Assembly: GCA_029821495.1 (NCBI GenBank)
Contig: JALGTG010000023.1
Span: forward strand, 1-36,327
Length of the DNA stretch: 36,327 nt
Direction: 5' to 3'
Source: Candidatus Hebobacteria bacterium
GTDB taxonomy: Bacteria; Armatimonadota; Hebobacteria; Hebobacterales; Hebobacteraceae
Position numbers and translations under genes: made by a program. Each line of letters starts with the position of its first letter. Position 1 is the stretch's first letter. Below, piece after piece: positions 1-36,327 of this stretch. The notes below the pieces were generated by a model that did not search any database, had not been told where the DNA came from, and saw only the letters and a list, made by a program, of their open reading frames with translations.

Positions 1-1805
1 TTGAGGCGGCCGCCCGGGTGCTTGCCGTAGACGTTGTATGAGATGACGTCGCAGTACTTCGCGGCGATCTTGATGAGATCAATGTCGATGTGGCCGTGGA
101 AGCGACAGCCGAGGTAGAGGTTGTCTGGGGCCACGCGCTTGACCTCCTCGCGGACGGTTGTGAAGTAGGTTTCGCAGAACTTCAGACCGAACGCGCCACA
201 GTCCTCGGCCACTTGCTCGCGCTCCCGGTCGGGTGGTTCGCTGCTGTCGAGAAGGGCCTCCCAGGATTCGTAGCTGGTTCCCCAGCTCTCGTTCAGGGCG
301 TCAACTGTTCCGTACTTCGCGCGTAGGTCATCGACGAGCACCCGCTTTGACGCCGAGCCAGGCGCTCCCAGCGCGGCGAGCGCCACGGCCTGCGCGTCGT
401 CCCAGTATCCCCACCAGAGTTCGTTCTGGACGAAGTAGCCGATGCACCAGGGATCGCCGGCCGAACGCCCCTTCTCCCGCTCCATTCGGTCGCGAACGGT
501 CTGGCGGAACTGGGGATCGAAGGCGTCGGGGATGCGACTGAGCCAGGGGCCGCCGAAGTGGACGGCCACGGTGTAGGGGGTGGTGTGCTGGAGGTAGATG
601 CTCTCGTCCGACCAGTTGGCGATGGTGTTGAAGCCCCAGTTCCGGAGGCGTTTGTGGGAAAGCTCGCCTACCGCCTCCGCGTAGTCGGGGCCGTACTTGC
701 GATAGAGATTCGCGTGGGCGAAGTCATAGGTATCGTAGGTCTTGCCCTGGTAGTAACGGTCTCGTGCGCCCTGGCCCTCCCCGTAGAACTGGGCGAGGAG
801 GGAGTCTCGGTCGGGGAGTCCTCGGAACCAGTGCTCGCGGTCGGTTATCGGCGTCCATCCGCCGAACCCCACGCCGGTGGGGCCGTAGGACCAGAAGAGC
901 TTGCCCTCGGGGTCTACGAGCCACCACTTGCCCTGGTGCTTGGTGGGGTAGAAGAAACCTGTTGCCTCCAGCGTCGGGCCGGCGGCCCAGCCGCCGTACT
1001 TGTTCCAGTCGGCCGGGCCGGGGCAGTCGGACACCTCGGCTAGCTCGTCGGCCCGCCGCGCGGCGAAGTCCGCGTCGGAGTAGACCTTGCCGGGCCAGTC
1101 GGCGTGGATGTACTGGCCGTACTCGTCAACGAAGGGGAAGAAGGAGGCGGGCACTTCAGTGCCAGCTCCGGCCGCGAGGATGCGCCGGAGTTCGATGGTC
1201 TGTCCCGGAGAGGATTCGGTGATATGGAGGGCCACCCGGCCGATGTGCTTGGGGTCTACGGTGCCGTCCCGAACGTTGATGTTCTTGGCGTATCTGAGAA
1301 ATGGCTTGAATGGTTCATAGCCCGGGTCCGCCGGCCGTGGGACGAGCCTTACCTCCAGCGAGGCCTCGCCTCCCGGCTTCACGGTCAGTGTGCTTCGACA
1401 GCTATCTTGATGTTCTTCGGACGTGGGATTCTCGACAACGCCTCGTACCGTGACCGGGCGGTCGCCGGGATTGCGGAGCTCGAACACTACCGCGCGATAG
1501 TGCGAGAGATCCCAGGCGCCGGAGAGTGCGAAGGTCGCTCTCTCGCCGTGAGTGGCGGCCTGGAGGCGCAGGGCTTCGCCATCCTCTGTGGGGACGAGGA
1601 CCGCTCCGCTCACGAGGTACCCGCCGGCAGCCGGCGAGAAGCCGCTCCCGAGGTCGGCGAGAACGAGGGGCTGGGGTACAGCGGCATCGGTTAAGTCGGC
1701 GGCGCCATCGGGGCGGGCGGGCGTGACTGCAACGACAAGTAGCGCCGCGCAGAGGCAGACAGCTCGCCGGACGGCGGAACCGGACGCCGGATGGGAGTCG
1801 TTCAC
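1..1805 (-). CDS. Secreted agarase/GH42-like glycoside hydrolase, 3' end off the window
   Basis: The minus-strand frame is open from 1805 to the left edge, giving about 601 residues without a stop. The proposed start is a GTG at 1805, two bases after the upstream sulfatase stop; no ATG lies near the beginning. Residues about 9-32 form a hydrophobic segment with arginines before it, consistent with a signal peptide. Residues 45-210 look like a beta-sandwich accessory domain. From about 265 the sequence resembles clan GH-A enzymes of the agarase (GH50)/beta-galactosidase (GH42) kind: WWLVDPEGKLFW, then YFVQNELWW with Asn461-Glu462 as the expected acid/base pair. The nucleophile should lie in the missing part. 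Its position right after a sulfatase suggests an exported enzyme acting on a sulfated or galactose-rich polysaccharide. The family assignment within clan GH-A is uncertain. Confidence 0.8.
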   Translation of the reverse strand, partial: MNDSHPASGSAVRRAVCLCAALLVVAVTPARPDGAADLTDAAVPQPLVLADLGSGFSPAAGGYLVSGAVLVPTEDGEALRLQAATHGERATFALSGAWDLSHYRAVVFELRNPGDRPVTVRGVVENPTSEEHQDSCRSTLTVKPGGEASLEVRLVPRPADPGYEPFKPFLRYAKNINVRDGTVDPKHIGRVALHITESSPGQTIELRRILAAGAGTEVPASFFPFVDEYGQYIHADWPGKVYSDADFAARRADELAEVSDCPGPADWNKYGGWAAGPTLEATGFFYPTKHQGKWWLVDPEGKLFWSYGPTGVGFGGWTPITDREHWFRGLPDRDSLLAQFYGEGQGARDRYYQGKTYDTYDFAHANLYRKYGPDYAEAVGELSHKRLRNWGFNTIANWSDESIYLQHTTPYTVAVHFGGPWLSRIPDAFDPQFRQTVRDRMEREKGRSAGDPWCIGYFVQNELWWGYWDDAQAVALAALGAPGSASKRVLVDDLRAKYGTVDALNESWGTSYESWEALLDSSEPPDREREQVAEDCGAFGLKFCETYFTTVREEVKRVAPDNLYLGCRFHGHIDIDLIKIAAKYCDVISYNVYGKHPGGRL

Positions 1806-1807
1806 GC

Positions 1808-3295
1808 TTACTGACTTCCCGGGAAGCCCGTCTCCCTGAGCCAGTCGTCGAGTAGGCCAGACATGGCATCACGCCGTCCCTGGCGCTCGGGGTCAGCGGC
1901 GAGGTTGCGCTCTTCCAACGGGTCGTTGTCCAGGTCGAAGAGCCACTGGTCGCCGTCGTGATATCGAACGTACTTCCATCCCTGGCCGCGAATCATGAAG
2001 GAGCCCGGGGTGCCGGGGTTGACGATGCGCCTGCCCTCGGGGCCCGCGGGCACGCGTTCACAGAAGGTGTGCGAGGGCGCCTGCGCCGGGTCGGTCTGCC
2101 CCAACAGATACGGAGATAGGTCCGTGCCCTGCACGTGTGCCTGAGCCGGCTGTCCCGTAAGGGCGAGGAGGGTAGGCATGAGACCGGTGGTGGAGAAGTG
2201 GAGGCTGCTGGGTCCCGGGGGGAGACGACGCGGGTAGCGCATGATCAGGGGGACGCGGACCAGGTCCTCGTAGAAGTTATCGCTGCTCTTCCAGACCATT
2301 CCGTGGTTGCCGGCCATGTCGCCGTGGTCGGCAGTGAAGATGACAATGGTGTCGTTGGCGCGGCCGGACACGTCCAAGGCATTGAGCACCCGGCCCACCT
2401 GCTCGTCCACGAGCATGCAGGATGCGTAGTAGATGCGTAGGAACTCCCGCGCAGCGGCCTCGCCGAGTTCGGAGATGATGAGACGGGACCAGTGGGTTTC
2501 GACGCGGGGCTCGCGAGTGTCGAAGGTGGCGGGCAGCTCGATGTCGTCGGGAGATACGGATTCGTAGTAGGGGGAGGGAACGACATTTGGGTCGTGGGGG
2601 GTGTTGAAGGAGCAGGTCAACATGAAGGGGCGTTCGTCGAGGGAGCGGAGGCGCTCGACCGTGTGGTCCGCAACCCGGACGTCGAATGACTGCTCGGCGG
2701 GGAGGCGAAGGCGGCCCATCTTGGTGATGAAGTCCGTGTACATTCCCCCGGACCAGCGGTCACCCAGCGCGGCCACCGCCTCGGCCAGCGGGGGGGCGAC
2801 TTCCACGGGCAGCGCCCAGTCGTACCAGTTCATCCACTGTGAGGCCGGCTGCTCGCGGACCCCGGCGAAGGTATCGGCCATTTCTTGGACATATGCACCG
2901 TGCTCGGTGAACATGTCGGTGTAGTATGGCAGGTCGTCGTCGAGCAGGTGCCATTTGCCGTAGTGGTGGGTCTGGTAGCCAGCGGCGTGGAGGAGCTTCT
3001 CGGTGGTGACGTCGTCGGTCTTGATGCCTTCCTCGGTGTCCGGCGCGCCGATGGCGGGGTAGTCGCGCTTGTTGATGTTGTGAGTGATGCCGTGAGTGTG
3101 AGGGTAGAGCCCGGTGACAATGGAGGCCCGTGTCGGCGAGCAGACGGGATAGGGACAGATGGCCTGGTCGAAGAGGATGCCCTCTCGCGTGAGGCGGTCG
3201 AGGTTGGGGGTGGGAACCGGTCCTCCATAGCAGCCAAGAACCGAGGCATTGAGCTGGTCGCACATCATCAGAAGGATGTTGGGTTGTATGGGCAT
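1808..3295 (-). CDS. Type I (formylglycine-dependent) sulfatase
   Basis: This 495-residue protein belongs to the arylsulfatase/alkaline-phosphatase superfamily and should hydrolyse sulfate esters. The motif CSPTR at residues 52-56 supplies Cys52, which is converted to formylglycine in this family. Asp13 and Gln14 (NILLMMCDQL) are the N-terminal metal-site residues. ADHGDMAGNHG (Asp323, His324) is the second metal cluster, and the Lys of VWKSS follows it. The frame extends upstream to 3370, but I chose the ATG at 3295: it starts with the typical MPIQPNILLM segment and has an AGAGG Shine-Dalgarno sequence upstream. No signal peptide is apparent, so it may act in the cytoplasm. It lies between a UroD-like methyltransferase and a glycoside hydrolase, two bases from the latter. 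The substrate is not predictable; the glycosidase neighbour favours a sulfated sugar. No sulfatase-maturating enzyme is in the window. Confidence 0.93.
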   Translation of the reverse strand: MPIQPNILLMMCDQLNASVLGCYGGPVPTPNLDRLTREGILFDQAICPYPVCSPTRASIVTGLYPHTHGITHNINKRDYPAIGAPDTEEGIKTDDVTTEKLLHAAGYQTHHYGKWHLLDDDLPYYTDMFTEHGAYVQEMADTFAGVREQPASQWMNWYDWALPVEVAPPLAEAVAALGDRWSGGMYTDFITKMGRLRLPAEQSFDVRVADHTVERLRSLDERPFMLTCSFNTPHDPNVVPSPYYESVSPDDIELPATFDTREPRVETHWSRLIISELGEAAAREFLRIYYASCMLVDEQVGRVLNALDVSGRANDTIVIFTADHGDMAGNHGMVWKSSDNFYEDLVRVPLIMRYPRRLPPGPSSLHFSTTGLMPTLLALTGQPAQAHVQGTDLSPYLLGQTDPAQAPSHTFCERVPAGPEGRRIVNPGTPGSFMIRGQGWKYVRYHDGDQWLFDLDNDPLEERNLAADPERQGRRDAMSGLLDDWLRETGFPGSQ

Positions 3296-3428
3296 ACGAG
3301 ACCTCTGCACAGTGTTGTGGCTGGCGCGTCGCGGAGGCGGAGTGGCAGCCAGGTGTGGCGCGCGGGCCACCCATGTATATCACGTCGGTCTCGGGCGGTC
3401 AATGGTGCGCGCCTGCGAGGGGAATGCC

Positions 3429-3456
3429 GGGCGGAGCGTCGGAGGACGCTCCGCCC
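3429..3456. repeat. 28-nt hairpin repeat, copy 1
   Basis: A perfect 12-bp stem, GGGCGGAGCGTC/GACGCTCCGCCC, encloses the loop GGAG. It lies 79 bases beyond the stop of the UroD-like gene and upstream of the sulfatase gene. The same design (12-bp stem, 4-nt loop, core GGCGGAGCG) recurs at 30264 and 33864. No run of T follows on either strand, so it is not a classical intrinsic terminator. It may be a REP-like palindrome or an mRNA-end hairpin. Confidence 0.8.
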
Positions 3457-3535
3457 GCCTGCCATCGGGCAGCGATCCCGGTGAGTCCGAGAGCTTCGCC
3501 GGGCGCCGGGCTCATCGTGAGGGCCGAGGCCGGGC

Positions 3536-4507
3536 TCAGTAGTTGCCTTCCCTGCGCCATACGTCGAGCATGAACTCGTAGCGCGCGAGGCGCATGCCCG
3601 TGTAGATGCAGTTGCTGGTGCCGAAGACGTAGCCGCCGCCGGGCATGCCGTGCTGGAGCGCGTAGCGGACGGACTCGGCGACTTCTTCGTCAGTGCCGGT
3701 GTCGAGCAGGCCGCAGTTGACATTGCCGATGAGGCAGACGCGGTCGCCGTAGAGGCGCTTGACCTCGGCGATGTCTACCCCTGCCTGCGGGTCCAAGGAG
3801 TGGAGGGCATGCGGCCCGGCGTCCACCAGTTGGTCTATGATCGGCATGATGTTGCCGTCGGTATGCTTGATGGTGTAGAAGCCCATGTCTCGATAGCCGC
3901 GGATGAGCCTGGCGAGGTATGGGGTCACGAACTCCGCGAAGCGGTCGGGGCTGAGGAAGGGGCCCACGTTGAAGCAGTAGTCGGTGCACATGATGAAGCC
4001 GTCGAGGCCGCCGTGATCGCGGAAGCGCTCGGCCTGCGCGAGGGCACGATCAACCATCGCGTTCGCCTCGTCCTTGACCTTGTCGGGCTCATCGGCCAGG
4101 CGGCAGGCGAAGTCGGACATGTGAGCGCCATCCGGGATGCCGAGGGTGGCGTCACCGTGAAGCATGAGGAAGTAGCGGTCGCCGGACTGCTCTCTGACGA
4201 TGTCGATCAGCTTAACCGTCTCGTCCGCCATGCGAGCGCTGGAGTGCAGCAAGATGGCTGAGTGCTCGAAGCGCTCGGCGGTTGCGACGTAGACCTCGGC
4301 GACGTCCCTGCGGTGGAGCTCGCGCTCCTTCTCCTCCATCTGGCCCCACTGGTAGTAGTAGCGATGGGAGGGGTGCACCTTTCCGAAGGCCTCCATGGTC
4401 AAGTAGAAGACCAACTCGAAGTGCGGGACACGGCCGGTCAGAGGCTTCCTGTCCAGGGCGGCGATGAATTTCTCTCTGGGCGTCATTCCGCTGTCGTGTG
4501 CGTTCAT
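3536..4507 (-). CDS. Uroporphyrinogen decarboxylase-family protein (corrinoid methyltransferase-like)
   Basis: This 323-residue protein has the UroD/MtaA-type TIM-barrel pattern. It opens with MTPREKFIAALDRK and later has KHTDGNIMPIIDQLVDAG followed by LIGNVNC, the family's GNVD-like segment. Many such proteins outside haem synthesis are methyltransferases working with corrinoid proteins. The HTDGN motif has Asp where MtaA-type enzymes have Cys in the HxC zinc motif, so the activity cannot be stated. The frame runs up to 4558, but the ATG at 4507 has an AAGGG upstream and removes an unconvincing extension; the ATG at 4486 is a third option. It sits first in a minus-strand group with the sulfatase and glycosidase, 240 bases before the sulfatase. 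A role in demethylating a methylated sugar or aromatic group is only inferred from context. Confidence 0.88.
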   Translation of the reverse strand: MNAHDSGMTPREKFIAALDRKPLTGRVPHFELVFYLTMEAFGKVHPSHRYYYQWGQMEEKERELHRRDVAEVYVATAERFEHSAILLHSSARMADETVKLIDIVREQSGDRYFLMLHGDATLGIPDGAHMSDFACRLADEPDKVKDEANAMVDRALAQAERFRDHGGLDGFIMCTDYCFNVGPFLSPDRFAEFVTPYLARLIRGYRDMGFYTIKHTDGNIMPIIDQLVDAGPHALHSLDPQAGVDIAEVKRLYGDRVCLIGNVNCGLLDTGTDEEVAESVRYALQHGMPGGGYVFGTSNCIYTGMRLARYEFMLDVWRREGNY

Positions 4508-4746
4508 GGTTAGCTGCAGCCCTTCGCAGAGACGTGCTGAGCGTCCGACACTGAACACCTGCCCCCAGGGGCGACAACGCCGGCCGCAGTCCGGAGCGGA
4601 GGCGGGCCGTGAGGCAGGGCTATGCGCCCTGTTCGACGCAGCGCGGGGAGCATCCTACAGAGCGGCCACGCAGGTGCGGCAGGGGCTTGGTCCCGTTTGG
4701 CGTACGGATAGGTCAGTGGTGTGCGGCGTAGGGCACAGGCGGCGGC
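4508..4746. promoter_or_regulatory. Divergent intergenic region
   Basis: This 239-base gap separates the minus-strand UroD-like gene from the plus-strand membrane protein, so it must carry promoters for both. I see no convincing pair of -35/-10 boxes and no strong palindrome. GGCGGC directly before the ATG at 4747 may act as a weak ribosome-binding site. Confidence 0.35.
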
Positions 4747-6720
4747 ATGATCGGCGGACAGAGCGACAGTCGCAGGCGCGCTGACGAGACTCCCCCCCGT
4801 CGCGGGGTGAGCGCCCGCGCGGTCATCATCGGCTTCCTGCTTACACCGCTCAATGCGCTCTTCCTGGTGAAGGCGCTGTGGGTGTGGGGGGGGATCACCG
4901 GCGCCGAGTCGCTGTTCACCAACACCGTGGGCACCCTCTTCCTGCTCGCGCTGCTGAACCAGTGGCTGAAGCGGCGTCGGCCGACGTGGGCGTTCAGCGC
5001 GGGCGAGATGCTCACGATTTACCTCATCCTGGGGATCAGCACCGGGTTGACGTGCAGCCTCTGGGATCTCGGCGGGTCCATGTCCATCTACGTGACCCAC
5101 GTATTCTGGTTCGCGAACGAGCAGAACGAGTGGCGGGAGCTGCTGTGGCCGCATCTGCCGCTTTGGCTGACCGTGAGGGATGCGGAGGTGTTGGCGGGCC
5201 TCTACCAGGGGGACACGAACCCGTACGTGTCGGCGATACTGAAGGTCTGGGCAGTGCCGGCTTTCTGGTGGGCGTGCCTGGTGGGAACGTTGATGTGGGT
5301 CTGCCTGTGCCTGAACTCGATCGTGCGCCGGCGATGGGCCGATGAGGAGAAGCTGGCCTTCCCGATTACGATACTGCCGGTGCAACTGGCGGAGGAGCGG
5401 TTTGGGCTGCTCAGGAGCAGGCTGTTCTGGCTGGGCGTCGGGATTGCAGCGGGCATTGGCACGTGGAACACTCTGGCCGGGCTGGCGCCGGGTATGCCGG
5501 CGGTGCCGACGAGCTGGGACTTCGGAACCTATGTGGAGCACAACCCTCCCTGGAGCTTCCTTCGGTTCGGGGGGCTGCTCTTGAGTCCATGGTATCTGGG
5601 GCTGTCATATCTCATCCCACTCGATCTGACCTTCTCTCTCTTCACGTTTGGGATGCTGTGGAGCGCGGAGTATGTGGTCTCGGGTCATCTGGGCTGGTGC
5701 ACGAATAAGTGGTCCGGGTTCCCGTATGGGGAGCAGCAGACGGCCGGCGGGTTCATCGCCCTGGCACTGGTGGCGGTGTGGCTGGACCGTCGGTTCCTGC
5801 TGCGGGTTGTGAGCAGGGCGGTTGGTCTCAGGGCACGGGTGCCGGAGGAGCGGGAGGAGGCCTTCGGCTATCGGACAGCAGTCTTCGGGGCAGTGGCGGG
5901 GGTCGGCTTCCTGTGGTGGCTGTTCACCCGCGCCGGTGTTCCGAGCTGGGTGGCTGTTGTCTTCTTCGGGCACTATTTCTTGATGTGTATGGTGATCTGC
6001 CGGCTTCGCGCGCAGCTTGGCCCGCCCAGCCATCAGCTCTACGGCGCCATGCCAAACTGGGTGTTGCCGACGCTGGCGGGCACGCGGGCGCTGGGGCCGC
6101 GGACCATGGGGATGCTGTACCTGCTGCGGCCATTCCTCCAGGAGCAACGGAATCACCCCGCTCCGCTTCAGCTCGAGGGGCTCAAGATGGCCGAAGGCGG
6201 GAGGATGAACCGCCGGAATCTCGCGGTGGCGATGGCCATTGCGCCAGTGTTGGGTGTGCTGTGCTACTTCTGGGCTACGATCCACGTTGGCTATAGCGCG
6301 GGAATGGCATCGGGGGAGACTCATGCGTTCAACACCCTGATCGGCACATGGGGAACGGAGTGGCTGGAGTCCGCGCTCGAGAATCCATCGGAGCCGAGCC
6401 TCTCCGGCGCGGCGGCAATGGTCGTCTCCTTCGTGATAACGATAGTCCTGTACTTCCTCAAGCTGCGATTCCAGTGGTGGCCCCTGCACCCGGTGGCGTT
6501 TCCGATTGCGATGTCCAATACCATCGCCGCCATGATTCCCGTTCTCTTTGCAGCATGGTTGATCAAGGGGCTGCTGCTGCGGTATGGAGGCCTGCGGGCA
6601 CATCGCACAGCGCTGCCGTTCTTCCTGGGCTTGATAGTCGGAGACGCAGTGAAGGTGTTGATCGCGGCGGTGCTGATCGAGGTCTTCGGGGGCGGGGGCG
6701 CGTGGCAGCCGCTCGCCTAG
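4747..6720 (+). CDS. Polytopic membrane protein, DUF6785/DUF6784-like (putative transporter)
   Basis: The 657-residue protein has a short Arg-rich cytoplasmic N-terminus and then at least ten hydrophobic segments. Near the C-terminus LRFQWWPLHPVAF is followed by YGGLRAHR and GLIVGD. The second membrane protein of this window (31772-33769) has the same ordered blocks (LRFVWWPFHPIGY, YGGLRLYR, GLIVGD), so the two are distant paralogues. Proteins of this kind are annotated as DUF6785/DUF6784 and are common in Armatimonadota-like and Planctomycetota-like genomes. Their overall look recalls oligopeptide-type transporters, but no function is established to my knowledge. It is divergent from the methyltransferase/sulfatase/glycosidase group, which suggests import or export of a product of that pathway. 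The ATG at 4747 is the natural start. Confidence 0.85.
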   Translation: MIGGQSDSRRRADETPPRRGVSARAVIIGFLLTPLNALFLVKALWVWGGITGAESLFTNTVGTLFLLALLNQWLKRRRPTWAFSAGEMLTIYLILGISTGLTCSLWDLGGSMSIYVTHVFWFANEQNEWRELLWPHLPLWLTVRDAEVLAGLYQGDTNPYVSAILKVWAVPAFWWACLVGTLMWVCLCLNSIVRRRWADEEKLAFPITILPVQLAEERFGLLRSRLFWLGVGIAAGIGTWNTLAGLAPGMPAVPTSWDFGTYVEHNPPWSFLRFGGLLLSPWYLGLSYLIPLDLTFSLFTFGMLWSAEYVVSGHLGWCTNKWSGFPYGEQQTAGGFIALALVAVWLDRRFLLRVVSRAVGLRARVPEEREEAFGYRTAVFGAVAGVGFLWWLFTRAGVPSWVAVVFFGHYFLMCMVICRLRAQLGPPSHQLYGAMPNWVLPTLAGTRALGPRTMGMLYLLRPFLQEQRNHPAPLQLEGLKMAEGGRMNRRNLAVAMAIAPVLGVLCYFWATIHVGYSAGMASGETHAFNTLIGTWGTEWLESALENPSEPSLSGAAAMVVSFVITIVLYFLKLRFQWWPLHPVAFPIAMSNTIAAMIPVLFAAWLIKGLLLRYGGLRAHRTALPFFLGLIVGDAVKVLIAAVLIEVFGGGGAWQPLA

Positions 6721-6812
6721 AGGCGGCCGGCGCGGGTCGCCGGGCGCGGGGCTTCGCCTGAGGCCGGGCGAGCACATTCAGTGCCGGTGTACAATCGCCT
6801 GATCTGGTGACT

Positions 6813-7283
6813 TCAGGCGGGCTCTTCGCGCGCGGCACGAGAGGCGATCTCTGTTACGCGCACGCCGAACCTGTCGTCAACCACTACCACTTCTCCTCTG
6901 GCGATCAAGCTGTCCTTGACCATCAGCTCAACCGGATCTCCCAGCATCTTGTCCAACTGCACGACCGAGCCCGGCGTCAGCGCCAGGACCTCGCCGATGG
7001 TGAGCTGCGAGCTGCCCAGTTCCGCGGTTGCGAGCACTTCGATTTCACTCAGGAACTCCATCGAATGACTGGAGGCAGCCGGCGGAGGGGTGTCGCTCGC
7101 TTCCCCAGGCGAGGTCTCTTCGGGCGCCCCTGCTGTCTCGCGGCCGGGCGGCCGGGCTTCAGTGTCGGCCGCGGGGGCCGGACGGTCCGCGGCGCCGAGC
7201 TGCTCCTCGGGAGGGCCGTCGGATGTCTGCGTTGGCTCCGCCTGCGCTTCCGCGGTGTTCTCCTCTACAACGGTTTCTGCCAT
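6813..7283 (-). CDS. fliN: Flagellar motor switch protein FliN
   Basis: Residues about 75-145 form a SpoA (FliN/FliM C-ring) domain: EFLSEIEVLATAELGSSQ, then LTIGEVLALTPGSVVQLD, then VELMVKDSLIARGEVVVV, all typical of FliN. FliN forms the lower ring of the flagellar C-ring and helps set rotation direction and export. The first 72 residues are rich in Ala, Pro, Glu and Thr and probably disordered; this tail makes the protein somewhat longer than many FliN proteins. It is the last gene of the chemotaxis operon, 12 bases after fliM, and converges with the membrane-protein gene ending at 6720. No other flagellar gene is visible. Confidence 0.93.
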   Translation of the reverse strand: MAETVVEENTAEAQAEPTQTSDGPPEEQLGAADRPAPAADTEARPPGRETAGAPEETSPGEASDTPPPAASSHSMEFLSEIEVLATAELGSSQLTIGEVLALTPGSVVQLDKMLGDPVELMVKDSLIARGEVVVVDDRFGVRVTEIASRAAREEPA

Positions 7284-7295
7284 TGTATGATCTCC

Positions 7296-8291
7296 CTAGC
7301 TGACGGCGCCGCGAAGCCTGACCGCGAGCTGCCGCCCAGAGCTGGTGGGATGGCACCGAAACTTGGGCACGTCTCCGACCAGCATCAGCAGGTCCCCGCG
7401 CGCGTGGTTATCCAGGCAGATAACATCGCCTCGTTCGAGGGCCGCCAACTCGGCAGCGGGCACGAGTGCCGTCCCCAGTCGGACAGTGCAGGTGATGGGC
7501 ACGTGTTCAAGGGCTCGAACGAGACCGGCGCGGGTGGAGGCGGGGTCAGGGGGCTGGTCACGATGCTGTGCATCTTCCGGCCCACGCGCGCCAACGCGCG
7601 CCAGCTTCAGGGATATGACGGGCAGGCAGATGCTGGCAGTGCTCGTTATGTCCCCTACCTTGACCTCGAAGGAAGCGACCGCGGCTGCGTCTGTGGGCCT
7701 CGCGATATCGGCCGCCTCAGCGCTGTCCAGGATCTCGACCAGGGCGGGCTCGAGGTGGACGAGGTCGCGCCATGACGCCGCCAGCTCACTGAGCATTCTG
7801 GAGATGGCGCCCTCGACCAGTGCCTTCTCGATCTCTGTCAGCGGCCGCGGCCCGTCGGCGATGGCGCCGGAGCCTCCAAGGAGGCGGTCTACAATCCAGA
7901 AGGCGACGGCGGGGTTGAGCTCGAGGATGCCGCTTCCCGCCAACGGGTCAGCGCGGAAGACGGCGGCGACGGTGGGGTCGGGCACGGAGCGCACGAACTG
8001 ATCGTAGGTCAGTTGATCGAGGGAGAGGAAGGAGGTCTCCAGGGGCACATGGAGATAGGATGAGAGGGCGGCTGCCGAGCCTCGGGCGAAGGCGGTATAG
8101 GCGGACTGGAGTGCCTGTACGCTGCTGGCGGAGAGGGTCTCACTCCGCGCGAAGTCATGGACTCTCGCCTCGTGCACCAGGGGCTTGCCCTGGTGGCCGG
8201 GAGCGCGGCGGGGTCCCTCTCTCTGTGCCGCCGACAAGGAGGCCAGGAGGCTTGCGAGCTCTTCCTCTGTTACGGGCGCTTCGCTGTTCAC
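7296..8291 (-). CDS. fliM: Flagellar motor switch protein FliM
   Basis: This 331-residue protein matches FliM along its length. The N-terminal VTEEELASLLASL corresponds to the CheY-P binding peptide (LSQEEIDALL in classical FliM). The middle domain contains FLSLDQLTYDQFVRS, NPAVAFWIVDRLLGG and LTEIEKALVEGAISRML. The C-terminus is a SpoA domain that pairs with FliN. The open frame extends to 8510, but that stretch overlaps cheX and is Arg/Pro-rich, so I chose the GTG at 8291, four bases after the cheX stop. It carries the switch-binding end of the pathway and shows the operon serves a rotary motor. Confidence 0.92.
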   Translation of the reverse strand: MNSEAPVTEEELASLLASLSAAQREGPRRAPGHQGKPLVHEARVHDFARSETLSASSVQALQSAYTAFARGSAAALSSYLHVPLETSFLSLDQLTYDQFVRSVPDPTVAAVFRADPLAGSGILELNPAVAFWIVDRLLGGSGAIADGPRPLTEIEKALVEGAISRMLSELAASWRDLVHLEPALVEILDSAEAADIARPTDAAAVASFEVKVGDITSTASICLPVISLKLARVGARGPEDAQHRDQPPDPASTRAGLVRALEHVPITCTVRLGTALVPAAELAALERGDVICLDNHARGDLLMLVGDVPKFRCHPTSSGRQLAVRLRGAVS

Positions 8292-8295
8292 GCTA

Positions 8296-8823
8296 TCACT
8301 CGCCGGGGGCCGGGGCCGTCTCCGTGTCGGTCTCGGGCGCTTGCGCGGGGCGGGGCGCGTTCCCTGCACTCTCCTCGAGAGCGACGTTGATCTCCATCTT
8401 GCCGAAGTGGGTGTAGAGGGGCACAACGAGCGCGGGAACGGATGTCGAGACCTCCACGTCGGCGCCGCGGACCAGGGTTGGCGGTGTGATCTGGGACTCA
8501 CAGCCCGCATCTGATAGGAGGGTGGTGGCGTTCCCGCTGATCATGTTGCCGAGCTCTGCGATCGCACTGGCGGACATGTCGTCGAAAGTCATCGCGGGCG
8601 TGCTGGACATGGCGGCCGCTATCTTTGTGGCGGTGACCAGCGACATTCCGTAGACGACTTGGCCCTCTACGGCACCGGTAACGCCGATGACGATGGAGAC
8701 CTGCTGGGTGGTGAAGGTGGCGCTGCGGACGGCGAGCTGGCCGGCCTCGGGGCGGGAGCTGATGAGGGATTCGAGGACGTTTATGCCAGCGTCGACGAAT
8801 GGATTGATGAACTCCGCTTTCAT
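8296..8823 (-). CDS. cheX: CheY-P phosphatase CheX
   Basis: The 175-residue protein has the CheC/CheX/FliY fold signature with a single active-site motif, Glu90-x-x-Asn93 in AIAELGNMISGNAT, which dephosphorylates CheY-P in this family. MKAEFINPFVDAGINVLES is a typical CheX start. The reading frame continues upstream to 8973, but that part lies over cheY, so the ATG at 8823 is chosen. The last 25 residues are Pro/Ala/Glu-rich and probably disordered. It lies between cheY and fliM, 20 bases after cheY. The operon also carries cheC, so two CheY-P phosphatase types are present. Confidence 0.9.
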   Translation of the reverse strand: MKAEFINPFVDAGINVLESLISSRPEAGQLAVRSATFTTQQVSIVIGVTGAVEGQVVYGMSLVTATKIAAAMSSTPAMTFDDMSASAIAELGNMISGNATTLLSDAGCESQITPPTLVRGADVEVSTSVPALVVPLYTHFGKMEINVALEESAGNAPRPAQAPETDTETAPAPGE

Positions 8824-8843
8824 TGGCGTGGGCTTCCGGGCAA

Positions 8844-9209
8844 TCAGCCTTCCTGAGTGACCTTCTTCAGAACGGCCACTACCTTGTCGGCATCGAAGGG
8901 CTTGATGATGTAGTCCTTTGCGCCGGTGTCCATCGCTTCCATCACGCTGCGCTCCTGCCCCAGGGCCGTGCACATCACGACCTTCGCTCCAGGGTCCAGC
9001 TTCATGATCTCCTTGAGCGCACTCAGCCCGTCCATCTCCGGCATGGTGATGTCCATCATGACGACATCGGGCTTCAGCTCTTGGTAGCGGTCGACGGCCA
9101 CTTGCCCGTTCTCGGCTTCGCCTGCGACCTCGAAACCGGCTTCAGAGAGCAGTTTCTTGACGGTCGCCCGCATGAACATAGCATCGTCAACTACCAGTAC
9201 TCTGGCCAT
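8844..9209 (-). CDS. cheY: Chemotaxis response regulator CheY
   Basis: A stand-alone receiver domain of 121 residues. The acidic pocket is Asp8-Asp9, the phosphorylated residue is Asp53 (VVMMDITMPEMDG), and the switch residues are Thr81 and Lys103 (IIKPF). There is no output domain. Phosphorylated by CheA, it should bind FliM, which is three genes further on. The ATG at 9209 follows the cheR stop by six bases. Confidence 0.96.
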   Translation of the reverse strand: MARVLVVDDAMFMRATVKKLLSEAGFEVAGEAENGQVAVDRYQELKPDVVMMDITMPEMDGLSALKEIMKLDPGAKVVMCTALGQERSVMEAMDTGAKDYIIKPFDADKVVAVLKKVTQEG

Positions 9210-9215
9210 GGCGAG

Positions 9216-10031
9216 TCACTCCCTGCCATCAGCGAGCGGCTTGAGGTAGAAGAATGGGCTCAAGTGCTCGAAGCCGATTTCGTTGGCATCGAGGATGCGC
9301 TCGGTGCTGCCGATGAAGAGCACGCCCCCCGGCTGCAAGCTCTCGAAGAACTCGCGGAAGAGGCGTTGCTTGGCTTCCTCGGTGAAGTAGATAACCACGT
9401 TGCGACACAGGATCAGGTGGAGGTCACTGGGGAACTTATCGCGCAGGAGATCGTGGTGCTGGAAAGAGATCATCTGCTTGGTCTCGGGGCGGATTCTGTA
9501 GCAGCCGTTCTCGGGGGTGAAGAAGCGGCGGCGCCGAGCGGGGGAGACGTTCTTCATGTCGGACTCGGAGAAGAGTCCCTCACGGCCCCGCGCGAGCATC
9601 TCTTCGTCGACATCGGTGGCCAGGATGCGGGTTCGGTCCCCGGACCGCGAGGACTCACAGGCCAGAATCGCCACCGAGTAGGCCTCCGCGCCGTAGGAGC
9701 AGCCGGCGCTCCACACTTTGAGCGGAGCCCGCGAGGGAAGCCGGGGAATGATCTTCTTGCCGAGCTCGTCGAACTTGTCGGGATTGCGGAGCAGCTCAGA
9801 GACGTTGATGGTGACGCGCTTTCGGAACTCCTCCAGCACCGAGGGATCAGCGTCGAGCTTCGCGTAGAACTCGGCCAGCGTGCTGGCTCCGTAGCGGAGT
9901 GCGAGGGAACGCAGTCTCCTCTCCATTTGCTTGCGCTTGTAGGAGCGCAGATCGATCCCCGTCCTTTTGAGGACGCGCCTGACAAAGACTGCGTAGTCGA
10001 GATCGGGCGCGGGCGCGAGCGTGCTGTTCAT
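9216..10031 (-). CDS. cheR: Chemotaxis protein methyltransferase CheR
   Basis: This 271-residue protein methylates receptor glutamates using S-adenosylmethionine. Residues 10-75 form the helical N-domain. TINVSELLRNP takes the place of the usual TTNETxFFR loop. The SAM site begins with VWSAGCSYGAEAYS, where classical CheR has CSTGEEPYS. LHLILCRNVVIYF is the family's conserved CRNVLIYF segment, and the C-terminus ends FYLKPL. Its ATG overlaps the cheB stop by four bases (ATGA), indicating translational coupling with the opposing methylesterase. The cluster has a second, shorter CheR at 16916-17512. Confidence 0.94.
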   Translation of the reverse strand: MNSTLAPAPDLDYAVFVRRVLKRTGIDLRSYKRKQMERRLRSLALRYGASTLAEFYAKLDADPSVLEEFRKRVTINVSELLRNPDKFDELGKKIIPRLPSRAPLKVWSAGCSYGAEAYSVAILACESSRSGDRTRILATDVDEEMLARGREGLFSESDMKNVSPARRRRFFTPENGCYRIRPETKQMISFQHHDLLRDKFPSDLHLILCRNVVIYFTEEAKQRLFREFFESLQPGGVLFIGSTERILDANEIGFEHLSPFFYLKPLADGRE

Positions 10032-11191
10032 GGTACGCGATGCTCCCTTGCCGGCAGGGCGGAGGCCGGTCTTCGGGTGGGGTTGCGGCCGTCTGTGGGG
10101 CCCTGGCGTGCCAAGAGCTGTACTACTGTGTTTGCGATGCTGGGCAAAGGCACAGACATCTGGGCGCCGCCCTCCTCCAGCGCCACCTTCGGCATGCCGT
10201 AGACTACGCTGGTGGCCTCGTCCTGGGCCATCGTCTGACCTCCCGCCTCTCGGATTGCGCGCACCCCGTCCGCGCCGTCTCTGCCCATCCCGGTGAGCAC
10301 CACTCCCACCGAATCAGCCCCGAAGGCCTCGGCCGCCGAGCGCAGCAGCAGGTCTGCTGCCGGCCTCACGCCCCATACGGGCAGATCATCTGTTATCCTC
10401 ACTCGGTGCTTCTTGCTGACGGTCAAGTGTCTTCCTCCGGGTCCGATGAGCACCGTTCCGCGCGTGATCCGGTCCCCATCCCCCGCCTCACGGACCTCGA
10501 CCTGGGATAGCGTGTTGAGCCGCTGAGCCATCGCAGCCGTGAATCCACTCGGCATGTGCTGCGCGACCAGCACTGCGGCCGGGAGGTCCCCCGGCAGATT
10601 CGGGATGATCTCCTCCAATGCCCTTGGTCCTCCCGTCGAGCTCCCGATGGCAACTACTCGCGGCGCTTGCTCGTGAGACCGCGCCGCCTTCCGCGGCGCT
10701 GTCCCCCTGACATCGCCGGTCTCTCTCGCAGCCGGCAGCAGCTTCGCGGCCGCCGCCATCCGCAGCTTCATCAGCAGCATATCCTTCACTTTTCCGATGT
10801 CCGTCGAAATCGCCCCTGACGGCTTGCAGACGAAGTCCACGGCGCCCAGTTCGAGGGTCCGCACGGTCTCCGCGGCGCCGTGCTGTGTGCGGCTGCTCAA
10901 CATAACCACAGGCGTGGGATGCTTATCCATGATCTCTTCCAGTGCTGCAAGCCCATCCATCACGGGCATCTCGATGTCCAGCGTCACCACGTCCGGCCTC
11001 AGCGCCTTCACCTTCTCGACCCCATCCCGGCCATCCCGAGCGGTTCCGGCCACTACGAATCCAGGCCCGGATTCTATCAGGTCGGACAGCAGCTGGCGCA
11101 TGAGGGCCGAATCATCGACCACCAGCACGCGCAGTGGGCCGCGCCTGACCCGGTGGGCGCGTGAAGGGGCGTTTCCCGGCTTCACTGCCAT
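10028..11191 (-). CDS. cheB: Protein-glutamate methylesterase/deamidase CheB
   Basis: The receiver domain (residues 20-140) has Asp26-Asp27 and phospho-acceptor Asp72. The C-terminal methylesterase domain (178-365) has Ser185 in GSSTGGP, His212 in QHMPSGF and Asp305 in GMGRDG as the catalytic triad. It removes methyl groups from receptors when phosphorylated by CheA. The ATG at 11191 has a well-placed GGGAG about seven bases upstream, although this start lies 80 bases inside cheD. No start codon nearer the receiver domain looks better. A Pro/Arg-rich tail of about 20 residues follows the catalytic domain, and the stop overlaps the cheR start by four bases. Confidence 0.95.
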   Translation of the reverse strand: MAVKPGNAPSRAHRVRRGPLRVLVVDDSALMRQLLSDLIESGPGFVVAGTARDGRDGVEKVKALRPDVVTLDIEMPVMDGLAALEEIMDKHPTPVVMLSSRTQHGAAETVRTLELGAVDFVCKPSGAISTDIGKVKDMLLMKLRMAAAAKLLPAARETGDVRGTAPRKAARSHEQAPRVVAIGSSTGGPRALEEIIPNLPGDLPAAVLVAQHMPSGFTAAMAQRLNTLSQVEVREAGDGDRITRGTVLIGPGGRHLTVSKKHRVRITDDLPVWGVRPAADLLLRSAAEAFGADSVGVVLTGMGRDGADGVRAIREAGGQTMAQDEATSVVYGMPKVALEEGGAQMSVPLPSIANTVVQLLARQGPTDGRNPTRRPASALPAREHRVP

Positions 11192-11699
11192 TGTCGTCTC
11201 CCAGCACTGTGACTGCTACTTCTCCCTGGCGCAGGGTCTTCACCGTCACTCTGCCGTCCGCAACCCAGAGCCGCACCGTGCGGCTGTTCTTGCCTCCCAC
11301 CTGCGTTGCGCAGACCGATACTCCCTGCGCCTCGAGTGCCTCCTGCACGGCGGCAGTATTGCGAGCGCCGATATCGAGTGTCCTCGTCTCGCGAGCGCAC
11401 GAAAGCACGTTCGCCCCACCCAACACTGCAACTCGCAGCCGCCGGCTGATCGCTCCCTGTTTCTCCATCTCCGCCACCAAGCGGGGGACTCCCACATCGG
11501 CGAACTTCGCCGGCTCCTCCTTAGCTCGGCTGATTGCACTGCTTGGCAGGACCACGTGGATCATCCCCGCCAGTCCCAACGCGGAGTCGTACGTGCACAC
11601 CGCCACACAGGAGCCGAGGCCAAGCGCGGTGAGCACGTCTCCCGGCCGCTTGCTTACCTCGAGTTGGCCCATATTCACTGTGATGGCACGCTCATCCAT
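11112..11699 (-). CDS. cheD: Chemoreceptor glutamine deamidase CheD
   Basis: The 195-residue protein has the CheD core: MGQLEVSKRPGDVLTALGLG, then Ser30-Cys31 in GSCVAV, and His48 in GMIHVVLP, the thiol and histidine expected of this deamidase. GGANVL and GARNTAAVQEAL follow as usual. CheD deamidates receptor glutamines and partners with CheC. The start overlaps the cheC stop by 8 bases (ATGGATGA). The last 26 residues or so, beyond the conserved core, are Pro/Arg-rich and are encoded within the 80-base overlap with cheB. Confidence 0.94.
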   Translation of the reverse strand: MDERAITVNMGQLEVSKRPGDVLTALGLGSCVAVCTYDSALGLAGMIHVVLPSSAISRAKEEPAKFADVGVPRLVAEMEKQGAISRRLRVAVLGGANVLSCARETRTLDIGARNTAAVQEALEAQGVSVCATQVGGKNSRTVRLWVADGRVTVKTLRQGEVAVTVLGDDNGSEAGKRPFTRPPGQARPTARAGGR

Positions 11700-12318
11700 T
11701 CAGTGCCGCGCTCTTGACGGCCCGCAGAAGGCGTGGCAGCGACTCGACGGTAGGGAGCAGGATCATGCGGCCCGTTAGATCCATCTCGGGGCCGCCAAAC
11801 TGGACTTCGATCAGGAGGATTTCGGACCCGGCCTCGTGCATGGGCAGGACTGCAGTGGTGAGGATGCCCGCCGCCATGTCCACTGCCACGCCTGGCGGCG
11901 ACGGCGCAAGCGCGAGCCCGGTCGTCGCCTCGATGGCTCCCAAGTAGGAGGAGGCGAGGATGTTGCCCGCCTCGGCCAGGGCCGATGTTTCCATCTCGCC
12001 AAACTCCTCGTCCAGAGAGCACTCCGTGCCCGTCAGAGTCGCTATCAGTGTCAGCGCGTCCTGGATGAGGAAGGTAGCGATGTACTGTCCGCGCACGTCG
12101 CCACTGACCTCCAAGATGATCCCGGCTATCATCTCCTCGGGATCGCCGAACAAGGCCGGCACCTCTTCCAGGGGGAGTATCTTCACCTTTGCGTAGGAGT
12201 TCACAAGCGGCTTCCCCGCCAGCGCACTCAGAGAGGCGGTTGCTTGCATCGCCCCCATGCTGCCGATGCGCTGCAGCAGGTTCAGCGGGTGCTCCTCAAC
12301 CTCGACGCTCTTAGACAT
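11692..12318 (-). CDS. cheC: CheY-P phosphatase CheC
   Basis: This 208-residue protein is a CheC family member. The second active-site motif is intact: Glu116-x-x-Asn119 in LAEAGNILASS. In the first motif (LQRIGSMGAMQATASL) the usual Glu and Asn are replaced by Arg17 and Ser20, so this protein probably has one working site. CheC dephosphorylates CheY-P and binds CheD, whose gene follows with an 8-base overlap. The frame reaches 12336, but I chose the ATG at 12318, which overlaps the cheA stop by 8 bases (ATGTCTAA), exactly like the cheC/cheD junction. A GGGAG lies about 11 bases upstream. Confidence 0.92.
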   Translation of the reverse strand: MSKSVEVEEHPLNLLQRIGSMGAMQATASLSALAGKPLVNSYAKVKILPLEEVPALFGDPEEMIAGIILEVSGDVRGQYIATFLIQDALTLIATLTGTECSLDEEFGEMETSALAEAGNILASSYLGAIEATTGLALAPSPPGVAVDMAAGILTTAVLPMHEAGSEILLIEVQFGGPEMDLTGRMILLPTVESLPRLLRAVKSAALNG

Positions 12319-14386
12319 CGCTCTCATTTCTCCCATTGAACTGGTGCCGCCCGCCCGATCGCTCTCCCTCGTCCTCTGCCAGAAGACTTGCCTGCAGACC
12401 GGCGCGATCCATCAGGCTCGCGACATCCAGCACTAACGCCACCGTCCCGTCTCCTAGAATGGTCGAGCCCGACAGCCCAGCGATATCGCCCAGCGCCGAC
12501 CCGAGTGACTTGAGCACGATATCCTGCTCCCCGACCAGATGGTCAACAATCATCCCGACCTCTCGCTCGCCACTCCTCGTCACGACGATACGACTCAGGC
12601 CGCCGCTCATCTGGATGCCCGTGTCATCGCCGTCGAGCGCCTTCCGCAGGTCCACCACGGGAAGCACTCGCCCGCGGAACGTCGTCACCAAGCGTCTCCG
12701 GACGCTCCCCAGCGCATCCCGGGCAACGCGCGTCGTCTCCACCACATACACCAGCGGGATCGCAATCGTCTCCTCCCCGCACCTCACCAACAGCGCCTGC
12801 GATATGGCCAGAGTCAAAGGCAGCCTGACCACCATCGTCGTCCCGACGCCCGGCTTCGACTGGATCTGCACCCTCCCCCGGAGCCGCTGCACATTGGTCT
12901 TCACGACATCCATGCCCACACCGCGGCCCGACACTTCGCTTACAGACTTGGAGGTTGACAGGCCAGAGGAGAAGACCAACTGCAGCGCCTCCTCATCAGA
13001 GATGCTGGCGGCCGCGCTCTCCGACATGCCGCCCTTCCTGACGGCCGAGTCTTTCAGCTTCTCTGCGTCGATGCCGGCCCCGTCATCGGTGACCTCGATG
13101 ATGATGTGGTTCTCCTCCTGGCGTGCCGCCAGAATGACCCTTCCCTTTGGTGGTTTTCCCGCCCGGGCCCTCTGCTCCGGCGTCTCCACGCCGTGGTCAA
13201 CGGCGTTGCGGAGCAGGTGCCCAAGAGGATCCACCATCTCCTGGATCACGGAGCGGTCGAGCTCCGTCTCTTCCCCCTCCAGAATGAACTCCACCTCCTT
13301 GCCCATCTTGTGTGCCAGGTCCCTCACCATCCTCGGGAAGCGCCGGAATAGCTGCGCGATGGGCAGCATCCTGGCCTTCATCACCTCTTCTTGCAGATCA
13401 CCCACCGTGCGACCCATCTGCCGACACGTCTCCCGCACGTCCTGTATCGAATCCACGCTTCCGTACTGCGTCTCCAGGTCCAGCCCGAGCTGGGCCAGCC
13501 GCGTGCGGTCGATTACCAGCTCACCTACCAGGTTCATCAGCTTGTCGAGGCGCGCAACGTTCACGCGCACCGTCTGCTCGGCCCCCTTCGCCATGGCGCC
13601 CAACTCGACCGATGACTTCCCCCTCCCCTTAGGGCCCACGTCCACAACTCGCTCGTCCCCACTCACCTCCACCCGAGCGATCTCTGAGATGGACTCGAGT
13701 GCCCCCCGAATCGCCTGCTCTCTCACCCTCGCCGCCATCATTATCCGGAGCTGTTCGCCGATGCGGCCCGCGCTGATCTCTTCCCGCGAGGGGTGCGTCC
13801 TCAGAATCTCGCCAATCTTCTCCAGCGCTTTCAGTACAATCTGCGCCCGCACCGATGGCATCGCGCAGTCGTCAGTAAGCCGTACGACCACCTCCCGCGC
13901 GTCCGTCTCCATCAAGCGCTCTTCGTCTTCATCACCGTCGCGACCGTCAGGGGGCGGGGCACTGCTGTCTCCAGTCGGTCCGGCATCTCCCGTCCCGGCC
14001 GCCGAGGCTTCCAGCGCGGCCACCACCTCCGAGATATCGAGGGCATCGCTCTCCCCGCCGCGGATCGCCTCCTTTATTGTCTTGAGCGCGTCCACCGCCC
14101 TCAGCAGGACGTCTACCACCTCCGTGTTCGGGCGCATGTCCCCGGCGCGGAACCGGTCCAGGATGTTCTCGCTCGCGTGGCAGAGCCGCGACATGTTGGC
14201 GAAGCCCATTGCGGCGGAGGAGCTCTTCAGAGAGTGGGCCGCGCGGAAGATCTCCTGGAGCAGGCCTTGGTCGTCTGGTTCCTTCTCCAGCCGAAGGATG
14301 CCATCGTCCAGGGTCTCGACCTGCTCCTCGGCCTCATCCAGAAAGACGCCCAGGTACTCTGACATATCCGGCGCGTCGGCTGCCAC
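12311..14386 (-). CDS. cheA: Chemotaxis histidine kinase CheA
   Basis: The 691-residue kinase has all five CheA domains. HPt: RAAHSLKSSSAAMGF with phospho-acceptor His51. P2 (CheY/CheB docking): about residues 160-230. P3 dimerization helices: about 265-330. P4 kinase: LLRNAVDHG (N box), DDGAGID (G1) and GRGVGMDVV (G2). P5 CheW-like domain: about 535-670. It autophosphorylates in response to receptor signals and passes phosphate to CheY and CheB. The start is a GTG at 14386 with GAGG upstream; the ATG at 14365 is an alternative. It follows the receptor gene after a strong hairpin and overlaps cheC by 8 bases. Confidence 0.96.
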   Translation of the reverse strand: MAADAPDMSEYLGVFLDEAEEQVETLDDGILRLEKEPDDQGLLQEIFRAAHSLKSSSAAMGFANMSRLCHASENILDRFRAGDMRPNTEVVDVLLRAVDALKTIKEAIRGGESDALDISEVVAALEASAAGTGDAGPTGDSSAPPPDGRDGDEDEERLMETDAREVVVRLTDDCAMPSVRAQIVLKALEKIGEILRTHPSREEISAGRIGEQLRIMMAARVREQAIRGALESISEIARVEVSGDERVVDVGPKGRGKSSVELGAMAKGAEQTVRVNVARLDKLMNLVGELVIDRTRLAQLGLDLETQYGSVDSIQDVRETCRQMGRTVGDLQEEVMKARMLPIAQLFRRFPRMVRDLAHKMGKEVEFILEGEETELDRSVIQEMVDPLGHLLRNAVDHGVETPEQRARAGKPPKGRVILAARQEENHIIIEVTDDGAGIDAEKLKDSAVRKGGMSESAAASISDEEALQLVFSSGLSTSKSVSEVSGRGVGMDVVKTNVQRLRGRVQIQSKPGVGTTMVVRLPLTLAISQALLVRCGEETIAIPLVYVVETTRVARDALGSVRRRLVTTFRGRVLPVVDLRKALDGDDTGIQMSGGLSRIVVTRSGEREVGMIVDHLVGEQDIVLKSLGSALGDIAGLSGSTILGDGTVALVLDVASLMDRAGLQASLLAEDEGERSGGRHQFNGRNESDV

Positions 14387-14437
14387 TTACACACCATCCT
14401 CTGGGAAGGAGATCGCTTGCTCAATCTCACATCAGGG

Positions 14438-14479
14438 GCGCCGGGGAGGAAGGCCGCGGGGGCCTTCCTCGTCCGGCGC
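14438..14479 (-). terminator. Strong bipartite hairpin between receptor gene and cheA
   Basis: A 7-bp outer stem (GCGCCGG/CCGGCGC) and a 10-bp inner stem (GAGGAAGGCC/GGCCTTCCTC) enclose the 5-base loop GCGGG. It lies in the 151-base gap after the receptor stop and before the cheA start. No T-run follows, so it may be an attenuating or mRNA-stabilising hairpin that gives the receptor and cheA different expression levels. Confidence 0.6.
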
Positions 14480-14537
14480 ACTGATCACCCTACACTCAAG
14501 CTGCACCCTTGAGTGTGCTGCAGGGCGGGGTCTCGCA

Positions 14538-16310
14538 CTAGGCCGCCGTGGCCCGAGCCGGCTCCTGCTCTGCCTCGGTCCCGGTGCTTGCCTTGCCGTT
14601 GTCGGTCTTGAACTGGCTCACCAAGTCCTGCAGGTCCGCGGCCAGCGAGGACATCTGCTGGGCAGAGGCCGACATCTCCTCCACGGACGCATTCTGCTCT
14701 TGCGCCGCAGCGGAGACCTCCTGGGCAGCAGCCGCATTCTCTTCGCTGATGGCGCTGATCTGCTCCACGGCCTTCGTGACCTCGCCGGAGTTGGCCGACA
14801 TCTGCTCGGCCGCGGCCGTGCTCTCCTCGGTGACGGCTGAGATGTTCTCGACCGACTTCACGACTTCCGCGGCTCCGGCGGCCATCTGCTGGGCGGCGGC
14901 GGACACATCCTGAGCCTGACCAACGACCCCGTCCACTGCCGTCATGATCTCCTCCAGCGACTTCCCGGCCTGCTGGGAGAACTGGGTGCCCTGCTCCACT
15001 TCTTTGGCCACCTGCTCCATCGAGGCGACGGCCTCGTCAACCCCGCTCTGGATGCCCTTGATAAGGTTGCCGATCTCCTTGGTGGCATTGGCAGAGCGCT
15101 CCGCCAACTTGCGCACCTCATCGGCCACCACCGCGAAGCCCTTGCCGTGCTCGCCGGCCCGGGCCGCCTCGATGGCGGCATTCAGCGCGAGCAGGTTCGT
15201 CTGCTCCGCGATGTCCGTGATCATCTCCACGATCTCACCAATCTGCTTCGAGCTCTCTCCGAGTGCTCGCACATTGGCGCCTGACTGCTCCGAGGCATCG
15301 GCGATTTTGCCCATGCCCTCGACGGTGCTCTGCACCACCTCTCCGCCGGCCTTCGCCGTCTCCGCCACGCGACCCGCGCCCTCGGCGGCGGCCTGGGAGT
15401 TCTTGGAGACCTGCTCGATCGCCTGGGAGATCTCATTCATCTGCTTGTTAGCGTCTTGCGCGGTCTCAGCCTGACTCTGCGCGCCTTTCGCCACCTCTTC
15501 CACCGCCCCGTTGAGCTGCTCCATTGACTTTGCTGTAGTGGTGACGGTCTCGGTCTGCTCGTTGGCTCCCTTGGCCACCTGCTGGATGGTCTCGGCGATC
15601 TGCCCGCTGGCCTTTCCGGTGTCCTCGGCCGCCTTCGCCACTTGGCCGCTGCTCTCGGCCACCTGCTGGCTGCTGTTCGCCGCCGCCACCATGGCCTGCT
15701 CCAGTGCCTCCGTGGCCGTGTTCAAAGCGTCCTTGAGCTTCTCATAGTCGCCCTTGTAGTCACCCACGACGCGCACCGTCAGGTCTCGCTGGGACAACCG
15801 ATCGAGGGCTGCACCAACCTCCCGCAGCGGCGTCACGATGCCCTCCATGGTCCGGTTCACGGCCGCCACGATCTCCGCGAGGTCACCCTTGAACCGGCCG
15901 GCATCGCCCCGGTAGTCGAGATTCCCCTCGGCCGCCGCCTGAGCCAGCTTGTCCATCTCCTGGCCCAACACGTTGATCTGCTCGCCCAGGGCGTTGACGG
16001 CGACCTTCACGTTGTAATCGCCCTTGTAGTCAGCCGCCACCTGGGCCTTGGAGTCGCCGGCCGACAGACGGTCGAGTACGCCCCCGATGTCGCGCAGCGG
16101 CGTCACGATGCCCTCCATGGTCCGGTTCACACCCGCCAGGATCTCCCCGAAGTTGCCCTGGAACCGGCCGGCATCGCCCCGGTAGTCGAGATTCCCCTCG
16201 GCCGCCGCCTGAGCCAGCTTGTCCATCTCCTCGCCAAGGCCGTTCATCACCTCGATGAGGAGGTTGAGGTTGTTCTTGATCTCGTTGAAGTCACCCTTGT
16301 ACTCAGACAC
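14538..16310 (-). CDS. Soluble methyl-accepting chemotaxis protein with tandem HAMP-like repeats
   Basis: This 590-residue protein lacks transmembrane segments. Residues 1-200 hold two near-identical 90-residue units (DKLAQAAAEGNLDYRGDAGR, then VNRTMEGIVTPLR), a HAMP-like linker array. Residues about 200-575 form the coiled-coil signalling domain, with the conserved tip EIVEMITDIAEQTNLLALNA and IEAARAGEHGKGFAVVADEV. The GTG at 16310 overlaps the stop of the PAS gene by 8 bases (GTGTCTGA). As I recall the family, receptors with this N-terminus (EYKGDFNEIKNNLN) normally carry a PAS domain upstream in the same chain, joined by about 30 residues that are missing here. It probably forms a cytoplasmic cluster with CheA and CheW. 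The C-terminus ends in a short Ala-rich tail. Confidence 0.93.
   Translation of the reverse strand: MSEYKGDFNEIKNNLNLLIEVMNGLGEEMDKLAQAAAEGNLDYRGDAGRFQGNFGEILAGVNRTMEGIVTPLRDIGGVLDRLSAGDSKAQVAADYKGDYNVKVAVNALGEQINVLGQEMDKLAQAAAEGNLDYRGDAGRFKGDLAEIVAAVNRTMEGIVTPLREVGAALDRLSQRDLTVRVVGDYKGDYEKLKDALNTATEALEQAMVAAANSSQQVAESSGQVAKAAEDTGKASGQIAETIQQVAKGANEQTETVTTTAKSMEQLNGAVEEVAKGAQSQAETAQDANKQMNEISQAIEQVSKNSQAAAEGAGRVAETAKAGGEVVQSTVEGMGKIADASEQSGANVRALGESSKQIGEIVEMITDIAEQTNLLALNAAIEAARAGEHGKGFAVVADEVRKLAERSANATKEIGNLIKGIQSGVDEAVASMEQVAKEVEQGTQFSQQAGKSLEEIMTAVDGVVGQAQDVSAAAQQMAAGAAEVVKSVENISAVTEESTAAAEQMSANSGEVTKAVEQISAISEENAAAAQEVSAAAQEQNASVEEMSASAQQMSSLAADLQDLVSQFKTDNGKASTGTEAEQEPARATAA
15823..16231 (-). 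repeat. 270-bp-period duplication inside the receptor gene
   Basis: The 71 bases at 15891-15961 are identical to 16161-16231, and the 38 bases at 15823-15860 are identical to 16093-16130, both with a spacing of 270 bases. Bases between the identical blocks have diverged. The two copies encode the two 90-residue HAMP-like units, so this is an in-frame tandem duplication or a repeat kept uniform by gene conversion. Confidence 0.9.
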
Positions 16311-16839
16311 CCTGGACGATCCTTTGGTAATTCCCCTCGAACTTGTCCACGTCGGCCCGCGCGGCGAGCTTGCCTTCGACGGCGGCCTGCACTAGATCAC
16401 CGAGCTCTGTCGTGACCTCCATCTCCTTGCTGATGTCAACTACGTACTCGAGACCTCCGATGACGTTGCCATCGGCGTCCTTCAGAGGCAACCCCGTGCA
16501 CCGAATCGGCAGCTCACCCGAGGGCAGCTTTGCCACCGTGTCGTCGGTGAAGATGCTGTTCTGCTGCATCGCCTTCGCCACCTGACAGTCGGCCGTGTTG
16601 CAGTGCGCGGTGTTGAAGAGGCTAGAGCACTTCTGCCCCACACACGCCTCCGGCGTCCTGCCCACCGCCGCGGCCCCGGCATCGTTCATGTAGATGACGT
16701 TGAATTCCCGGTCCACCGCCATCACCGGGGTGGGGACATTGCCGAGTATCTCCTCACAACTCACTTCGCTCCCGGATTGTCCCGCCTTCGCGGCCGCTGT
16801 CTTCACGGCCGCGGCCTTCTTGGTCCTCGTCGTTGCCAT
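16303..16839 (-). CDS. PAS-domain sensor protein, apparent N-terminal half of a split chemoreceptor
   Basis: The 178-residue protein starts with a Lys/Ala-rich stretch (1-25). A PAS domain (about 28-140) follows: ILGNVPTPVMAVDREFNVIY, then Cys66, Cys71, His79, Cys80 and Cys85, ending in GGLEYVVDISKEME. The Cys/His cluster (KCSSLFNTAHCNTADC) recurs in PAS-containing receptors and may bind a metal or haem; this is inferred. The last 35 residues (LAARADVDKFEGNYQRIVQG) match the linker that in related receptors continues into the HAMP-like region. Here it stops, and the receptor gene begins in another frame 8 bases earlier. The ATG at 16839 has a good AGGAG upstream. It probably supplies the sensing part to the receptor encoded next. 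Confidence 0.88.
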   Translation of the reverse strand: MATTRTKKAAAVKTAAAKAGQSGSEVSCEEILGNVPTPVMAVDREFNVIYMNDAGAAAVGRTPEACVGQKCSSLFNTAHCNTADCQVAKAMQQNSIFTDDTVAKLPSGELPIRCTGLPLKDADGNVIGGLEYVVDISKEMEVTTELGDLVQAAVEGKLAARADVDKFEGNYQRIVQGV

Positions 16840-16915
16840 GTCCGTCGTCTCCTCTTGCCAATCGAGATTGTTGTATCATCGAGCGTGTTGCAGGACTCCA
16901 ACACGGCTCGGCCCG

Positions 16916-17512
16916 CTACACGCGCTGAAACACCTGGCCATCTCCTACCACCCGATGGAACCAGGGCGTTGACTCCGGAGGCATCTTCTGTGTCTGCTCT
17001 GTAACGAAGAACCCGCCCTCGTCCAGCACGCTGTGAAACATCTTCAGCACGGCCACTACCTGCTCGCGCGTTAGATGGAGAAGCACGTTCTTGCAGAGGA
17101 TAAGGCATAGCCCCTCGCGGATCGGCTGCAGTGAGGTAAGATCGTGGTGTTGGAAGGACACTGCTTGCTTGAGGGGCTCTGCAATCATGTAGTGGTCGGG
17201 CTCCTCTGCCGGCACGAAGTACTTGTCCAGTAGTGCGCGCGGTATTCGCCTCACCTCCTCCTCCCGGTACAGCCCGCGGCTGATGATCGCCCCGAAGCTG
17301 GGGTTAATGTCGGTGGCGTGGATCTGCAGATTCCGAAAGAGGAACTCGCCCATGTTCTCGCGGAAGATGATGGCCAGCGAGTAGGGCTCGGCGCCGGTGG
17401 CGCAGCCTGCATCCCACACACTGAGGTATCTCCGGCTCTTGAGCTCCGGTATGACGTGTTGCTCGATCAAGCGCAGTGTGTACATGTCCCTGAAGAAGTA
17501 GGTAAACGCCAT
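16916..17512 (-). CDS. CheR-type methyltransferase lacking the N-terminal domain
   Basis: This 198-residue protein contains only the catalytic part of CheR. MAFTYFFRDMYTLRLIEQHV corresponds to the T-x-FFRD start of the SAM domain. VWDAGCATGAEPYSLAI is SAM motif I, HATDIN follows, and LCLILCKNVLLHL is the conserved CRNVLIYF segment. The helical N-domain of about 70 residues is absent. The upstream frame meets a TGA with no ATG, GTG or TTG before the ATG at 17512, so this is not a start-site artefact. It lies between cheW and the PAS gene; a full-length CheR is encoded at 9216-10031. It may serve the local receptor, or be a decaying copy; its catalytic motifs look intact. Confidence 0.88.
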   Translation of the reverse strand: MAFTYFFRDMYTLRLIEQHVIPELKSRRYLSVWDAGCATGAEPYSLAIIFRENMGEFLFRNLQIHATDINPSFGAIISRGLYREEEVRRIPRALLDKYFVPAEEPDHYMIAEPLKQAVSFQHHDLTSLQPIREGLCLILCKNVLLHLTREQVVAVLKMFHSVLDEGGFFVTEQTQKMPPESTPWFHRVVGDGQVFQRV

Positions 17513-17587
17513 CCCCGAGCCCCCACAGCACGCCCGCGGTTGCAGAGAGTCGTGTCGCGCGCGTTCGCTGATTCAGTCCAGTCGGTC

Positions 17588-18118
17588 CTATACCGGCGCC
17601 GCCGCCGGCATCTCCGCTGGTACCTCTACCTCCCCCGCACTGATGTCCGCGAGTTCATCGGACTCGCTCTCCGTAAGGATGCTCTCCAGATTGAGGAGTA
17701 TGATCAGCCGCTCGTCCATCTTCGCTACTCCGCGGAGGTAGTGCGAGTCCGCAGTGGTCACCAGCGAAGACGGTGGCTCGATGGCGTCGGTCGGGAGCGA
17801 TGCTGTCTCCGTGACTGCGTCCACGATGATGCCCATCAGTCCCGACTTCGTCTCGGTCACCACGATGCGCGACGCCTTGCTCTCCTCGAATGTCCCCAGC
17901 CCAAACCGCTTCCGCAGGTCTATCACCGGCACGATGCTCCCCCGCAGATTGATCACGCCCTCCACGAACACCGGAGCGCGTGGCACGTGCGTGATCCGCT
18001 GCATCCGTATGATCGTGTTCACCGCGCCGATGTCCACGCCGTACGACTCGCCGGCGAGCTCGAACACGACCAGCTGCTCCTCTTCGACTCCGCTAGTTAC
18101 CTCCTGGGCAATGGCCAT
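17588..18118 (-). CDS. cheW: Chemotaxis coupling protein CheW
   Basis: The protein is a single CheW domain of about 176 residues: EEQLVVFELAGESYGVDIGA, VPRAPVFVEGVINLRGSIVP and VIDLRKRFGLG are the typical blocks. It links the receptor to CheA. Two ATGs are close together, at 18124 and 18118. GAGAGAGG lies only about two bases before the first but about eight before the second, so 18118 is preferred. An acidic, Pro-rich tail of about 25 residues follows the domain. It is the first gene of the chemotaxis operon. Confidence 0.95.
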   Translation of the reverse strand: MAIAQEVTSGVEEEQLVVFELAGESYGVDIGAVNTIIRMQRITHVPRAPVFVEGVINLRGSIVPVIDLRKRFGLGTFEESKASRIVVTETKSGLMGIIVDAVTETASLPTDAIEPPSSLVTTADSHYLRGVAKMDERLIILLNLESILTESESDELADISAGEVEVPAEMPAAAPV

Positions 18119-18415
18119 TGGCATATCCTCTCTCTCTAGGGCTCACGACCCGCGGTCTCACCGCGTGGGTCGCGCGGTTCCCGACACCGCTGGGCCCCGA
18201 AGTCGCTCTCGCTGAGCATCAGTCTTGATGTCGGGCGGAAGCGGCCGAGGCTTTAGCGCTGGGTGGGTTGGGGGCGCATCCGCGGCAGCGTCAACGCGGC
18301 ATCACAGGCCAGGGCATGGCGCCGCCGGGCCGGCGGATGGAGAGATTCGCGCGTGACTGAGCAGGTCACGTCTCGGAGGGCGCCCGCCGCCTCGTATGCT
18401 CTGGGACTGACGGCC
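18119..18415 (-). promoter_or_regulatory. Leader region of the chemotaxis operon
   Basis: The 297 bases between the GH9 stop and cheW should contain the operon promoter. No clear -35/-10 pair is visible. It contains a hairpin near the cheW start (18146-18172) and a weak 6-bp inverted repeat, CGTGAC/GTCACG, at 18352-18370. No credible gene is encoded. Confidence 0.35.
18146..18172 (-). other. Hairpin in the cheW 5' leader
   Basis: CGACCCGCGGT pairs with ACCGCGTGGGTCG around the loop CTC, giving 11 bp with a 2-base bulge. It sits about 28 bases before the cheW start and just upstream of the purine-rich ribosome-binding site, so it could influence translation or mRNA stability. Confidence 0.45.
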
Positions 18416-20833
18416 TCAGCAATCACCCTCCGACAGCGCCCGATGGAGCGCGGTCGCGGCGAGGATGAACCAGGAGCAGTTCGGGACCCACGTCTCGTTT
18501 GTCCACCAATCAGCGTCTGCCCCGCGCCAGCCTGCTTCCTCGCGCGAGGAGCGTATGTCGAGATAGGGGAAGTCCCACGGGTAGGTGGCGCCCGAGTGGG
18601 GGGGCCGGGGAGCGCCCATGGAAACGAAGCCGTTCACCACGCCTCCCGGCTGCTCTCCCGTCCGGTGCTCGTCCGAGAAGGAGAGCCCCGTGTGGTAGAT
18701 GCCGAGCTGCTTGGACCCCACGCCGCATACCATGCTCGTGCACCTGGGGTTTCGGCCGAGCACCCACTGCATCTGCCTTTCTGCGAGCGCCATCAGCTCC
18801 GGCCGGCTGAGCTCGCGGGCGGCTCGACAGGCCGCTACTGAGAGAGAGAGCAGCGCGCAGTTGTAGCCGTGGAACATGTTGACGAAGTTCGCCGGATCGG
18901 GAGCGAACGTCCACTCCATCATCTGGCCGTAGGGGGTGCGTTCGCAGAGCGATGCCGCCAGGTCCATGGCGCAGTCGAGCGCCTGTCTGGCGGCCTCCGC
19001 CTGAGAAGCGTCGGGATACAGCTCGAGGTAGTCAAGCAGCGCGTGCAGGTAGGTGAACGGCGCGGGGATATAGTCGATGCCGCAGGCCTCGTGCGAGATG
19101 GCATAGCCCCTCTTCTGCGGCGCTAGGTCCGAGAGCTTGGCGCGTTTCTCCTTCGCCACTCCCAGCACTTGCTCGCGATAGTCGCTGCATTCTCTCGGGA
19201 AGGGGAAGACGCCCTCGGGTTTCTGCTGAGCGATTATCCGCGAGATCCGCGCTTCGAGGTCATCACGTAGATCGCGCCGCGGCTCGTGGCGAAGCAGGGA
19301 CATGTCTAGGAGAGCGAAGGCTGCATGCCAACGGAGGTGCTCGGCGTCGGGCGGCTCCGCTTCGTGGTGGTTTCGCCAAGTCGTGAAGGCAGTATCCAGG
19401 CAGCGCGTCCCCAGCTCGTCGCCATAGTCTCTGAGGGCGAGCGACAGATCGGCAAGCGAGCTTGCCACAAGGGCCGAGGTGAAGGCCGGACCGTAGGTGG
19501 GTATGTCGCAGATGCGTTCGTGCGGCGGAGGAAGCGCGCGCTCATCCCCGGTGTTGCGGATGTTATCGGTCTCCTGATGAGCGGGGACGTTGACCCACCC
19601 GAAGCGAGACACAACGCCCAACGGGAAGAGGCCGTCCTCGCTCACCGTCTTGAGGAGAAACCGGGCCTCCCAGCAAGCCTCGGCGAGGGGATCGGGGAGG
19701 GCCTCACCCAGCCGGTGGTGTTCGCTCGTCTGGATTCCCTGGAGACGGGCCAACGCCCACAGCGCGAGGTAGGACCAGCAGATGTACTTGTGGTTGTCTC
19801 CCGCGTCGTGCCAGCCTCCCGTAAGGTCGGCCTCCCCCGTGATCGTCCACTCACCGCCGGGCCCGAGCGGGCGATCGCGGCTGTGTCCCAGCAGCGCATC
19901 GTCGAGGTGGCAGGCCTTATGCCAGCCCGGGACCTCCACCCCGCAGCGCTGTGTGTGGTACCAGGTGAGGGTTAGATTGGGCAAGTCAAGGTAGAGGTCG
20001 CTGTCGATCTCGAATGGCGCCGACTCCGTTGTGCGGCCGTCGTCGAAGGTGACGCGCAGCCGGTGGGTTCCCGGCTCCCTCATTTGCGTGAAATCGGCCT
20101 GCCAGCACTCGCGCCCCCAGACGTACTCGCCCCAGCGCCGAAGGCTCCCGGAGAACACAACGCGGTCGCCGGCGAGCACGTCGAATTCCCCCGCGGCGGC
20201 TTCTTCCCGCACTGTGACTATCGCCACCTTGGCGCTGTTCGGATGGTATCCCGCGGAGAGCGCAATCTCGACGGGCACGGCCCCAAGCCCATCGAGGTAC
20301 GGGTAGTCGAACGCAGTCTCCTCATCGCCCGCGGACTCCAGCACCACCTGGACTCGGTTTGCCGTACAGGGGCTTGCCCTGCCGACAGTCACCCGCTTCC
20401 AGTCTTCTGTCCGGATCTCGTCGGACCAGACAGCGCCGACTGCCGTCAGCTCAGCAAACCGCGGCGTATCGGCAGGAGAGTTCCACACCGTTCGGCGACA
20501 ACCGTCCGACTGCTGCGAAGAGGAAAGCGGTCTGCCTTCCCGGACCCACACGAGTCCGATCCGCCCCCGCCCCTTGACGTCACACTCAAGCAGGTAGGGA
20601 CGGTCCGGCTCCACGTGGCGCGGCACACTGACCCAACTGCCGGGGCGCGTGAGCGTGAGGGTGCAGGGAGAGGCCGGGCGCACACCCGGACTGTGGAAGG
20701 CGCAGTGTCTCGGGTCTGGGACCTCGGCCCGCCAGAGGGATGCATCGTCCGGACATAGATTCACAGTGTGACTGCGCAGTCCCGACACGGCAAGGCTCCT
20801 GTTGCCTGACTCTGGAGCGTGTTCTCCCACCAT
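18416..20833 (-). CDS. Glycoside hydrolase family 9 protein with N-terminal Ig-like domain
   Basis: The 805-residue protein carries a GH9 endoglucanase/exo-glucosaminidase-type catalytic domain from about residue 290. Its GGWHDAGDNHKY motif holds Asp343 and Asp346, equivalent to the catalytic DxGD pair, and TNETWVPN near the C-terminus holds the acid Glu780. Residues about 190-280 resemble the cellulase N-terminal Ig-like domain (AGYHPNSAKVAIV, then FDVLAGDRVVFSG). Residues 1-185 are a further beta-rich region that I do not recognise. The frame extends to 20989, but the ATG at 20833 has AGAGG about ten bases upstream. No signal peptide is seen at this start, so the enzyme may be intracellular. 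It is divergent from the ROK/SIS/GH130 genes. GH9 includes cellulases and glucosaminidases; the substrate is undecided. Confidence 0.9.
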   Translation of the reverse strand: MVGEHAPESGNRSLAVSGLRSHTVNLCPDDASLWRAEVPDPRHCAFHSPGVRPASPCTLTLTRPGSWVSVPRHVEPDRPYLLECDVKGRGRIGLVWVREGRPLSSSQQSDGCRRTVWNSPADTPRFAELTAVGAVWSDEIRTEDWKRVTVGRASPCTANRVQVVLESAGDEETAFDYPYLDGLGAVPVEIALSAGYHPNSAKVAIVTVREEAAAGEFDVLAGDRVVFSGSLRRWGEYVWGRECWQADFTQMREPGTHRLRVTFDDGRTTESAPFEIDSDLYLDLPNLTLTWYHTQRCGVEVPGWHKACHLDDALLGHSRDRPLGPGGEWTITGEADLTGGWHDAGDNHKYICWSYLALWALARLQGIQTSEHHRLGEALPDPLAEACWEARFLLKTVSEDGLFPLGVVSRFGWVNVPAHQETDNIRNTGDERALPPPHERICDIPTYGPAFTSALVASSLADLSLALRDYGDELGTRCLDTAFTTWRNHHEAEPPDAEHLRWHAAFALLDMSLLRHEPRRDLRDDLEARISRIIAQQKPEGVFPFPRECSDYREQVLGVAKEKRAKLSDLAPQKRGYAISHEACGIDYIPAPFTYLHALLDYLELYPDASQAEAARQALDCAMDLAASLCERTPYGQMMEWTFAPDPANFVNMFHGYNCALLSLSVAACRAARELSRPELMALAERQMQWVLGRNPRCTSMVCGVGSKQLGIYHTGLSFSDEHRTGEQPGGVVNGFVSMGAPRPPHSGATYPWDFPYLDIRSSREEAGWRGADADWWTNETWVPNCSWFILAATALHRALSEGDC

Positions 20834-21123
20834 GCTCTGTGGTCCTCTCGTGCAGAGAGGCCATGGCGAGGCTGGAGCGCGCCGCCGCCACGGGCAAGCA
20901 GCGGTTGCCCCACAGGTCTTGCCCCAAGACCAGAGGTGGCGAGGGGGCGTCGCAGAATCGCTTAGTCGATTGCCGCGGTTGTCGAGCACAGCGGCCCGAG
21001 CGTAGGCGCTGTCCCGAAGGTGGGGGTAGGAGCGACGGCGTCGGACCCCAGCGGCCTCGGTTGGTGGCAGGAGATGACTGTAGCGAGAGTGACGGCGCCA
21101 ACGGCGCCGTCGGACTGGTGACG
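20834..21123. promoter_or_regulatory. Divergent intergenic region between GH9 and ROK genes
   Basis: These 290 bases must hold promoters for both directions. No recognisable hexamer pair stands out. The notable element is the perfect hairpin at 21091-21111 just before the ROK start. Confidence 0.35.
21091..21111 (+). other. Perfect 9-bp hairpin immediately upstream of the ROK start
   Basis: GACGGCGCC and GGCGCCGTC flank the loop AAC. The hairpin ends 12 bases before the ATG at 21124, where the ribosome-binding site would be, and no purine-rich Shine-Dalgarno sequence is otherwise visible. It could hinder translation or act as an operator palindrome for a sugar-responsive repressor. Confidence 0.5.
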
Positions 21124-22059
21124 ATGGTGCCTCCCCGATTGCTCGCGGGCGTGGATGTCGGCGGGGCCAAGATCGCTGCCGGGCTGGTGGACAGCGAGGG
21201 GAGCGTCGTCGTCTCGCTCCGCACCAGGACCGCGCCTGACGGCGGCGCGGCGGTGGTTCGCCAGATCATAGATCTGCTGCACCAGGTCCTCACCAGGGCG
21301 AGTACTGCCGCGGACAGTGTCGTGGCGGTGGGAGTCGCGGTGCCGGCCGTGGTAGACCGCGGCCGTGGTACGGTCCTGTGGGCGCCGAACATCGCCGGCT
21401 GGCAGACGAGCGTGGAACTGGCCGGCCCTGTGCAGGAGGCGGTGGGGATCCCGGCGAGCCTGCACTACGACGGGCACGCGTGGGTTGCCGGGGAATGGTG
21501 GCGCGGAGCAGCGCGGGGAACGAGCGACGTCGCGCTGATTGCCGTCGGCACGGGTATAGGGGGAGGCCTCATTCTCGGCGGCCGACTGCACCGGGGACAG
21601 GTGGGCGTGGCGGGCGCGGTTGGGTGGTGGGCCACGCAGTGGGAGGGCGGGAGCGCGCACGGGCCGGAGACAGGCGAATGCCTCGAATCGGTCGCCTCGG
21701 GCCCCGCGATTGCCCGTGCGGCAGGCCGGGATGGTGCCGAGGAGGCATTTCGCGCAGCGCGAGAAGGTGATCGGCGGGCTGGCGAGGCAGTGGAACGAGC
21801 GGCCGGCGCGCTCGGGGCAGCGGTGGCGAGTCTCGCAAGTCTTGTTGATCCCGAGCTTGTGGTGCTCGCGGGCGGCGTTATCGTGGGCGGTGCCGATCTA
21901 CTCCTGCCGCGGATCCGCGAGGTCGTAAGCCACAGCGCCCAACCCCAGATAGCGCAGCGGGTGCGGATTGAGACGGCCGAGCTTGGCGAGGATGCCGGAT
22001 GGATGGGGGCGGCGTGGCTCGCCGCCCGGGAACTGGATGAAAAGGAGGAATGCAGCTGA
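21124..22059 (+). CDS. ROK-family sugar kinase or regulator-like protein, zinc motif degenerate
   Basis: The 311-residue protein shows the ROK fold. AGVDVGGAKIAAGLVD is the phosphate-binding start, YDGHAWVAGEWW includes the catalytic-base Asp region, VGTGIGGGLILGGRLHRG is the second phosphate loop, and ETGECLESVASG is the ROK signature region. Two usual features are missing. GVAGAVGWW replaces the GxAGExGH segment that carries a zinc-ligand His, and only one Cys of the CxCGxxGCxE zinc motif remains. ROK proteins phosphorylate glucose, N-acetylglucosamine or N-acetylmannosamine. There is no N-terminal helix-turn-helix, so it is not a ROK repressor. The ATG at 21124 is favoured; GTGs at 21118 and 21127 are possible. 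Its stop overlaps the next start by one base (TGATG). Confidence 0.85.
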   Translation: MVPPRLLAGVDVGGAKIAAGLVDSEGSVVVSLRTRTAPDGGAAVVRQIIDLLHQVLTRASTAADSVVAVGVAVPAVVDRGRGTVLWAPNIAGWQTSVELAGPVQEAVGIPASLHYDGHAWVAGEWWRGAARGTSDVALIAVGTGIGGGLILGGRLHRGQVGVAGAVGWWATQWEGGSAHGPETGECLESVASGPAIARAAGRDGAEEAFRAAREGDRRAGEAVERAAGALGAAVASLASLVDPELVVLAGGVIVGGADLLLPRIREVVSHSAQPQIAQRVRIETAELGEDAGWMGAAWLAARELDEKEECS

Positions 22060-22823
22060 TGTCTGCTGAGCAATGGTTTGAGAAGACAGAGAGGATTCAT
22101 CGGCGGATCCGCGAGACGCAGATGGACAATATCAGTGCGGCAGCGGAGGCAATAGCGAAGTCCATCATGGCGGGACGCATGGTGCACCTCTTCGGCGCCG
22201 GCCACGGCGCGCTGCCCGTCATGGAGTGCTATCCGAGGATTGGCGGATTCGTCGGCTACCATCCGATGACGGAGCATTGTCTCTCCTACTTCACGAATGT
22301 GGTCGGAGACAGCGGCGTCCCGCAGTTTCTGTTCCTGGAGCGGCTGGAGGGTTTCGCCCAAGTCATCCTCCAGAACTACCGCCTCGATCCCAAAGACACC
22401 ATGATGATCTTCTCTCAGTCCGGCATCAACGGGGTGGTGATCGACATGGCTCTGGAGACCAAGAAGCAAGGCCTCACGCTGGTCGCGCTCACCTCTATGG
22501 AACACACGCAAGCAGTGCCGGCTCGCCACTCCAGCGGCAAGCGCCTTTGCGAGCTGGCCGACATCATCGTGGACACCTGCGTGCCGGCTGGGGACGCGAT
22601 GGTCGAGGTCCCAGGCTTGAGAGAGAAAGTGGGGCCGGGCTCCACCTTCGGGTTCGTGACCGCCGTGAACGCCATCAACTGCGAAGTCGCCCGAATCATG
22701 ACAGAGGCAGGACAGCCTCCGCTGGTCAACGTCTCCCACAACTTCCTTCCGCCTGACGAAGCGAAGACGCAGATGGATCGAGTCTGGGATGCCTACGTCG
22801 AGCGAGTGAAGTCGCAGGTCTGA
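22059..22823 (+). CDS. SIS-domain sugar isomerase-like protein
   Basis: The 254-residue protein resembles uncharacterised SIS proteins of the UPF0309 type. It starts with a helical segment, SAAAEAIAKSIMAGRMVHLF. The SIS domain follows with GAGHGALPVMECYPRIGG, then MIFSQSGINGVVIDMALETK, where the SQSG loop would bind a sugar phosphate. Two ATGs are near: 22050 lies one base after AGGAGG, too close, whereas 22059 has about ten bases spacing and overlaps the ROK stop (TGATG). I chose 22059. SIS proteins isomerise or deaminate phosphosugars. Following a kinase and preceding a phosphorylase, it probably works on the phosphorylated sugar made by the kinase. Confidence 0.85.
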   Translation: MSAEQWFEKTERIHRRIRETQMDNISAAAEAIAKSIMAGRMVHLFGAGHGALPVMECYPRIGGFVGYHPMTEHCLSYFTNVVGDSGVPQFLFLERLEGFAQVILQNYRLDPKDTMMIFSQSGINGVVIDMALETKKQGLTLVALTSMEHTQAVPARHSSGKRLCELADIIVDTCVPAGDAMVEVPGLREKVGPGSTFGFVTAVNAINCEVARIMTEAGQPPLVNVSHNFLPPDEAKTQMDRVWDAYVERVKSQV

Positions 22824-22915
22824 CCGGCGGCGGAACAGAGGCCGCATCGGTACGGAGGCCTCGGGTGCGTGGGTGGAGAAGCGGGTGCGCTTGAGACCTC
22901 GGGCGGAGCAGCGGC

Positions 22916-22948
22916 TTGACACACAACCGGCAAAGAGCGGACTATGGT
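22916..22948 (+). promoter_or_regulatory. Possible promoter upstream of the GH130 gene
   Basis: A perfect TTGACA at 22916 is followed after 21 bases by TATGGT at 22943. The hexamers are good for such GC-rich DNA, but the spacing is longer than the usual 16-18 bases. The 159-base gap between the SIS and GH130 genes leaves room for a separate promoter. Confidence 0.3.
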
Positions 22949-22982
22949 GTGACCTAGCCCTAGCGCGAGAAAGGGTGTTTCG

Positions 22983-23990
22983 ATGGCCAAGTCTTCTTCT
23001 GGGTCGTCAACGATCATCGGCGAGTCGCTGGAGAACGTCCCTTGGGAAGAGAGGCCGGAGGGATGCGAATCCGTGGTCTGGCGCTACAGCCGAAACCCTG
23101 TCATCCCCCGCGATCCCTTCCCCACCTCGAACAGCATCTTCAACAGCGCGGTAGTTCCATTCCGAGGCCGCTTCGCAGGCGTGTTTCGCTGCGACGACAC
23201 TCAGCGCAACATGCAGCTCCACGCCGGCCATAGTGAGAACGGGATCGACTGGGAGATAAGCTCGGAACGCATTCACTTCACGAGCGAGTCCGACGATCCA
23301 GAGATCCTCCGCTGGGAGTACGGCTACGATCCGCGCGTCTGCTGGATCGACGACCGCTACTACGTTACGTGGTGTAACAGCTACCACGGCCCCACCATTG
23401 GCATGGCCTGGACCGAGGACTTCGAGACGTTCCACAAGATGGAGAACTCCTTCCTGCCCTATAACCGCAACGGCGTGATGTTCCCGCGCAAGATCAACGG
23501 CAAGTACATGATGCTCAGCCGCCCCAGCGACACCGGCCATACGCCATTCGGCGACATCTTCCTCAGCCAGAGCCCGGACCTGGTCCACTGGGGATGCCAC
23601 CGCTTCGTTATGGGGCCATGTGGCGGATGGCAGGGCACGAAGACAGGAGCGGGCCCCATTCCCATCGAAACGACGGAGGGTTGGCTGCTGATCTACCACG
23701 GGGTGCTGACGAGCTGCAATGGGTTCGTCTATTGCGCCGGCGCGGCGCTGTTGGATCTCGACGAGCCGTGGAAGGTGATGTCGCGGACGGCGCCATACAT
23801 TCTGTCTCCGCGGGAGCTGTACGAGTGCGTCGGCGATGTGCCGAATGTCGTGTTCCCGTGTGCCGCTCTGACCGACGCGCCGACCGGTCGGCTGGCGATA
23901 TACTATGGCTGCGCGGACACAGTCGTCGGGCTGGCCTTCGCCCAGGTCGATGAGCTGATCGACTTCACGAAGTCCAACTCTGTGGTGTGA
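22983..23990 (+). CDS. GH130-type glycoside phosphorylase (beta-mannoside phosphorylase-like)
   Basis: The 335-residue, single-domain protein has the five-bladed propeller pattern of GH130. NPVIPRDPF and [17 protein letters not shown] open the fold, and [10 protein letters not shown] is a blade motif. [19 protein letters not shown] carries Asp116, matching the catalytic Asp of the family's DPR motif. [24 protein letters not shown] and VPNVVFPCA then IYYGCADT complete it. GH130 enzymes cleave beta-1,4-mannosyl linkages with phosphate, or hydrolyse beta-1,2-mannosides, and most are cytoplasmic. No signal peptide is seen. The ATG at 22983 has AAAGGG upstream. With the kinase and SIS protein it could convert a mannosyl disaccharide to mannose-1-phosphate plus a phosphorylated sugar. 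Confidence 0.88.
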
Positions 23991-23995
23991 GCGCG

Positions 23996-24038
23996 AGCAC
24001 GGCGTGACCACGCGGCGCCGGAGGGACAGCGCCGTGCT
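23996..24038 (+). terminator. Possible terminator stem after the GH130 gene
   Basis: AGCACGGCG at 23996 pairs with CGCCGTGCT at 24030 across a 25-base spacer, starting six bases after the GH130 stop. Only TTGG follows, so a factor-independent terminator is uncertain. Confidence 0.35.
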
Positions 24039-24062
24039 TGGGGGGAAGCGAGTCTGAGACAG

Positions 24063-26006
24063 ATGGCCGAGGCGATCTTCTCTCGGGCTGAGAAAGCAGT
24101 CAGCGGCAGGTCCAAGGCTCTGGTCTTGGCCGTTGTGATCGGCGCTCTCCTGACTGTGATGGGGGCGCCGGCCGCGGGCCGCTCGGACACTGCGGACCGG
24201 CTGGAGGACACGCGGCCGCTGCCGAGCCGTTGGATGTCGCAAGACGGCCTGCCTAGACCGCGCCACGTTCCCCCGCGCTACCGAGGTCCCTTTGCCGTCA
24301 CCAAGGTCACCCGCAGGCCGCCCGACCTGTCGGCCGCGGCGTCACAATTGGCACCGAGCAAGCGCGTCTGCCTCATTGTATCGGACGGCGTGTATGACGA
24401 GATCGCAGCACACCTCGACGTCTATCAGCACGACCTCGAGACTGACGGATATGAGGTAGTCTCCTATCGCCTCGAATCGGGATCGGCGGAGTCGGTGCGG
24501 GAGTTCCTGCGACAGCTATACGAAGAGCCTGAGTCTCTGGTGGGAGCGGTGCTGATCGGCGATGTCCCCTACGTCATCTACGAGATGATGCAGAGATTCA
24601 GCCCACAGGAGCCGGTGTGGTACGAGGACTTCCCGTGTGACCTCTACTTCATGGATCTGGACGGCGTCTGGGGGGATGTGCTCGAGGACGTCAGCGTCCA
24701 CGCGGGCAACGGGAAGTATGACACCCATACCGGAGATGTCGGGCTGGAGGTCTGGGTCTCCCGCCTGACGGCGGGCAATCTCCCGGAGTTGGGCACTGAG
24801 CCCGAACTCCTGCGCAACTACTTCCAGAAGAACCACGCCTACAGCACCGACGGCATGCCGGTGGAGACGCGCGCCCTCATGTACTTGGATGACGGGTGGG
24901 CCGATATGAGCGCTGCGGATGAGGCCGCCGCCGCTGCCGTCTACGGCTCAGACGCGACGGAAGCGGTGGACGATCCGGAGATGACGACGCGAGACGACTA
25001 CCTGAGCCGAATCGCCTACCAGGGCCATGAACTCGTCCACACACGCTCGCACGGATACGCGCAGGCCCACACGTACGTTCGCGCCAACGGCCGGATCCAC
25101 GAGTGGGTGTGGGCGGCTGACTACGCGCTGTATGATCCGCGGGCGCTGTTCTACTCCTTCTTCGTATGCGGCGCAGCCGACTACACCATGGAGGGCCACC
25201 TGGCCGGGACGGCTGTGTTCAACCGCTCGTGGGGGCTTTTCGCCTGGGGATCGACGAAGACGGGCGGGCTGTGGCAGGACTGGGCTTTCTACGAATCCCT
25301 GGCGGCCGGCCACTGCTTCGGCGACGCGTTCCTGACATGGTACAGCGACGTGCAGGGCCGCCAGCCGTCGTTGGCGCCACTGTGGTGGTACGGGATGGCG
25401 CTGACCGGGGATGCGACGCTGAGCCGGCGGCTGTTCCGCGATGTGGGACGAGCGCACTGGGCGCAGCGCGAGATTGCGGCGTGCGTGGGGGCCGATATTG
25501 TCAGCGGATACCAAGACGATACCTACCAGCCGGCCCTGTCCGTGTCCCGCGACCAGATGGCCGTCTACATCGCGCGCGCGCTGGCCGGCGGAGACGAGCA
25601 TGTGCCCCCGGGGCCATCGGAGCCGAGCTTCGCGGACGTCGCGGTCGAGGATTGGGCCTACAGATACATCGAGTACGCGGTCGCCAATGATATCGTGCGC
25701 GGCTACGCCGACCAGCACTACCACCCCGACCTGACCGTGGACAGAGGCCAGATGGCGGTCTTCGTCGCCCGGAGCATCGCCACTCCGGTGGGCGAGGCCG
25801 GGCTGGCGGACTATGTGCCACCTGACCCGCCGACCTTCGAGGACGTGACCGGAGGCAACGAGTGGTCCTGGTGCCACAAGCACGTGGAGTACCTCGCCGA
25901 GGCCGGGGTGATCGGCGGGTATCCGGATGGCCGCTACCATCCGCACTGCTCCTGCTCGCGCGACCAGATGGCCGTTTACATCGCCCGCGCCTTCCAACTC
26001 CAATGA
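24063..26006 (+). CDS. C25 (gingipain-like) cysteine peptidase with three SLH domains
   Basis: The 647-residue protein begins with a hydrophobic segment at residues 18-38 (ALVLAVVIGALLTVMGAPAA), a likely signal peptide. Residues 95-440 resemble C25-type peptidases of the caspase-like fold: RVCLIVSDGVYDEI, LIGDVPYVIYEMM, then PCDLYFMDLDGVWGD. His330 in HTRSHG and Cys369 in FFVCGAADYT are candidates for the catalytic dyad. Three SLH domains follow, starting near residues 459, 523 and 592, each ending in the QMAV(Y/F)(I/V)AR pattern. They should anchor the enzyme to the cell wall or S-layer. The 31 bases at 25969-25999 near the 3' end are identical to 29267-29297 in the next gene, showing shared origin of the SLH modules. 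The ATG at 24063 has only a weak ribosome-binding site. Confidence 0.85.
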   Translation: MAEAIFSRAEKAVSGRSKALVLAVVIGALLTVMGAPAAGRSDTADRLEDTRPLPSRWMSQDGLPRPRHVPPRYRGPFAVTKVTRRPPDLSAAASQLAPSKRVCLIVSDGVYDEIAAHLDVYQHDLETDGYEVVSYRLESGSAESVREFLRQLYEEPESLVGAVLIGDVPYVIYEMMQRFSPQEPVWYEDFPCDLYFMDLDGVWGDVLEDVSVHAGNGKYDTHTGDVGLEVWVSRLTAGNLPELGTEPELLRNYFQKNHAYSTDGMPVETRALMYLDDGWADMSAADEAAAAAVYGSDATEAVDDPEMTTRDDYLSRIAYQGHELVHTRSHGYAQAHTYVRANGRIHEWVWAADYALYDPRALFYSFFVCGAADYTMEGHLAGTAVFNRSWGLFAWGSTKTGGLWQDWAFYESLAAGHCFGDAFLTWYSDVQGRQPSLAPLWWYGMALTGDATLSRRLFRDVGRAHWAQREIAACVGADIVSGYQDDTYQPALSVSRDQMAVYIARALAGGDEHVPPGPSEPSFADVAVEDWAYRYIEYAVANDIVRGYADQHYHPDLTVDRGQMAVFVARSIATPVGEAGLADYVPPDPPTFEDVTGGNEWSWCHKHVEYLAEAGVIGGYPDGRYHPHCSCSRDQMAVYIARAFQLQ

Positions 26007-26055
26007 CGGGCGGCACTGGTCTGGCGCGGAGAGCGGACTGTGGAGGGCTGAGCAC

Positions 26056-29000
26056 ATGTGCGCGCGTCGCCTGACTCTCTGCCTCGTCGGGGTCATGTTG
26101 GCTGTGGCTCAGAGCGCGTTGGCAGAAGAGGTCGCCGTGGCCTGGCAAAGCGATGCCCGGCAGGCCCATTGGGTGGCCGTCAACACCTCAGACGACTCCT
26201 GTTGGGTGAGCTACACCGCCTCCTCCGGTTGGGGGGAGGTGGTTCACCTGGCCGAAGACGGTGGGGTCCTCGCACGTGCCAACGGCTTCGGCTACAGCTT
26301 AACCGGTGGCTGCATCTCTGTGAACCCGACGGACGGCTCTTGCTGGATCGGCGGCTGCTACGAGGTGGCACACGTGGCCGAGGACGGAACCGAAGTCTGG
26401 CGCGGCTACTCCGCGGCCGGAGCGCATTCTCTATCTACGAACTTGTCTGACGGCTCCTGCTGGATCGGTGGCTGCTACGAGGTCGTTCACCTGGCCGAGG
26501 ACGGCACGGAACTGCTTCGAGTTGAGATGAAGACGCGGTGGGACCCTGGGCATTACCGAGATGTCTCAGTGGACCAGATCGATGGGTCGTGCTGGGTGGT
26601 GGACACGGTGAACAAGGAGGTGTTGCGCCTGGCCGAGGATGGCGCGGAGCTGTGGCGAGGAGGAGGCCTGGCCGAGCCCGCACGGCTCTCCGCCAATCCG
26701 GCGGATGGCTCGTGCTGGGTAGTGGACACCTCGAATGGTGAGGTGCTGCACCTGGCAAGGGACGGCACGGAGCTGTGGCGAGGAGGCGGCTTCAGCTCAC
26801 CCACGGCCGTCTCGGTGAACGCGGCGGATGGATCCTGCTGGCTGGGCGACAGCGACCGCGGCGAGCTTGTGCATCTGACGGAGGACGGCACGGAGCTGCT
26901 TCGAGTTGGGGATTTCGGCCGGGTCACCTGTGTTTCCGCCAATCCCAATGATGGCTCCTGCTGGGCGGTCGCTATGGACGGCTGGGAACTGGTGCATGTG
27001 GCCGAAGACGGCGCCGTACTATGGCGCCTAGGGAGTCTTGGAGGACCCGTGTCTTTGTCCGTGAACCCGGGGGATGCCTCATGCTGGGTGGCGGACGGCA
27101 GGTCTGACACGACCACACACCTGAGCGAGGAGGGGGAGATGCTGTGGCGGGGCGGAGACTTCGACGGCCCGTCGCGTGTCTCCACCAACTCGGCCGACGG
27201 GTCGTGCTGGGTGGCCGACGCCGAGGCCGGCGAGGTGATTCACCTGGCCGAGGATGGCACCGAAGTGTGGCGCGGTGGCGTGTTGAGTACTGACATCAAG
27301 CACCCAGCACAGCTCATCTCGGTCAATTCGACCGATGGCTCCTGCTGGATTGCCAACGCCGAGGGCAATGAGGTGCTCCACGTCGGCCCCCATGGCGAGG
27401 ACCTGGGCCGAAGGGGGAGTGGCAGCCTCTTCAACAGGCCCTCTTCAGTCTCGGTCGATTCCGCGGATGGCTCGTGCTGGGTGGCGGACCGCGCGGACGA
27501 TCAGGTCGTGCACCTGGGGGCGAGCGGAGCTGAGCTGTGGCAAGGGGGAGGCTTCCACTACCCCGCGGCCGTCTCCGCCAACCCCACAGACAGCTCGTGC
27601 TGGGTGGCTGATGAAGGCAACAATGAGGTCGTCCACCTGGCCGAGGACGGGGCGGAGCTGTGGCGAGGCGGTGGCTTCTTCGGGCCCCGGTCCGTGTCTG
27701 TGAATCCGGGAGACGGCTCCTGTTGGGTGGCGGATACACGCAACCATGAGGTGGCGCGCCTCGCCGCCGATGGCACGGAGTCAGCGCGCGCAAGCGGGTT
27801 CTGCTATCCGGGAGGCGTCTGCGCCAACCCGATTGACGGCTCGTGCTGGGTGGCCGATAGCGCGCGCGGGCAGGTGGTCCATCTCAGTGAAGACGGCGCG
27901 GAGCTGTGGCGGGGGGGCGCGTTCAGCTACCCGGCGGCGGTAGCCGTGAATGCTGCAGATGGCTCCTGCTGGGTGGCGGACTGCGGCAACGGACAGGTGG
28001 CCCATCTGAGCGAGGACGGTGTCGAGCTCTGGCGGGGAGGGGGCTTCGGCAGTCCCGTCGCCATTTCAGTAGTCCCGGCGGATGGGTCCTGCTGGCTGAC
28101 AGACGCGGCGGCTAACCAGGTCGTGCATTTGGCTGAGGACGGCGCGGAGCTGTGGCGGGGAGAGGGGTTCGGGCGGCCGTCGTCTGTCTCCGCGAATCCC
28201 ACCGACAGGTCGTGCTGGGTGGCCGACACCGAGCACGATAAGGTCGTTCACCTGAGCGAAGACGGCGCAGAGCTGTGGGTCAACAGCGACGGGTTATATG
28301 GTCCCTGCTCCGTGTCCGCCAACCCGACGGATGGTTCCTGCTGGGTGGCTGACGAGGGGAGCCAAGAGGTCGTCCATCTCAGCGAGGACTGCGGAGTGCT
28401 GTGGCGCGGCGGAGAGTTCGAGGAACCGCGGTGGCTCTCCGTCAACCCGTCCGACGGCTCCTGCTGGGTGGCCGACACCGAGGCCGACGAGGTGATTCAC
28501 CTGGCCGAGGACGGAACGGAGCTGTGGCGGGGAGGCGGCTTCCGGGTGCTCGCGTCTGTGTCGGTGAACTCGGCCGACGGCTCCTGCTGGGTGGCCGATA
28601 GAGGGAAGGACCAGGTAATCCACCTCAGTGAAGATGGCATGGTGCTGTGGCGGGGCGAGGACTTCGACGACCCAGTCTGTGTCGCCGTCAATCCAACGGA
28701 TGGCTCCTGCTGGGTGGCGGACAGACACCGGGTAACGCACTTGGTCATCGTGCGCTTCCCCGATGTCAGTGTGGACCACTGGGCCTTCGACGAAGTGACT
28801 CGCTGCGCTTGTCTGGGGATTGTGGGCGGCTACCCCGATGGGCTCTATCGTCCCGGGCTGCCGGTGAGCCGCGACCAGATGGCCGTTTACATCGCGCGCG
28901 CTCTCGTAGGCGGCGAGCGCGCTCCGCCAAGGCCGGACACCACCACCTTCCTCGACGTGCCAAGGAACCACTGGGCATTCAGGCATGTCGAGTACTGCGT

Positions 29001-29304
29001 AGCACACGGCATAGTCCGGGGCTTCTCGGCGGCACTCTATCGCCCCGCCCAGGTGGTGAACCGCGGCCAGGCGGCAGTCTTCATCGCCCGCGCGGTGGCC
29101 GGAGGCGAGGCCGGTCTTCCGAACGGGCCGTCTGAGGCCACTTTCGACGATGTGCCCGTCGGCCACTGGGCCTACAAGCACGTGGAGTACTGCGTGGCGC
29201 AAGACATCGCAGAGGGCTACGACGCGACCACGTATGCGCCCGCGGTCGCGGTCACCCGCGACCAGGTGGCCGTTTACATCGCCCGCGCCTTCCAACTGCC
29301 GTGA
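26056..29304 (+). CDS. Exported 21-repeat propeller-like surface protein with three SLH domains
   Basis: The 1082-residue protein has a clear signal peptide (residues 1-23, ending AQSALA). Residues about 36-897 consist of 21 tandem repeats of about 41 residues with consensus VNPTDGSCWVAD, then EVVHLAEDG, then ELWRGGGF. The spacing of short beta strands resembles NHL/WD40-type beta-propeller blades. A Ser-Cys-Trp triplet is present in every repeat. Three SLH domains begin at Phe901, Phe965 and Phe1030. The frame is open further upstream, but the ATG at 26056 has GGAGGG at good distance and starts the signal peptide. It follows the C25/SLH gene by 49 bases, so the two are probably co-transcribed. 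A binding or structural role on the cell surface is likely; the ligand is unknown. Confidence 0.9.
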   Translation: MCARRLTLCLVGVMLAVAQSALAEEVAVAWQSDARQAHWVAVNTSDDSCWVSYTASSGWGEVVHLAEDGGVLARANGFGYSLTGGCISVNPTDGSCWIGGCYEVAHVAEDGTEVWRGYSAAGAHSLSTNLSDGSCWIGGCYEVVHLAEDGTELLRVEMKTRWDPGHYRDVSVDQIDGSCWVVDTVNKEVLRLAEDGAELWRGGGLAEPARLSANPADGSCWVVDTSNGEVLHLARDGTELWRGGGFSSPTAVSVNAADGSCWLGDSDRGELVHLTEDGTELLRVGDFGRVTCVSANPNDGSCWAVAMDGWELVHVAEDGAVLWRLGSLGGPVSLSVNPGDASCWVADGRSDTTTHLSEEGEMLWRGGDFDGPSRVSTNSADGSCWVADAEAGEVIHLAEDGTEVWRGGVLSTDIKHPAQLISVNSTDGSCWIANAEGNEVLHVGPHGEDLGRRGSGSLFNRPSSVSVDSADGSCWVADRADDQVVHLGASGAELWQGGGFHYPAAVSANPTDSSCWVADEGNNEVVHLAEDGAELWRGGGFFGPRSVSVNPGDGSCWVADTRNHEVARLAADGTESARASGFCYPGGVCANPIDGSCWVADSARGQVVHLSEDGAELWRGGAFSYPAAVAVNAADGSCWVADCGNGQVAHLSEDGVELWRGGGFGSPVAISVVPADGSCWLTDAAANQVVHLAEDGAELWRGEGFGRPSSVSANPTDRSCWVADTEHDKVVHLSEDGAELWVNSDGLYGPCSVSANPTDGSCWVADEGSQEVVHLSEDCGVLWRGGEFEEPRWLSVNPSDGSCWVADTEADEVIHLAEDGTELWRGGGFRVLASVSVNSADGSCWVADRGKDQVIHLSEDGMVLWRGEDFDDPVCVAVNPTDGSCWVADRHRVTHLVIVRFPDVSVDHWAFDEVTRCACLGIVGGYPDGLYRPGLPVSRDQMAVYIARALVGGERAPPRPDTTTFLDVPRNHWAFRHVEYCVAHGIVRGFSAALYRPAQVVNRGQAAVFIARAVAGGEAGLPNGPSEATFDDVPVGHWAYKHVEYCVAQDIAEGYDATTYAPAVAVTRDQVAVYIARAFQLP
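26170..28745 (+). repeat. 21 tandem repeats of about 123 bp
   Basis: Coding repeats of the surface protein, average unit about 41 codons, each containing an SCW-encoding core. Repeats 4-20 are most regular; the first three and the one at about 27240-27430 have small insertions or deletions. Confidence 0.9.
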
Positions 29305-29313
29305 CCGGCGGTA

Positions 29314-29336
29314 GCGCAGAAGCGTGTCTTCTGCGC
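29314..29336 (+). terminator. Stem-loop after the repeat surface-protein gene
   Basis: GCGCAGAAG and CTTCTGCGC form a perfect 9-bp stem around CGTGT, ten bases after the stop. A loosely T-rich stretch (TGTCTTGTT) follows about ten bases later. It probably ends the transcript of the two surface-protein genes. Confidence 0.5.
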
Positions 29337-29470
29337 CGCAGTCGCTGTCTTGTTGCACGGCTGCCGTCCCGACAAGCAACGTGCCGGGAGTGCCAAGCAG
29401 GAGCCGGAGAGCGCATCCGCAGAACAAGTATGGGTGATCCAGCGCAGCATCCGGTCCTAGGAGGCAAGCG

Positions 29471-30235
29471 ATGAAAGGCGTTATCCTTGCGGGCGGTCTC
29501 GGCACTCGTCTCTACCCCCTCACCAAGGCTACCAATAAGCACTTGCTTCCGGTCTACGACCAGTGCATGATCCATTACCCTATCGCGAACCTGCTCGGGG
29601 CGGGGATAGACCAGATCCTCGTTGTCACCGGGGGCCCGCACGCGGGGGACTTCATCCGCGTGCTGGGCACAGGCAAAGACCTGGGTGTGAAGCACCTCGA
29701 GTATGGCTATCAGGAGGGCGAGGGCGGAATAGCGGAGGCGCTGGAAGTGGCGGAGGATTTCGCGGAGGGGCAGTCTGTGTTCGTAGTGCTCGGGGACAAC
29801 TTCACAGACGCCGATCTGGGGCCGGCTGCTCGTGGGTTCAAGGAGGGAGCACATCTCTTCCTGAAGGAGGTGCCTGACCCGCGAGATTATGGGGTGGCCG
29901 TTTTCGACGAGAGCGATACCTCTCGGATCGTCGCCATTGAGGAGAAGCCGAAAGCGCCCAAGAGCAAGTACGCGGTGACAGGGTTCTACATCTACGACAG
30001 CCGGGCGTTCGACTACATTCGGCGATCGGAGCCTTCGGCGCGCGGCGAGCTAGAGATAACGACGGTCAACAACTTCTACATCGCCGACGGCCTTATGACC
30101 TGGAGCAAGCTCGACGGGCTGTGGCTCGACTGCGGCTCCTTCGACAGCCTGTTCGAGGCAAACCGGATTGTGGCGGAGACGCGCCAGGGCGGGGACGCGA
30201 GGTTCTCGCAGCGGCCGCCTACCGATCCGGCTTGA
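29471..30235 (+). CDS. Sugar-1-phosphate nucleotidylyltransferase, RmlA/RfbA-like
   Basis: The 254-residue protein matches glucose-1-phosphate thymidylyltransferases. LAGGLGTRLYPLTKATNKHL is the nucleotide-binding and catalytic segment, followed by LLPVYDQCMIHYPI. VVLGDNF holds the metal-binding Asp, and IEEKPKAPKSKYAVTGFYIY and GELEITTVNNFYI are typical of the family. It should make dTDP-glucose or a similar activated sugar. The match QEGEGGIAEAL deviates slightly from the usual Q-x-x-P-x-GLAQA loop. The ATG at 29471 has an excellent AGGAGG seven bases upstream. No other rhamnose-pathway gene is nearby, so it stands alone after two surface-protein genes; a role in glycosylating surface material is inferred. 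It converges with the pilin gene at 30340. Confidence 0.9.
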   Translation: MKGVILAGGLGTRLYPLTKATNKHLLPVYDQCMIHYPIANLLGAGIDQILVVTGGPHAGDFIRVLGTGKDLGVKHLEYGYQEGEGGIAEALEVAEDFAEGQSVFVVLGDNFTDADLGPAARGFKEGAHLFLKEVPDPRDYGVAVFDESDTSRIVAIEEKPKAPKSKYAVTGFYIYDSRAFDYIRRSEPSARGELEITTVNNFYIADGLMTWSKLDGLWLDCGSFDSLFEANRIVAETRQGGDARFSQRPPTDPA

Positions 30236-30263
30236 CGCGGGATAGATGCGCCAAGCGCCGCAC

Positions 30264-30291
30264 GGCGGAGCGCCGAGATCGGTGCTCCGCC
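30264..30291. repeat. 28-nt hairpin repeat, copy 2
   Basis: GGCGGAGCGCCG pairs with CGGTGCTCCGCC (one G-T pair) around AGAT. It lies between convergent genes, 28 bases after the nucleotidylyltransferase stop and 48 bases after the pilin stop, so it could mark the 3' end of both transcripts. Confidence 0.75.
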
Positions 30292-30339
30292 ATGCCTCAT
30301 GCGTGCCGGACCCGGCGCGAGTCCGGAGTTAGGTCATGC

Positions 30340-31428
30340 TCAGAAGAGCACAGGCGCGTTCGGGTTGTCGCCCACATAGCCGCACCAGGAGTAGGGAGCG
30401 GGGGGCTCCGTGAGCCCCATGAGGCTGTGGGCGTCGCCCATCTTGGCAAGCAGCCTCTCCGAGTTCCACCACGCAGCGTGGCCGTCGAGGAAGCCGAGGT
30501 TGACGCCGCCCATGTGGCGGGTATATGGCTTGCGAAGAGTGGGGTCTGTGATGAACGCGGGAGGCGCCCACACCAGCACCGGGTCGCATCCCTCCTCGCC
30601 GGCCCACACCACGCAGTTATCCCAGTCCCACCAGTAGCCCCAATCGGGGTTGGCGTCGCAGACTGCGCAGTCGAGCGCGCAGATGTCCGGGTAGGCGGTG
30701 TTGCCGGGGGCCATGTAGCCCCCCTCCGGACCGCAGTCCCCACAGATGATGAAGTTGACCGGATCGTCCACCTCCACGAGCTTCAGCTCTCGCTGCTCGT
30801 TGAAGCCGATGCTGAACCTGAAGGTCTTGGCTCCACCCGCGGCTTCGTCGGCGGTCCACCAGCTCATGCGGCCCTGCAACAGGCTGTCGGTGATCGAGCC
30901 GCCCCATCCGGCCGGATAGGTAACGGACGGGCACAGACCCGAGCCGGATCTGTGGGGGGAGTGGCCCCACACTCCCTCGCCGGCCTGCAGATGGCCGAGC
31001 CAGTCGGGGAACCCGAAGATGAAGCCGGCGACGCCCTCCAGCTTGGCGCTCGGGCAGTTCCACACGTCCCGATTCTTGATGTACTCGTCGACGACGACGG
31101 GCCAGCGGAGGTAGGGGTTGGCCCCGGTGCCCATCTCGCACTCGCCGGGCTCCACCCCCTCCTCTCCCATGCCCCCGCCCGGGCCGGTCTGGAAGTAGTC
31201 CCATACCTCCTGTCTGTGCTCGCTGGGAGGTAACGTGTCGTTGTTGTCCGTCATGTACATCTGAATGGCCAGGGCGATGTTCTTCACGTTCGACAGACAC
31301 ACCGTCTTGCGCGCGGACTCGCGCGCCCTTGCGAAGACCGGAAACACCATTGCTGCCAGGATCCCGATGATCGCGATCACCACCAGCAGCTCGATCAGGG
31401 TGAATCCTCTACGACGCCATCTCATCAT
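30340..31428 (-). CDS. Type IV pilin-like/pseudopilin protein with H-X9-DG motif, copy 1
   Basis: The 362-residue protein starts with a prepilin leader, RRRG then [18 protein letters not shown]. Cleavage is expected after Gly8, leaving Phe at +1 and Glu at +5. The C-terminal region has His305 followed by nine residues and Asp315-Gly316 ([17 protein letters not shown]), the H-X9-DG signature. Such proteins occur in large paralogous sets in Planctomycetota and related phyla. The middle is rich in Trp and Cys (ICGDCG, DICALDCAVC), more than in ordinary pilins. GGAGG lies about ten bases before the ATG at 31428. The closest relative is the neighbour at 33926-35029; both share YLRW, KNRDVW and CPSAKLEG blocks and end in P-x-LF. 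A role in a surface appendage or secretion pseudopilus is inferred. Confidence 0.9.
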   Translation of the reverse strand: MMRWRRRGFTLIELLVVIAIIGILAAMVFPVFARARESARKTVCLSNVKNIALAIQMYMTDNNDTLPPSEHRQEVWDYFQTGPGGGMGEEGVEPGECEMGTGANPYLRWPVVVDEYIKNRDVWNCPSAKLEGVAGFIFGFPDWLGHLQAGEGVWGHSPHRSGSGLCPSVTYPAGWGGSITDSLLQGRMSWWTADEAAGGAKTFRFSIGFNEQRELKLVEVDDPVNFIICGDCGPEGGYMAPGNTAYPDICALDCAVCDANPDWGYWWDWDNCVVWAGEEGCDPVLVWAPPAFITDPTLRKPYTRHMGGVNLGFLDGHAAWWNSERLLAKMGDAHSLMGLTEPPAPYSWCGYVGDNPNAPVLF

Positions 31429-31771
31429 CGGCGTTATGCCTCCGCTGCGCGCAGTCGCCCCTCCCCAGAGAACCCCTCATCGTCATCAGACAGACCCAAG
31501 CTACCTCCTTCCCCGCTTCCCGCAGGGAATGCCGGCCCGGACGCCCCTGCGGAAAGGCTGCCTGTTCCCGCGAGGCCGGGGAGATCCGGATGGAAAGCGC
31601 CGGCCCAGACACACAAGGGATCAGTTCGTTAGCCTCATCCCGTTCCCTGTCTCTACTGGCTCCGATGATGGGTTCTTCCAGCGCCCGGCACACAGCTCAC
31701 GGCATGGCACCGGGTCGGGCTCCGCTGTCGGAGCATGTGCGGCCGATCGGGACAGGTCAGCACCCAGACGC
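31429..31771. other. Intergenic region with pilin leader
   Basis: These 343 bases lie between the pilin start and the stop of the membrane-protein gene on the same strand. No credible gene is present. It contains an 8-bp inverted repeat (CCGCAGGG at 31520, CCCTGCGG at 31545) and a small hairpin at 31719-31734. A pilin promoter is expected here, but no clear boxes are seen. Confidence 0.5.
31719..31734 (-). terminator. Small hairpin after the second DUF6785-like gene
   Basis: GCTCCG and CGGAGC form a 6-bp stem around a 4-base loop, 37 bases beyond the stop. It recalls the inner part of the 28-nt hairpin repeat but is much shorter. No T-run follows, so termination is only possible. Confidence 0.3.
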
Positions 31772-33769
31772 CTACACATGTCCGCGGGTGATCAACCCAA
31801 TGACGTTCCAGATCGAGCTGTTGAGCAGATCCCCCACGATCAGGCCGATGGCGAGTGGGATCGTCTTGCGGTAGAGGCGAAGGCCGCCGTAGCGGGTGAC
31901 CAGGACCTTGAGGACCCACGCCAGCAGGAAGGGAAAGGTGCCCATGGCCTGGGAGAGGCTGTTGGAGAACAGATAGCCGATGGGGTGGAACGGCCACCAC
32001 ACGAAGCGCAGCCGCATGATCCCGAGGAAGACGGTCACCACGCCGCCCGCGACGATGTAGAGCACCGCACCCACGTCCCGGTCCTCCCCGCCCGTGATGT
32101 CGTACCACATAGCCCAGCCGTCCTCCAGAAGCGCCCAGGAGACGAAGTAGTCGCCCTTTGCCGCCGAGGTCATCAAGAAGCCCTGGTGATACATCGCGGT
32201 CAGCATCACGAACATGCCGAGGGCGAGCGCGACGGCGAAGGTGCCGAGCAGCACGTATGTGAGTCGCCGCAGATTGGTGCCACTTGCGTCCGCGATCTTG
32301 AACGCGCCGAGGGTGTTGAGCGAGCAGGCGCTGAAGATCCTGCTGGGAAGCGGCGCCCCGGCCCAGTTCATCGTGTAGAGGGTCAGCGTTTCCTGAGGCA
32401 GCAGATTCCGCATGCCCACGCTCATCGCCGCCATGTCGTTGAACCACCAGAAGAAGGGATCGAGAGCCCCCTCTGCCTGGAGGCGGGCATAGGCCAAGTA
32501 TAGTCCGACGAGGAGAGCGACGTAGGCTATCCCGAAGATGGGCCGGCAGCCCGAAAGGATCAAGAACGCGACGAGCCAGACGAGGGAGACCGCGAGGCCG
32601 AGGAGGGCCCACCGATAGGGCAGGGGTTCATCGCGATCCCCTCCCGAGGGGCGGCTGAAGGCGATGCGCAGGGCCCGCGCGAGATGTCTCCGCGCAGTCC
32701 ACAGCGCCCACAGCGACAGGGCCACGAGCGCCCCGGTAGCCTGGTTGGTGGGGGCAGGGAACTCCCACCTCCACCACTCCTCGGCCGAGCCGGGATCCGC
32801 CCCGTACATGACCGCCACAGCGCACAACCCGATCCGCACCAGCCAGAAGAACCACACGGAGAACGAGAGCTCCGCCGGGATGATGTACGCGAGGGAGATC
32901 AACCACGGGTAGAGCCATATATCGACTTGACCTAAGGCGGACAGCGGTCCCACGTACTGCGCGCTCATGACAGTGTACTGTAGGGGAAGCGAGGGCATAG
33001 CGGGCAGTCTCTGTGAGAGCTGGCTCGCGAAGCCCACGCCGGTGGCGACAATCAGTCCTGCCCAGAAGGCCTTGCTGACTGGCAGGCGCGCGGCTCTTCC
33101 TCCGTTGGGCACTTCGCCGACGGCTTCGAGAGGGATCTGCGCCAGGGGAAAGGTCAACCGCTCGTGCCTGATCCACTGCTGCTGCACGAGGACGAGGAGA
33201 CAGACATTGGCGAGAAAGAGGGCCACCATGAAGGACCCCCAGGCGGCCAGCGGCAGGGCCCACTCCGACCATGGGACGGCAGCTCCCCCCCAGAAGTAGC
33301 CTTCGACGGCGGAGACCGAAGAGGGACCCCACCAGGTGGGGATGAGATTGATGAAGGCCGATCCCCACATCGGCTGGGCGCGGGCCATGTGGTAGAAGCA
33401 CGGAGCCTTGGAGAGCACATAGAAGAGGACGTGGATGCCGAAGAGAGGGGTGACGACGAGGACGACCGAGTAGACCGTCAGCAGCTCTGGCCGGGTGAGC
33501 CGCAGTCGCCGAAACACCGGAATGCTCGTGAGCGCCGTCAGCAGGAAGAGGACGGTCAGCGGCCAGGGCGCCGGAACGCCGCTGGACCAGAAGATGTTCC
33601 AGTTCCGGGATGCGAACACGACCTCGCCGTAGAAGATGGCCGGTGCGGTGACGGCGACGATCACCATCGACAGCGCCACCGCGCGCCAGGTGACGCCGCC
33701 GCGCCGCGGCGCCGGTCTGGAACCGGTCGTGGACATCTCCTCTGTCGAGTCGGAGGAGTGTTCCCTCAT
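31772..33769 (-). CDS. Polytopic membrane protein, DUF6785/DUF6784-like, second copy
   Basis: The protein of about 665 residues has many hydrophobic segments. Its C-terminal blocks match the first copy (4747-6720): LRFVWWPFHPIGYLFSNSLS, YGGLRLYRKTIPLAIGLIVG, then D and a short Trp-containing tail. The middle carries two charged cytoplasmic loops (QQWIRHERLTFPLAQIP and RRHLARAL). WIRHERLTFPLAQIPLE corresponds to WADEEKLAFPITILPVQ of copy 1, so the similarity extends through the protein. The start is uncertain: GTG 33790, ATG 33769 and ATG 33736 are all in frame, and the last has AGAGGAG directly adjacent. It is bracketed by the two pilin-like genes on the same strand. Transport of a large substrate is suggested by the architecture only. 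Confidence 0.83.
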   Translation of the reverse strand: MREHSSDSTEEMSTTGSRPAPRRGGVTWRAVALSMVIVAVTAPAIFYGEVVFASRNWNIFWSSGVPAPWPLTVLFLLTALTSIPVFRRLRLTRPELLTVYSVVLVVTPLFGIHVLFYVLSKAPCFYHMARAQPMWGSAFINLIPTWWGPSSVSAVEGYFWGGAAVPWSEWALPLAAWGSFMVALFLANVCLLVLVQQQWIRHERLTFPLAQIPLEAVGEVPNGGRAARLPVSKAFWAGLIVATGVGFASQLSQRLPAMPSLPLQYTVMSAQYVGPLSALGQVDIWLYPWLISLAYIIPAELSFSVWFFWLVRIGLCAVAVMYGADPGSAEEWWRWEFPAPTNQATGALVALSLWALWTARRHLARALRIAFSRPSGGDRDEPLPYRWALLGLAVSLVWLVAFLILSGCRPIFGIAYVALLVGLYLAYARLQAEGALDPFFWWFNDMAAMSVGMRNLLPQETLTLYTMNWAGAPLPSRIFSACSLNTLGAFKIADASGTNLRRLTYVLLGTFAVALALGMFVMLTAMYHQGFLMTSAAKGDYFVSWALLEDGWAMWYDITGGEDRDVGAVLYIVAGGVVTVFLGIMRLRFVWWPFHPIGYLFSNSLSQAMGTFPFLLAWVLKVLVTRYGGLRLYRKTIPLAIGLIVGDLLNSSIWNVIGLITRGHV

Positions 33770-33863
33770 TGGTGGATGCCCGCCTCGCACCCGGCATTAC
33801 CCCGCGGCCTCGCCTTCCTCCTGCAATACTCCGTCGGCGAACGGCCGAGGCCTCGTTCGCGAA

Positions 33864-33891
33864 GGCGGAGCGCCGGGGTCGGCGCTCCGCC
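33864..33891. repeat. 28-nt hairpin repeat, copy 3
   Basis: GGCGGAGCGCCG and CGGCGCTCCGCC form a perfect 12-bp stem around GGGT. It sits 34 bases beyond the stop of the second pilin-like gene and upstream of the membrane-protein gene, the same relation to a minus-strand stop as copies 1 and 2. Confidence 0.8.
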
Positions 33892-33925
33892 GCATTCACG
33901 CGTCAGCTGCGCACTTCCGGCCCGA

Positions 33926-35029
33926 CTAGAACAGCATTGGCGTGTCGGCCGGCCAACTTCCGGAATCGCACTGGCAGCCCACACCTGGAATCCGAGAGGG
34001 GCCATCCATGTAGAGTCCCAGGGGTTTGGTGTCACCTTCCCTGGCCAGCTCGGCGTACTCGGCGATCAGCCTCTCTGAGTGCCACCAGGCGGCATGTCCG
34101 TCCAGAAAGCCCAGGTTCACGCCGCCCAGGTGCCGCGAGTAAGGGTTACGCAGGGTTGGGTCACGCAGAAACGCGCCATTGTTGGGCGCGTACAGGTCCT
34201 TGCACTCCCCCGCATACTCCGCGCACAGCTCCCAGTCCATCCAATCGCACCAGTTGTACAGCCCCGAGCAGGCTAGCTGGCAGATCTCCGGATAGGCCGC
34301 CAGCGCGATGTTCATGTAGTCGTGGTTCGCCTTCCAGCTCCCATCGCCGCAGATCACGAAGCTGACGGGATCGTCCACTTCCACAAGCTTCATGCCCCAG
34401 TTGGAGACGCCGACATCCATGTTGCCAGCGTTGAGGGCGATGCTCTGACGGAAGACCTTCTCTCGCTCCACCTGCGCTTCGGCGCCCCAGGCAGGGCCCT
34501 GCAAGAACGAGTCGGTGACTACCCCGCCCCAGCCCGGGGGCCACCAGCCGTTGAATACGCACAAACCCTCGCCCCACTCGTCGTGCCAGGCCGGCGTCCA
34601 GATGTCCGTGCGCATCATCGGCTCATTGGCGACAAGGACACTGAACCAGTCTCCTCCGGGGTTGATGTTGCCCGCGCCGCCCTCCAGCTTCGCGCTCGGG
34701 CACCGCCACACATCGCGGTTCTTCACGTACTCGTCGAGGATCAGAGTCCACCGAAGATACGGGTTAGCATAGGTGGCGCCCTCCACACAGGTCATGAAGT
34801 CGACGACTTCCGACCGGTGCTCGGTAGCAGGCAACGTGTCGTTGTTGTCCGCCAGGTACATCTGAACGGCCAGGGCGATGTTCTTCACATTCGACAGACA
34901 CACCGCCTTGCGCGCCGACTCGCGCGCCCTCGCAAAGACCGGAAACACCATCGCTGCCAGGATGCCGATAATGGCAATCACCACCAGCAGCTCGATCAGG
35001 GTGAAGCCTCGCCTTCTGGTACTCATCAT
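33926..35029 (-). CDS. Type IV pilin-like/pseudopilin protein with H-X9-DG motif, copy 2
   Basis: The 367-residue protein has the prepilin leader RRRG then [18 protein letters not shown] (cleavage after Gly8, Glu at +5), and His300 followed by nine residues and Asp310-Gly311 ([17 protein letters not shown]). It is a paralogue of the protein at 30340-31428. The first 50 residues are almost identical; [36 protein letters not shown] and [17 protein letters not shown] are shared with small changes. The frame extends to 35083, but ATG 35029 has GAGGAGGAG seven bases upstream and gives the normal short leader. It is rich in Trp and Cys ([29 protein letters not shown]), which may form disulphides outside the cell. 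Confidence 0.9.
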
Positions 35030-35356
35030 CCTGCTCCTCCTCTGAATCGACGGCTCCTCGACATTCACACCTAGAATGCTCATATCACCAACTCAGCAGG
35101 ACACTCAGCAGACCACGGCGTGGCAAGCGGCCTCGCGCCAACTCTCAGCTTCCTTGACCTCCTCTCCGGCGCTGTCCAGCGGACTCCGTCCATCACCTCC
35201 CTTCACGTGTCTAGACTGCCGTCGCTCGGTTGTTACGCAGGCTCGGTTCGCTCCCGCCGGGCCATGTCCTTCTCGCCGAGGGAAGGAGAGAGAGTCGTTT
35301 CTGTGCAATAGGCCGTCTCAGGCGATGGACCAGAAACTGATGCCCGGGGAGCGACG
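35030..35356. promoter_or_regulatory. Divergent intergenic region with a 12-bp-period direct repeat
   Basis: These 327 bases separate the pilin-like gene and the plus-strand ADP-ribosylglycohydrolase gene. The 9-base word ACTCAGCAG occurs at 35091-35099 and again at 35103-35111, close to where the pilin promoter should be, and could be a regulator site. No credible gene and no clear promoter hexamers are seen. Confidence 0.4.
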
Positions 35357-36327
35357 ATGCCCGAAGACCTCTACGACCAGATTCTCGGCTGCATGGTGGG
35401 CAATGCGATAGGCGACTCCTTGGGGGCCGTGGTGGAATTCGGCACTGCGGAGAGGGTGAGGGAGGTGGCGGGCAAGGAGTGGGTGGACGAGTTCCTGCCT
35501 TTCCCCGACGACTTCGGCACCCACCCGGTGGGAGTCTGGCAAGCGGCCCCGCCGCGGGGCACGGGAACCGATGACACCCGCAACAACCACATGTTCGCGG
35601 AGTGTGTGATCCGCAACCGCGGAGCGATCAACTCCCAACTCCTGGCCATAGAGTATCTGGAGCGCTACCGGGATCGAGCGGCCCTTTACCCCAACCACGA
35701 GAAGCTGGCCGAGGCCCACCTGCGCCACATGTACGAGCGATCCTGCGCCTACCTGGGGATGAAGGAGCTGCCGTCCGGCAGGGCGCCGTGGGTGGTGGCA
35801 TCTCAGGGCAGCAGATTCCCAAGCCTCTGGGGCCTGATCTCGCTGGCGTTTGCAGGCCTGCTGTACCGCGGCGAGCCGGAGAAGGCCTATGTCAAGGCTT
35901 TTGAGTTGTCGTACCTGGATGTCGGCTATGCTCGCGACGCGACTGCGATGATGGCCGCCATGATCAGCGCAGCGCTGGGAGGCGACATCTCGGGCAAGGA
36001 GATGGTCAGGACCGCGGTGGAGATTGACCCACTCGAGTTCCGCCACCGCATCATGGTGGAGGAGCTGAAGAAGTTCCTTGGATTGGCGGACGATGCCGCC
36101 GACGACCAGGCGCTGGTGGATGCCATCGCCAGGCAGGTGGCCCATCGGCACGCCTTCGATCCCATTGACGTGCTCGGCCAGCCTGCGGCCGCCATATACC
36201 ACTGCGATGGCGACCCTGTGCGCAGCATCGTGATGGCCGCCAACGACCGCGACCTCGACGAGAGCGGCAGCCTGAAGCAGCTGCGGGACGTCGATTGCAC
36301 GGCAGGAGTCGCGGGGGCCATAGTGGG
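35357..36327 (+). CDS. ADP-ribosylglycohydrolase-family protein, 3' end off the window
   Basis: The 323 residues present match the ADP-ribosylglycohydrolase fold. ILGCMVGNAIGDSLGAVVEF is the typical N-terminus, GTGTDDT places the metal-binding Thr71-Asp72-Asp73-Thr74, and the end at the edge, DVDCTAGVAGAIV with Asp311 and Asp313, is the second metal-binding motif. In this family two magnesium ions cleave ADP-ribose from proteins, nucleic acids or small molecules; many bacterial members have unknown substrates. GGGGAG lies six bases before the ATG at 35357. Little of the core should be missing beyond the edge. It is divergent from the pilin-like gene, and nothing nearby indicates an ADP-ribosyltransferase partner. 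Confidence 0.88.
   Translation, partial: MPEDLYDQILGCMVGNAIGDSLGAVVEFGTAERVREVAGKEWVDEFLPFPDDFGTHPVGVWQAAPPRGTGTDDTRNNHMFAECVIRNRGAINSQLLAIEYLERYRDRAALYPNHEKLAEAHLRHMYERSCAYLGMKELPSGRAPWVVASQGSRFPSLWGLISLAFAGLLYRGEPEKAYVKAFELSYLDVGYARDATAMMAAMISAALGGDISGKEMVRTAVEIDPLEFRHRIMVEELKKFLGLADDAADDQALVDAIARQVAHRHAFDPIDVLGQPAAAIYHCDGDPVRSIVMAANDRDLDESGSLKQLRDVDCTAGVAGAIV

Follow-up and report, generated by a model that had tools for sequence, protein, structure and literature searches.

Highly repetitive tandem propellers, whose blade counts peak at 7 and 14, have already been described, most of them of the WD40 type, and arrays of this kind usually originate by amplification of one blade (PMC9218822, PMC6805158). 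They include the WRAP-type tandem propellers, such as the 14-blade protein Npun_R6612 of Nostoc (PMC6805158, PMC9218822). Related blade sequence patterns are found in the six-bladed sensor domain of PknD (PDB 1rwi/1rwl) and in virginiamycin B lyase (Vgb lyase; PDB 2z2o, 2qc5), a seven-bladed, single-ring enzyme. SLH-anchored surface proteins (PF00395) with three C-terminal SLH domains are also known.

Here we analysed a stretch of 36,327 nucleotides of a Candidatus Hebobacteria genome (contig JALGTG010000023.1, hereafter the window), which codes for an array of 21 blades with an invariant Ser-Cys-Trp (SCW) motif. Most likely, this is a secreted, SLH-anchored protein composed of three tandem seven-bladed propellers of the NHL/Vgb type, in which the strand-b Cys is probably a buried free thiol. 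It has its blade sequence pattern in common with PknD, but with Cys-Trp instead of Val-Tyr, blades of ~41 residues, probably seven per ring, a tandem arrangement and SLH anchors. The likeness to Vgb lyase is one of fold and sequence pattern alone and carries no enzymatic claim. As with the WRAP proteins, blade counts peak at 7 and 14, and the WRAP closure by a permuted N-terminal strand resembles the closure that we propose below. Nevertheless, the WRAP arrays are WD40-type and very recently amplified, whereas the present array is NHL/Vgb-type and older, with a fixed Cys-Trp pair. Three C-terminal SLH domains are present as in other SLH-anchored surface proteins, the exported part being here a putative triple propeller.

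Gene and protein architecture

Exactly 21 SCW tripeptides are encoded in the ORF at 25927-29304 (+), their codons spanning 26197-28713 (+). They are 41 residues apart in 14 of the 20 intervals and 39-47 residues apart in the remaining ones. From the sequence, the likely start codon is the ATG at 26056, which opens a predicted signal peptide (MCARRLTLCLVGVMLAVAQSALA, 26056-26124 (+)) with a cleavage site between ALA and EE, read by eye. Most relatives have the same signal peptide, followed by an EEVxExWR mature start. An in-frame ATG further upstream at 25927 (1125 aa) is a less likely start, as it would place 43 residues ahead of the signal sequence and make the gene overlap with the preceding one.

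Based on the ORF and the Pfam matches, the whole gene is thus 26056-29304 (+), a natural unit that includes the signal peptide and the C-terminal SLH region. Its 1082-residue product consists of the signal peptide, 21 NHL/Vgb-type blades and three SLH domains that represent a cell-envelope anchor (28753-29298 (+); PF00395, 4.6e-28 in three stretches). SLH domains are encoded in at least 15 other places of the same genome. About a dozen additional Cys residues are scattered through the chain outside the SCW motifs. The preliminary description, which had reported 21 units of about 41 residues with SCW between 26170 and 28745 in an exported protein, was therefore accurate as to the number of units, their positions and, with the signal peptide and the SLH domains, export.

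No Rfam match was found within the window. A sugar nucleotidyltransferase gene lies just downstream of the array gene (29471-30235 (+); NTP_transferase, 7.4e-52), and a link with surface glycosylation is possible. Further away, ORFs that by reading are CheB-, CheR-, CheA- and MCP-like form a chemotaxis cluster at 7296-17512 (-), and two type IV pilin-like proteins of the DUF1559 type (30340-31428 (-) and 33926-35083 (-)) flank a DUF6785/DUF6784 membrane protein (31772-33790).

Relationship to known propeller families

The protein matches the Pfam families Vgb_lyase (PF24684; 3.6e-21, 75.7 bits for a cut-off of 50) and NHL (PF01436; 4.9e-15, 55.1 bits for a cut-off of 20), in agreement with the NHL-type blades first suspected from the repeats. 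Among PDB sequences, the NHL propeller of PknD matches best (4.9e-11 over 191 residues); its GTVYVTD aligns with DGSCWVAD, with Val opposite Cys. With a profile of seven-blade segments, the designed NHL propellers were matched at ~1e-35 and PknD at 6.5e-23. The hydrophobic and aromatic pair of strand b that is typical of NHL/Vgb blades (V/I/L-Y/W) is present, with Cys occupying the V/I/L position. This weakens the initial impression that 21 evenly spaced Cys residues are striking, since they occupy an ordinary hydrophobic strand-b position common to NHL proteins.

An exact literature search for DGSCWVAD returned no paper. Within a known propeller family, the array represents a branch not yet described, characterized by NHL/Vgb-type blades, a fixed Cys-Trp pair, SLH anchors and lineage-specific expansion. 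Phage records contained no match to it and plasmid records only generic PknD-like NHL or SMP-30-like matches; nothing therefore points to an origin from mobile elements or viruses.

How many blades form a ring

We ran a profile of the repeat over all fetched ORFs and read doubtful arrays manually. Complete arrays of the lineage have 21 (n=2), 14 (n=12), 7 (n=12) or 15 repeats (n=3), with single cases of 13, 8 and 4. Multiples of seven account for 26 of the ~32 complete arrays, a count that includes orthologous pairs, so that not all cases are independent. The homologues in other phyla are mostly single propellers, mostly with seven repeats.

The AlphaFold2 model of repeats 8-14 (295 residues) is a confident propeller (pLDDT 93.7, pTM 0.92) with 28 strands, i.e. 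7x4, in the order d,(abcd)x6,abc; the segment was cut between strands c and d by choice, and its good closure supports, but does not prove, that this partition is the natural one. In Foldseek searches, the best match of this model was the seven-bladed v13WRAP-T (TM 0.87/0.90, rmsd 2.2 A), followed by YncE (0.85) and Vgb lyase (0.80-0.82), with scores of 0.80-0.86 over these two, while TM scores to the six-bladed NHL and Pizza6 propellers were only 0.60-0.68. The full-length model retains the strand rhythm, with low confidence in the arrangement of the 21 blades (pLDDT 78.6, pTM 0.43). The mature N-terminus opens with an orphan strand d (EEVAVAW), which is also found in most relatives (EEVIEVWRSPFG), and the final repeat stops at strand c, directly followed by the SLH region.

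Based on the clustering of the lineage counts at 7, 14 and 21 and on the confident closure of a seven-repeat segment, the 21 blades are best read as, and most likely form, three tandem seven-bladed propellers, in line with the early suggestion of three or more propellers. In such an arrangement, strand d would be handed from one propeller to the next along the chain. Propeller 1 would be closed by the orphan N-terminal strand d, propeller 2 by the one that follows blade 7, and so on, which would let the 41-residue rhythm run on without linkers. With the boundaries set by this hand-over model, the proposed propeller 1 comprises the orphan strand d and repeats 1-7 (26128-27009 (+)), the proposed propeller 2 corresponds to repeats 8-14, the segment modelled above (27010-27894 (+)), and the proposed propeller 3 to repeats 15-21 (27895-28758 (+)), the last of which has strands a, b and c without strand d.

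It is unlikely that the blades partition differently, for instance as 6+7+8, or that the protein is an architectural component of the S-layer rather than a ligand binder. The SLH anchoring and the ambiguous full-length model would fit such readings, arrays with numbers of repeats other than multiples of seven do exist, and a 15-blade WD40 array has been modelled as 7+8 (PMC9218822). Nevertheless, both the distribution of the lineage counts and the very confident closed model of the seven-repeat cut, with its best TM scores to seven-bladed structures, argue against another ring partition.

The related arrays L013, L041 and L046 have 15 SCW-type repeats, which suggests a 7+8 pair of rings. L040 has only four repeats before its SLH region and might be an oligomerising half-ring or the product of an assembly collapse.

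The strand-b cysteine

In the model of the segment, strand b of each blade begins with the Cys. Among 388 repeats of the lineage, its column contains C (337), V (25), L (7), A (7), I (4), Y, G and W (2 each) and S and F (1 each), with no charged residue, and the adjacent Trp is kept in 383. Between orthologues, the only exchanges at Cys positions involve V and L. The number of Cys residues per protein is odd in some cases and even in others. In the homologues from other phyla, the blades of one protein differ at this position, some having C and others V, I, L or F; the share of Cys is inflated in that sample, which was chosen with an SCW-containing pattern. In ordinary NHL proteins of the phylum, the position is occupied by L, V or I, mostly followed by Tyr.

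Profile searches for DsbA, DsbB and VKOR gave no match in the genome of the window, a 91% complete MAG in which such genes may have been missed, while the control genomes were positive; DsbA and VKOR were absent or below threshold in the sampled genomes of the same family. In a small sample of SLH proteins without SCW arrays, Cys represents 0.6-2.4% of the residues, so that exported proteins show no avoidance of Cys here. The relatives inhabit anoxic sediment (PMC10290634).

The replacements by V, L, A and I, the occurrence of both odd and even numbers of Cys, the failure to find Dsb or VKOR proteins and the anoxic habitat lead us to propose that the invariant Cys is probably a buried free thiol that fills a hydrophobic slot in the fold. 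Of the three fates initially envisaged for these residues, the evidence thus favours burial, while metal binding and disulfide formation fit poorly. The thiol would be packed between neighbouring blades, where Val, Ile or Leu is usual. Cys may have become fixed through the amplification of a Cys-bearing blade in this lineage, and packing constraints would then retain it in an anaerobe with no recognisable disulfide-forming system.

Disulfides between adjacent blades or propellers might rigidify an exported surface protein whose Cys residues are invariant, at 21 of 21 positions, in both the gene and its orthologue. However, we consider such cross-links very improbable, as no DsbA, DsbB or VKOR was found in the genome and single replacements by V, L, A, I or F yield odd as well as even numbers of Cys. 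From general fold geometry, the strand-b neighbours of a seven-bladed ring would also be too far apart: the equivalent residues of adjacent blades should be roughly 9-11 A from each other, beyond the reach of a disulfide.

The SCW motif is conserved at 21 of 21 positions while its codons differ, with 19 TGC and two TGT for Cys, and TCC, TCG, TCT or TCA for Ser, in line with the invariance reported in the preliminary description. Mean amino-acid identity among the 14 exact 41-mers is 54%. When residues are identical between repeats, the same codon is used in 51% of cases, versus 45% expected from the codon usage of the array, which indicates that the repeats are old, with nearly saturated silent sites. 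In a different genus (genome G007, locus L061, 4495-7857), we identified an orthologous SCW array, likewise of 21 repeats. The repeats of the two arrays correspond position by position, with a diagonal score of 118.7 versus a maximum of 117.3 in 20,000 permutations. SCW is present 21 times out of 21 in both, whereas only 62% of the four-fold sites are identical and only 13 of 21 repeats retain the next Val.

Since all 21 motifs persist in a syntenic orthologous array despite diverged silent sites, the sequences indicate that SCW conservation is selected. There is accordingly little room, and a very low probability, for a Cys kept invariant merely by recent amplification or homogenisation. Arrays do usually arise from one blade (PMC9218822, PMC6805158), and the excess of shared codons (0.51 vs 0.45), albeit slight, goes in this direction. 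Nevertheless, the position-by-position match across two genera and the retention of every SCW despite diverged silent sites largely refute this reading.

The seven-fold regular placement and the near-invariant Cys-Trp pair could evoke a Cys ring that binds a metal or a cluster in each propeller, or reactive or modified Cys residues, linked for example to the adjacent Trp, but this is extremely unlikely, as the axial channel of propellers is lined by strand a and not strand b, homologues of other phyla keep Cys in some blades only, with V, I, L or F elsewhere, which a metal ring would forbid, and adjacent strand residues face opposite ways, making a Cys-Trp link unlikely.

A role of the thiol beyond packing in an SLH-displayed repertoire of multi-propeller proteins, such as sulfide or redox sensing or Cys-dependent assembly, appears improbable. 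Position-specific use of Cys is conserved in other proteins: four tandem paralogous single-propeller genes (L099, 2699-7691) have Cys in blades 5 and 6 only (xxxxCCF), a pattern also found in L094 and L101.

Distribution of SCW arrays

We scanned 84,980 species genomes with the patterns D[GS]SCWV[AV]D and ELWRGGGF and found at least 48 loci, to which relaxed motifs would add more. Most loci are in two Hebobacteria genomes, with 15-20 proteins each. The others belong to further Armatimonadota, Omnitrophota, Zixibacteria, Coatesbacteria, Latescibacterota, BRC1, Desulfobacterales, Delongbacteria, Wallbacteria, Poribacteria, Eisenbacteria and Verrucomicrobia. Among 291 Armatimonadota genomes, only G000, G001, G005 and G007 have at least three GxCW[VIM]AD sites (9, 3, 44 and 76, respectively). 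Two sites each were found in G008, which belongs to the same order, and in two unrelated genomes. Thus, SCW arrays are concentrated in one order of Armatimonadota (Hebobacteria) and thinly spread in other phyla.

Other domain arrangements were found as well. A BRC1 protein of 3263 residues (L085, 391-10179) has PKD-like repeats between its two seven-blade SCW propellers. In another protein (L054, 3260-6739), seven blades with mixed SCW and V are fused to many cadherin-like domains (Big_9, Cadherin_4), with no SLH domain.

Neighbouring peptidase and possible function

The gene that ends 49 bp upstream of the array gene (24063-26006 (+)) codes for a protein with a C25-like, gingipain-type peptidase domain (PF01364; 2e-9, 37.6 bits for a cut-off of 23) and three SLH domains (4e-31). 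It harbours a putative His-Cys dyad, with SHG near residue 329 and VCGA near residue 368. SLH-anchored C25-like peptidases were found in three of the 15 genomes searched, including that of the window. In two of these three, the latter and G007, the gene immediately precedes the 21-repeat array. In the third, G005, the contig (L069) breaks off after the first two repeats of an array that lies downstream of the peptidase gene, and the pair is probably also kept.

In propellers, the b-c and d-a loops share one face, the usual ligand face of the fold. In the repeats, loop length is at its mode in 99.2% of a-b and 99.4% of c-d loops, but in 60.9% of b-c and 77.6% of d-a loops. As nearly all length variation is in the b-c and d-a loops, recognition by one face is suggested. 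We considered whether this top face evolves fast, but its loops are not less conserved between orthologues (identities of 0.74 for b-c and 0.72 for d-a) than the opposite ones (0.76 for a-b and 0.68 for c-d), and thus they give no indication that a ligand has driven diversifying selection. As a tentative proposal, the candidate ligand face formed by the d-a and b-c loops might capture a peptide or glycan at the cell surface together with the C25-like peptidase, so that the two proteins would jointly bind and cleave protein there.

Significance

The reading of these arrays as tandem seven-bladed propellers with buried thiols accounts for a hitherto undescribed family of surface proteins, with up to ~20 members per genome, in sediment bacteria that are abundant but uncultured. 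It also provides a natural series of propellers with one, two or three rings, all made of the same type of blade, which is useful for testing both the amplification of propellers and the passing of strands between rings. Finally, with the fixed Cys, one can test in a simple way how tightly selection acts on the packing of blade cores, in a lineage with no recognisable disulfide machinery.
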